Below, piece by piece: positions 1-51,134 of a stretch of 51,134 nt of DNA. The stretch spans positions 1 to 51,134 of the IMG/VR virus record IMGVR_UViG_3300042691_019551. The stretch is one strand, 5' to 3'. Under the pieces are notes generated by a model. It was not told where the DNA came from. It was given only the letters and a program-made list of their open reading frames with translations, and made no database searches. Each line of letters starts with the position of its first letter. Position 1 is the stretch's first letter. This DNA is from a virus. Position numbers and translations under genes: made by a program.

Positions 1-2198
1 GTACGGTATCCGGCTCTGCTACATCGCAGACAATCACCGGTTCGAGCACTTTATTCGTTTCAGAATATCGCGAGGGTGATTATATCAAGTTCACTAATTC
101 CGGTGTCTATGGGCAGGTTCAATCAATTGCTAACGACACTGTACTTTATCTAACAGCTAATGCTGGTGTGAGTATTGTATCGGATACTCATAAGATTGGA
201 TATCCAGCATTTGCTCCAATTCCGCTTGAGCGTACAGCACGTGGAGCTACAACAACCGGTGATCTTAAGCAGCTGACTATTAGCACCGGTACGCTAATGT
301 TCACACCGGTACAGGTGGCAGTGACATATAATATTCGCGAATCAGGTGTAACACCAGTCGCTAAGACTGTTAATAGAACCCGTTATGTGCGACTCTGTCT
401 CGCAAACAATGCCGGCTCTGCTACAGGACCGTGGTGCCTAGGCGTTCCCGATGCTTTCCGTCTAAAGAAAGTTTACAAGGGCGCTAACGCTACATTCGGT
501 ACATCAGAAACCGATATTACACAGAACTTCTATATTGATCATAATCAGACAGAAGACTATTATGATCTTTCCTATCTGTATACCAAGCCAGGCAGTGACG
601 CTCTAACAACCGCTGATTGGCTTCTAGTTGAGTTTGATCACTTCTCGGTTACACCAGGCGCTGAAGGTCTGAAAGGCCCCGGTGGTTCTGGTACATATCC
701 TATTAATGATGCTACGCTCCTTTCTGCAGCAACAACTACTATTAATACTGTTGAAATCCCTGAAGTGTATGGTGCAAGAGGTACATACTACGATCTTCGC
801 GATCAGTTTGACTTCAGACCGCTATCGAATAGCACAGTTATTCCTTCGACGGACATTTCATTAGCACCGCTAAACCCAGCTGAGCAGACTGCAGCCGCGC
901 GCTTTATGTCGACAGACAAGAAGTTCCCAGCGCCTGACTCAGAGCTATCGACAACAGTAAGCTATTATGTCGGTAGAACAGATAGAGTCATTATCGATGA
1001 GTCGAATCAGTTCCGTGTTATTGCTGGTACACCAGGCTCAACAGAACCACCACAGGCACCAGAAAACGCTCTGTCCATTAACGTTCTAAAGATCCCACCA
1101 TATCCTTCGCTTCCATATCAGCTCTCAACCGATATGGTTGAGTACATCGATACGAAGATCGCAAACGAAAAGTATGGTACAAGAAGACTGAATGATTATA
1201 GAATTACAACCGCTATAACAGATTCAGAAAGAGCTACACTCCAGCCTCGTGGTTATACCATGAAGGATATCGGTAAGCTTGAAAGACGTATCTCAGAACT
1301 AGAATACTATACAGCGCTTACATTGACTGAGCTACAGGCTCAGAAGAGAGTTCTACCGGGCGCAGATGGAGCTGATCGCTTTAAGTTTGGCTTCTTCGTT
1401 GATAGCTTCGAGAACTATACTTACTCTGATGTATCAAATCCAGCGTATTCAGCTACAATTGTTGATGGTTATCTATCACCGTTCATTAAGGAAGTCAACA
1501 TTGGTCTATCTACAGCTGATGAAGATAGTGGTATTCTTCCATACGTTGAAGTACCATATATCACGCAGACACGCGCTACAGATGGACCGCTAGTTGTTAA
1601 TACTGCTGTTACTACAGTACAGATTATTACATCTGTCGTACAAGAGCAGAGAAATACTAGCCGCGCTGATGATGGTTCAGTCTATGAAGACTTCTTCTAT
1701 ACATTCAGCACTAAGTCAGGCCCCGCAGAGTTCTATATCAATGCTCGCGATAACAATATTGGTCTCGAAATTGCTCAATCTAGTACCCCGGATGGACCAT
1801 GGACAACCACACAGACTAGCGCTACCTCTATACCAATCGCATCAGGTGATATCTTCGCTAAGGGTCTAAGCGGCCTGAACGGCGGAAGAAAGATTGAACA
1901 CCCTGGCTCGGAAGAAAGAAAGTTGTATCCATCAGGTACAGCATGGGGTACATTTATTGAAGACCACTTCAAGTTACTCTGGATACATAATCCAGATAAC
2001 GGCATTTATGTAAGGGTCCGTGTATTCAAGGGTAAGAAGCATGGTGGCTTCCTACAGAATGCTAAGGCTGGTACATTTGGATATAAGTTATTCTACCCAA
2101 CAGATACAACAGTCAATGAAACACTGACTAACGCTACAACTAACTATCTGTTGAATTACGGTGGGTTTGTTCTTTCTAATTACAATCAATTAGTCTAA
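1..2198 (+). CDS. DUF4815-type virion (baseplate/peripheral tail) protein, 5' end outside window
   Basis: The reading frame is open from the first bases (first full codon at position 3) to TAA at 2198, so the gene begins upstream. A GTG at 168 is the first start-like codon in the window but not the real start, because similar sequence continues before it. The middle resembles the DUF4815 family of T4-like phage structural proteins: a YYDLRDQFDFRP stretch, then SYYVGRTDRVI, then MKDIGKLERRISELEYYT followed by a probable helix. The N-terminal part typical of DUF4815 would lie outside the window. The family is a large virion protein of cyanophage-type myoviruses, probably at the baseplate periphery. 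The next gene starts 15 bases later and is also a large structural protein, so the two may act together. The family call is by eye; the exact position in the virion is inferred. Confidence 0.75.
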   Translation, partial: TVSGSATSQTITGSSTLFVSEYREGDYIKFTNSGVYGQVQSIANDTVLYLTANAGVSIVSDTHKIGYPAFAPIPLERTARGATTTGDLKQLTISTGTLMFTPVQVAVTYNIRESGVTPVAKTVNRTRYVRLCLANNAGSATGPWCLGVPDAFRLKKVYKGANATFGTSETDITQNFYIDHNQTEDYYDLSYLYTKPGSDALTTADWLLVEFDHFSVTPGAEGLKGPGGSGTYPINDATLLSAATTTINTVEIPEVYGARGTYYDLRDQFDFRPLSNSTVIPSTDISLAPLNPAEQTAAARFMSTDKKFPAPDSELSTTVSYYVGRTDRVIIDESNQFRVIAGTPGSTEPPQAPENALSINVLKIPPYPSLPYQLSTDMVEYIDTKIANEKYGTRRLNDYRITTAITDSERATLQPRGYTMKDIGKLERRISELEYYTALTLTELQAQKRVLPGADGADRFKFGFFVDSFENYTYSDVSNPAYSATIVDGYLSPFIKEVNIGLSTADEDSGILPYVEVPYITQTRATDGPLVVNTAVTTVQIITSVVQEQRNTSRADDGSVYEDFFYTFSTKSGPAEFYINARDNNIGLEIAQSSTPDGPWTTTQTSATSIPIASGDIFAKGLSGLNGGRKIEHPGSEERKLYPSGTAWGTFIEDHFKLLWIHNPDNGIYVRVRVFKGKKHGGFLQNAKAGTFGYKLFYPTDTTVNETLTNATTNYLLNYGGFVLSNYNQLV

Positions 2199-2212
2199 AG
2201 GAAGTTTTTTAA

Positions 2213-4873
2213 ATGGGTTATTCGGCTCTAGGTCTTCAACAATCTCTTAAGGGGCTTCCGTACCTCGGGGATTATAGTGGTTTCCCGGTATACCCTGCTG
2301 ATTGGTCTAAGTACGTTGCTTTAGAGCAGGCATTGAGCTTTAATGTCTATGGACTTAAGCCAGGTACTGTACATAGAGCATATCTTAATGGTATTGATGT
2401 TACCAGCCTTTGCAAGCAAGAAGGTAAGCAGCTCGGAGCAGGGCTCGTAACGCCTTCTCCGCGTGTTATTTCACAGAGCGGGCTAGCGTTTGTATACTAT
2501 TTCCGTGCAGGAGCAGCCGCTGTTACAGCTGTTGAACAGGCAGCTGCTTATTCGATTCTTATCGGCGGCGTACGTACATTACAGATTATTAGTACAGATG
2601 GAACATCATCTGCTACTGTGCAGCTTGGTCTACCTCAGTATGCGCGCGAAGAGTTTGACTATCTTATTAAGAAGACTCCTTCCCCTGATCCTAATACAGT
2701 TGCTCAGACAATTTCGTATGTAGAAGTTGCTAAGAATGTCTCTGAAACTAACTTCTACTTTACACCTCCTAACTTCTCGATGGTTCAGACTTTCTACGCT
2801 GACCCCGATATCGTTAAAGGCGCAAGCGAAGTTACGCTCACATCTGTTGATCTATTCTTTAAGAATAAGCCAAGCCAGGATGGTAGCGCGTCAGGCAACC
2901 CTAATGCCGGTGTTGCTATTGCTATTTGTGAAGTTGAAAATGATCAGCCAAACCTACAAAAGACATTTGCTTACTCGCTAGCTTACAAAGATTATTCGCG
3001 TATCTATTCATTTGGTGATGCGTCTTCATCTACAACTTTCAGCTTTAATCAACCGCTTAAACTAGCTACAGGACGATTCTACGGTATTGTTGTAATGCTA
3101 GAAGATCCAGGTTATACACTTTGGGTTAATAAGACCGGTGATAGACTAGTGGGTACAAATATTCCTTCACCTGGGGTAAACTCCAACAAGGATGGTAAGT
3201 TGTTCTCCCGTAATAGCTCTGGCGTTTATAATGCTCTATCCGATACTGATATTAAGTTTACTCTACGCTGCGCCAAGTACATTGCTCAATCAGATAAGAA
3301 GATCTTTGTCAATAGAGACTATGAATACTTCACTGTAACTGATCAGGTTGGCAACTTCTACGGTGGTGAATATGTATGGCAAAATACAGCACCTGAAGCT
3401 GGTACAATTGATGTTACTCAGGGTAATAACACAATTGTTGGCACTACAACAACCTTTAGTACGCTTGTAGAAAATCAGTTTCTAGTACTGCAAAGCGGAA
3501 CTGCTTCTCAGGTTGTTAGAGTGACCGAGATTGTTAATAATACTATTATAACCGTATCTGACCTCGTCGAGTTTACTAACGCTGCAGCTAGTTTTGTTAA
3601 TACGGTAGTTGGTAAGGTTTATATTCAAGATAGAGTACGTAATAAGATTTACCTCTCCGATTCGACAGCAAATACTATCTACTTTGGTGCTGGTAATACT
3701 ATTATCGGCGCTGATTCTGGCGCAACCGCTAATATTGTTTCGGTAGATAACATTACATTGGATAGAGTCCGTCTAAGAGGAAGCATTAGATCGCCCGCTA
3801 ATGGTCTGGTTGAAACGGCTATTAAGGGTACAGGTAAAGTTGGAACAGACTTTATTTACAGTGAAGCAAACCTCGACAGAGTTAAGATCAATAACCAGCA
3901 GGCTTATAATATTACTGGCTATGATTCACATGTTCTATCACGCTCAAACGAAGTGCAGCTAGCCACGCTGTACAGCAATTCTGATCTATTCATTGATAAG
4001 AAGTCGCTAAAAATTGAAGCTGATTATCTAGTAATCGGATCAGGTGAGCTGTACATGTCGCCGCTTCTAGAAGGGTCGAGACTTGATCTCTTCTCGATAG
4101 AGAATAGAGTATCTAACACCTGTGACACTTCTGTTAACGGTGTAGTGGTTGACTCTGAAGTCGCCGGAAACGGGCTGGCACTATCTAAGCATATTGGTAC
4201 AAAGGTTCAATTCTCGAACGATAAGTTTGCTGAAGATGTGCGTATGTTTATGGTTGCATATAGACCAAAGGGTACAGAGATTCGTTGCTATGCGCGCGTA
4301 CACAATTCAAAGGATCCAGAAGCTTTTGATGATAAAGCCTGGACACCTCTAGAGTTTGTACAAAACGGCGCTAAGTTCTCTTCCACAGAAGATGAAACTG
4401 ACTTTATTGAATACGAACTAGGCCTACCTCAGTTTAGCGAATCAGCAAACTCTCTTCCAGGTACATTCACAACAGCGCTGGATTCGAACTCAATTGCAGC
4501 AGCCAACGCCACTTTCTCTAATATTACTACGTTTGTGGCTAACAACGATGTGATCAAGATTTACAACCCTCTATTCCCACTGACCAACTATCAGGTTGCC
4601 GTGGTTAAGGAAGCTAATAATTCGCATATCGTAATTGGCGATAAGATCAGAACAACTAACGTTGCTGGTACAGGTTATAAGATTGACACGCTCAAGTATC
4701 CTAACGCAGCATTCAACAACGTTAATAACACTAATGTTTCACGTTACTATAATTCTGCTCTAGCTGAATTTGATGCATTCGATTCTATGCAAATCAAGAT
4801 TGTATTCCTAGCTGATACAACATACAAGGTTCCAAAGATCGATCAGATTCAAGTTCTCGGGGTATCCGCTTAA
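2213..4873 (+). CDS. large virion structural protein, DUF4815-associated
   Basis: This 886-residue protein starts at ATG 2213 behind a good ribosome site (AAGGAAG, 2199-2205). The first 130 residues are unfamiliar. From about residue 185 (MVQTFYADPDIVKGAS) there is a beta-rich module containing VTLTSVDLFFKNKPSQDG, of the kind found in the C-terminal half of DUF4815 virion proteins in T4-like phages. This suggests that a function carried by one polypeptide elsewhere is split over two here. Later parts are Thr/Asn/Val rich and beta-predicted, with no signal peptide or membrane helix. Position next to the short tail fibre suggests a baseplate wedge or fibre-attachment role, inferred from context. 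It overlaps the next gene by one base (TAATG). Confidence 0.7.
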   Translation: MGYSALGLQQSLKGLPYLGDYSGFPVYPADWSKYVALEQALSFNVYGLKPGTVHRAYLNGIDVTSLCKQEGKQLGAGLVTPSPRVISQSGLAFVYYFRAGAAAVTAVEQAAAYSILIGGVRTLQIISTDGTSSATVQLGLPQYAREEFDYLIKKTPSPDPNTVAQTISYVEVAKNVSETNFYFTPPNFSMVQTFYADPDIVKGASEVTLTSVDLFFKNKPSQDGSASGNPNAGVAIAICEVENDQPNLQKTFAYSLAYKDYSRIYSFGDASSSTTFSFNQPLKLATGRFYGIVVMLEDPGYTLWVNKTGDRLVGTNIPSPGVNSNKDGKLFSRNSSGVYNALSDTDIKFTLRCAKYIAQSDKKIFVNRDYEYFTVTDQVGNFYGGEYVWQNTAPEAGTIDVTQGNNTIVGTTTTFSTLVENQFLVLQSGTASQVVRVTEIVNNTIITVSDLVEFTNAAASFVNTVVGKVYIQDRVRNKIYLSDSTANTIYFGAGNTIIGADSGATANIVSVDNITLDRVRLRGSIRSPANGLVETAIKGTGKVGTDFIYSEANLDRVKINNQQAYNITGYDSHVLSRSNEVQLATLYSNSDLFIDKKSLKIEADYLVIGSGELYMSPLLEGSRLDLFSIENRVSNTCDTSVNGVVVDSEVAGNGLALSKHIGTKVQFSNDKFAEDVRMFMVAYRPKGTEIRCYARVHNSKDPEAFDDKAWTPLEFVQNGAKFSSTEDETDFIEYELGLPQFSESANSLPGTFTTALDSNSIAAANATFSNITTFVANNDVIKIYNPLFPLTNYQVAVVKEANNSHIVIGDKIRTTNVAGTGYKIDTLKYPNAAFNNVNNTNVSRYYNSALAEFDAFDSMQIKIVFLADTTYKVPKIDQIQVLGVSA

Positions 4874-5064
4874 TGTTTAAAAGAGACCCGATGTCTAAAG
4901 CTGTCATAAATACTGAGGATAGCTATTATAGAGCCATCGTGGCAAGAAGACACGATAAGCAAAGAATAGAAGAGTTGGAATCACAACTTAAGGATGTGAG
5001 TGAAGATTTAACGGATATTAAAAACCTTTTACAGCAAATTTTAAGCGGAAAGAATTATGGCTAG
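4873..5064 (+). CDS. small coiled-coil protein, possible virion component
   Basis: A 63-residue protein, or 57 residues if translation begins at the second ATG (4891), which has the better-placed AAAAGAG ribosome site. The first ATG overlaps the upstream stop as TAATG, which favours translational coupling. I keep the longer form. The central part is charged and helical (RIEELESQLKDVSEDLTDI) with a heptad pattern ending in LLQQIL, so a short coiled coil is likely. Small proteins of this style occur beside short tail fibre genes in T4-like marine phages, but I do not recognise a named family. It overlaps the short tail fibre gene by 8 bases. Confidence 0.6.
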   Translation: MFKRDPMSKAVINTEDSYYRAIVARRHDKQRIEELESQLKDVSEDLTDIKNLLQQILSGKNYG

Positions 5065-6373
5065 ACAGATTGCCAATGTTGATATTTTAACAGATACATT
5101 TAATACATGGATACTTCGTACCAATGAGATTATTGGTGTGATGGGTACTGATGTATTAACTGCTAATTCTACAGCTGGTATTACAGGTTCTGTAGCATCT
5201 CCAAGAAATGCTGTGCTGTTTGGTTCATTCACCGCTAATAACTTCTACGGCAATGCAATCTCTCTCGGGACTAACTTTACAGTAAACAGTACATCGTTTG
5301 AGATCGGTACAGCTCTTAAACTTGTAGCTAATGGCTCAGCAGGTGGTGCAGGTCAGGTTCTAACCTCGGATGGCGATTCGGTTTATTGGTCAACAGCATC
5401 AGGTACAGGTACAGTAACCCAGCTAGCTAACGCGGCTGGTATTATATTTACTAATCTACCACCTGGTCAGAATGCGCCAATCACATCTTACGGTACAATC
5501 GGTCTAAAAGCTGGTGACGGTATAGTTGTTGACTCGCGCGGTATTTCTGTAAATACACAGTTCATTGCTGGTTCAACAACCAATGCTTCCACCTTACAGA
5601 GCAGAACATGGGAAAACCCTGGCGCAATCGGCTCAACAAATGCTAATACCGGTACTTTCTTAACCGTAACCGCTAGCGGAGGTACTAACCAGGGTTATAG
5701 ACTACGCGACGATGTAGTCTTCTTAATTAATAGTTCCCTTTTCCGTACTGGCGGGTACGTCGATGCTACTACACCGGGTACAGGTACAACCGGTGCATTT
5801 AGGGCGCGTGGTACATCAGGTGGTATAGCATATATTCAGGTTACAGATGCTGCTGGTACAACTGAATGGGGTAACTTTAAAGCTCATTCAAACGGCCATA
5901 TTGTATGGTCTGGGTCGCTTAATGCAGGTAGCTTCTCGAACTTAATTCCACCAGGTACAGTTATGCTGTTTGCGCAAACAAATGCGCCTACAGGTTGGAC
6001 AAAAATAACCACACATGACAATAAAGCCCTACGTGTTGTTAGTGGCGCTGCATCATCCGGTGGCTCAACTGGTTTTACCGCAGCGTTTAATACACAATTC
6101 TCAACTGACGGTCATGTACTAACCGAAGCACAGATTCCGGCACACAGCCACTTTGATGGTGCTGCTGGTTCATCCGCAGACTTTAGTGCCGGGCTATTCA
6201 GTGCAGTATCAACTTCTAGCATTGGGGCATTCTCATCAAGATCACTTTCATCAGACGGCGATGATGGTGTTTACGCATTTAATACATCTACAGTAGGTAG
6301 TAGTGAAGCTCATAGCCATACTTTAAGCTTCAACGTAGCATATGTGGATGTTATTCTTGCACAGAAAAACTAA
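5057..6373 (+). CDS. short tail fibre with phage collar domain (gp12-like)
   Basis: A 438-residue fibre. Residues about 90-115 hold the recurring motif GQVLTSDGDSVYW seen in several fibres of this window. The C-terminal third begins with IPPGTVMLFAQTNAPTGW, the signature of the phage tail collar domain found in T4 gp12. It continues to two His-x-His pairs (IPAHSHFD and EAHSHTL), as in collar and receptor-tip domains that bind metal, and ends YVDVILAQKN, a common end of such tips. Role: trimeric receptor-binding fibre at the baseplate. Start ATG 5057 follows GGAAAG and overlaps the preceding gene. The domain call is solid; equivalence to T4 gp12 rests on the collar domain and baseplate context only. 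Confidence 0.8.
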   Translation: MARQIANVDILTDTFNTWILRTNEIIGVMGTDVLTANSTAGITGSVASPRNAVLFGSFTANNFYGNAISLGTNFTVNSTSFEIGTALKLVANGSAGGAGQVLTSDGDSVYWSTASGTGTVTQLANAAGIIFTNLPPGQNAPITSYGTIGLKAGDGIVVDSRGISVNTQFIAGSTTNASTLQSRTWENPGAIGSTNANTGTFLTVTASGGTNQGYRLRDDVVFLINSSLFRTGGYVDATTPGTGTTGAFRARGTSGGIAYIQVTDAAGTTEWGNFKAHSNGHIVWSGSLNAGSFSNLIPPGTVMLFAQTNAPTGWTKITTHDNKALRVVSGAASSGGSTGFTAAFNTQFSTDGHVLTEAQIPAHSHFDGAAGSSADFSAGLFSAVSTSSIGAFSSRSLSSDGDDGVYAFNTSTVGSSEAHSHTLSFNVAYVDVILAQKN

Positions 6374-6388
6374 TGAAGGATTTATATT

Positions 6389-6727
6389 ATGGAATTAAAA
6401 CCTGGTACATACTGCCCGCTTATTAAAAAGGATTGTATTCAACTACAGTGCTCGTGGTTTACACAGCTTAGAGGTACTAATCCGAATACAGGTGAGCCGA
6501 TTGATAACTGGAGTTGTGCTATGACATGGCTGCCTGTATTATTAATTGAAAATAGCCAGCAACAAAGACAAACTGGAGCAGCTGTTGAATCGTTTAGAAA
6601 TGAGATGGCAAAGAATAATGACAATTTCCAGACTAGTTTGAGTCAAATGATGTTATTGGCTATGTCAGATTCTCCTCTAAAAGTTAATGTAATTGGTCCA
6701 AAGTTCGAAGATGAAAATAATAAATAA
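6389..6727 (+). CDS. conserved T4-like phage protein with four cysteines
   Basis: A 112-residue protein starting at ATG 6389 after AAGGA. The N-terminal half holds four cysteines (C8, C16, C21, C43) within YCPLIKKDCIQLQCSWF and WSCAMTW, an arrangement that could bind zinc or an iron-sulfur cluster. The second half reads LLIENSQQQRQTGAAVESFR followed by a helical Met/Ser-rich tail. The IENSQQQR...GAAVESFRNEM segment is, from memory, conserved in an uncharacterised family of T4-like cyanophages and related phages, usually near tail genes. Function unknown, probably cytoplasmic. The metal-binding idea comes only from the cysteine pattern. Confidence 0.65.
   Translation: MELKPGTYCPLIKKDCIQLQCSWFTQLRGTNPNTGEPIDNWSCAMTWLPVLLIENSQQQRQTGAAVESFRNEMAKNNDNFQTSLSQMMLLAMSDSPLKVNVIGPKFEDENNK
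6719..6726 (+). promoter_or_regulatory. candidate late promoter AATAAATA
   Basis: Seven of eight bases match the T4-type late element. It overlaps the stop codon of the upstream gene and lies 32 bases before the GTG start at 6758, the same spacing as the exact copies elsewhere in the window. One mismatch and partly coding position lower confidence. Confidence 0.4.
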
Positions 6728-6757
6728 GAATAAAGCGCTTTAAAAGGAAAGTTACGA

Positions 6758-8791
6758 GTGAGTACTAAAATTTACAATATGAGAGATACGTGGATCGACT
6801 CATCGATTCAGTATACCTCTATTAAGATGAATACATTCGATCTGGCCTCCGATATTAACTCAAAGCTGTTTGACCTAAAGAAGAATGGTCTCAGCCAGTT
6901 TACTATTGACAAGTTTGGCGAGATTATTGTTGGAACGCTCGATATTCCTCGTGTTAATAATCTTGAAGAAACCATTACAGCACTTTCTGCAGCTGGTCTC
7001 GCTCATGTAGACACTATTGCTGCTAATCTAGCCCTACTTCAAGCTAATACAACCGCTCCTAATAACGCTATTGGTCTTGTATATAACGATCCTGTACTAG
7101 TCAATAACGACTGGTATTATTTTGTTGATGCAACAAACACATGGGCTAATACAGGACTTCTACCTGCACTGGCAGAGCAGCTTACACCTAGAAAGCATGT
7201 AGAACGTACATTCTATGTTACCATGAATGGTAACGATACTGACGCTACAACTTATATTAACCAGACCGCTAACACAGGTATGTCAATTTACAAGCCGTTC
7301 CAGACTATTGGAGCGGCTCTATTAGCAGCTAATGCTACTGGCGAGTCCTGCGTTATTATCGTGCATCCAGGTGAATATGAAGTATCGCCTAATACTGAGA
7401 TTCCACAGAACTGCTGCTTATACGGCTATGATGCGCGCGTAACTAAAATCTCTATGGCCGAGGGTTACGAAGAAGAGAACATGTTCCTTCTCAACTCCGG
7501 TATTAAGGTTCGTGGCTTCACATTTACAAATCTAAGGCACGAAGCTTCTTGGCTAGCGACATATCAAGGATCACTTGATTATGGTCCACCACAGAAAGGA
7601 TATGCGTTCGCGTTTAAACCTGGTGCGTATATTACACGTTCGCCTTACATTGGCGACTGCGCCGTTCTACACAACTTAACATATCAGCAGATGTCTCTTC
7701 CTAACGATAGAGACGATGGTAACCCGCTTGTACCTATGACAGGTGGCTGCTTATATGCTGACGGCTCGGTTTGTGACCCTGACTCCCCTCTTCGCTCAGT
7801 AGTTTGCGATTCATATACATCGGTTAACCCTAATGGTATTGGTTATGCTGTTGTTGAGAATGCTCTTGTTCAGCTTGTTTCGATCTTTACTAACTGGTCG
7901 CGTGTTGGTATCTGGGCGCATGCTGGTGGTCAGATAACAGTTGTTAACTCAAATGCTACATTCGGTGACTATGCATTTGCATCTACAGGTTACCGATACG
8001 TAGTAAGACTGGAAGGGATCGAAGATCGCGATAATATTCTAACAGAATGCGCAACATTCGGTAACTTTGTTAAGAGCAATGCGGATGTTATTGTTGATTA
8101 TCTGATGACTAACCCGTCTGGTTACGCATCCATTCCATCATTCTCTACTACAATTTTAGCTAACACAGTATTAGCAAATCTAACATCCAGGGATACAAAG
8201 ACAATCCTACTTGAAACTGCTGATGATCTTATCACCGGTCAGGATAGAGGTACTGTATTCTGGATTCAGAGCTTATTTACAGCAAATACTGTCTCCACAT
8301 TCTCTGCAAACTCTGTATTTGCATTTAACCCAGCATATGCAACGCTCTTCTCTGCCTCGTATGGTAAGATGAGAGATTACCTCATGGGAAGAACTCTCAA
8401 CGTAGGAGGAGCTGAACCTGATGCAAATGCTATGGTCGAGGGTATGTTCAACCTAGCTATTGATGTTGTTACAACCCCTGACAACTATACAGAAGTATTC
8501 CAGTCTAAGATTGAAGCGGCATCGCATCAGTTCTCATATGCTGGTTCCGGTGTTAACTATAACGCTCTCCCATTCGGTCAGAGAGCAACCGGTATTGCAA
8601 CCGATCCAACAACTAACCTATATACATCTAACGGTGGTGTCATCTACGCTACATTTAATACTGAGCAGGGAGATACATATCTAGGTAAGGATCTAAGAGT
8701 AGATTTCGAACGAAGCACAATTGAAGGGCAGGCATTCTCTAGAGGTGTTCAGAATATTACCCTTCCATTAATTATTGGCGTAGGAGGCTAA
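6758..8791 (+). CDS. beta-helix virion/fibre protein, first of two paralogs
   Basis: A 677-residue protein starting at GTG 6758, chosen because AAGGAAA (6744-6750) sits just upstream. Residues 8-60 (MRDTWIDSSIQYTSIKMN and LSQFTIDKFGEI) resemble the attachment end of phage tail fibres. From residue 152, FYVTMNGNDTD followed by PFQTIGAALLAA is the entry of a pectate-lyase-like right-handed beta helix, and rungs continue to about residue 430 (CLYGYDARVTKISM, GIKVRGFTF, RVGIWAHAGGQITVVN). No obvious acidic catalytic cluster is visible, so a structural or receptor-binding role is as likely as depolymerase activity. It is a paralog of the protein at 20996 and opens a three-gene cassette with the next two genes. 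Confidence 0.75.
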   Translation: MSTKIYNMRDTWIDSSIQYTSIKMNTFDLASDINSKLFDLKKNGLSQFTIDKFGEIIVGTLDIPRVNNLEETITALSAAGLAHVDTIAANLALLQANTTAPNNAIGLVYNDPVLVNNDWYYFVDATNTWANTGLLPALAEQLTPRKHVERTFYVTMNGNDTDATTYINQTANTGMSIYKPFQTIGAALLAANATGESCVIIVHPGEYEVSPNTEIPQNCCLYGYDARVTKISMAEGYEEENMFLLNSGIKVRGFTFTNLRHEASWLATYQGSLDYGPPQKGYAFAFKPGAYITRSPYIGDCAVLHNLTYQQMSLPNDRDDGNPLVPMTGGCLYADGSVCDPDSPLRSVVCDSYTSVNPNGIGYAVVENALVQLVSIFTNWSRVGIWAHAGGQITVVNSNATFGDYAFASTGYRYVVRLEGIEDRDNILTECATFGNFVKSNADVIVDYLMTNPSGYASIPSFSTTILANTVLANLTSRDTKTILLETADDLITGQDRGTVFWIQSLFTANTVSTFSANSVFAFNPAYATLFSASYGKMRDYLMGRTLNVGGAEPDANAMVEGMFNLAIDVVTTPDNYTEVFQSKIEAASHQFSYAGSGVNYNALPFGQRATGIATDPTTNLYTSNGGVIYATFNTEQGDTYLGKDLRVDFERSTIEGQAFSRGVQNITLPLIIGVGG

Positions 8792-8793
8792 AA

Positions 8794-9234
8794 GTGGCTC
8801 TAGCAGCAAACACAGTAACACCGAGACCACCGCTAAACCTATTCGAGGTTGAACGTCTTCAACTTCAGGGTAATACGTGGTTTCAGGTAGTTGAAGTACC
8901 TAGTTATTATATACCTAAGAACGGACCTATTTTAGCAAAGACTGTCAATACAGCTGCTATTATGACTGGGCTTACAATTACAAATATTCATAACCAGACT
9001 ATCCGTGCTTCAGCTCGTATTAGAGGTGGGGATGGTATAAATTACCTAGTCGTAAGCGCCGCTCCTATTCCACCCAACGATTTTCTTTCTATCAGCTTTG
9101 AACGTCAGGTCATGAAGACTGGTGAAGTGCTAGAAGTTTCTATACCAAGCAACTCAACCAGCGCTAATCACGCCCATGTACATTTTTCCTATATTATTAA
9201 TCAGAGAGAAGAGTTTCAGGATCTGACTCCATGA
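8794..9234 (+). CDS. small beta-rich virion protein, cassette 1
   Basis: A 146-residue protein starting at GTG 8794. A strong AGGAGG (8782-8787) overlaps the end of the beta-helix gene, so the two are translationally coupled. The sequence alternates hydrophobic and polar residues and has no signal peptide. It shares with the protein at 22630 its size, beta character and a PPND motif followed by a hydrophobic strand ([14 protein letters not shown] here, VPPNDTAFIPLQGR there), and both sit between a beta-helix gene and a long collagen-like fibre gene. It is probably a connector or adaptor of that fibre, an inference from order and weak similarity. It overlaps the next gene by 4 bases (ATGA). 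Confidence 0.6.
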
Positions 9235-12200
9235 GCTTAAAGTATAATTCCGACTCATTACTACTCTTAGCAGAAGGTGTACCGGTCGACCGTAACGACT
9301 TTGATGCCACCCTGTTTAAGGCAGCGATGCTGTATGATATTAATGATGGACGAATTTATTATTCTGACGGTGTAACGTGGGTTTGGCTCAATGAGTTTGC
9401 AAACAACTCTAATTTTGCTAACGTTGCTTCGTTTGCGCTATCAGCTAACAACGCTCTAAACGCGGCCAATGCTGAATTTGCGCTCGTATCAAACACCGCA
9501 TTTACCGCTCTTTTCTCATATACAGCTAATACGTCTAATTTTGCTAACGTATCAGCTTTAGCTGATTTTGCTAATGTTTCAAACGTTTCTTTCTATTCTA
9601 ATCTTGCTAATTTTGCCCAAGAAGCTAATACCGCTAACCTAGCTCTGTTTGCTGATTTTGCGTTTGTCGCTAACCTGGCTAATATTGCTATCTACGGTGA
9701 AACAGCTAACGTTGCAAACTTTGCTAACCTAGCTACTTACGCTGAGTTCGCTTTCGCCGCTAATAACGCTAATACAGCTGAACTCGCATTCAATGCTATT
9801 CAATCTGAGTCTGCTGCAGTTGCTGACTTTGCAAACTTTGCTAATAACGCAGGCTTTGCTAATAACGCTAATAATGCTATTACATCTAACAATGCTCTGA
9901 ACCTTAACGGTAAACCAGAAGATCAGCTCAACGTTAACTCTGCTACATTCGCAAATAACTCAAACTATCTTGAACAGCGCAACTGGGCTAACCCAGGCTC
10001 TATTGGTAACGAAACAGCTAATGCTGGTGTATTTACTGACGTCACAGTACAGGGTAACCTTACTGTTCTAGGTACGCGTACATTTGTTAATACCTCAATT
10101 CTTGATGTAAGTAATTCATTTATTGTACTTAACACTGGACAAGCCACACCGATCAATGATATTGGCTTTGTATTCCAGCGCTATGCCACCCCTAATACAA
10201 TCAACTATAATATTGGTCTAGCATGGGATGAGCAATCCCAAGTATTCACTCTTGGCGCTACACCTAATACTTCGCCTCAGAGCAATATTACATTCTCTGA
10301 TTCATGGCTATCGGTAACTAAAGACGGTGTAGCTACTGTTACAGGTCTTAATGTACAATCGGCTAACGTTTCCTATGTACTTGATATTAAGGGCCTGAGT
10401 GCAAATGGTTCACTCGGCGCTAACGGTCAAGTACTTGTCTCAAATGGATCTATTGCCTACTGGGCGGATATAGTTGGTTATACCGGCTCTCAAGGGGCTC
10501 AAGGTCCTCAGGGTACCCCTGGGGTACAAGGACCTCAGGGTGCACAAGGTATTCAGGGATCACGTGGCTATGATGGTTCGCGTGGTTATGATGGCTCACG
10601 CGGTGAGACGGGTTATGACGGTTCACGTGGCGAAAGAGGCTATGATGGATCAGCCGGTCCGCAAGGCCCGCAAGGTGCTTTAGGTTACACCGGTTCGCAA
10701 GGCCAGGCTGGATATGATGGTTCAACAGGTTATACAGGCTCTATCGGATATACAGGTTCTGTTGGTCCAGAAGGACCACAGGGTCCTCAAGGGTATACTG
10801 GCTCACGCGGATATGATGGATCGCGTGGTTATACCGGTTCACGCGGTGCTGTAGGCTATGAAGGTTCTCTGGGCTATACCGGCTCGATTGGCTATACAGG
10901 CTCGGCTGGTTACACAGGATCTGCAGGCGGTCTCGGTTATACAGGCTCTATCGGCTATACAGGTAGCGCCGGTTATGACGGTTCGCGCGGTAATACAGGC
11001 TATGATGGGTCGTCTGGTACTCAGGGTGGTCTCGGTTATACTGGTTCGACTGGTCCAGTTGGTGCACAAGGTCTCGCAGGTGCTCAAGGACCTCAAGGAC
11101 GCCAGGGCGTTCAGGGCGCAACAGGATTTACAGGTAGTGCCGGTGCACAGGGTCTGGCAGGTACATCCATTACACTACAAGGTGTAGTTGCTAACACTTC
11201 AGTGCTGCCAGGTAGTGCAACAGCTGGTGACGCTTACGTGGTGCAGACTGCGCCAGCTGGTCCAGGTAGAATTTATGTCTATTCTGGACTGCAATGGCTT
11301 GACGGTGGCCAGTTTGTTGGCTACACTGGCTCACAAGGACTTCAGGGAGCACAGGGTGTACAAGGTGCGCAGGGTGTTCAGGGTGCCGTTGGCGCTCAAG
11401 GACCTCAAGGCCCTCAAGGTGCCCAGGGCGCGCAGGGAGCGCAAGGTGTTCAAGGCGCAGTGGGTGCACCAGGCGCCCAAGGTGTACAAGGCGCATCAGG
11501 GGGCCCTGGTTCTCAAGGTGTGCAGGGTGCTATTGGACCGCAAGGTCCGCAAGGCGTTCAGGGCGCTGTTGGCGCACAAGGCGTCCAAGGCGCTGTCGGT
11601 GCGCAAGGTGCGCAGGGTCGTCAGGGTGCCCCTGGGTCGCAGGGCGCTGTTGGCGCACAAGGACCTCAAGGAGCTCAAGGTATACAAGGCGCGCCTGGTG
11701 GTACAGGTTCCCAGGGTGTACAAGGACCACAAGGACCACAGGGCGTACAAGGCGCTGTGGGTGCTCAAGGTGTACAAGGTGTTGCAGGGTCACAAGGATC
11801 CCCAGGTGCACAAGGACCACAAGGACCGCAAGGCATTCAAGGCGCTGTAGGCGCGCAGGGTGTTCAGGGCGCGACAGGCACCTCAATTAACCTTAAAGGG
11901 GTTGTAGCTAATACTGGAAGTTTACCGCCAAGTGGTAATATTGCTGGTGATGCTTATGTTGTGCAACAAGATGGCTTTATCTATATTTGGAGCGCTACAT
12001 CTTGGGAGTCTGGCGGACAGTTCGTCGGTCCACAAGGCCCACAAGGTCGCCAAGGAGCTCAAGGCGCTGTAGGTGCGCAGGGTCCTCAAGGTGTTCAAGG
12101 ACCAACCGGTGCAGGTGCACCAGGGGCTCAGGGTGCACCAGGCCCTCAAGGACCGCAAGGAGCTCAAGGTGTTCAGGGTGCTGTCGGTACCGGCGCGCCA

Positions 12201-13178
12201 GGATCCCAAGGCCCGCAAGGCGCACCAGGCGCTCAGGGTGTACAAGGCGCTACCGGTGCTGGAGCTCCAGGGCCCCAGGGTCCAAATGGTGGACCGGGCC
12301 CTCAGGGTGTTCAAGGGCCTCCAGGACCTCCGGGACCACAGGGTCTAGTCGGTGCACAAGGCGCACAGGGTCCATTAGGACCTCCAGGACCTCCGGGACC
12401 ACAGGGCGCTATCGGTGCTCAAGGTGTACAAGGTGCTCTTGGCCCGCAAGGCGGACCAGGCCCTCAAGGCGCTATCGGTGCTCAAGGACCTCAGGGCTTC
12501 CAAGGCGTTCAGGGTACAACAGGCGCTCAGGGCCCAGTTGGCGCGCCAGGTGCACAAGGCGTTCAAGGCGCATCAGGCGCGCAGGGCGCGATTGGTGCAC
12601 AAGGTCCAACAGGCGCACCAGGAGCCCAAGGCGTTCAGGGTGCGGTCGGTACCGGATCGCCAGGTCCGCAGGGCACAGCAGGTGGCCCTGGCCCTCAAGG
12701 TGCTGGTGGTCCTCCAGGGCCGCAGGGACCACAGGGACCACAAGGTCAGGCGGGTACTATTTCGAGCGGTGCAACTACCTATATCGCTTACTATACCGGT
12801 ACTACAACGGTTTCTGCAGCTTCCGGCTCAGCAACTATTTACGCTGGTGGAAACGTTCAAGCTGCCGACTTCGTTGTCGCATCCGACGAAAGACTCAAAA
12901 ACGTTGTCGGTAAGATTGATAATGCTCTTGATATTGTTAATAAGCTCGAAGGTATTAAATATACTTGGAATGAACTAGGTCAAAAGGACTTTGGTTACTC
13001 TGGTGATAAAGTTGAGCTTGGTATTCTCGCTCAGCAACTAGAAGCTTATATACCTGAGCTCATTCTACCGAGCGCTGTAGGTGACTATAAGACAGTTGCT
13101 TACCATAGACTGGTAGCGGTGCTTATTGAGGCAATTAAGGAACTGACAGCGAGAGTTGAAGCGCTAGAGGGCGAGTAA
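9231..13178 (+). CDS. collagen-like tail fibre with S74 C-terminal chaperone (1315 aa)
   Basis: Modules in order: a short N-terminal part containing WVWLNEF; an Ala/Asn/Phe-rich repeat zone at residues about 60-240 (units like [10 protein letters not shown]); a [14 protein letters not shown] module near residue 280; the GQVLVSNG...YW motif; three collagen-like Gly-X-Y tracts (about 416-645, 697-883 and 933-1175) separated by two copies of a GDAYVVQ module; and a C-terminal peptidase S74 domain. In the last, ASDERLK carries the Ser-Lys pair five residues apart (S1218, K1223) that self-cleaves in endosialidase-type chaperones. Such domains trimerise the fibre and are then removed. The protein is probably a long trimeric fibre. 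Start ATG 9231 overlaps the upstream stop. Confidence 0.85.
10476..12756 (+). repeat. collagen-like Gly-X-Y coding repeats in the 1315-aa fibre
   Basis: Three tracts (10476-11166, 11319-11880, 12027-12756) encode uninterrupted Gly-X-Y triplets. The first is rich in GYTGS and GYDGSRG units, the second in GAQGVQG, the third in GPPGPPGPQ. No lysine occurs inside the tracts. Gly, Ala and Gln codons are varied, so the DNA repeat is less exact than the protein repeat. Confidence 0.9.
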
Positions 13179-13960
13179 TGGCGACAACTATATCTAACCC
13201 CGCTACTTTTAGCTCTGTACGAAATGCATTTAATACGGAAGGCTATGGTACTTCTACGAGCTTCTTTGCCTACAGGCAAGGTGGCGGTATCGTACCGGCA
13301 ACATCTGCATTCAATCAGATAGGAGCTGGTACTGCAGGCGATCCGTTGCAGTTGAGTCAATTTAGTAATTTTACAGTACCGGCAAGACTTCAAACTATTA
13401 CGGCTCACACTGTTAATACATCACGCGATGCTGTAGGGGCGTACGTATATAATTCATCTCAGGCTACTTCTGAAATTTACGTATCGACAGATGGTAAGAT
13501 TTACGGTAGAGGTTCAACTCAATGGACACAATCTTTTGTATCAGCTTCTGGTTTTATTTTAATTGATAATTCCGACTATTGGGCAGATCTACCACCACCA
13601 AATAACCCAGGTACAGATCCAGGTCCTGTCATATTACAGTCATGGTTGTTAGGTACAGGTGCATCAGATTATTCGTGTCGCGCTACAATATTAGCGGGAT
13701 CTACATCCCCTGACGGGCTTAAAAAGTTTCGCTACGGTACGTTCGGGTCATGGTTAGCTATAACTGAGAATAGAAGTTGGGCAATTTCTGTAAATAGCTT
13801 TATGGCATTTCAGGAAAGCCCACCGGATGTACAGAGTATGGAATTATACTTTACTTTAGAATTTGCTAAAAGCAATGATCTCAATACAATATTAGGTTCA
13901 GCAACAATGACTCTACTAGCAGCTGCCAGCTCGACAGACGATCAGGCACCTCCTATATAA
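13178..13960 (+). CDS. virion protein, probable fibre-associated
   Basis: A 260-residue protein starting at an ATG that overlaps the upstream TAA (TAATG), with GAGGGCGAG as ribosome site. The N-terminus (FSSVRNAFNTEGYG, then a Gly/Thr linker, then DPLQLSQFSNF) has the layout of a small phage fibre-protein N-terminus also present at 43249 (FNDIQTEFGG ... IAISNFYS). The middle contains a Pro/Asn/Gly linker (LPPPNNPGTDPGP), followed by a beta-rich C-terminal domain. No enzyme motif is visible. Position directly after a long fibre suggests a tip or accessory virion protein. I do not recognise a named family. Confidence 0.6.
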   Translation: MATTISNPATFSSVRNAFNTEGYGTSTSFFAYRQGGGIVPATSAFNQIGAGTAGDPLQLSQFSNFTVPARLQTITAHTVNTSRDAVGAYVYNSSQATSEIYVSTDGKIYGRGSTQWTQSFVSASGFILIDNSDYWADLPPPNNPGTDPGPVILQSWLLGTGASDYSCRATILAGSTSPDGLKKFRYGTFGSWLAITENRSWAISVNSFMAFQESPPDVQSMELYFTLEFAKSNDLNTILGSATMTLLAAASSTDDQAPPI

Positions 13961-13976
13961 TGAAAGGTAATATATA

Positions 13977-14492
13977 ATGCAAACTAAACCCCTCTGGGAA
14001 GAAACCCGCGATTTACATCATGCATGTGAGCAACATGCTGTTGGTGGTGCCATGGCTACAGGTAAGCCACCAGCGATCTGGTATGCAGCCTGGCTTATAG
14101 CTCTAGAACAGATTCATTCTATTATTGATCCGCATATGCCAGATCTTCTGAATAGAACAAATAGACTTATTGAAGATATTAATACTATGCAATATGAGCT
14201 TCCGCTTTTGGAAGCAGCGAAAGTATATACTCTATCGCTTACAGACGAAAAGAAAATAGCCGGGGCAGCATATGTCCTAACCGGTGCGCACCTCATGGGC
14301 GGTGAAATTATGAGACGACGCTTAGAAGGTTTTCCTACTAAGCATCTAGAGTGGGATGATCGTAAAGAAGCTATCGCAATTCTTCAGACATATCGTACAC
14401 GCGATGATATTACCGAAGAAGCACGTGACTGTTTTAAAGCTCTACTCTCCATTATGGACGAGATTCAGAGACTCTATCCTATCAGTACTTGA
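13977..14492 (+). CDS. heme-oxygenase-like protein
   Basis: A 171-residue all-helical protein. The start LWEETRDLHHACEQH matches the proximal-helix motif of heme oxygenases, in which a histidine binds heme iron (H14 or H15 here). GAAYVLTGAHLMGGEIMRRR at 96-115 corresponds to the Gly-rich distal helix over the heme (GDLSGGQ type). Length fits the short bacterial and phage members. If active it would open heme to biliverdin, CO and Fe(II) in the host cytoplasm. It sits among fibre genes with its own ribosome site (AAAGG), unlike a virion part. Related helical folds (TenA/CADD type) are alternatives; the proximal and distal motifs favour heme oxygenase. No partner bilin reductase is in the window. 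Confidence 0.6.
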   Translation: MQTKPLWEETRDLHHACEQHAVGGAMATGKPPAIWYAAWLIALEQIHSIIDPHMPDLLNRTNRLIEDINTMQYELPLLEAAKVYTLSLTDEKKIAGAAYVLTGAHLMGGEIMRRRLEGFPTKHLEWDDRKEAIAILQTYRTRDDITEEARDCFKALLSIMDEIQRLYPIST

Positions 14493-14536
14493 CGGCCGCA
14501 ATACGATTATAATATACTTCCCCTGATAGTGCAACT

Positions 14537-14544
14537 TATAAATA
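14537..14544 (+). promoter_or_regulatory. late promoter TATAAATA
   Basis: Exact T4-type late element in the 85-base gap after the heme-oxygenase-like gene, 41 bases before ATG 14578. A ribosome site (AGAGAG) follows in the leader. Confidence 0.75.
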
Positions 14545-14577
14545 CTTTGAAATAGAATTTTTTTCAGAGAGTACCGT

Positions 14578-14907
14578 ATGGCTATCAAGAGTAATATCGT
14601 AATCGATCAAGGAACTGACTACGAAGTCACTATTAACGTCAAGGACGCTAATACAACTCCTATCGATCTAAACGGCTTCACAGGCCAAGCGCAGATTCGT
14701 AAGTATTTTACTTCTACAAAAAAGTATGATTTCTCTGTAACTATCGCTGCTAATACCGGCGAAGTAACATTAGCTATGTCCGCTGCCAATACAGCAAAGA
14801 TCTCAGCGGGTAGATATCTGTACGATTGCGTACTTACATCTAACACAAATGTTATGTCGAGAGTTGTTGAAGGTATTGTAACCATTAATCCACGCGTTAC
14901 AAGATAA
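14578..14907 (+). CDS. Ig-like baseplate protein (BppU N-terminal-like)
   Basis: A 109-residue beta-sandwich protein. DQGTDYEVTINVKDANTTPI, then LNGFTGQAQIRK, GEVTLAMSAANTAKISAGRY and a final RVVEGIVTINP match the pattern of small Ig-like phage domains at the N-terminus of baseplate upper proteins (BppU) and as stand-alone virion proteins in T4-like marine phages. Likely role: an adaptor that docks fibres on the baseplate or decorates the tail. It is the first gene after a late promoter and overlaps the next fibre gene (TAATG), suggesting that the two products work together. Confidence 0.65.
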   Translation: MAIKSNIVIDQGTDYEVTINVKDANTTPIDLNGFTGQAQIRKYFTSTKKYDFSVTIAANTGEVTLAMSAANTAKISAGRYLYDCVLTSNTNVMSRVVEGIVTINPRVTR

Positions 14908-16223
14908 TGTCCGACATCAAAAAGATCGTATTAACACCTAAGACAACCTTTACCGCCACCGTACAGAAGATTGGCGGGCGTGTTACTACGACTGACCCGA
15001 TTACAGTTAAGAATCAGGTTAATGAGATTCGCTCGCTGGATGATATTCCCGGTGTTAATACATCTCAGCGTGTAGATGGCGCTACCATCGTCTATAACGC
15101 TAATACAAACGAATATGAAGTACGCTCTACGTCCGGCAACGTAGTATCGATATCGATACAAACACTTATAGCAAATAGCTCACCGGGCCTAAACGGGCAG
15201 GTACTACATACAAACGGCTCCACAATTTACTGGAGTCCAGTACTTACATCTAACAACGCTACCTTTGCCTACGGTAAGCGTGAATCAGACCTCTCAGTTA
15301 ACTTCGCGCAGTTCTCAGGTAATGCCAACTTCGCATTCACATCGAATCTTGCTACGAGAGCTTTAACAGCCAACGTAGCCGACTTTGCTTTTGGTAAGCG
15401 TGAATCTGATCTATCGGTTAACTTCTCGCAGTTCTCTGGCAACGCTAACTTTGCGTTTACCTCGAATCTTGCTACGTATGCAATATCTGCTAATACAGCT
15501 GATTTCGCATTCGGCAAACGCGAATCAGACCTATCGGTAAACTTCGCGCAGTTCTCTGGCAACGCTAACTTTTCGTTTACTTCGAATAATGCTAGCTTCC
15601 TCGAAGGTCTTCCTGCTAGTTATTTCAGAAACGCCTCAAACCTTATAACAGGTCAACTTGACCCAGCTCGTCTAGCTAATTCCGGTGTCGTTTCAGGTAC
15701 ATACGGTAACTCTACAGCATACCCGGTAGTTACTGTAGATCAGTATGGTAGATTAACTACTGTAACTACGTCGCCTGTTTCCGGTATAAGTGATTTTGTA
15801 TATACATCAGGTAACAATACATTTGGTATCGTTACGGGTACATCCACATTTTATGCAACAATAGGCACCGTTAGCGACTTTGTGGTCACAGGTAATCTTA
15901 TTGTACAGGGTACAACAACTACTGTCAATACGCAGAACCTAGATGTTAAAGACGCTGTTATTAGATTAAATCAAAATCAAATAACACCGTTTAACGATAT
16001 CGGTATATTAATGCAGCGCTATAGCGTTGCTAACTCATCTAACTACAATATCGGGTTTGCTTGGAAAGAAGCCAATACAAAAATCGTCTTCGGTAAGACA
16101 CCAGAAGACGGCTCAGATAGCGACATCTCATTCTCTCAAGAATGGATGACGATATCTCAGACCGGTGATGTAGCTGTTTCTGGTAATCTTATCTTCAACG
16201 TTATTGACGGAGGTACCTACTAA
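14907..16223 (+). CDS. tail fibre protein with three 40-residue repeats
   Basis: A 438-residue fibre. After an N-terminal region comes the motif GQVLHTNGSTIYW, then three consecutive 40-residue repeats each beginning FA(Y/F)GKRESDLSVNF and containing QFSGNANF, ending in NASFLEGLPASYFRNAS. The C-terminal part carries GNLIVQGTTTTVNT followed by DIGILMQRY, the same module as in the 1315-aa and 2100-aa fibres. The Ala/Asn-rich zone resembles trimeric fibre shafts. No S74 domain is present. The gene ends by running 23 bases into the convergent minus-strand reading frame. Confidence 0.75.
   Translation: MSDIKKIVLTPKTTFTATVQKIGGRVTTTDPITVKNQVNEIRSLDDIPGVNTSQRVDGATIVYNANTNEYEVRSTSGNVVSISIQTLIANSSPGLNGQVLHTNGSTIYWSPVLTSNNATFAYGKRESDLSVNFAQFSGNANFAFTSNLATRALTANVADFAFGKRESDLSVNFSQFSGNANFAFTSNLATYAISANTADFAFGKRESDLSVNFAQFSGNANFSFTSNNASFLEGLPASYFRNASNLITGQLDPARLANSGVVSGTYGNSTAYPVVTVDQYGRLTTVTTSPVSGISDFVYTSGNNTFGIVTGTSTFYATIGTVSDFVVTGNLIVQGTTTTVNTQNLDVKDAVIRLNQNQITPFNDIGILMQRYSVANSSNYNIGFAWKEANTKIVFGKTPEDGSDSDISFSQEWMTISQTGDVAVSGNLIFNVIDGGTY
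15264..15623 (+). repeat. three in-frame tandem repeats of 120 bp
   Basis: Units begin at 15264, 15384 and 15504, each starting with the codons for FAYGKRESD or FAFGKRESD. Units one and two are alike over their full 40 codons; unit three diverges in its last ten. Synonymous differences show that the copies are not fresh. Confidence 0.85.
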
Positions 16224-16920
16224 ACTCATCTACCACATCGTAGTTGAGCGTAGAAGGGGAATCCCATATAGTTGATTTACGTAGCCAGCCAATTGCTGGT
16301 GTTGGTACCATTAGCGATAGCGGTACATCTGATTCAGTATCACCTGGATCATTTACTCTCATAAAATAGAAATTATCAATAGCACGCATTGCACCTTTCT
16401 CGTCTAGCTCTGCACAGAGTCTACGAGCTGTCTCAGGTGTTATCATATACGCATGCGCGCCGGAATGACGTTTTCTTGGTATTACCAAGCTAGGCCTTCC
16501 AGCTGCGACGTGGTTATACTTTGCCGGGTCTGGTAATTTATATCCTAGTGCGATGATATTACCGTCCCAGTTAACAGGCTCATTAGCTTTAATACTATGA
16601 AGCATTATAGAATCATGCTCTAGAATAACAACAGGATCCTGAGTATTCATCCCGGCTATCTTACGCCATAGAATAAAATGCGCTGCAGAAGCACAAGCGG
16701 CGCCTATATCCATCTCACCGAATTTTATTCCAGTAGCTTCCGATAATGTCTGAATATTGTATTCATTCTTATTGAAACCAAACCATGTATTAGGTTTTAG
16801 CCCTACTTTACGGCATGATTCTTCGGCAATCTCAGCGTATTCTTTTGAAAGAGAGTCGTTAGGTGTTCTAATTACAAATGCTTGCTGAGGCCCGTTGCTA
16901 CCCTTCTCGATTTTTAAAGT
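16201..16920 (-). CDS. GT25 glycosyltransferase domain lacking its own start, -1 frame of upstream gene
   Basis: This frame is open from 16944 down to TAA at 16203 and encodes a GT25 (LPS/collagen galactosyltransferase) domain: AFVIRTPNDSLSKEY near its start, then FGEMDIGAACASAAHFILW, the GEIGC...SH..LW motif, then VVILEHDSIM in place of the usual LEDD, and later HSGAHAYMITPETARRL. The first ATG (16713) falls inside the GEIGC-like motif and would remove some 69 residues, including the first strand. No ATG, GTG or TTG occurs between the upstream stop and that ATG. The domain is therefore probably made as a C-terminal extension of the upstream protein by a -1 shift on the A9 run, giving about 1571 residues. 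A homopolymer error in the assembly is the alternative. Coordinates mark the -1 frame after the A run. Confidence 0.7.
   Translation of the reverse strand, partial: TLKIEKGSNGPQQAFVIRTPNDSLSKEYAEIAEESCRKVGLKPNTWFGFNKNEYNIQTLSEATGIKFGEMDIGAACASAAHFILWRKIAGMNTQDPVVILEHDSIMLHSIKANEPVNWDGNIIALGYKLPDPAKYNHVAAGRPSLVIPRKRHSGAHAYMITPETARRLCAELDEKGAMRAIDNFYFMRVNDPGDTESDVPLSLMVPTPAIGWLRKSTIWDSPSTLNYDVVDEFSRYLRQ
16225..16248 (+). other. imperfect stem-loop at convergent gene ends
   Basis: CTCATCTAC (16225-16233) pairs with GTAGTTGAG (16240-16248) with one mismatch and a 6-base loop, two bases after the stop of the plus-strand fibre gene. There is no T run on either side, so it is not a standard intrinsic terminator. 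It may protect or mark the 3' end, or be chance, since it also codes for the end of the GT25 domain. Confidence 0.25.
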
Positions 16921-19900
16921 TTTTTTTTGAAATGGTAGTCGCCATCAAATTCCACGCGATTGATATTTGCCACAAGTTCAAAGCCCAGAGCATCCATAAA
17001 CTCAAGTACTTGATCAACATTCGGAGCTCCTTCGTTATATACCTTATGCTGAGCTTCTAAAATAACATCGGTGCAATGTTCGATGCACATCTTAGCACCC
17101 TTAAGCACGTCTATTTCAGCGCCTTGTACATCGATCTTAATAAGATCTGGTAGCGGGAAGTTATTCAGCTTAACAATCGTATCTAGAGTATAACCGGTCT
17201 TAGTAACCTTATGCTCTTCCCAACCCGGATTGATTTCCTTGTAATAGGAATTACCGCCTGGATTTTCTAGCCAGTGATAGAAGTCAAGCTGTCTACCATC
17301 TCTATCTGTTAGAAGGCCGATATGATACGGATGACCGGATTCCATAAGAATACGTTCTACTCCCGGCTCTGCATCAAAGAGAACAAACTTAGCATCTGGC
17401 CAAGCTGCTTTAGCGTGGCGCTCCCAATGTAAAACGCATGCGCCGATATCATATACTATCCTTGGCTTTAGATCAGAGATAGAATGTAGATATTCTACCT
17501 GCTCTTTAGGAAGACGGTCCTCGTCGCGAATATATTCAATAACAGACTTGGGCTTCGCCTCATCTACTTTGAAAGTGAACGAGCCAACATGATCGCAAAG
17601 GATTGTAGTATCAGCCCAAACCTTAAACCCAGCTTCGCGAGCTTTCTGACAGAAGTAAACATCTTCTGAAAATGTATGAGCATGATTGATAGCCGACTTA
17701 TAAACAAAATGCGGGTATTCCATGCCGCGCAACACTTCACCCTTGATTAGTACGCAACCGAAACCACAAGCAGCGATTTCCATTAGACCAATACGCTTCT
17801 TAATATTCTCCCACGGAATATTAGCGACACCACCATTGCCGATATCTTCATACAGTTCTAGTGTATGGCTACCCGGAATACGCTGAATGTAAAGTCCGGA
17901 GATAACATCTACATCCCAGCCAATCATCTTGAGCAGCGCATCGTTAGGTAGAACGATATCACTATCTACGCAGAATAGATAATCGTGATGCTTGCCCCAT
18001 TCAGCGATTAGATTGCGAATCTGATCGATTTGATATCCATAGAAGTATTGAAACTCAGTTCTATATCCCTTTGGTACTTTCAGATCAAAGATAGACTTGA
18101 ACGTAGCCGCTTCGATATTCTTGTTAGTAGGAATAGCAATAAGAATAGTCTTCTCACGTGGCATTTCAACTACAGGCTGTTCTTCTACTACCTCAGCCGG
18201 CTTATTCCAGATATCACGCTTAATATTTTCGTAATGCTCAGTCTCTCTATTCTGCAATCTAGACATAGCCTCTGCATCCTTAATGTAGAGATCTACACAA
18301 GTCTGAGCATAAGGTGTTTCATGGAATAGATTAACGATACAGTAGTTTGTACGCCCTTCTGCAAGATGCTTATCGAAGATGAAATAATCTCCGTAATACA
18401 TCTTGATCTCTTCAGGAATATGCGTCCAGGCATTCTTATTAACAAACATCAGACAGCCATAGCCGAACTGATGCATTCCATCTTGCCATGGAATAATCTG
18501 ATAGTTACCGTCTGTGATAGGAATCTGATTATACTGAGCAATACCCGGAACAATACCGCAGACGCCAGTATTAGGATTTTCTAGTACGCTTCTTAGCCCC
18601 TCGAATACTCTGAAGTCAAACCTCATGTCATCGTTAAGAATACAGACATAATCGTACTTGGCATTCTCTACACCCCAGTTCCAAGCCGGGTTGACGTAGA
18701 TGTTAGTACCAAATGTCTGGTAACGAAGCTTAGGGCTGAAAGGAAGCTTGAGCGGCGTCTTAGTCGGATCGTTATCGATCAGAATAACTTCGCCTACATC
18801 TGGGCAGTTTAAAAGCTCATTCAGATAGTTAAAGAACGGCTCATACTTCCACATTGTTGGTACGACTACCGTATAAAGCTTCTTACCGCCATTAATAATA
18901 GCGTTAGCCGTTCTATTTTGCTCTTCGCCGTTTACTTTATAATCATTGATAGGATTCATATCATTGTACACATAGTTAATATCCGTCACACATACGACCT
19001 TTTCAGGGTCAGCTTTTTCAATGAGGTAATAGAATAGAGCGGTGTCACCGCCTGCCTTTGGCCATTGACCATTTATCTTGAGATCATCCGCGGTTAGATC
19101 CTTAAGGAGCTTGGCGTGGAATGTACGCATATGGGTATATGGCATATGCCAGTTAAACTTATATTGTCTATAAGATTTAGCTTGCTTAACTTCAGGTGGA
19201 TATGGCTGTGCAACAAGCGGAATATTATCCACGAGCGACCAGCAAGAGCCGTAAGTAAACTCAGCGCCATCATGATAGAGATTGTTATACTTATGGAAGA
19301 TATTCGGATCATTTGCCAACCAATCATCACCATCCAGGATCATATAGAAGTCTTCGTCACCTTGACACTCATCTATTATCTTATAATGATTGGCTACAGC
19401 ACCAATATTTTCTTTATTCTTAATCAATACAAACTTATGTCGAAGATCTTCAGGTAATGATTCAATAGTTTGTTTAATAACACTAATAGTATTATCAGTA
19501 GAGCAGTCATCTACGATATATATTGTGTAGTGCTTATAGTCTTGACTAGCTACAGAACGAATACACTTCTCAATATAGTTTTCAGCGTTGAATACAGCTG
19601 TTATAATACCGATACTCTTCTGAATATTCTTTATAGGCTGTACTTCTTCTTCATTAATAAAGCGGCGTCCAAACGTCTTACGTACTTTATAATTGATCTC
19701 TTGCGCTTTACGATACTCATCAACGGGCATATATTCGCCCAGCTTATGGAAGAAATGCTGCTTCCATTGCATAGCAACAGAGTCCCAGCCGCAGATATCC
19801 TTTACAGCATTACAAGCATACATCTTTTGCTGATGCAAATACTTGTCGTGATAAGCCCGAATAGTCGTCTGTACGAAACGCTCTACCTGTTCATCTTGAT

Positions 19901-20915
19901 TAATATAAGGAAATAGCCCGTTGGGTACTACAGGGTAAGGTATCTTATAACATGCAGCATCAAAAGCTGTTTCTTCCATAGCGCCGAAGTAGCAACTAAT
20001 AACGGGTGTATTGTAGCATAGCGACTCTAGAGTAGAAATGCCAAAGGTTTCTGGGAAGTCGCAGGGGTATATCATGTAGGACGCATTGCAGAGAATATCG
20101 GCAATCTCTGACTGCTTAATGATACCCGTGAAGTTAATGTCCGGGTTGTTCTCAACCATCTGACGCCATTCAATCTCTTGCTGATCAGGCTCGTGATCGG
20201 AGCGCATTCTATAATAGCCTCCGATAATAGTCAGTTTAGCATCGGGAATAGACTGTCTAATTCTTGGCCAGATACGATTAACAAGCGGCCTCATACCCTT
20301 GGTTACGGATGAGTTATAAACGAAGTGATTGGGATCTTTCTTGGTAATATCAACCCAGTCATGGTATTTGGTCATACCATTACGAGTGACGAACATATAC
20401 TTCTTCATCACTTCGAACATGCGCCTCTTACCGTGATCGCAGTTCGTTACATAGTCGAGATGGAAATCAGAGAGGACGAATACTTCGTTAATGTACCCAT
20501 CCAGAAGAAACGTATCGATAAGATCATCACCGTCACAGAACGTATCGTGCATCCATAGCACTTTATGACGTGATCTTAGTTGTAGATTGGTGAAGTCAGG
20601 CATGTATGAGAACGTCTTGAAACGTTCTTTCATATGAGCTGGTGCAAACGCTGCTACCGAGCGAGATCCGATTAGAACATCGTAGCTATCTGTTGTGCTT
20701 TCGATCTCTTGGAGAGGTCTGTACCAAACGTTATCGTAGTGGCCTGGTTGTGCGTCGTCGTGGACACAGTCGTTGAAGACTGTAACGTCGAACCCGAGCT
20801 TAGCAAGCTCGCGTGAACAGAGTATAACTGCCGATTCTGAGCCACCTAAACCTCTTTTCGTTAAAGTTGTGCCATCGTAACATAAGCCGAACGTATCTAC
20901 GAACGCAATTTTCAT
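16914..20915 (-). CDS. multi-domain glycosyltransferase/FkbM methyltransferase (1333 aa)
   Basis: Five enzyme-like modules in one chain. Residues 1-395: GT4-type, with GLGGSESAV near the start and the donor-site motif DFPETFGISTLESL (286-299). Residues 433-655: GT2 with a nucleotide-sugar strand (IYIVDDCSTDNT) and DXD-type DGDDW (528-532). Residues 678-870: second GT2-like domain with LIDNDPTKT and LNDDM. Residues 921-1115: third GT-A-like domain with CVDSDIVLP (982-990). Residues 1150-1320: FkbM-family SAM methyltransferase with VYDIGAC and KIDVQGAEIDVLKGA. I chose ATG 20915 (MKIAFVDTFG); ATG 20921 is equally possible, and the longer open frame to 21011 runs through the divergent promoter region. 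The protein probably builds and methylates a glycan in the cytoplasm; the acceptor is unknown. A GT25 domain follows in the -1 frame. Confidence 0.8.
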   Translation of the reverse strand: MKIAFVDTFGLCYDGTTLTKRGLGGSESAVILCSRELAKLGFDVTVFNDCVHDDAQPGHYDNVWYRPLQEIESTTDSYDVLIGSRSVAAFAPAHMKERFKTFSYMPDFTNLQLRSRHKVLWMHDTFCDGDDLIDTFLLDGYINEVFVLSDFHLDYVTNCDHGKRRMFEVMKKYMFVTRNGMTKYHDWVDITKKDPNHFVYNSSVTKGMRPLVNRIWPRIRQSIPDAKLTIIGGYYRMRSDHEPDQQEIEWRQMVENNPDINFTGIIKQSEIADILCNASYMIYPCDFPETFGISTLESLCYNTPVISCYFGAMEETAFDAACYKIPYPVVPNGLFPYINQDEQVERFVQTTIRAYHDKYLHQQKMYACNAVKDICGWDSVAMQWKQHFFHKLGEYMPVDEYRKAQEINYKVRKTFGRRFINEEEVQPIKNIQKSIGIITAVFNAENYIEKCIRSVASQDYKHYTIYIVDDCSTDNTISVIKQTIESLPEDLRHKFVLIKNKENIGAVANHYKIIDECQGDEDFYMILDGDDWLANDPNIFHKYNNLYHDGAEFTYGSCWSLVDNIPLVAQPYPPEVKQAKSYRQYKFNWHMPYTHMRTFHAKLLKDLTADDLKINGQWPKAGGDTALFYYLIEKADPEKVVCVTDINYVYNDMNPINDYKVNGEEQNRTANAIINGGKKLYTVVVPTMWKYEPFFNYLNELLNCPDVGEVILIDNDPTKTPLKLPFSPKLRYQTFGTNIYVNPAWNWGVENAKYDYVCILNDDMRFDFRVFEGLRSVLENPNTGVCGIVPGIAQYNQIPITDGNYQIIPWQDGMHQFGYGCLMFVNKNAWTHIPEEIKMYYGDYFIFDKHLAEGRTNYCIVNLFHETPYAQTCVDLYIKDAEAMSRLQNRETEHYENIKRDIWNKPAEVVEEQPVVEMPREKTILIAIPTNKNIEAATFKSIFDLKVPKGYRTEFQYFYGYQIDQIRNLIAEWGKHHDYLFCVDSDIVLPNDALLKMIGWDVDVISGLYIQRIPGSHTLELYEDIGNGGVANIPWENIKKRIGLMEIAACGFGCVLIKGEVLRGMEYPHFVYKSAINHAHTFSEDVYFCQKAREAGFKVWADTTILCDHVGSFTFKVDEAKPKSVIEYIRDEDRLPKEQVEYLHSISDLKPRIVYDIGACVLHWERHAKAAWPDAKFVLFDAEPGVERILMESGHPYHIGLLTDRDGRQLDFYHWLENPGGNSYYKEINPGWEEHKVTKTGYTLDTIVKLNNFPLPDLIKIDVQGAEIDVLKGAKMCIEHCTDVILEAQHKVYNEGAPNVDQVLEFMDALGFELVANINRVEFDGDYHFKKKL
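16920..16928 (-). other. A9 homopolymer, candidate frameshift/slippage site
   Basis: On the minus strand the sequence reads TTC AAA AAA AAA CTT TAA: nine A immediately before the stop of the 1333-residue protein. Slipping back one base gives AAA AAA AAA ACT TTA AAA ATC and continues into the GT25 frame. Runs of this length are slippery for ribosomes and RNA polymerase, and are also common sites of sequencing indels. Confidence 0.6.
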
Positions 20916-20936
20916 TCTCATCTCACTTTTGAATAT

Positions 20937-20944
20937 TATAAATA
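20937..20944 (+). promoter_or_regulatory. late promoter TATAAATA, second fibre cassette
   Basis: Exact late element 52 bases before ATG 20996, in the divergent gap between the minus-strand glycosyltransferase gene and the second beta-helix gene. Confidence 0.75.
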
Positions 20945-20945
20945 A

Positions 20946-20975
20946 ATGGTTAAAACCATGATGTGTATATACACA
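20946..20975. other. paired inverted repeats in divergent promoter region
   Basis: Two dyad elements follow each other: ATGGTT-AA-AACCAT (20946-20959) and the perfect 14-base palindrome TGTGTATATACACA (20962-20975). They lie between the plus-strand element at 20937 and the candidate minus-strand element at 20978. They could be operator sites, leader hairpins or simple chance in AT-rich DNA. Confidence 0.4.
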
Positions 20976-20977
20976 GC

Positions 20978-20985
20978 TATTTATC
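20978..20985 (-). promoter_or_regulatory. candidate minus-strand late promoter GATAAATA
   Basis: The reverse complement of 20978-20985 is GATAAATA, one mismatch from the late element. It lies about 60 bases upstream of the minus-strand start at 20915/20921 and is the only such match seen in the gap in that direction. Confidence 0.4.
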
Positions 20986-20995
20986 AAGGGGCCAT

Positions 20996-22627
20996 ATGGC
21001 AAACAATACAATTCTTATAAAGCGCAGTGCTGTACCTGGCAAAAAACCGCTTGCTAATAACCTGTCCCTTGGTGAACTTGCCATCAATACCTATGATGGT
21101 AGAGTATATACTAAACGCGCATATATTGCAAATAGTAATCCTGTAGAAGCTATCGTTGAGTTTGTCGGTAAAGTTCCTATCGGCAATGCATTCTTTGTTA
21201 CTAAGAATGGCTCTGATGACAATGACGGTCTTTCATGGGACTCGGCTTATCTTACTGTTGAGAAAGCTCTAGAAGAAGCTACCGATAGAAACGGACTTCT
21301 CACTCTAATCGATATCGGACCTGGCGAATACGAAACAGAAGGGCATCTAGATATGCCCGACAACTGTATGATACGCTCTGTCCATAGAACAGTTATTTTT
21401 AAACCTAAAGCCGGCTTTGAGCAACGCAATGTATTTCGTATGGGTTCAGGTTGCTTTATTGAAGGTCCTCTGTTCGAAGGATGGCAACTAGACAGTCTAG
21501 ATAACCCTACAGAAGGTTTCGCTATCTCATTCCGCCCAGGTGCTGTTATTACAAGAGCGCCGTACGCTCATAAGATCGCTGTACGCACTCCACCCACCTG
21601 GTCCTATATTCCACCGCCGCTAGATGCTGCTAATGGCAATCCACTTGTACCTGTTGGTGCTGGTGTTGTTATTGCTGATGGTGCCGTTTGCTCTCCATAT
21701 AGTATATATCCCAATATTATGACATGGGGTGCAACTCCTGTTACGCATAATGGTATTGGTTATTACGCCAAGAACGGTGCGCTGATCAACGCCGTTAATG
21801 CTGTGTCTATCTGGGCCCATAAACACTTCTTTGCTGCTAATGGCGGTCAGATTATTCTCTCGTCCTGCTCTACTCAGTTCGGCGATTATACTCTTGTATC
21901 TAAAGGCTCAAGAAGCATTCTTTATCCTGAAGAGGTCACCATCCCTCTTACGGTACAAGCAAATGCGGCTACAGCTGTAGATGCTAATAGAACGCCTATC
22001 ATTAACAATCTCTGGGGTAATCTAGTATCGCAAGGCTATACAACAACCTGGAACGCAGAAGATGAAGCTTATACTAGAAGAGACGCTAACACCTTCCTAC
22101 AATGTATATCCTGGACACTACAAACCGCTAACGAAAAGCCTATGCTAGACTTTGCAAAGGGTCTTTTTGATTATGATGGTTCGCCAGTGTTTACAGTTGA
22201 TAAGACCGCAGCTTTCATTTACTCATTTGAGTTTATGAGAGATGAGATTCAAGCGCTTGCTGGTGTAAACGCAAATGCTGACGTAATTGTCGGTAATCTA
22301 GTTACATCACTCAATACATCCATCTCAACACCAACCCTAAGAATTGAGCCATCAGTTATTACAGCTATCGGTCATACATTTACAGGTGTATTGGCAGGCG
22401 TAGCATTAACTAAGATTCCACCTGTACGCAACGCTGCTACAATTCAAGATAGTATTCTAGAGCTTGAAAACGGAAATGTTATCGCTTCTGGACAGGACGA
22501 TCAGGGCAACGCTATATTCGTTGGTGGTATAGAAATTAACGCAGAGACGGGCGAAATCGGCGGCCCTCCATTCGAACAAGCAGTCAATAGAATTGCAACT
22601 AGAACAGCGATCTCAAGGAGCTTTTAA
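20996..22627 (+). CDS. beta-helix virion/fibre protein, second paralog
   Basis: A 543-residue protein. Start ATG 20996 (MANNTILIKRSAVPGKK) is chosen over the open frame from 20963 because AAGGGG sits at 20986-20991 and the N-terminus from here matches a known fibre attachment type (IKRSAVPGK ... LSLGELAINTYDG). Then FFVTKNGSDDNDG and later rungs (MIRSVHRTVIFKPKAGF, IWAHKHFFAANGGQIIL) show a pectate-lyase-like beta helix. The helix parallels the protein at 6758 in order and wording (GNPLVP, ADGAVC/ADGSVC, NGIGYA/NGIGYY, IWAH, GGQI). The two N-termini differ, so attachment modules were swapped. Role: fibre or receptor-binding protein; enzymatic activity not evident. Confidence 0.75.
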   Translation: MANNTILIKRSAVPGKKPLANNLSLGELAINTYDGRVYTKRAYIANSNPVEAIVEFVGKVPIGNAFFVTKNGSDDNDGLSWDSAYLTVEKALEEATDRNGLLTLIDIGPGEYETEGHLDMPDNCMIRSVHRTVIFKPKAGFEQRNVFRMGSGCFIEGPLFEGWQLDSLDNPTEGFAISFRPGAVITRAPYAHKIAVRTPPTWSYIPPPLDAANGNPLVPVGAGVVIADGAVCSPYSIYPNIMTWGATPVTHNGIGYYAKNGALINAVNAVSIWAHKHFFAANGGQIILSSCSTQFGDYTLVSKGSRSILYPEEVTIPLTVQANAATAVDANRTPIINNLWGNLVSQGYTTTWNAEDEAYTRRDANTFLQCISWTLQTANEKPMLDFAKGLFDYDGSPVFTVDKTAAFIYSFEFMRDEIQALAGVNANADVIVGNLVTSLNTSISTPTLRIEPSVITAIGHTFTGVLAGVALTKIPPVRNAATIQDSILELENGNVIASGQDDQGNAIFVGGIEINAETGEIGGPPFEQAVNRIATRTAISRSF

Positions 22628-22629
22628 TC

Positions 22630-23094
22630 GTGGCTAGAATCACATGTAAGACACCTTCTACTGGGAAGGCCATAATTGTTTCACAAACAGATGTAACTAC
22701 AACGTACACTTCTATAGCTGAAGCTCCTGACTTTTCTTTACCTGATCCTTCTGAGACATTTTCTCAAAGAGATCCTTCTGATAATGCTCGTGCTATTAGA
22801 CCTGGTGAAGTCTTTTTCATTACTCCACTCTCTGCTAAGAATAAGACCGCTAATACTCGCTGGATTGAAGTAAGACTATATACTGAAGCAAACACCGCTG
22901 TAGAGTTTGGTAGAGTTAGTGTACCGCCTAATGACACTGCTTTTATTCCTCTACAAGGACGTAGTTTGTTTAAAAGAAATGCTAACAATGCTGTTGGTGA
23001 TAGCTTACAGGTTCGCGCTGAAGCTAATAATGTATTTGATGTGTGGGCAGCCGCTGAAGAGAAGTTATCTGCTGAGCATATCGGAGTAGTATAA
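22630..23094 (+). CDS. small beta-rich virion protein, cassette 2
   Basis: A 154-residue protein starting at GTG 22630, with AAGGAG overlapping the end of the upstream gene. It contains RAIRPGEVFFITPLSAKN, RWIEVRLYTEANTAVEFGR and VPPNDTAFIPLQGR, alternating strands that look like a small jelly-roll or Ig-like fold. It corresponds in position, size and the PPND motif to the protein at 8794, although the N-termini differ. It probably links the beta-helix protein and the giant collagen-like fibre on either side. Two bases separate it from the next ATG. Confidence 0.6.
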   Translation: MARITCKTPSTGKAIIVSQTDVTTTYTSIAEAPDFSLPDPSETFSQRDPSDNARAIRPGEVFFITPLSAKNKTANTRWIEVRLYTEANTAVEFGRVSVPPNDTAFIPLQGRSLFKRNANNAVGDSLQVRAEANNVFDVWAAAEEKLSAEHIGVV

Positions 23095-23096
23095 TA

Positions 23097-26000
23097 ATGG
23101 GCTTTAGTTTTCTTTCAGGTGCAATACAGTCATCCAATACAGGATTCGCTGTACCTGGTTACGTATTACCATCTGAAGTAGAGCGTCAGCTCGGCGTTCC
23201 GAATGCTAATGGCCAGATTCTTGTATCTAATACTGATGGGTCCAGATATTGGACGTCTAATCTTGAAATCGATTCTATAACTATTACTACATTTATCGCT
23301 AATGGTTCTGTTGGTTTAGCTGGGCAGGCTCTTGTTAGCGATGGTAATAATGTATATTGGGCAGATAATCCCGGCTATACGGGTTCGATCGGGCCGCAGG
23401 GACCGACAGGTTATGTCGGGTCTCAAGGACTACAAGGCGTGCAAGGCGCGCAGGGTGTACAAGGCGCTCAAGGCGCTATTGGCGCTCAAGGTGCTCAAGG
23501 TGTCCAGGGTGCATTAGGTTATACTGGTTCCCAAGGCTTGCAGGGTGCTCAAGGAGCCCAAGGCGCTCAGGGACCCATTGGCTATACAGGTTCTCAAGGT
23601 CTTCAGGGAGCTCAAGGTACCCAAGGTGCGCAAGGCGCGGCTGGTTATACAGGCTCTCAAGGTTTGCAAGGCAGACAGGGAGCGCAAGGCGTTCAAGGCG
23701 CTCAAGGTGTACAAGGTGCAGTCGGTGCTCAGGGCGTACAGGGCGCGTTGGGCTATACTGGCTCTCAAGGCCTGCAGGGTGCCCAAGGTGTTCAAGGCGC
23801 TGTTGGTGCACAAGGCGTACAAGGTGCACAGGGAGCCCAAGGTGTACAAGGTGCACCTGGATATACTGGCTCGCAGGGCCTACAAGGCGCTCAAGGTACC
23901 CAAGGGGTTCAGGGTGCTACAGGTTACGATGGCTCTAGAGGCCTTCAAGGTGCGCAAGGCGTTCAGGGTGCAGTAGGTGCTCAGGGTCCGCAAGGTGTTC
24001 AAGGTGCTATAGGCGCTCAAGGTGTACAGGGAGCTGCTGGTGCACAAGGCGTTCAAGGCGCTATTGGCTATACCGGGTCCCAGGGTCTTCAAGGTCAGCA
24101 AGGAGCTCTTGGTTACACTGGTTCACAAGGCCTTCAAGGCGCTCAAGGTGCACCGGGTTATACTGGTTCGCAAGGCCTGCAAGGTTCTATCGGATATACT
24201 GGCTCGCAGGGTCTACAAGGCGTACAGGGCGCTCAGGGCGTTCAAGGGGCACAAGGCGTTCAGGGTGCAGTTGGAGCTCAAGGCGTACAGGGCGCGCCTG
24301 GTTATACTGGCTCACTCGGATATGCGGGATCTCAAGGGCTACAGGGTGTACAAGGCGCTGTCGGCGCTCAAGGCATTCAGGGTGCTGTTGGCGCTCAAGG
24401 GGTACAGGGCGCTATTGGTTATACTGGTTCAATAGGTTATACCGGTTCGCAAGGGCTTCAAGGCGTTCAGGGTGCAGTTGGAGCTCAAGGCGCCCAGGGC
24501 GCTCAGGGCGTACAGGGCGCGTCTGGATATACAGGCTCTCAAGGACTACAAGGCGCGCAAGGCGTTCAAGGCGCTATTGGTTATACCGGGTCTCTTGGTT
24601 ACACTGGCTCGCAGGGCCTTCAAGGTACACAGGGTGTTCAGGGCGCTACAGGACCAGCTGGTACATCGGTTGTTATTCTAGGTTCTGTATCAACGTCTAC
24701 AAACCTTCCTGGGTATCCTAGCTCGTATACAGGTGATATCGGCGATGGATACATTACTACCGATACAGGTGATCTGTGGGTATGGGATGGTGATTCTTGG
24801 AATAACGCTGGCCGTATTCTAGGTTATACAGGGTCGGTAGGTCCTCAAGGCGCACAAGGCGTACAAGGTGCTATAGGCGCACAGGGTGTGCAAGGTGCAG
24901 CAGGAGCACAAGGAGCCCAAGGGGTACAAGGTCCTATTGGCTATACTGGCTCACAAGGGCTGCAAGGTCGTCAAGGGACACAGGGTGTTCAGGGAGCTAC
25001 AGGTTACGATGGTTCGCGTGGCTTACAAGGCGCGCAAGGGGTTGCTGGCGCTCAAGGCCCGATTGGTTACACAGGATCTCAAGGGCTTCAAGGAGTACAA
25101 GGGGCCCAAGGCGTACAGGGAGCTGTAGGTGCTCAAGGCGCAGTCGGAGCCCAGGGCGCGCAGGGTGTTCAAGGGCCTATTGGATATACTGGATCGCAGG
25201 GACTTCAAGGCGCTCAAGGCGCTCAAGGTGTTCAAGGTGCACAAGGTGTTCAAGGTGCCGCGGGTGCTCAAGGCCCACAGGGCGTACAAGGTGTGTCTGG
25301 CTACACCGGATCGGCTCTCATGGGAGCTATCAATTACACGCAAAACACAGCTCCTCAAGTAACTGTAGTAAATACTGCTACAAATACTGCTATTGCCATT
25401 ACTTCTATTACTACAAGTGGTTCCCCGGTACAAATTATTGCATCAGGTGACGCTAATCCATTGGCCAATGGTACATGGGGTAGATTGCAGATTTATAGAG
25501 GCGGTACACCGATCGGTGGCATTGTTCATTACGAATCATCCGCGGGCAATGAAAACGTACCATATGCTATCCAGTTTGTTGATACACCAGGTACAGGTAC
25601 ATTCAATTACTCACTAAGAGTACTTGATATGGCAGGTGGCAATACACAGTTTGGCGAATCAACTGGTCCAGTTATTACCGCTGTTGAGCTTCAGAACGTT
25701 AGAGGATATTCCGGCTCGTTAGGATATACCGGCTCTATTGGTTACACTGGCTCCCAAGGGCTACAAGGTGTACAAGGCGCTGTTGGTGCACAAGGTGTAC
25801 AAGGGGCAGCTGGTGTTCAAGGGCCAATCGGATACACTGGCTCACAAGGTCTACAGGGAGCCCAGGGTACCCAAGGTGTTCAAGGTCCTCTAGGCTATAC
25901 AGGCTCTCAAGGGCTACAGGGCGTTCAAGGCGCTGTTGGTGCACAAGGCGTACAAGGTGCTGTCGGTGCTCAAGGTACCCAGGGCGTTCAAGGTCCTATC

Positions 26001-29000
26001 GGCTATACAGGCTCCCAAGGTCTTCAGGGAGCTCAGGGTACACAAGGCGTACAAGGCGCCACTGGTTACGATGGCTCTAGAGGTCTTCAAGGCTTCCAAG
26101 GTGCAGCTGGTGCTCAAGGTCCCTTAGGTTATACAGGCTCTCAAGGTCTTCAAGGCGTACAGGGTGCGCAGGGTGTTCAAGGAGCCGCTGGCGCTCAGGG
26201 CGCCGTAGGTGCCCAGGGTGTTCAAGGTCCTATTGGTTATACTGGATCCCAGGGCCTACAAGGTGTACAAGGCGCAACTGGCGCGCAAGGCCCTATAGGT
26301 TATACCGGGTCACAAGGAGCTCAGGGTGCTCAAGGCATTCAAGGGATACAGGGCGCAACTGGTGCCCAAGGTCCTTTAGGTTATACAGGCTCTCAAGGTC
26401 TTCAAGGCGTTCAAGGCGCGCAGGGCGTACAAGGAGCTGCTGGCGCGCAAGGGGCCGCGGGTGCACAAGGTGTTCAAGGTTCTATCGGTTATACTGGGTC
26501 CCAGGGCCTTCAGGGCGTACAGGGTGCACAAGGCGTTCAAGGTCCGCTAGGATATACTGGTTCGCAGGGACTTCAAGGCGCTCAGGGTGTCTCTGGAACA
26601 CAAGGCGCTTCAGGTTATACTGGTTCCCAGGGGCTGCAAGGAGCTCAAGGTGTTCAGGGTGCAGCTGGCGCTCAAGGGCCTATTGGCTATACAGGATCTC
26701 AAGGACTTCAGGGACAACAAGGCGCTCTAGGATATACCGGATCGCAGGGACTTCAAGGAGCTCAAGGTCGCCAAGGCGTACAGGGCGCACCGGGTCCTGT
26801 TGCGGGATCTGATACACAGATTATCTTTAACGATGCCGGTAATGCAAACGGCTCACCTAATCTAACATTTAATAAAGCTACTAATACTCTAGCTGTTACA
26901 GGCCCCGTTACAATCTCTGGTAACCTAACAGTTACAGGTACGCAGACAATTGTTAACACAAATATTGTCTCTATCGGCGATTCTATTTTAACTCTAAATG
27001 GTGATCTTCCTTCTGGTTCAGCGCCGACTGAAAACGCTGGTCTAGATATTAATAGAGGATCATCAGCTAACGTACAATTCCTTTGGGATGAAACAAACGA
27101 CCGCTGGACCACAAATGGTCAGCCAATGATTGTTTCGAATCTAACTACAACTGGTTTTGCTAACGTTGCATCGACACTTAGCGTATATGGTAATACTGCA
27201 TTAAGAAGCACAACATCGTTTATAGCGCCTAACGGCAATACTATTACGATGACAATGCTTGATTCAGATGTACTGTCGTTCTCAGGTACATCTGGACAGC
27301 TATTCTCTATTGCCGATTCAATGACTGGAGTAATCTTCTCGGTCAATGATATCTCAGGTATACCTTCGATCGAAGTCTATGCTAACGGCCAAATTAATCT
27401 TGCGCCGTTCGGTGGTAATGTATACTTCGGTACTGCTACAGCTATTAATGCTAATGGCTCATTTGGCTCAGCTGGTCAGGTACTTGCATCTAGCGGCAAC
27501 GGTATATACTGGGCTACAAACCCGGGTTATACAGGTTCGCAAGGTCTTCAAGGGCGTCAAGGCGTTCAGGGTGCAACCGGATATGATGGTTCAAGAGGAC
27601 TTCAGGGAGCTCAAGGGGTACAAGGCGCAACAGGCGCACCTGGAGCTCAAGGCGTTCAGGGTCCTATCGGTTATACGGGCTCGCAAGGACTCCAAGGTGT
27701 TCAAGGAGCCGTAGGCGCTCAGGGCGTTCAAGGCGCTACAGGTGCTCCTGGTGCGCAGGGTGTACAAGGGGCGGTAGGTGCGCAAGGCGTCCAAGGTCCT
27801 ATCGGTTATACTGGCTCTCAAGGCTTGCAAGGTGTCCAAGGCGCTACTGGTGCTCCCGGCGCTCAAGGCGTACAAGGAGCTGTCGGTGCACAAGGCCCCA
27901 TCGGTTATACTGGCTCGCAAGGCCTTCAAGGCCGCCAAGGTGTTCAGGGTGCCACAGGCTACGATGGCTCTAGAGGCCTGCAAGGAGCTCAAGGTGTTCA
28001 GGGTGCTGTGGGTGCACCAGGGGCTCAAGGCGTTCAGGGTCCTATCGGTTATACGGGCTCGCAAGGACTCCAAGGTGTTCAGGGTGCTGTCGGCGCTCAA
28101 GGCGTTCAAGGCGCAACTGGCGCGCCTGGCGCGCAAGGTGTTCAAGGCCCTATTGGCTATACAGGTTCCCAGGGCCTACAAGGCGTTCAAGGTGCTGCTG
28201 GCGCGCAAGGTATACAGGGAGCCCAAGGCCCTCAAGGCGCACAGGGCGCAGTTGGTGCTCAAGGTGCACAGGGCGTCCAAGGTCCTATTGGTTATACCGG
28301 CTCCCAGGGACTACAAGGCGTCCAGGGTGCTGCGGGAGCTCAAGGCATACAGGGCGCTGTCGGCGCACCAGGCGCACAAGGTGTTCAAGGTGCAGTAGGT
28401 GCACCTGGTGCACAAGGCGTACAAGGTGCTACCGGTCCGCAAGGCGTACAGGGCGCAGTTGGTGCACAAGGCGCTCAAGGCGTACAAGGTGCACCGGGAC
28501 CTGTTGCCGGATCAACCACGCAAATCATCTTTAACGATGGCGGCTTTGCAAATGGATCACCTAACCTAACCTTTAATAAGGCTACAAATACACTGACAGT
28601 AGCTGGCCCAGCTGCAATTACAGGCGATCTAACAGTATCCGGTACGCAGACGATTGTTAATACTAATATCGTTTCTATTGGCGACGCTATTATTACACTG
28701 AACGGTGATCTACCACCGGCATCTGCACCAACAGAGAATGCCGGTATTGAAGTTAATCGTGGCTCGTCGGCTAATGTACAGTTCCTTTGGGATGAAACAA
28801 ACGATCGCTGGTCAACGAACAATCAGCCGTTTATTGCTGGTAATACTACAATTAGCGGCTTCGCTACTGTTTCATCTGCTCGTGGCGGCGTTGCAACACC
28901 AACAGCAGGGCAAAACAACTCTGCTCTATATGTTACTAACTCTGATACAGCATATGGTATTCTGTTTGGATCGGATCCCGCAACAGGTCAAGGCTTCATT

Positions 29001-29399
29001 CAGGCGCAGCGTACGGATGGTACAGCTACTACCTATAACCTAAGACTGAACCCAGCTGGCGGCGGCGTTGAGTTTGAAAATAATGTTCTTAAGGACTCAG
29101 TAACTACTACGACAACAGCTGTTACTCCTTTTGCACTTATTTCGCTACCTGCTGCAACATATGGATCGCTTGATGTTACTATTCAGGCCACTCAGGGCAC
29201 AGAACGTGAACTATCAAGACTTGCTGTTACATCTAACTCATCTAACGCAATTTCGACTGAGTATGCAACATTGCTTACAAGCACGAATCTCTTTAGTGTT
29301 GAAACTGATCTAACGGGCGGTAATATTAGAGTTATGGTTACACCAGCATCTGCAACCTCAACAACGTTCAGAGCGTCGTATGAAGCTATTAGGGCTTAA
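23097..29399 (+). CDS. giant collagen-like fibre protein (2100 aa)
   Basis: Modular fibre of 2100 residues. The N-terminus carries two GQxLVS-type motifs ending in YW (residues about 38-52 and 75-87). Four collagen-like Gly-X-Y tracts follow (about 93-523, 576-739, 870-1237, 1477-1804), rich in [13 protein letters not shown]. Between them lie a GDGYITTDTGDLWVW module (524-575), a beta domain (740-869) and a large module with LTVTGTQTIVNTNIVSIGD (1238-1476). A second copy of that last module (LTVSGTQTIVNTNIVSIGD) follows tract four, then a beta-rich C-terminus ending FRASYEAIRA. There is no S74 chaperone, unlike the other collagen-like fibres here, so trimerisation must rely on the C-terminal beta domain or a helper. 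Probably a very long flexible fibre. Confidence 0.8.
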   Translation: MGFSFLSGAIQSSNTGFAVPGYVLPSEVERQLGVPNANGQILVSNTDGSRYWTSNLEIDSITITTFIANGSVGLAGQALVSDGNNVYWADNPGYTGSIGPQGPTGYVGSQGLQGVQGAQGVQGAQGAIGAQGAQGVQGALGYTGSQGLQGAQGAQGAQGPIGYTGSQGLQGAQGTQGAQGAAGYTGSQGLQGRQGAQGVQGAQGVQGAVGAQGVQGALGYTGSQGLQGAQGVQGAVGAQGVQGAQGAQGVQGAPGYTGSQGLQGAQGTQGVQGATGYDGSRGLQGAQGVQGAVGAQGPQGVQGAIGAQGVQGAAGAQGVQGAIGYTGSQGLQGQQGALGYTGSQGLQGAQGAPGYTGSQGLQGSIGYTGSQGLQGVQGAQGVQGAQGVQGAVGAQGVQGAPGYTGSLGYAGSQGLQGVQGAVGAQGIQGAVGAQGVQGAIGYTGSIGYTGSQGLQGVQGAVGAQGAQGAQGVQGASGYTGSQGLQGAQGVQGAIGYTGSLGYTGSQGLQGTQGVQGATGPAGTSVVILGSVSTSTNLPGYPSSYTGDIGDGYITTDTGDLWVWDGDSWNNAGRILGYTGSVGPQGAQGVQGAIGAQGVQGAAGAQGAQGVQGPIGYTGSQGLQGRQGTQGVQGATGYDGSRGLQGAQGVAGAQGPIGYTGSQGLQGVQGAQGVQGAVGAQGAVGAQGAQGVQGPIGYTGSQGLQGAQGAQGVQGAQGVQGAAGAQGPQGVQGVSGYTGSALMGAINYTQNTAPQVTVVNTATNTAIAITSITTSGSPVQIIASGDANPLANGTWGRLQIYRGGTPIGGIVHYESSAGNENVPYAIQFVDTPGTGTFNYSLRVLDMAGGNTQFGESTGPVITAVELQNVRGYSGSLGYTGSIGYTGSQGLQGVQGAVGAQGVQGAAGVQGPIGYTGSQGLQGAQGTQGVQGPLGYTGSQGLQGVQGAVGAQGVQGAVGAQGTQGVQGPIGYTGSQGLQGAQGTQGVQGATGYDGSRGLQGFQGAAGAQGPLGYTGSQGLQGVQGAQGVQGAAGAQGAVGAQGVQGPIGYTGSQGLQGVQGATGAQGPIGYTGSQGAQGAQGIQGIQGATGAQGPLGYTGSQGLQGVQGAQGVQGAAGAQGAAGAQGVQGSIGYTGSQGLQGVQGAQGVQGPLGYTGSQGLQGAQGVSGTQGASGYTGSQGLQGAQGVQGAAGAQGPIGYTGSQGLQGQQGALGYTGSQGLQGAQGRQGVQGAPGPVAGSDTQIIFNDAGNANGSPNLTFNKATNTLAVTGPVTISGNLTVTGTQTIVNTNIVSIGDSILTLNGDLPSGSAPTENAGLDINRGSSANVQFLWDETNDRWTTNGQPMIVSNLTTTGFANVASTLSVYGNTALRSTTSFIAPNGNTITMTMLDSDVLSFSGTSGQLFSIADSMTGVIFSVNDISGIPSIEVYANGQINLAPFGGNVYFGTATAINANGSFGSAGQVLASSGNGIYWATNPGYTGSQGLQGRQGVQGATGYDGSRGLQGAQGVQGATGAPGAQGVQGPIGYTGSQGLQGVQGAVGAQGVQGATGAPGAQGVQGAVGAQGVQGPIGYTGSQGLQGVQGATGAPGAQGVQGAVGAQGPIGYTGSQGLQGRQGVQGATGYDGSRGLQGAQGVQGAVGAPGAQGVQGPIGYTGSQGLQGVQGAVGAQGVQGATGAPGAQGVQGPIGYTGSQGLQGVQGAAGAQGIQGAQGPQGAQGAVGAQGAQGVQGPIGYTGSQGLQGVQGAAGAQGIQGAVGAPGAQGVQGAVGAPGAQGVQGATGPQGVQGAVGAQGAQGVQGAPGPVAGSTTQIIFNDGGFANGSPNLTFNKATNTLTVAGPAAITGDLTVSGTQTIVNTNIVSIGDAIITLNGDLPPASAPTENAGIEVNRGSSANVQFLWDETNDRWSTNNQPFIAGNTTISGFATVSSARGGVATPTAGQNNSALYVTNSDTAYGILFGSDPATGQGFIQAQRTDGTATTYNLRLNPAGGGVEFENNVLKDSVTTTTTAVTPFALISLPAATYGSLDVTIQATQGTERELSRLAVTSNSSNAISTEYATLLTSTNLFSVETDLTGGNIRVMVTPASATSTTFRASYEAIRA
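27645..27703 (+). repeat. 59-bp exact direct repeat, copy 1
   Basis: Identical to 28023-28081, 378 bases (126 codons) downstream and in frame. It covers the codons around [15 protein letters not shown]. Recombination between the copies would delete or add 126 residues without a frameshift. Confidence 0.85.
28023..28081 (+). repeat. 59-bp exact direct repeat, copy 2
   Basis: Second copy of the repeat at 27645-27703, in the same reading frame. Confidence 0.85.
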
Positions 29400-29401
29400 T
29401 A

Positions 29402-30205
29402 ATGGCTATAGTTTATAATACGAGTATTGTTAGAGATGGTTTGGTGTTGCATTACGATTCTGTTAATGCAAAGGATGATACTGGTGTTAACGCATTAAAG
29501 AACTTAACCGGCAACTCTACATATAATGCAACAAGAAACCATACAAGTGGTACAACTACTGTTGAAGGTGTAACTTATAATAGAGTTGATTTAGCATATA
29601 AAGATACGACAGGTATAGTCTATAGCCCTAAACCGCCTCTTCTTGCAAATAAAGATAGTCCAACATATTACGGTCAGGGCGGCAATTGGTTTCAAGTAAA
29701 TTATGATGTTGTATGGGGTACAGGCGATTTTACATGGATTGTCTGGGTATATTTTAATTCTCTCATTGGGGGAGGATTAACAGGCGACACAACTACACCA
29801 TATATCTTAGACTGGAAAAGAAATAGTGCATATAATAGTTCATTCCAGCCCGGGACTGATGGTAAACCGATATTGAACTATCGAAGTACTGTGAGCCCTT
29901 TCACCACGACGTCTGTAACTTCAAATGTTGCTTTATATTCCACTGGAAAATGGAACTATATGTGTGTGAGGAGATCATCAGGTGTAGTCAACTTCTTTAA
30001 TGGTACAACAAAATCATCGGATCTAAGTTTTACAATAAATTATGAAGTGGCAGATGATTTAGGTATAGGCTGGGGTGCTGATATTGACTATCAATGGAGA
30101 ACACTCGACGGTATCATAGGTCCGATTCAAATTTATAGTCGCGCACTAAGTGATACAGAGATCCAACAAAACTTCGAAGCGATTCGGGGAAGGTATGGTG
30201 TATGA
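29402..30205 (+). CDS. LamG/concanavalin-like fold protein 1 of 3
   Basis: A 267-residue protein, ATG two bases after the giant fibre's stop. It opens with IVRDGLVLHYDSVNAKD, the usual start of phage LamG-like jelly-roll proteins (N-x-GLVLxxDAxN), and ends LSDTEIQQNFEAIRGRYGV, the conserved last helix of that type. In between are strands such as FTWIVWVYFN and GKWNYMCVRRSSGVVNFF, the antiparallel sheets of a lectin-like jelly roll. Such proteins commonly serve as carbohydrate-binding tips or virion decorations. It overlaps the next paralog by 4 bases (ATGA). Confidence 0.75.
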   Translation: MAIVYNTSIVRDGLVLHYDSVNAKDDTGVNALKNLTGNSTYNATRNHTSGTTTVEGVTYNRVDLAYKDTTGIVYSPKPPLLANKDSPTYYGQGGNWFQVNYDVVWGTGDFTWIVWVYFNSLIGGGLTGDTTTPYILDWKRNSAYNSSFQPGTDGKPILNYRSTVSPFTTTSVTSNVALYSTGKWNYMCVRRSSGVVNFFNGTTKSSDLSFTINYEVADDLGIGWGADIDYQWRTLDGIIGPIQIYSRALSDTEIQQNFEAIRGRYGV

Positions 30206-30870
30206 GTCTGGGTCATGGCGTTTTAATAACCCGTACTAATTTAAAGATGCTACTGGATCCAGCTAATGCTAAGTCATACCCGGGTTCAGGTTCAGCTATA
30301 ACAGATATTACACGCAACGGGTTTAATGGTACGTTACAGAATTCACCTACCTTTAGTACAACTAATGGCGGCATATTAACATTTAACGGTACAAATCAAT
30401 ATGTGCAAGGCTCAGGATTTCCAATTGTACCTGGTACAGTATACACAAAGAACGTATGGTTTAATCTAGCTGCTACTGCTGATAATAATTTAATTAGTAG
30501 TGATAACGGCGGTCACTTTATGTACTTTAGCGGCTCATCTAAGATGTATTGTGGCCATACGGACTGGGGAAACTATCAAGCATATCAATCAACTGCATCA
30601 TTCTCTAACGGTGTTTGGTATAATGCTTGTCTAACGTTTAGTACTACTAACGGATTCTCATTATACATTAACGGCGTATTAGACTCAACTTATACTGCAT
30701 TAAAAACAGCTGTACCAGGTAACGGTAATGTCAATCTAGGTTCGTTTGGTGATGCAGGAGGCAACTATCTCAATGGTAGTATTGGTTATGCTGCTGTCTA
30801 TAGTGGTGAGTTATCCGCCACTGAAGTTGCGCAAAACTTTAATGCTCTTAGAGGAAGGTTCGGAATCTAA
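30202..30870 (+). CDS. LamG/concanavalin-like fold protein 2 of 3
   Basis: A 222-residue paralog. LITRTNLKMLLDPANAKSYP and GSGSAITDITRNGFNGTLQN are close to the classic phage LamG opening (LDAGNPKSYPGSGTTW type), and ILTFNGTNQYVQ and WYNACLTFSTTNGFSLYING are standard LamG strands. It ends ATEVAQNFNALRGRFGI. Of the three tandem copies it is the shortest and closest to the general family. Likely carbohydrate or surface binding on the virion. It joins the next gene at a TAATG overlap. Confidence 0.75.
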   Translation: MSLGHGVLITRTNLKMLLDPANAKSYPGSGSAITDITRNGFNGTLQNSPTFSTTNGGILTFNGTNQYVQGSGFPIVPGTVYTKNVWFNLAATADNNLISSDNGGHFMYFSGSSKMYCGHTDWGNYQAYQSTASFSNGVWYNACLTFSTTNGFSLYINGVLDSTYTALKTAVPGNGNVNLGSFGDAGGNYLNGSIGYAAVYSGELSATEVAQNFNALRGRFGI

Positions 30871-31586
30871 TGGCTGTCTTTGCTGGACCAGAGATTGTTA
30901 ATGCTGATTTAGTGCTCAATATCGACGCAGCTAACATTAGATGTTATCCAGGATCAGGTAGTACCGTTACCGATTTGTCATCGGCTAAAACTAGTTTTTC
31001 TCTGTACGATACATCTGGATATATTGCAAGTGATAATGTATTTCGTTTTGTATATCAAGCAAACGGTACTGCTTCAAATTGGATAACAACAAGTAATTTT
31101 AATGCAATACCATCTGGCAATGTTTCAACTTTTTCGTATTGTGGTTTTGTTAAAGTTACAGACGCAAGCTCGAGCAGATGCTGGACATTTGATAATTTAA
31201 ATGATGATACTAATAGTAGAATAAATTTTTATACTACCCCTAATGGGCCATCATTAGAGATTAATAACGTAGCAGGAAATGTACCTATTCTCCCAGGTGT
31301 AAACGCTTTAAATACATGGGCTTTTTACGCTTTAACAATAGAAAATTCAGGCATTACTTGGAATCTTTATCGATGGAATGCAAGCACTTCATCCTTACAA
31401 TCTAATACCTCAACGGTAACTATACCCGGAACTATAGGGACACAAATAACATTTGGGAGAAGAGGGGCTGGAACGTTAAATTTCTGCGGTATGGATATGG
31501 GTATTCAATTAATGTATAATCGTACATTAAGTGTAACAGAGCTAACACAAATCTTTAATGCTTATCGTAGCCGCTACAGTTTATAA
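30870..31586 (+). CDS. LamG/concanavalin-like fold protein 3 of 3
   Basis: A 238-residue paralog. EIVNADLVLNIDAANIRCYP and GSGSTVTDLSSAK give the LamG opening; WAFYALTIENSGITWNLYRW and LSVTELTQIFNAYRSRYSL give the later strand and final helix. The central strands differ strongly from copies 1 and 2, as expected if the binding surfaces have diverged. Transcription of the tandem set appears shared. The stop is followed directly by a new late promoter for the collagen-fibre triplet. Confidence 0.75.
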   Translation: MAVFAGPEIVNADLVLNIDAANIRCYPGSGSTVTDLSSAKTSFSLYDTSGYIASDNVFRFVYQANGTASNWITTSNFNAIPSGNVSTFSYCGFVKVTDASSSRCWTFDNLNDDTNSRINFYTTPNGPSLEINNVAGNVPILPGVNALNTWAFYALTIENSGITWNLYRWNASTSSLQSNTSTVTIPGTIGTQITFGRRGAGTLNFCGMDMGIQLMYNRTLSVTELTQIFNAYRSRYSL

Positions 31587-31589
31587 ATA
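31582..31589 (+). promoter_or_regulatory. late promoter TATAAATA, collagen fibre triplet
   Basis: Exact late element overlapping the end of the third LamG gene, 33 bases before GTG 31615. It would drive the three tandem collagen-like fibres and probably the modification genes behind them. Confidence 0.7.
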
Positions 31590-31614
31590 CAATAAACCAC
31601 CGGGAAAGTGAACT

Positions 31615-33543
31615 GTGGCCAACGATAAAAGTTTCATAATCAAAAATGGCGTTATAGTAGGTTCAACTGCTGCAATCAGTGCGGCAGGTGCTTGGGTTGG
31701 CTCGCAGACAAACGTAAAAGGATTTCAAGGTAATCTAGGAGCTACCGGCACAGCTGGTGCACCTGGGCTTCAAGGCACTCAAGGAGCTTTAGGAGCTCAA
31801 GGAGCAGTCGGCGCTCAAGGAGTACAGGGCCCTGCTGGTATTTCTCCTCCAGGTGCACAAGGCGCAGCCGGAGCTCAAGGCGCGGCTGGTGCCCAAGGAG
31901 CACAAGGGGCTCAGGGAGCACAAGGCGCACAAGGAGCCCAAGGCGCGGCTGGCGCGCAAGGCGCTGTCGGCGCTCAAGGCGTTGCTGGCGTTACCGGTGC
32001 AACTGGTGCACCTGGTGTCGCAGGTGTTATTGGCGCTCAAGGCGCGCCAGGGCCACCAGGAGCTCAAGGCGCTGTTGGCGCACAGGGAGCTGCAGGCGCT
32101 ACCGGCGCCCCGGGCGCGCAAGGCGTACAAGGATCCCAAGGTGCGCAAGGTGCTCAGGGTACTCAAGGTGCTACCGGAGCCCCTGGTGCTCAAGGCGCTC
32201 AAGGGGTTCAAGGAGCAGTCGGCGCGCAAGGCGCTGATGGTCCAAGAGGTGTGCAGGGTGCACAGGGTGCGCAAGGGGCAGTCGGACGAAATGGCGCCCC
32301 AGGCGCACAAGGTGCCCAAGGCGCTGCAGGCGCTCAAGGACCTCAAGGACCTGCAGGTCCTCCGGGCCCAGAAGGTGTTGCAGGTGTTCAAGGTGCACAA
32401 GGCGCGCAAGGAGCGCAAGGGTTCCAAGGTGGTATATCAGGAGCTCGTGGTGTTCAAGGAGCACCAGGTGTACCAGGCTCAGCTGGCGTCCAAGGAGCTG
32501 CGGGTGTAGCAGGTGTTGCTGGTGCTCAAGGCCCGGCAGGCGTCGTTGGTACCACGGGTACAACCGGCGCAACAGGTGTAGCTGGCGCTCCGGGTGCTCA
32601 GGGCGCCCCGGGCGCTCAGGGAGCTTTAGGGCCGCAAGGAGCGGCAGGTGCGCAAGGTGCTACAGGAACTACAGGAGCCACCGGCGCGCAAGGTGCCCCT
32701 GGTGCTCAGGGAGCTGTAGGCGCTCAAGGTACTGCGCCAGTAGGAGCTCAAGGTCCAGCTGGAGCTACCGGAGCTCCAGGATCAACAGGGCCAGCTGGCG
32801 CCGCCGGAGCCCCGGGCGCTCAAGGAGCACAAGGTGCTCAAGGACCTCAAGGCCCAACCGGTGCGACTGGTGCACCTGGCGCCCAAGGCGCTCAGGGCGC
32901 AGCAGGTGCGCAAGGTACTGTAGGCGCACAAGGAACAGCTTCGGCTGTAGCTGGCGCTCCTGGTACCGCAGGACCCCCGGGTGCTCAAGGCCCTGCTTCT
33001 GCGGTTACAGGTCCACCCGGAACTGCAGGTCCTCCAGGTGCACCAGGTGCGCAAGGAGCCACCGGCCCAGCTGGTGCGCAAGGAACCGTTGGCTCTCAAG
33101 GAAGCAGCGGTTCACTTGGTACGCAAGCATCAGCCCTTGGTGTTAATACCGCAGCGGGGCCTACAGGTGATTTAAGAGCTACATCATCTATTACAGCATA
33201 TTTTTCTGATGTAAGACTTAAAGATAAAATAGAATATATCAAGGACGCAGGTGATAGGCTTTATGCTCTTAACGGGGTATTTTACCGTCAAAACAAACTA
33301 GCTGAGAGATATGGATATCACGACTATAAAACTCAGGTAGGTGTGATTGCTCAAGAAGTTCAAAAAATATTACCAGAAGTCGTTAAGCCAGCTCCATTTG
33401 ACGTTATTGGAAAAGATGAAAGTAAGTCAGGGCAATACTATCTAACAGTGCAATATGATAAGATCATTCCTTTGATAATAGAAACGATTAAAGAACAGCA
33501 GCATGAAATTGAAGAGCTGAAAGGATTACTAAATGGCGAATGA
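31615..33543 (+). CDS. collagen-like fibre with S74 domain, paralog 1 of 3
   Basis: A 642-residue protein, GTG start at 31615 behind GGGAAAG. It begins [16 protein letters not shown], a short attachment motif shared by all three paralogs. It then carries one collagen-like tract (about residues 36-490) of [12 protein letters not shown] and GPPG triplets. The C-terminus is a peptidase S74 chaperone: SDVRLKDKI (S531, K536), [20 protein letters not shown] and [12 protein letters not shown]. Self-cleavage before S531 would release the chaperone after the collagen trimer has formed. Likely a thin trimeric fibre. It overlaps the next gene by 11 bases. Confidence 0.85.
31720..33090 (+). repeat. collagen-like Gly-X-Y coding repeats, paralog 1
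   Basis: One long tract dominated by GAQGAQ and GAPGAQ triplets. Pro is frequent at the Y position (GAP, GPP) and there is no Lys. The aromatic GYTGS units of the longer fibres are absent here. Confidence 0.85.
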
Positions 33544-35470
33544 TAAACCATTTGTAGTCAAGAACGGCGTTACCGTAGGCTCATCTCTGACTATTGATAG
33601 TGTCGGGGTTTGGCAAGGCCCGGCTTCTTCTTACATAGGATTTCAAGGCGCAGTTGGACCGCAGGGACCTGCTGGTGCGCAAGGCGCACAGGGCGCTGCA
33701 GGAGCACAAGGTACACAAGGCGCTCAAGGCGCCGGGGGCCGCCAAGGCGCTCAAGGAGCTCAAGGGGTACAGGGTGCTCAAGGCATTCAAGGAGCTCAAG
33801 GAGCTGCTGGTGCTCAAGGCGCGGCTGGCCTTCAGGGTGCACAAGGTACACAGGGTGTTCAAGGAGCTCAAGGGGCGGCAGGTATACAGGGTGCTCAAGG
33901 TACAGCACCTGTCGGCGCGCAAGGCGCACAGGGTGCGCAAGGCGCTCAAAACCCGAATCGTGGTCCTCAAGGGGTTCAGGGCGCACAAGGTACAGCGGGT
34001 GCGCAAGGGGCTCAAGGAGTACAGGGCGCTTTAGGAGCTCAAGGTATAGCTGGAGCTGCTGGTGCACCTGGCTCTGCGGGCGTACAAGGTGCGCAAGGTG
34101 CACAGGGAGCGCAAGGAGTTACAGGTACGCCAGGTGCGACAGGGGCGCTAGGTGCTCAAGGTTTTGTAGGTTTTGCAGGTGTACAAGGCGTTCAAGGCGC
34201 ACAAGGAGCACAAGGCGCTCAAGGTGCTGCCGGCGCTCAAGGTGTTCAGGGACCTACAGGTGCTCAAGGAGCGCAAGGCCCTCAAGGCGCCCAAGGCAAT
34301 CAAGGTGCGCGCGGCGTACAGGGGGTTCAAGGTGCTATTGGACCTCAGGGTCCTCAAGGTTTAGATGGATCGAATGGTGAACGTGGTCCGCAAGGTGCTC
34401 CAGGGGCTCAAGGAGCACAAGGCGCTCAAGGTGCGACTGGACCTCAAGGCGCTCAAGGCGCGACTGGACCACAGGGACCTGCAGGTGCTCAAGGTGCTCA
34501 GGGAGCTGCAGGTGCGCAAGGGGCGGTCGGCGCGCAAGGCGCTCAAGGGGCCCCTGGTGTTCAAGGAGCTCAAGGAGCTGTAGGCGCTCAAGGCGCCCAG
34601 GGCGTTACAGGTACAACAGGACCCGCGGGTGTGCAAGGCGCTACTGGCGCTCAAGGCGCACCAGGCGCCCAAGGAGTACAAGGAGCTCAAGGTGCTCCAG
34701 GGGCACAAGGCGCTCAAGGCGCACAAGGAGCTGCTGGCGCTCAAGGTGTTGCAGGTGTAGCTGGTCGACAGGGCGCGCAAGGTGCGCAAGGCGCTAGCGG
34801 AGCACAAGGGGTAACGGGAACAACCGGGCCTCCTGGTGTACCGGGGGCGCAAGGCGCAAGAGGTCCGCAAGGCCCAGCCGGTGCACAAGGACCAGCAGGT
34901 GCTCAAGGCGCAAGAGGCCCGCAAGGTCCTGCCGGTGCACAAGGACCAGCAGGTGCTCAAGGCGCGCAAGGCGCAAGAGGTCCGCAAGGACCTACAGGCG
35001 CTCCAGGGGCACAAGGCTCGTCTGGTACAACATCTACACCTAACGTCTCAGCGCTAGGTATTAACGCTTCTGTAGGCCCAACTGGTACTATTCAAGCATC
35101 CGGAGATATAATTTCTTTCTATTCAGATAGAAGACTAAAGAAGAATATCGTACCTATTGAGAATGCTCTAGAGAAAATTACTTCTCTAACCGGCATATAT
35201 TTCACACAGAATAAGTATGCTGAGAAATATGGATATAACGATTATTCTAGACATGTTGGGGTAATTGCACAGCAAGTTGAAGTGTTTATTCCGGAAATTA
35301 TTAAACCGGCACCGTTTGATGTTGATGAAAACGGTAACAGTAGATCAGGTTTAAATTTCGTTACAGTACAGTATGAACGCCTTGTACCTATTATAGTACA
35401 GGCGATTAAAGAGCAGCAACAAGAAATACAGATGCTCTTAAAGAAGTTAGAGGAAAGAAACGGTGGCTAA
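33533..35470 (+). CDS. collagen-like fibre with S74 domain, paralog 2 of 3
   Basis: A 645-residue paralog. It starts [20 protein letters not shown], carries a collagen-like tract from about residue 36 to 495, with [13 protein letters not shown] units near its end, and finishes with an S74 chaperone (SDRRLKKNI with S531 and K536, [32 protein letters not shown]). The last 20 residues are a Gln/Glu-rich helix as in paralog 1. Start ATG 33533 lies inside the end of the upstream gene with AAGGA before it, so production of the paralogs is coupled. Confidence 0.85.
33640..35020 (+). repeat. collagen-like Gly-X-Y coding repeats, paralog 2
   Basis: A single tract of [12 protein letters not shown] triplets with short GPQGP and GARGPQ runs. 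One interruption ([10 protein letters not shown]) breaks the Gly-X-Y register near 33945. Confidence 0.85.
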
Positions 35471-37379
35471 CGATAAAGATTTTGTCGTAAAGAATGGTAT
35501 TACTATAGGTAGCCAAGCGGTTATTGACTCTAACGCTGTGTGGGTTGGCTCACAAGCTAATATTAAGGGTCCTCAAGGTCCACAAGGAGCCCAGGGGGCT
35601 CAGGGCGCGGTAGGTGCACAAGGCGCGGTTGGAGCACCGGGCGCGCAGGGGGTAGCTGGTGTTCAAGGTGCTATCGGTCCTCAAGGTGTTCAAGGCGTAA
35701 CCGGCGCAACAGGTGTTGCTGGTGCACCGGGAGTTGCAGGTACTCAGGGCCCAGCTGGTATTCAAGGGCCAGCAGGGCTGGCTGGTATAGCAGGAACAGC
35801 AGGAGTTCAGGGCGCAGTTGGTGCCCAGGGTAGACAAGGCGCCCAAGGAGCTCAAGGAGCCCAGGGGGTACAAGGTGTACAGGGTGCTGCAGGCGATTTA
35901 GGATTTGCAGGTGTACAAGGGGTTGCTGGCGCGCAAGGAGCTGCAGGGGTACAGGGGGTCGCTGGTGCACAAGGCGCTCAAGGTACAGCTCCGGTAGGTG
36001 CTCAAGGCGCAAGTGGTGCTCAGGGTGTAGCAGGCGCGCAAGGCCGTGCTGGTCTACCCGGAGCCCAAGGTGCTCAAGGGCCTCAGGGCGCGCAAGGTGC
36101 CCAAGGGCCCGCGGGCGCTGATGGCGCCCAGGGTGTGCAAGGCGCTGCTGGTGTTCAAGGCGCAGTGGGTGCTCAAGGTCGTACCGGCGCTTCACCTATC
36201 GGTGTACCAGGTTTTCAAGGGGTACAGGGCGCTCAAGGACTAGCTGGTGTTGATGGTGCACGTGGTCCTCAGGGGGTGCAAGGTGCTCAGGGCACTCAGG
36301 GCCCTCAAGGTGTTCAAGGTTTACAGGGTGCGGTCGGCGCGCAAGGCGTTCAGGGCGTTCAAGGCGCAGTTGGCGCTCAGGGTAGACAAGGAACGCAAGG
36401 AGCGCAAGGCGTTCAAGGTGCTCAGGGAGCAACGGGTGTTACAGGCCCAGCTGGGGTTCAAGGTGCAGCATCATCTGTTACGGGTCCTCCAGGAGCTCAG
36501 GGTGTGCAAGGCGCTCTTGGCGCACAAGGTCGCGCTGGGCCGCCTGGTGCACAAGGACCTGCTGGAGCGCAAGGAGCGGCTGGTGCAACAGGACCTACTG
36601 GAGCTCCTGGTGTTCAAGGTGCTAGCGGCCCTCCAGGTGCTCAAGGCGTACAGGGTGCTACCGGTGCACCCGGCGCGCAAGGCGCTGTTGGATCGCCCGG
36701 TCCTGCAGGCGTACAAGGCGCTGTTGGAGCTACCGGTCCAGCAGGACCTCCGGGTGCGCAGGGGCCAGCTGGTGCACAAGGACCAGCCGGCGCTCAAGGT
36801 TTTCAAGGCGCTCCAGGCGCACAAGGAGCTGCGGGACCGACTGGTGCTCCGGGGTTCCAAGGCGCCCCTGGCGCGCAAGGATCAGTTGGCGCTCAAGGTG
36901 TAGCGGGCGCACAGGGCTTCCAGGGTGCGGCTGGCGCTCAAGGACCCACTGGTCCAGCTCCTACCCAAGTAGCCGCATTAGGGGTTAATACATCCGCGGG
37001 TCCGACGGGCACTGTACAAGCTACTAGCAATATCACAGGTGGACTCTCAGATAAAAGACTCAAAGATATTATCGGAAATATTGAAAACGCGCTGGAAATG
37101 CTTGATAATATTACGGGAGTATACTATCAACAGAATGAATTAGCCGTTAAATTAGGTTATCCTATAGATGAATCAAATCATGTAGGTCTTATCGCGCAAG
37201 AAGTACAGAAGATACTACCTGAAGTAATTCGAACTGCGCCATTTGACGCAGATAAATATAACAATAGTAAGTCTGGCGAACAGTACTTAACTGTTATCTA
37301 TGAAAAGCTTGTACCGCTATTGATCGAAGCACTAAAAGAGCAAAAGAATCAGATAGAGTACATTAAATCAAAATTGTGA
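35463..37379 (+). CDS. collagen-like fibre with S74 domain, paralog 3 of 3
   Basis: A 638-residue paralog with GTG start at 35463 behind AGGAAAG, overlapping paralog 2 by 8 bases. Same plan: [20 protein letters not shown], a collagen-like tract to about residue 494, then S74 ([12 protein letters not shown] with S529 and K534, [17 protein letters not shown]). Three full copies in tandem with well-diverged sequences point to fibres of different specificity or a hetero-trimeric fibre. The downstream oxygenase gene begins only 7 bases after its stop. Confidence 0.85.
35567..36945 (+). repeat. collagen-like Gly-X-Y coding repeats, paralog 3
   Basis: A tract of [12 protein letters not shown] and GAPGAQ triplets with several non-triplet spacers such as [10 protein letters not shown]. 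Lys is absent from the triplets. Confidence 0.85.
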
Positions 37380-37386
37380 GGTTATT

Positions 37387-37965
37387 ATGAAAGGTGAATG
37401 GTGTTACTTCAGACAGTATCTGAGTAAAGAAGATTGTGATGAGATTGTACAAAATGCTCTAACAATTGAACCTCAGCAGGCTGTTCTTGGTGCTCATGGC
37501 ACGCATCTAGACGTAAATTTAGAATATCGTAGGTCGCTAGTACGCTTTATTAATAAAGGTGACTGGCGTTTTCAGAAGCTCTTTGATGTTCTTTGGAAGA
37601 CTGCTATCGAAGCTAATAACGATTTCTTCAATATTCATATTACAAAGCTAGACTATATTCAGTTCGCTGAATATGACGAAGCTTATCAGGGCGAATACAA
37701 AGATCACCATGACGTGTTCTGGCTTAACGATGACCCCTTCTACCACAGAAAGCTCTCATGCATTATTCAGCTCACGGATCCTAGTGAGTATGAAGGTTGC
37801 GATCTAGAGTTTATTGATACGGCTTTCTTCCCTCCAGCAAACGAGCTTCGTGAACAAGGTACTATTACTTTCTTCCCGTCCTTCTTCCGTCACAGAGCTA
37901 CACCAATTATTCGTGGTAAGCGCTATTCTATTGCGGCTTGGTTTGACGGGCCAAAGTGGAGATAA
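37387..37965 (+). CDS. 2OG-Fe(II) oxygenase, prolyl 4-hydroxylase-like (1)
   Basis: A 192-residue enzyme, start ATG 37387 with TGAGG overlapping the upstream stop. The double-stranded beta-helix iron site is visible: HxD at H107-D109 in YKDHHDVFW, distal H169 in FFRHRATPI and the 2-oxoglutarate-binding R179 in GKRYSIAAWF. The strand LSCIIQLTDPSEYEGCDLEF is typical of the P4Hc family. It would use 2-oxoglutarate, O2 and Fe(II) to hydroxylate a protein side chain or other substrate in the cytoplasm. It stands 7 bases behind a gene for a collagen-like fibre, which makes that fibre a natural candidate substrate. This is inference; phage oxygenases of this type have few known substrates. Confidence 0.85.
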   Translation: MKGEWCYFRQYLSKEDCDEIVQNALTIEPQQAVLGAHGTHLDVNLEYRRSLVRFINKGDWRFQKLFDVLWKTAIEANNDFFNIHITKLDYIQFAEYDEAYQGEYKDHHDVFWLNDDPFYHRKLSCIIQLTDPSEYEGCDLEFIDTAFFPPANELREQGTITFFPSFFRHRATPIIRGKRYSIAAWFDGPKWR

Positions 37966-37966
37966 C

Positions 37967-38680
37967 ATGTTCGTACACTATAACGAACCGTTTGACCATT
38001 GGGTCATGGATGACTTTCAGGACGAAGAGTTAGCTAAAAAGCTTTCGCAAGACTTTATTGACTTTCAAAATAAAGACTGGTACGAATATAACAATCCTCT
38101 AGAAGTTAAGAAGACGCTCAATAACTGGTGGGATTTTCCTCCCACCACGTATCGCTTTATTGAGTATCTTAACTCACCAGAATTTATTCAAAAGCTTGAA
38201 GAAGTAACCGGTATTAAAGGTCTTCATCCCGATCCAGGGCTGCATGGCGCTGGCTGGCATATTCATGGCCGCGGCGGTAAGCTTAATGTGCATCTAGATT
38301 ATTCCATTCACCCTAAATTAATGCTGGAACGTAGACTGAATTTAATCTATTATCTTTCTGAAGACTGGGATCCGGAGTGGGGTGGTAATCTAGAATTTTG
38401 GAAGGGTACTAGTAGAAAAGCAGCTACGAGGGTTAAGGCTGTTGATTGCAAATTCAATAGAGCAGTTCTGTTTGATACCACTCAGAATTCTTGGCACGGA
38501 TTTCCGGATAGACTAACTTGCCCAGAAAATCAATACAGAAAATCTATTGCTATGTATTATCTGGTTGCCCCTCAATATACCGCTGACCCAGATAGAAAGC
38601 GCGCTCTCTATGCGCCGTCTAAAGAGCAAGAGCAAGATCCAGAGATTTTACAACTTATTGAATCGAGAGTAAAAATATAA
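37967..38680 (+). CDS. 2OG-Fe(II) oxygenase, prolyl hydroxylase-like (2)
   Basis: A 237-residue enzyme. I start it at ATG 37967, one base after the previous stop; the open frame back to 37814 is only overlap with the upstream gene. Iron ligands: H109-x-D111 in LNVHLDYSIH and H177 in NSWHGFPD, with R191 in YRKSIAMYY for 2-oxoglutarate. WGGNLEFW is the conserved strand of the 2OG-FeII_Oxy_3 family. It is a clear paralog of the enzyme at 40986 (TGIKGL/TGIEGL, GGKLNVHLD/GGKLDIHAD, EWGGNLEFW/EWGGHLELW). Relatives are abundant in T4-like cyanophages, where substrates are mostly unknown. It overlaps the next gene by one base. Confidence 0.85.
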   Translation: MFVHYNEPFDHWVMDDFQDEELAKKLSQDFIDFQNKDWYEYNNPLEVKKTLNNWWDFPPTTYRFIEYLNSPEFIQKLEEVTGIKGLHPDPGLHGAGWHIHGRGGKLNVHLDYSIHPKLMLERRLNLIYYLSEDWDPEWGGNLEFWKGTSRKAATRVKAVDCKFNRAVLFDTTQNSWHGFPDRLTCPENQYRKSIAMYYLVAPQYTADPDRKRALYAPSKEQEQDPEILQLIESRVKI

Positions 38681-40983
38681 TGCCAACATGCGAATATCAA
38701 ATTATCGATATTATTAACAACCTCGGCATTGGAGACGTTGATAATAACGGTACAGATAAGATCTCTATTCACACATATGATAGAGCTTACGGCCCTGTAC
38801 TAAATCGTTTCAAGGATAAGGAAGGAAATCTTCTTGAGATCGGCACACGCTTTGGTGCATCTGCCGTTCTTTGGCGTCATTTGCTTCCTAAGTTTAAGAT
38901 CGATATCATTGATAACGAGCCGGAAAACTTCCATGCACCCTATGGTGAAGGATTATACGATACTACGTTTACAGGCGGTGACGCTTATAAGCAAGAAAGT
39001 GTTGATTACTTTAGGAATATCAGACCGGAAGGTTATGATGTCATTATCGATGATGGGCCGCATACTCTGGAAAGTCAGATCTATACTGTTGATTTCTATA
39101 CCGAGCTGCTCAAGCCTGGCGGTATTATTGTTATCGAAGATATTGATTCAACAGAAAATCTACAAGAATTAATCTCGCGTATTCCTGCTGGCTTTACCTA
39201 TCATACATTTGACCTGAGAGGGATTAAAGGCCGTTACGATGATATTGCGCTAGTTATACGCAAGAAGAAGCTTAAGCGCGAAGCTAAGATTGTCATGATC
39301 GCTATGTTTAAGAATGAAGCACCGGTACTTCGCCGTATGCTTGATTCCACGCTTGGTTATTGCGACTATTATGTCATGCAGAATAACGGCTCTGATGATG
39401 GATCAGACGAAATCGCTAGACAGTTTCTAGAAGAAAATAACCTAGATGGCGAAATCTACTTCTGCGAAGAAGGGTGGCAAGGGTTCGGCTGGAATAGAGA
39501 TCATCTAATTCGCTATTGTCAAGAGAAAACTAATCATGGATGTGATTGGATTCTTAAGATGGACTGCGATGAGATTCTAGAAGTAGATGAAAACTTCGAC
39601 TGGTCGCTAATCGAAGATTATGAAACACCAGGCTTCCATATTACAGCTGTCACTGGTACTACCTCATATCATAGATGCTGGATGTGGAATGCCAGAATGC
39701 CCTGGGGATTCAATCACGACCCATGCCATGAAACTATCTACCATCAGGTAATTGGCGAAGGGTTTGAGCGCGTTGATCTACCTAAGAGTATTAGACAGAT
39801 TGGTCTTAACGAAGGTCAGTCATGGTCTAATCCAACCAAGTTCGTTACCGACTCGCTTGTACTAGAAGAGAAGCTTATTTCCGAAGGCAATATGCTAGAA
39901 GAACATAAGCAATATCACTTCTGGTATATTGGTAAGTCGTATTTTGATGCTCATACCTGCTTCACATTCCCTCTCGGTAAGATACATCAGAGAGAGTATG
40001 CGCGTAGATCTATTTGGTATTTCAACGAATGGATTAGCCACGTCTATAAGAATAAGCCAATCGGCTTTGACGAATCAGCCTACAATGCTCTTATTTTCTC
40101 AGCGGAAGCTAGACGTTTTCTTGATGAATGGGAAGAAGCTATTGTCTCATACAAGCAAGCCGAGCCGTTTGCCCCTGTCCGTAATGACCACTTAATCGGT
40201 CTGGCTCAGTGCTATGAGCATCTCAAGCAATACGACAAGATGCTGGAAGTAACTCAAAGACTTTTAAGCCCAGAACGTACTAATCCGTTCCCCCATAGCG
40301 CTTCGTTTATTAACAACGAACACTATTATGATACCGGCACACTTCCAGCTAGATTGTATGAGCAAGCTCTAGAGCATCTAAGAAGAGAGGAAGAGAAGCC
40401 CAAGCTTCCGTTCTTTATTAATGTTAAGCCCGCTCTTACTAAGCGTCTTTTTGTTGTAGACAATTTCTACTCCAATCCAGATGAGATTCGTAACTATGCT
40501 CTTACGCAAGTAGAGTATGAACAGGATCTCAGATGGTACAAGGGTATGAGATCGAAGACTACATATCGCGCTGAAGGTACTAAAGAAGCGTTTGAACATA
40601 TAATCGGCCAGAAGATTGTCGATTTCGATTCTTGTTACAACGGTGTCTTCCAACTTATGATGTCATCTGATCCTCAAGTTTATCACTATGACGTTCAGAG
40701 ATGGGCTGCTATGATCTACCTAACCCCTAACGCACCTCTAGAGTCAGGAACGCGCTTGCATAAATCATTAATCAACGGTACAAGACATAGAGATGAACCG
40801 GATGCTGACTTTGCATTCCAAGGTGACTTCTATGACTCTACTAAGTTTGATATCGCCGATGCTGCTGGTAATGTCTATAATAGACTGGTTATTATGGATG
40901 CTGGCAGCTTCCATTCTGCTGGTCCTTATTTTGGCAATTCCATGGAAACCGGCAGACTCACCCACCTTTTCTTCTTTGATTGA
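38680..40983 (+). CDS. three-domain fusion: SAM methyltransferase, GT2 glycosyltransferase, 2OG oxygenase
   Basis: A 767-residue fusion. Residues 45-195: class I methyltransferase with LLEIGTRFGASA (51-62), DVIIDDGPHTLES and GGIIVIEDID. Residues 203-430: GT2-like glycosyltransferase with IVMIAMFKNEAPVLRRM, a QNNGSDDGSD loop and KMDCDEI (DXD at 295-297). Residues about 470-530: a TPR-like helical pair (EAIVSYKQAEPFAP, LIGLAQCYEHLKQYDKML). Residues 585-767: oxygenase fold with H669-x-D671 in VYHYDVQRW, H745 in GSFHSAGPY and R759 before LTHLFFFD, as in DUF6445-type 2OG oxygenases. One chain could hydroxylate, glycosylate and methylate the same acceptor. No internal stop or frame break. Confidence 0.8.
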   Translation: MPTCEYQIIDIINNLGIGDVDNNGTDKISIHTYDRAYGPVLNRFKDKEGNLLEIGTRFGASAVLWRHLLPKFKIDIIDNEPENFHAPYGEGLYDTTFTGGDAYKQESVDYFRNIRPEGYDVIIDDGPHTLESQIYTVDFYTELLKPGGIIVIEDIDSTENLQELISRIPAGFTYHTFDLRGIKGRYDDIALVIRKKKLKREAKIVMIAMFKNEAPVLRRMLDSTLGYCDYYVMQNNGSDDGSDEIARQFLEENNLDGEIYFCEEGWQGFGWNRDHLIRYCQEKTNHGCDWILKMDCDEILEVDENFDWSLIEDYETPGFHITAVTGTTSYHRCWMWNARMPWGFNHDPCHETIYHQVIGEGFERVDLPKSIRQIGLNEGQSWSNPTKFVTDSLVLEEKLISEGNMLEEHKQYHFWYIGKSYFDAHTCFTFPLGKIHQREYARRSIWYFNEWISHVYKNKPIGFDESAYNALIFSAEARRFLDEWEEAIVSYKQAEPFAPVRNDHLIGLAQCYEHLKQYDKMLEVTQRLLSPERTNPFPHSASFINNEHYYDTGTLPARLYEQALEHLRREEEKPKLPFFINVKPALTKRLFVVDNFYSNPDEIRNYALTQVEYEQDLRWYKGMRSKTTYRAEGTKEAFEHIIGQKIVDFDSCYNGVFQLMMSSDPQVYHYDVQRWAAMIYLTPNAPLESGTRLHKSLINGTRHRDEPDADFAFQGDFYDSTKFDIADAAGNVYNRLVIMDAGSFHSAGPYFGNSMETGRLTHLFFFD

Positions 40984-40985
40984 CT

Positions 40986-41708
40986 ATGATTACGAACCCT
41001 GACATAACCTCAAGCGTTAGTACCGCTTACAAGCTAGCCTATCCATATCCCTATATTGTGATAGATAACTTTTTAGATGAATATTTTCTCGCAAAAGTGA
41101 AAGAAGAGATTGATCTTTTTCAGCATTGGTACTATGATCCAAATAGTTACGTAACATCTGAGCAAGTTAATAAGCAGTTCGCTCCCTATTCGTTTGACGA
41201 AGAGAGTATGACTAGCTTTAAAACTACTCTACCGCTTACTAATATTATTATTGACTATTTTTATTCTCAAGAAGGGCTAAAGTATCTTGAAAAGCTAACC
41301 GGTATTGAGGGATTGATGGGCGATCCCGACCTGATGGGCGGTGGTATACATAGAATACATGCTGGAGGTAAGCTAGATATACATGCTGATTTTAATTTGC
41401 AGCCTAATAGAAATGTATGGCGTCGAATTAATCTCCTGCTTTACCTAAATAAAGATTGGCAGGATGAATGGGGTGGTCATTTAGAGCTCTGGGATAAAGA
41501 TCTATCTAAATGCTGCGTTAAGATTGCTCCTGAATTCAATCGTGTAGCAATTTTTAATATTACAGATGATGCTTACCATGGACATCCTTATCCGATGACA
41601 TCGCCACCAGGCGTTACAAGAGACTCTATCGCGTTATATTTTTATACACAAGATAGACCTGAACACGAAAAAGCACCTTTCCATCCAGTTCTCTGGAAGA
41701 AAATATAA
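40986..41708 (+). CDS. 2OG-Fe(II) oxygenase, prolyl hydroxylase-like (3)
   Basis: A 240-residue enzyme. A TTG at 40980 could extend it by two codons, but ATG 40986 is the better start just after the upstream stop. Iron and cosubstrate residues: H133-x-D135 in LDIHADFN, H198 in DAYHGHPY and R212 in TRDSIALYF. WGGHLELWD is the family strand. The opening PYPYIVIDNFLDEYFL is a usual entry of phage prolyl-hydroxylase-like enzymes. It is a paralog of the enzyme at 37967; the trifunctional gene lies between them. Confidence 0.85.
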   Translation: MITNPDITSSVSTAYKLAYPYPYIVIDNFLDEYFLAKVKEEIDLFQHWYYDPNSYVTSEQVNKQFAPYSFDEESMTSFKTTLPLTNIIIDYFYSQEGLKYLEKLTGIEGLMGDPDLMGGGIHRIHAGGKLDIHADFNLQPNRNVWRRINLLLYLNKDWQDEWGGHLELWDKDLSKCCVKIAPEFNRVAIFNITDDAYHGHPYPMTSPPGVTRDSIALYFYTQDRPEHEKAPFHPVLWKKI

Positions 41709-41718
41709 AGGAACTTAA

Positions 41719-41958
41719 ATGAAGACAGTTTTAGACGAGAATAATGTATCAGTGCATTTATGGTGTGACGAGGATACACCTGTACTGACACCGGAAGGGC
41801 TATACTTTAATGATAACCTTGATGATCCTCTGCTAACTGATTCAAATGCGCAGATCGTTGAAAACGTGACGCCACCAGAAGACTGGTATGGTAGAAAGTA
41901 TTGTTATGTGGACGGTCAATGGGAAATCAATCCTAACGACCCCACTGTGAACATTTAA
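41719..41958 (+). CDS. small hypothetical protein
   Basis: A 79-residue acidic protein, start ATG 41719 behind AAAGGA. It contains TPPEDWYGRKYCYVDGQWEI, a short Trp/Tyr-rich motif that, from memory, also appears at the C-terminus of small phage proteins near fibre and oxygenase genes. No signal peptide, membrane helix or catalytic motif is visible. Position between an oxygenase and a glycosyltransferase suggests an accessory role in modification, or a small virion or chaperone protein; the function is unknown. Confidence 0.6.
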   Translation: MKTVLDENNVSVHLWCDEDTPVLTPEGLYFNDNLDDPLLTDSNAQIVENVTPPEDWYGRKYCYVDGQWEINPNDPTVNI

Positions 41959-41976
41959 AATAGAGAGTTCTATATT

Positions 41977-43236
41977 ATGAAATTTTCGATTATTACACCT
42001 GAGCACGATCCCGCTAACATTCCATTCCTGATGGAGCTGTTCGAAAGCATTGTGTGTCAAACACATCAGGATTGGGAGTGGGTTCTTTATCTTAATGGTA
42101 AATGCCAGTTCGATCATATTCCTGAAGTGATTAAGAATCACCCTAAGGTTGAACTTTATCGCCAGGAAGAAGATAACAAGAACATTGGCCATATTAAGAA
42201 CAAAGCATTCCATCTAGGAACTGGTGATGTTCTGGTTGAAGTTGACCATGACGATCAGATCACTCCTAATTGCCTGGAAGAGCTTAACAAAGCTTTCGAA
42301 GATGAAAGTATAGGCTTTGTTTACAGCGACGCCGCAATTCTTCATATGAATGATGAATTTGTGCCATTCAATCCAGCTTACGGGTGGACTTATAGAACGT
42401 TTAATTGGAAGGGTAAAGAACTCTATTCCATGAATTCGTTTGCGCCAACTTCTCATGCTGTCGCTTTTATTTGGTATGCACCAGACCATGTTAGAGCTTG
42501 GAGAGCATCTACCTATCGCGCAATCGGCGGACACAATCCAGAACTTTCGGTATGTGACGATCATGAATTAATGCTCCGTACGTATCTCGAAACTACTATG
42601 AAGCATGTACCGGAAGTGCTTTACATTTATCGCATTACCGGTGATAATACATGGCTTGAGCGTAATGAGCAGATTCAGCATATGACTGTTGATCTGTTCC
42701 ATCACTACGGTAGAGCAATTGCTGAGCGTGATGCCGATATGAAGGGTCTACTGAAGGTAGATATCGGCGGTGGTCTTAATCCTTATCCAGGTTATATCAC
42801 TGTTGATACACGCGAGCATGCTGATCATGTGCACGATTTGAACGATGGTATACCTCTTCCTGATAACTCAGTTGGCGTTCTAAACGCTTCTCATATTCTT
42901 GAGCATCTTCACGACAAGCATAAGATTATGTCGGAAATCCATCGCGTGCTAGCGCACGGCGGGTGGGCTTTTATTGAAATCCCGTCTACCGATGGCCGCG
43001 GTGCATTCCAAGACCCTACTCACGTTTCCTATTGGAATGAAAACTCTTTCTTGTACTATACTGATAAATACCTGGCTGACTTCATTGATAATGATACTGT
43101 GAAATTCCAGGAGTTCAGAAAGCAAACATGGTATCCAAATGAGTGGATGCAGAACTTAGGTGTATTGGTTACTACGGCATGGCTCGTAGCTGTTAAGGAT
43201 GATAATGTTCGGCTCCCTCATTTGCTAAAATTCTAA
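41977..43236 (+). CDS. fusion of GT2 glycosyltransferase and SAM methyltransferase
   Basis: A 419-residue protein, start ATG 41977 behind AGAGAG. Residues 1-250 form a GT2 domain: FSIITPEHDP, QTHQDWEWVLYLNG, then VEVDHDDQITP with the metal-binding acidic cluster at 90-93, and later SVCDDHELMLR at the usual acceptor-base position. Residues 258-350 form a class I methyltransferase of the Methyltransf_11 type: LKVDIGGGLNPYPGYITVD, LPDNSVGVLNASHILEHL and HRVLAHGGWAFIEIP. It probably transfers a sugar and methylates it, or methylates the glycan made by its neighbours. It ends the modification cluster, 12 bases before a small virion gene. Confidence 0.8.
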   Translation: MKFSIITPEHDPANIPFLMELFESIVCQTHQDWEWVLYLNGKCQFDHIPEVIKNHPKVELYRQEEDNKNIGHIKNKAFHLGTGDVLVEVDHDDQITPNCLEELNKAFEDESIGFVYSDAAILHMNDEFVPFNPAYGWTYRTFNWKGKELYSMNSFAPTSHAVAFIWYAPDHVRAWRASTYRAIGGHNPELSVCDDHELMLRTYLETTMKHVPEVLYIYRITGDNTWLERNEQIQHMTVDLFHHYGRAIAERDADMKGLLKVDIGGGLNPYPGYITVDTREHADHVHDLNDGIPLPDNSVGVLNASHILEHLHDKHKIMSEIHRVLAHGGWAFIEIPSTDGRGAFQDPTHVSYWNENSFLYYTDKYLADFIDNDTVKFQEFRKQTWYPNEWMQNLGVLVTTAWLVAVKDDNVRLPHLLKF

Positions 43237-43248
43237 GAGGTAAAGCTG

Positions 43249-43794
43249 ATGGCACTGCCAGCTTCTGGTACAATATCATTTAACGACATACAAACTGAAT
43301 TTGGTGGTTCTAATCCTATCGGGCTGGAAGAATATTACCGTACGGGTACACCAGGTTTTAATACTAGTATACCAACATCTGGTCAGATTGCGATTAGTAA
43401 TTTTTACAGCACTCAAGCTGTTCAAATTACTGATAATTCCTTTTATTCTCTCAACCCAGATCCTGCATATGCAACTTTTTTTGTTACTTCAGGGGGTAAG
43501 ATACAGTTCTCAGCCGAAGATAATGGCGCAACCCCCCAGGACATTGAGTCATGGTATGGCGGAGTTGGATCAGGTATTACTAGCTATGAGGTTAAAGTTG
43601 ACGTCACGAGCGGCACGGTTCTCGGCGACTCTACAGGCGCTTGGTTAGCGTTATCAGGAGGAACTAGATCATGGTATGTTGTAACGCAGTTTCCATTCGA
43701 CTCACAAGTAGCCTCTTTCACTGTTTCGCTGCGTAGAACAGGGGGCTCTGTACTTGATACAGCTTCCATTACAATACAGGCCGATTCATTCTGA
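43249..43794 (+). CDS. small virion/fibre protein
   Basis: A 181-residue protein, start ATG 43249 behind AGAGG. ALPASGTISFNDIQTEFGG, NPIGLEEYY and SGQIAISNFYS make up a short N-terminal module common in phage virion and fibre proteins; it usually precedes a variable domain. The rest is beta-predicted and ends SVLDTASITIQADSF. It resembles the layout of the protein at 13178. Function probably structural; no enzyme motif. It is the last gene before the neck operon and is followed by a late promoter. Confidence 0.65.
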   Translation: MALPASGTISFNDIQTEFGGSNPIGLEEYYRTGTPGFNTSIPTSGQIAISNFYSTQAVQITDNSFYSLNPDPAYATFFVTSGGKIQFSAEDNGATPQDIESWYGGVGSGITSYEVKVDVTSGTVLGDSTGAWLALSGGTRSWYVVTQFPFDSQVASFTVSLRRTGGSVLDTASITIQADSF

Positions 43795-43819
43795 TTGATA
43801 TTTCAATGCAGATCACAGG

Positions 43820-43856
43820 ATCCTGATTTATATAAATAAAATAAAACAATCAGGAT
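43820..43856 (+). promoter_or_regulatory. inverted repeat around gp13 late promoter, possible RBS sequestration
   Basis: ATCCTGATT (43820-43828) pairs perfectly with AATCAGGAT (43848-43856), leaving a 19-base loop that contains TATAAATA. The right arm includes the AGGA ribosome site of gp13. Readthrough RNA from upstream could fold and hide the site; RNA started at the late promoter would lack the left arm. Confidence 0.5.
43831..43838 (+). promoter_or_regulatory. late promoter TATAAATA, neck/terminase operon
   Basis: Exact late element 32 bases before ATG 43863, inside the loop of the inverted repeat described at 43820-43856. It would drive gp13 to gp17. Confidence 0.8.
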
Positions 43857-43862
43857 GATGCT

Positions 43863-44606
43863 ATGGCCGTTCCAACTTCAAGAGAAGAATTCAAAGAGTA
43901 TTGCCTACGTAAGCTAGGTAAGCCTGTTATTGAAATTAACGTCGATGATGATCAGGTAGAAGATCGCATTGATGAATCGCTGCGTTATTACTGGGATTAT
44001 CACTTCGATGGTTCCGATAAAATTTACTATAAGCATCAGGTAACAGAGCAGAATAAGACTGACAGATATATTATTCTTCCAGAGAATATTATCGGCGCAG
44101 TTCGCGTTTTCCCTATTGCTGATCCTATGGTTCGCTCTGACGACCTGTTTAATATCCGCTATCAGATAGCACTCAACGATCTCTATACACTCACATCTGT
44201 CTCTATGGTCCCATATTATATGGTCATGGAGCATTTGGCGTTGATAACAGAAATGCTCGTTGGCCAGCAACCAATCAGATATTCAAGACATAAGAACCGC
44301 GTCTATGTAGATATGGACTGGGGTATGATTAATGTTGGCGAGTTTCTGCTTATTGAAGCATATGAAGTACTCGACCCTGAAATCTGGGATCAGGTATGGT
44401 CTGATCGCTGGCTACAAAATTATACTACAGCAAAGATTAAATATCAGTGGGGCTCAAACCTAACTAAGTTTTCTGGTATGAATCTACCAGGCGGTGTGCA
44501 ATTCAATGGCGAAAAGATTCTTAACGACGCACAAGAAGAGATACAAAAGTTCGAACAAGAAATGATTTCGTCGTATTCGTTACCTGTCTCTGATATGATA
44601 GGCTAA
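43863..44606 (+). CDS. gp13: neck protein gp13
   Basis: A 247-residue homolog of T4 gp13 (309 in T4). The opening SREEFKEYCLRKLGKPVIEI, then DDDQVEDRIDESLRYYWDYH, is the conserved start, followed by RYIILPENIIGAVRVFPI and a C-terminal RWLQNYTTAKIKYQWGSNL. In T4, gp13 and gp14 close the head-to-tail connector after packaging and let the tail attach. Start ATG 43863 has AGGA seven bases upstream. It is followed after 3 bases by gp14 and then gp15-gp19, the T4 order, which makes the identification firm. Confidence 0.93.
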   Translation: MAVPTSREEFKEYCLRKLGKPVIEINVDDDQVEDRIDESLRYYWDYHFDGSDKIYYKHQVTEQNKTDRYIILPENIIGAVRVFPIADPMVRSDDLFNIRYQIALNDLYTLTSVSMVPYYMVMEHLALITEMLVGQQPIRYSRHKNRVYVDMDWGMINVGEFLLIEAYEVLDPEIWDQVWSDRWLQNYTTAKIKYQWGSNLTKFSGMNLPGGVQFNGEKILNDAQEEIQKFEQEMISSYSLPVSDMIG

Positions 44607-44609
44607 TAT

Positions 44610-45275
44610 ATGCCAAACCTGTTCTTTAATAATTTTAATAGCTACTCTGAACAATCTTTAATTGAAGATCTCGTATGTGAGAGTCTTTCAATCTATGGGC
44701 ATACCGTTTATTATCTTCCACGTGAGATAGTTAAGAAGGATGAAATTTGGTCAGAAGACTCGCTATCTTATTATAGAACGGCCTTTGAGTTTGACATGTA
44801 TATCAAGTCGTACGATTCGTATGAAGGTGATGGAACATTCCTATCCAAGTTTAATCTAGAAGTTAGAGATCAAGTTACCTTTACAGTAGCTCGTCGAGTA
44901 TTCGGTAACGAGATTGCTACACAGCGACCTGACATTCAGAGACCACGTGAGGGTGATCTAGTATATTCTACGATGATGAAGCGTATCTTTGTCATCAAGT
45001 ATGTTAGCAGCACAGCCATCTATTACCAGATGGGTGATCTACAGACCTGGGATGTTGTTTGCGAAGTTTGGGAATACTCTAACGAGCGCTTTGATACAGG
45101 CGTTGATGAGATTGATTCGATCGAGACTTCATACTCGGTTTCGAATGTCTACGCTAATACAGACTACGAAGCTGCTATGCTGGACGTTTATGCACAAAAT
45201 CAGGAATTTCAGGAAGCGGGCGCTAGTATTCTAGACTGGTCTACTGTTGATCCATTCAGTGAGGGTTCAGTATAA
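44610..45275 (+). CDS. gp14: neck protein gp14
   Basis: A 221-residue homolog of T4 gp14 (256 in T4). FFNNFNSYSEQSLIEDLVCE, ESLSIYGHTVYYLPRE and RPREGDLVYSTMMKRIFVIK are recognisable family blocks. It forms the lower collar ring with gp13 on the finished head. It overlaps gp15 by one base (TAATG). The shorter length reflects a missing C-terminal part relative to T4, as is common in cyanophage-type members. Confidence 0.93.
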   Translation: MPNLFFNNFNSYSEQSLIEDLVCESLSIYGHTVYYLPREIVKKDEIWSEDSLSYYRTAFEFDMYIKSYDSYEGDGTFLSKFNLEVRDQVTFTVARRVFGNEIATQRPDIQRPREGDLVYSTMMKRIFVIKYVSSTAIYYQMGDLQTWDVVCEVWEYSNERFDTGVDEIDSIETSYSVSNVYANTDYEAAMLDVYAQNQEFQEAGASILDWSTVDPFSEGSV

Positions 45276-46336
45276 TGTTTGGAACAACATTTGGTCACGG
45301 TACATTACGCAAATATGTTATTTACTTCGGTACGCTATTTAATAACATTTGGCTGAAGCGTTTCGATAACGCGGGTAATCTTATTCAGACGTCTAAAGTT
45401 CCACTTAACTATGGCCCACGCGAAAAGTTCTTAGCAAGGCTTGACGGGAACCCAGATTTACAACGCCCTATTGCTCTTCAGCTTCCAAGAATGACTTTCG
45501 AAATGACAGGTCTCTATTATGATCCGTCGAGAAAGCTAAACGCGGTTAATAAGACTACAGCGCCTGTACCCGGCGAAATCGGCCAGACTCGCTGGCAGTA
45601 TCAACCTGTACCATACAATATTGACTTTGCATTATCAATTATGGTTAAGAATATTGAAGACGGTACATATATCGTCGAACAGATTCTACCATATTTTAAC
45701 CCTGTCTGGACAGCAACGCTTAATTTAAACACAGACCTTAATCAAAGACACGATATACCTATTACACTCGATAATATTGTTTGCGATGATACCTACGAAG
45801 GTGACTTCGTAAATAGAAGAGCTGTTATCTGGACGCTTAACTTTACCATGAAGGGCTACTTCTTTGGTCCAACTAATCAAGCAAACGGTCTTATTATTAG
45901 AGATATCGACGTCAATCTGCGTACACCTGGAGAAGGTATCTCCATACCGAACGCCAATGCAACAAATACCAGCTACGTTCTAAACGTTAATATTAAGCCC
46001 GGGCAGACCGCTAATGGTGAGCCGCTAACATATTATGAAAACACAAGGCTGCATACATATCAGATATCCGGTGCTACTGGTGTATTCGATCCTACTGAGC
46101 AGGTATATGTAGATGGTGATAATTATTTCTACGTATCGTCCAGTAACTCGACAGTTGTAACTGCTAGAAATATTACCGGCAATGTATCCAACGGCGTGAC
46201 AATTACAGGTGCTAATAGCGGCTATCAAGCAACTATCACATCTATATCTGTAGCACCGGAAGATTCGGTTAACAATCTAATAATTGCTGCTAATAGCGAT
46301 TATGGATTCATATTTGATATAACAGAGAATTTCTAA
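45275..46336 (+). CDS. gp15: tail terminator / sheath stabiliser gp15
   Basis: A 353-residue homolog of T4 gp15 (272 in T4). GTLRKYVIYFGTLFNNIWL and QYQPVPYNIDFALSIMVKN are conserved, as are YIVEQILPYFNPVWTATLN and FVNRRAVIWTLNFTMKGYFF. It caps the tail tube and sheath and binds the neck. The last 90 or so residues after the core (TNTSYVLNVNIKPGQTANGE onward) are an extra beta-rich extension not expected from the T4 length. It overlaps gp16 by one base. Confidence 0.92.
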   Translation: MFGTTFGHGTLRKYVIYFGTLFNNIWLKRFDNAGNLIQTSKVPLNYGPREKFLARLDGNPDLQRPIALQLPRMTFEMTGLYYDPSRKLNAVNKTTAPVPGEIGQTRWQYQPVPYNIDFALSIMVKNIEDGTYIVEQILPYFNPVWTATLNLNTDLNQRHDIPITLDNIVCDDTYEGDFVNRRAVIWTLNFTMKGYFFGPTNQANGLIIRDIDVNLRTPGEGISIPNANATNTSYVLNVNIKPGQTANGEPLTYYENTRLHTYQISGATGVFDPTEQVYVDGDNYFYVSSSNSTVVTARNITGNVSNGVTITGANSGYQATITSISVAPEDSVNNLIIAANSDYGFIFDITENF

Positions 46337-46749
46337 TGACTAAACAATTAGATGATGCGCTAGGGCTGAGTTCAGTTCCAGCGATCTATGACGACGAAAA
46401 AGAAAACCTACCAGCGGTAGTCAGCGAGCAAGCTGATGATGATGTAGATGCAGCTCGTACTGGTTTATATGACGCTCTCTCACTAAGTCAGCAAGCTGTG
46501 CAGGATATGCTAGCCATCGCTCAGCAATCTCAGCATCCTAAAGCATACGAAATATTAAACTCATCTATTAAGACAATGGCTGATATTAGTATGGGTCTTG
46601 CTGAGCTGCAACTTAAAAAGCAGCGCCTGAATAAAGGTTCAGGGCAGCCAACTGGTGACGGTAATGTCACTAATAATCTCTTTGTTGGTTCAACAGCAGA
46701 GCTTCAACAGATGCTCGAGGATATGAAGAATGGCAATACCAACAGTTGA
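46336..46749 (+). CDS. gp16: terminase small subunit gp16
   Basis: A 137-residue protein between gp15 and gp17. The core is helical (GLYDALSLSQQAVQDMLAIA, then KAYEILNSSIKTMADISMGL), as in T4 gp16 (164 in T4), with an acidic N-terminus and a Gly/Asn-rich C-terminus before EDMKNGNTNS. It recognises phage DNA and stimulates the gp17 ATPase during packaging. The sequence is weakly conserved in the family, so position is the main argument. It overlaps the gp17 start by 20 bases. Confidence 0.88.
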   Translation: MTKQLDDALGLSSVPAIYDDEKENLPAVVSEQADDDVDAARTGLYDALSLSQQAVQDMLAIAQQSQHPKAYEILNSSIKTMADISMGLAELQLKKQRLNKGSGQPTGDGNVTNNLFVGSTAELQQMLEDMKNGNTNS

Positions 46750-48394
46750 TAGAGGCTATAATGGTAATCCTCTTCTAAAGAAATCTAGAAAGAAGATTGC
46801 CTGGACTCAAGAGCAAGTTCAAGAGTGGCTCAAGTGTGCTCAGGATCCAATTTACTTCGCTGAAAAATATATTAAGATTGTTCACGTCGATCACGGCTTT
46901 ATTCCGATTAGGTTATATGAATATCAAAAAGAAATCATTCAAAAAATCACTAATAATAGACGTGTTACTGTTGTTACTTCCCGTCAGGCTGGTAAGACTA
47001 CTACAGCTGCTGCGGTTATTCTCCATTATATTCTCTTCAATGACCACAAGACGGTAGCACTTCTCGCTAACAAAGGCGATGCGGCTCGTGAAATTCTCGA
47101 CCGTATTAAAGCGGCTTACGAAGCTCTTCCTGATTGGCTGCAGCAGGGTGTTGAAGAATGGAACAAGGGTAACATCACTCTTGAGAATGGTTGTAAAGTT
47201 CTCGCTGCTGCTACATCCTCATCCGCTATTCGTGGTAAATCTATTTCGCTACTATACATCGACGAAGCTGCGTTCGTTGAAGGCTGGGATGAGTTCTTCG
47301 CTTCCGTTTATCCTACCATTTCATCTGGTGATACAACCAAGATTCTATTCACATCTACACCAAACGGTCTGAACCACTTCTATAAGACCTGTGAGGGTGC
47401 ATCTAAGCCTAGAGAGTCTAAGGAATGGAATGGCTTTGAGTTCGTTCGTGTGCCATGGTTTGAAGTACCTGGCCGTGATGAGAAGTGGAAGAATGAAACT
47501 CTCGCAGCCATGGATTGGGACTACGAGAAGTTCGCTCAGGAATTCGAATGCGAGTTCCTTGGTTCTTCTGGAACTCTAATCTCTGGCGCTGTACTTAAGA
47601 CACTAGTATCTAAGGTTCCTATCTCAGATAGAGAAGGATTAACAATATACGAAGAGCCTGTTAAAGGCAATCAATATGCAATCTCTGCTGACGTCTCTAG
47701 AGGTAAAGGACTAGACTATTCTGCTTTCCAGGTCATAGACGTCACTCAAATGCCTTATAAGCAGGTGTGTGTATACAGAAATAATCTTGCTACACCGCTA
47801 GATTATTCTGGAACTTTACATAGACTAGGTAAGGCATATAACTACGCAGCTATTCTAGTTGAAAATAACGATGCTGGAATACAAGTAGTAGATTCATTAC
47901 ACTATGATTATGAATATGAGAATATCATATACACAGAAAATGCTGGTGCCAGCGGTAAGAGAATTACTGCTGGCTTCGCTGGTAGAACTAAAGAGCGTGG
48001 AGTAAGAACAACTAAGACTGTTAAAGGTATTGGCTGTTCTATGCTTAAGCTTCTTGTAGAACAATACCAGCTTATTATTAACGATCATCAGACTATTTTC
48101 GAGCTTTCTAGATTCTCCCGCAAGGGTACATCATACGAAGCGGAAGATGGTTGCAACGATGACTTGGTCATGTCTTTAGTATTATTTGCATGGATGTCAG
48201 ATCAACAATATTTCAAAGATCTGACAAATATCAACACTCTTCAGAAGCTTCGTGATAAGACAGATGAGGAGTTAGAGAATGATATGTTTAGTTTCTTTAT
48301 GGACGATGGTCAACCCGAGCCAGATGTACCCGCTGTTATCGATTTAACGGACAGCGAGAGTATGATGGCCAATAGAGAGTACCAGTTCTTCTAA
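46730..48394 (+). CDS. gp17: terminase large subunit gp17
   Basis: A 554-residue packaging motor (610 in T4). ATPase: Walker A SRQAGKTT (84-91), Walker B SLLYIDEA (173-180, with D178 and catalytic E179), and the coupling motif TSTPNG (209-213). Nuclease: RNase H-like acidic residues D321 (ISADVSRGKGLDYS), E378 (VENNDAG) and D477/D478 (CNDDLVMS). All expected catalytic residues are present. The start ATG lies inside gp16 with GAGGAT upstream, so translation is coupled. It cuts concatemeric DNA and pumps it into the prohead. Confidence 0.97.
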   Translation: MAIPTVDRGYNGNPLLKKSRKKIAWTQEQVQEWLKCAQDPIYFAEKYIKIVHVDHGFIPIRLYEYQKEIIQKITNNRRVTVVTSRQAGKTTTAAAVILHYILFNDHKTVALLANKGDAAREILDRIKAAYEALPDWLQQGVEEWNKGNITLENGCKVLAAATSSSAIRGKSISLLYIDEAAFVEGWDEFFASVYPTISSGDTTKILFTSTPNGLNHFYKTCEGASKPRESKEWNGFEFVRVPWFEVPGRDEKWKNETLAAMDWDYEKFAQEFECEFLGSSGTLISGAVLKTLVSKVPISDREGLTIYEEPVKGNQYAISADVSRGKGLDYSAFQVIDVTQMPYKQVCVYRNNLATPLDYSGTLHRLGKAYNYAAILVENNDAGIQVVDSLHYDYEYENIIYTENAGASGKRITAGFAGRTKERGVRTTKTVKGIGCSMLKLLVEQYQLIINDHQTIFELSRFSRKGTSYEAEDGCNDDLVMSLVLFAWMSDQQYFKDLTNINTLQKLRDKTDEELENDMFSFFMDDGQPEPDVPAVIDLTDSESMMANREYQFF

Positions 48395-48404
48395 TATCGA
48401 AATT

Positions 48405-48412
48405 TATAAATA
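48405..48412 (+). promoter_or_regulatory. late promoter TATAAATA, gp18
   Basis: Exact late element in the gap after gp17, 51 bases before the sheath ATG. It lies within the palindrome ATTTATAAAT. The leader also holds the palindrome CCTTTAAAGG (48438-48447), which includes the start of the AAGGAG ribosome site. Confidence 0.8.
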
Positions 48413-48455
48413 ACCGGTATAATAATGCAAATTAACCCCTTTAAAGGAGAGCTAA

Positions 48456-50870
48456 ATGGCCGTTCAGAATTTTGGATCCGGTGGCGGAGGATTTCAGCTT
48501 AGCCCTGGTGTAAATATCTCAGAAGTAGATCTTACTACTGTTACACCAGCTGTTGACACAACTGTAGGTGCTTTTGCTGGCGTGTTTCGCTGGGGCCCTG
48601 TCAACGAGAGAGTCCTCGTAACATCAGAAAATGACCTTGTTGCTAAGTGTGGTAAGCCAACATCGATCAACCCAGAAACATTTTTCACCGCAGCAAACTT
48701 CCTAGCGTATTCGAATGCGCTTTACTTAGTTCGTGCTGCTAATACTGTTGCACAATTCGCTGCTATTGGCGGAAGCACTGCCATAGGTGGTCTAAAGGCA
48801 ATTACTGTCGCGACTGCTGGTAGCCTGTATTCTAATGCTGATACCTTTACTATTCAAGCAGGTACTGGTGGTGCAAACTCAACCGGTAATGTTGTAACAA
48901 ATGCTTCTGGTAATCTAGTATCTTACTCGGTAACAAGCTTCGGCTCGGGTATTACTAATACTGCAGTAACAATTACAACTTCCACAGGTACAGGTGGCGC
49001 TCTCACAGCAACGGTTGTTAGCTCAACAGCTGCATATACAGTATTCAACAATGATGAATACGAAACCAAGTCGTCGGGTTGGACAGGCACAGGTACACAG
49101 TATATCGCACGCTGGGCAGGTGCATTAGGTAATTCACTTAAGGTTTCGGTCTGCGAAAACGCAAATCAATACACTTCTACTACAGACGTCACTGCTCTTA
49201 CATACACTCTAGGTACACCGGCGGGCGGTGCGCAGGGTAACACAGCTCCATTTGACGGCGCTAATACAGGGCTTGTAATTAATGTTGGAAGCACTACAGG
49301 TACACTAACACTAGACGGTGGTCTTTCGAGCTCAGGTTATGACGCGGGCGGTACAATCTATAAAGCAAATAGCGCGGCTAACTTCCTAGGAACTATCACA
49401 GCAGTTGCTGATAGCTTTGCTCTGGGTGATTATATCACTGTTAGCGCAGGCGGAGGTACACAGTCTCTTAAGATTACAAGCAAGACTGCAAGCACATTCG
49501 GTGTTGTCAACAACGGTATTGGTATAATTACATTCACATTCGATCAGCCTCTAAAGCTGGCTGCTGATGTGGCAACAGAAACTGTACAGCGTAACTGGGA
49601 GTACTTCTCGCAAGTTAACGGTGCACCAGGTCGTTCCGACTATGTCTCGGTTAACGGCAACACCGCACTTCAGATTGGCAACACAACAGTACAGAATGAC
49701 GAAGTACACGTTGTTGTAGTTGACGAAGACGGCGAGTTCACAGGCAACCCAGGTGCTGTTCTGGAAGTCTGGGAGAGCCTATCACGTGCAACAGACGCTA
49801 AGCTTTCTGACGGTACTTCAAACTACTACAAGACAATAATCAACGAGCGTTCTGGCTTCGTTTGGGCTGCTGATGATCGTGCAACAGCTCGTTCTAACAC
49901 CGCTCTTAACGTTGCTAGCGCGACTGGTTCGGCTCCGCTGACAACATCTCTAAGCGGCGGTGTCGATCAGTCTGAGACCGAAGTTGCATTCACAGCAATT
50001 GCAACAGCTTATGACAAGTTTGTGTCGCCAGAAGATATCGATATCTCGCTTGTACTAACAGGCGCTCCACGTGGTGGTACACATGGCGAGCAACTACCAA
50101 ATTATCTAATTGATAATCTTGCAGAAACTCGTAAGGATTGCGTTGTATTCGTATCACCTGCTAAGGCAGATGTCGTAAATGCAGCATCACCTGAAACAAA
50201 CGTTGTTGAGTTCCGCAATGCAGTGCGCTCATCTTCGTACGCGTTTATGGATTCTGGCTACAAGCAACAGTACGACAAGTACAACGACCTTTATCGTTGG
50301 GTACCAATGAACGGCGACGTCGCAGGTCTCTGTGTTCGTACCGATAGCACCCGCGATCCATGGTTCTCACCAGCTGGTTCGTCGCGTGGTCAGATTAAGA
50401 ATGTTATTAAGCTAGCATTCAATCCAAACAAGGCTCAGAGAGATTACCTCTACAAGAACGGTGTCAACCCTGTAATTTCACAGCAGGGTGAAGGTACACT
50501 TCTATTTGGTGATAAGACGCTACTCGCAAGACCAAGCGCTTTCGATCGTATTAACGTACGTAGACTATTCATCACACTTGAAAAAGCTATCTCGACCGCA
50601 GCAAAGTCCTTCTTGTTTGAATTCAACGATGAATTTACACGCGCTCAGTTCCGTAACCTCGTAGAGCCATTCCTCCGCGATGTTCAGGGCCGCCGTGGTA
50701 TCTACGACTTCAAGGTAGTTTGCGATGAGACCAATAACACACCTGAAGTTATTGATGCAAATAGATTCGTCGGTGATATCTACATTAAGCCTGCAAGATC
50801 GATCAACTACATCCAGCTCAACTTCGTAGCTGTACGTAGCGGCATCGAATTCTCCGAGATCGTTGGCTAA
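48456..50870 (+). CDS. gp18: tail sheath protein gp18
   Basis: An 804-residue contractile sheath protein (659 in T4). The N-terminus (LSPGVNISEVDLTTVTPAVD, then VGAFAGVFRWGPVNE) and the C-terminus (PARSINYIQLNFVAVRSGIE) are typical, as are the WVPMNGDVAG and SPAGSSRGQIKNV blocks. The extra length lies in Gly/Thr/Asn-rich, beta-predicted insertions after about residue 100 and between about 250 and 370, which would project from the sheath surface. The start has a strong AAGGAG and its own late promoter, as expected for the most abundant tail protein. Confidence 0.95.
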   Translation: MAVQNFGSGGGGFQLSPGVNISEVDLTTVTPAVDTTVGAFAGVFRWGPVNERVLVTSENDLVAKCGKPTSINPETFFTAANFLAYSNALYLVRAANTVAQFAAIGGSTAIGGLKAITVATAGSLYSNADTFTIQAGTGGANSTGNVVTNASGNLVSYSVTSFGSGITNTAVTITTSTGTGGALTATVVSSTAAYTVFNNDEYETKSSGWTGTGTQYIARWAGALGNSLKVSVCENANQYTSTTDVTALTYTLGTPAGGAQGNTAPFDGANTGLVINVGSTTGTLTLDGGLSSSGYDAGGTIYKANSAANFLGTITAVADSFALGDYITVSAGGGTQSLKITSKTASTFGVVNNGIGIITFTFDQPLKLAADVATETVQRNWEYFSQVNGAPGRSDYVSVNGNTALQIGNTTVQNDEVHVVVVDEDGEFTGNPGAVLEVWESLSRATDAKLSDGTSNYYKTIINERSGFVWAADDRATARSNTALNVASATGSAPLTTSLSGGVDQSETEVAFTAIATAYDKFVSPEDIDISLVLTGAPRGGTHGEQLPNYLIDNLAETRKDCVVFVSPAKADVVNAASPETNVVEFRNAVRSSSYAFMDSGYKQQYDKYNDLYRWVPMNGDVAGLCVRTDSTRDPWFSPAGSSRGQIKNVIKLAFNPNKAQRDYLYKNGVNPVISQQGEGTLLFGDKTLLARPSAFDRINVRRLFITLEKAISTAAKSFLFEFNDEFTRAQFRNLVEPFLRDVQGRRGIYDFKVVCDETNNTPEVIDANRFVGDIYIKPARSINYIQLNFVAVRSGIEFSEIVG

Positions 50871-50878
50871 TATAAATA
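50871..50878 (+). promoter_or_regulatory. late promoter TATAAATA, gp19
   Basis: Exact late element directly after the gp18 stop, 32 bases before ATG 50903, with AAAGGAG (50886-50892) as ribosome site. Confidence 0.8.
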
Positions 50879-50902
50879 AAAAGATAAAGGAGAAAACTTA
50901 AG

Positions 50903-51134
50903 ATGGCTTATTCAATTAACGATATCAGAGCAAATCTAAGACTTGGTGGGGCAAGACCTACACTCTTCCGAGTGCAGCTTACCTCACCGGGTAACATCGG
51001 TATCGATCTATCTGTTTCCGAATTCATGATCCAGGCATCATCCCTGCCTGGATCTACAATTGCTCCTATCGAAATTCCTTACTTCGGCCGTAAGGTTCGA
51101 ATCGCAGGGGATAGAACATTTGAGCCTTGGTCGG
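50903..51134 (+). CDS. gp19: tail tube protein gp19, 3' end outside window
   Basis: The first 77 codons of the tail tube gene, absent from longer-frame calls because the window ends inside it. The start MAYSINDIRANLRLGGARP, then SEFMIQASSLPGSTI and IPYFGRKVRIAGDRTFEPW, match the N-terminal half of T4-type gp19 (163 residues in T4). It forms the inner tube through which DNA leaves the head. Placement after gp18 confirms the call. Confidence 0.92.
   Translation, partial: MAYSINDIRANLRLGGARPTLFRVQLTSPGNIGIDLSVSEFMIQASSLPGSTIAPIEIPYFGRKVRIAGDRTFEPWS

What the first reader, a model, noticed from the sequence alone, without database searches (positions are those of the whole stretch)
16201..16945. 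GT25 domain with no start codon, joined to upstream enzyme across an A9 run in the -1 frame
Directly visible: the 1333-residue minus-strand protein ends AAA AAA AAA CTT TAA, and the -1 frame through the same bases runs on for about 239 codons as a complete-looking GT25 domain. No ATG, GTG or TTG lies between the stop and the first ATG, which cuts the GEIGC-like motif. A -1 slip on nine A gives a 1571-residue six-module enzyme. It is either a programmed shift or polymerase slippage that makes a short and a long form, or a single-base homopolymer error or a recent mutation.
Basis: partly seen in the sequence, partly recalled or inferred. Interest (0 to 1): 0.8.

Follow-up and report, generated by a model that had tools for sequence, protein, structure and literature searches.

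The report
Frame break inside fused phage glycosyltransferase
A big sugar-adding enzyme of a freshwater T4-like phage has its last module knocked out of frame by one base in a run of nine A's, while every related phage we could read keeps it in frame; both pieces still look functional and such runs are known to be read sloppily, so two enzyme lengths are probably made, but no conserved switch was found.

Summary
The minus-strand ORF (1333 aa from its ATG) ends AAA AAA AAA CTT TAA. The -1 frame continues for 239 codons as a complete GT25 glycosyltransferase, with no ATG/GTG/TTG before 16713. All comparable relatives in public viral contigs carry the same FkbM-to-GT25 junction (DYHFKKK...) in one continuous frame, with A runs of 3 to 10 there, so the out-of-frame state is peculiar to this lineage. 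A second contig (L002: 99.94% identical over 9.4 kb, 6 SNPs, no gaps) has the same A9, which argues against a random assembly error. The GT25 frame shows no second lesion, strong purifying selection (pN 0.18, pS 0.71 against the closest relative) and a confident GT-A fold (pLDDT 92). Either the break is recent or the domain is still expressed. No hairpin or Shine-Dalgarno stimulator was found and the slippery run is not conserved, so a programmed site is not supported. Published data (A9 giving about 40% frameshifting in one E. coli cassette) make leaky production of a long form likely. Best reading: a single-base change in a Lys-rich linker of an ancestrally fused gene, real in the population and probably partly rescued by slippage.

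The parts
16914..20915 (-). Upstream ORF, 1333 aa from ATG: GT4-like module, GT2 module, GT-A-like module, further GT module, C-terminal FkbM methyltransferase module
   Evidence: Pfam Glycos_transf_2 1.5e-30 (two stretches), Methyltransf_21 1.9e-12, Glyco_trans_1_4 4.3e-11; phrog_1574, phrog_2170, phrog_8156
16920..16928 (-). A9 run (AAA AAA AAA in the upstream frame) encoding the conserved KKK linker; site of the frame break
   Evidence: the same A9 in L002; relatives have A3-A10 here with the frame open
16914..16916 (-). TAA stop of the upstream frame, one codon after the run
16201..16920 (-). GT25 glycosyltransferase module in the -1 frame, 239 codons plus stop, no start codon at its head
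   Evidence: (pLDDT 92.4, pTM 0.91)
16201..16713 (-). Longest ATG-started ORF inside the GT25 frame (170 aa); lacks predicted strands 13-18 and 42-47 and helices 23-38 and 56-63 of the domain, so not a plausible complete enzyme
9231..13178 (+). Collagen-like tail fibre gene near the enzyme gene (context)
23097..29399 (+). Collagen-like tail fibre gene, 2100 aa (context)

Best explanation
A fused multi-module phage glycosyltransferase gene (GT4-GT2-GT-GT-FkbM-GT25) has a single-base frame break in the run of A's that encodes the conserved Lys-Lys-Lys linker between FkbM and GT25. The break is present in the phage population (two contigs), is young or tolerated, and is not a conserved programmed frameshift. 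Because A9 is a good substrate for -1 ribosomal slipping and for insertion slippage by RNA polymerase, the phage most likely makes mainly a complete five-module short enzyme plus a minority of six-module long enzyme. Shown: anatomy, in-frame relatives, shared A9, intact and constrained GT25 frame. Inferred: the DNA state is real rather than systematic error, and slippage gives some long form. Not shown: any benefit of making two forms.
For: All junction-bearing relatives (L003, L004, L005, L006, L009, L014, L015, L016, L017, L021; also L027, L029, L050, L066 with DYHF variants) read FkbM into GT25 in one frame; BFVD holds an annotated FkbM phage protein with this GT25 at 69% identity. L002 shares A9 at 99.94% identity, 6 SNPs and 0 gaps, 5 of the SNPs in the same gene, so it is not the same assembly copied. 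No other contig of this population with another run length was found. The GT25 frame is constrained: pN 0.184 / pS 0.710 against L003, the same distance to outgroups as L003, motif residues such as LEHD, GAHAY and DNFYF intact, no second stop or indel, pLDDT 92. Published: a 9-A cassette gave 40% frameshifting and a 7-A cassette 10% in E. coli (PMC3711429); an A11 run rescues a prematurely stopped tssM by RNA polymerase slippage at 20-25% (PMC4256274); in many bacterial genomes 9 is the A/T run length at which selection against slippage becomes evident (PMC1088944).
Against: No reads, transcripts or peptides exist here. The two contigs could share a systematic platform error, since the sequencing technology is unknown and no paper naming the metagenome was found. 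Related contigs do carry private frame breaks (L003 a 14-bp extra copy, L014 a missing 2 bp), so contig quality is imperfect. The window GT25 departs from 90%-conserved columns slightly more often than its nearest relatives (6/62 against 3/60, mostly conservative), which could hint at early decay. One reporter study found E. coli RNA polymerase slips little on A runs (PMC6260861).
Confidence: 0.58

Rival explanations
1. Plain recent loss: the frame break truncates the protein and the GT25 module is no longer made in useful amounts; it looks intact only because the event is very young.
For: Only this lineage is out of frame; no stimulatory elements; other phages use GT25 as a separate or movable module (L007 has it between GT2 and the later modules), so it may be dispensable; slight excess of changes at conserved columns.
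Against: A9 runs leak measurably in published assays; the two strains share the break and show no GT25 change between them, though that interval is short.
Confidence: 0.2
2. Sequencing or assembly artefact: the true run has another length and the gene is an ordinary in-frame fusion.
For: The site is the longest homopolymer in the window, where undercalls concentrate; sister contigs L003 and L014 each carry a private frame break not seen in the other.
Against: A second contig with real SNPs relative to the window has exactly the same A9; no obvious frame break elsewhere among the other densely packed long ORFs of the window (by inspection).
Confidence: 0.15
3. Selected two-product site: programmed -1 shift or polymerase slippage kept by selection to make a fixed ratio of five- and six-module enzymes, or phase-variable run length switching GT25 on and off.
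For: The break falls exactly at a module boundary, leaving two complete proteins; three AAA codons in a row although the gene prefers AAG (22 AAA, 66 AAG); conserved GT25 frame; precedent in Citrobacter tssM, where both forms are needed.
Against: The run is A3 to A10 in relatives and in frame in all; downstream RNA folds worse than shuffles (z = +1.47); no Shine-Dalgarno-like element upstream of the run; the boundary position is explained by the conserved KKK linker.
Confidence: 0.07

Closest known systems
Citrobacter rodentium tssM1 (A11 run, transcriptional slippage; PMC4256274)
   Same: Premature stop soon after a poly-A run, downstream domain intact in another frame, relatives encode one long protein, no ribosomal stimulators.
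   Different: A9 rather than A11; phage enzyme; no expression data here; benefit of two forms unknown.
Magnesium chelatase fs-gene cluster with poly-A runs (PMC3711429)
   Same: -1 joining of two parts across A7 to A11; fused single-frame homologues exist; the 9-A cassette gave 40% frameshifting in E. coli.
   Different: There the frame break recurs in 23 genes of six genera; here it is in a single population.
GT25 glycosyltransferases: mimivirus R655, human COLGALT1, bacterial beta-1,4-galactosyltransferase
   Same: Best solved-structure matches to the predicted fold (E 7e-8 to 7e-6); Pfam GT25.
   Different: Only about 14% identity and TM about 0.55-0.60; the usual EDD-like motif (own knowledge) is EHD in the 48 aligned phage members; donor and acceptor unknown; the collagen-like repeats of this phage have no Lys in their repeat positions.
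FkbM-GT25 phage fusions (BFVD A0A6J5M7M7; L003-L006, L029)
   Same: Same modules, order and DYHFKKK-type junction (shown for the L loci; for A0A6J5M7M7 only the FkbM name and GT25 match are seen).
   Different: Continuous frame.

Membership tests
Programmed -1 ribosomal frameshift gene (dnaX type) | Slippery A_AAA_AAR heptamer in the correct register before the stop | tested here: met
   AAA AAA AAA C contains A_AAA_AAA in register
Programmed -1 ribosomal frameshift gene (dnaX type) | Downstream stem-loop or pseudoknot, or upstream Shine-Dalgarno stimulator | tested here: not met
   MFE -7.4 against shuffle mean -11.2, z +1.47; no SD-like element in the 40 nt upstream; pseudoknots not modelled
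Programmed -1 ribosomal frameshift gene (dnaX type) | Site conserved among homologues | tested here: not met
   Relatives in frame with variable runs A3-A10
Transcriptional slippage gene (tssM1 type) | A/T run of about 9 or more before the stop, with frame restored by one inserted base | tested here: met
   A9; one extra A in the transcript joins the frames
Transcriptional slippage gene (tssM1 type) | mRNA with heterogeneous run length and both protein forms detected | not testable with these tools
   no RNA or protein data
GT25 glycosyltransferase family | Pfam PF01755 match and GT-A fold | tested here: met
   22.3 bits, just under the 24-bit cut-off for the window itself, but all 48 homologues match, best 1.1e-10; fold matches R655 and COLGALT1
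GT25 glycosyltransferase family | Catalytic activity and metal-binding acidic motif | tested here: inconclusive
   Invariant E-H-D in place of the usual E-D-D (usual motif from own knowledge); activity not testable

The most novel reading that the evidence does not exclude
The A9 linker is a selected slip site that sets the proportion of five- and six-module enzyme, so the phage decorates its collagen-like tail fibres with two glycan types from one gene.
Probability: 0.06. Interest if true: 0.7.

Novelty: new member of a known kind. Interest (0 to 1): 0.3.

Why it matters
It is a clean case of a homopolymer frame break in a fused phage enzyme with in-frame relatives on all sides, useful for testing how far unprogrammed slippage buffers indels. 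It also warns gene finders, which would call a truncated enzyme and a headless GT25 fragment. The side result, that GT25-containing fusions in phages often sit beside collagen-like fibre genes while stand-alone GT25 genes do not, suggests a testable role in fibre glycosylation.

Tried and rejected
Internal start for GT25: no ATG/GTG/TTG before 16713; rare candidates (ATC 16911, ATT) have no Shine-Dalgarno, and the 16713 ATG removes half the nucleotide-binding fold. Programmed shift: no structure, no SD, no conservation. Statistical excess of the A9 run: not significant under a first-order Markov model. Hydroxylysine galactosylation of the fibres as in COLGALT1: rejected in its simple form because the Gly-X-Y tracts have no Lys. 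Same-species DNA in GenBank phages: none. Publication naming the metagenome of L002: none.

Full report
Observation. The minus-strand gene 20915..16914 encodes 1333 aa and ends DYHFKKKL* (AAA AAA AAA CTT TAA). In the -1 frame the sequence runs on as TLKIEKGSNGPQQAFVIRT... for 239 codons to a stop at 16201. No ATG, GTG or TTG lies in that frame between its opening at 16944 and the ATG at 16713.

Identity of the parts. The upstream protein contains GT4-like, GT2 (two stretches) and further GT modules and a C-terminal FkbM methyltransferase. The downstream frame is a GT25 domain. Pfam is just under its cut-off for this sequence, but all 48 aligned homologues match the family. AlphaFold gives a complete GT-A-like fold, pLDDT 92.4, whose first strand begins at residue 13 after the junction. 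The best solved matches are mimivirus R655, human COLGALT1 and a bacterial beta-1,4-galactosyltransferase. The ATG at 16713 would delete the first two strands and helices.

Relatives. Viral contigs give 152 GT25 relatives, of which 80 were kept. By my reading, about 60 of the 80 are separate genes with their own start, usually ATG, within about 18 codons of the domain, and 18 belong to multi-module fusions (counting L002 itself). In every fused relative other than L002 the frame into GT25 is continuous. The closest (L003/L014, L004-L006, 68-72% identity) share the DYHFKKK junction with A8 and A3 runs. More distant ones have A8 (L009), A10 (L015, in frame), A7 (L016, L017) and A5 (L021). Several distant fusions keep an internal ATG just before GT25 (MKPTKAY), apparently a relic of the stand-alone start; the window lineage does not. 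L007 carries GT25 between GT2 and the later modules, so the module moves.

Real or artefact. Contig L002 matches window 20596..11172 with 6 substitutions and no gaps. Five of the six fall in this gene (four synonymous, one S/P) and none in GT25. It has the same A9. Exact scans for each flank of the run found only L002. A shared systematic error is possible but less likely. As a caution, L003 and L014 each have a private frame break elsewhere in the gene.

Selection. Against L003 the GT25 frame has pN 0.184 and pS 0.710; against outgroups the window is no more distant than L003 (for example pN 0.377 and 0.371 to L015). Departures from conserved columns are 6/62, against 3/60 for L003 and L004, mostly conservative. 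The GT25 frame was therefore constrained for most of the lineage; a recent break and continued leaky expression both fit.

Mechanism. The register allows A_AAA_AAA slipping by ribosomes, and one extra A added by RNA polymerase also joins the frames. The RNA after the run is less structured than shuffles (z +1.47) and no Shine-Dalgarno-like element precedes it. A published cassette with 9 A's gave 40% frameshifting in E. coli (PMC3711429), and A11 rescues tssM1 (PMC4256274); E. coli RNA polymerase was found less prone on A than on T runs (PMC6260861). Thus some long product is likely, by inference only. Nothing indicates that the site is selected. Its position at the module boundary follows from the conserved KKK linker, although three AAA codons run against the AAG preference of the gene (22:66).

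Context. The contig is a fragment of a T4-like myovirus: terminase closest to Sinorhizobium phage phiM12 at 58%, with sheath, baseplate and several collagen-like fibre genes. Freshwater origin is my inference from what I remember of the metagenome numbers of its closest relatives and was not checked. Loci with fused GT25 contain Gly-X-Y tracts in 9 of 18 cases, against 0 of about 60 stand-alone loci (Fisher p = 2.7e-7, not corrected for relatedness). This suggests, but does not show, that the enzyme acts on the fibres. Glycosyltransferases in tail-fibre regions of other T4-like phages have otherwise been ascribed to host LPS modification (PMC7029224).

Verdict. An ordinary kind of event, well documented: a lineage-specific homopolymer frame break in a fused phage enzyme, probably leaky. 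Not a conserved programmed frameshift.

Noticed in passing
window 9231-13178, 23097-29399, 31615-37379: Five collagen-like (Gly-X-Y) tail-fibre-type genes with about a thousand triplets in all, Gln-rich in Y and without Lys; GT25 fusion loci in other phages are also often next to Gly-X-Y genes (9 of 18) while stand-alone GT25 loci are not (0 of about 60).
   Followed up: partly
L003 near 3010 and L014 near 2201: Private frame breaks in the same gene (14-bp extra copy; 2-bp difference) not shared by the sister contig; probably assembly errors or rare mutants.
   Followed up: partly
L015 (minus strand, near 4550-4570): A10 run in frame at the same linker; loss of one A in the transcript there would give an immediate TAA, the mirror image of the window case.
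   Followed up: no
L007 3991-7983: GT25 module placed between GT2 and the later GT/FkbM modules in a 382-kb phage contig: module shuffling within the enzyme.
   Followed up: no
A3 alignment, residues 101-103 of GT25 (window about 16612-16620, minus strand): Invariant E-H-D in all 48 phage GT25 sequences instead of the usual E-D-D.
   Followed up: no
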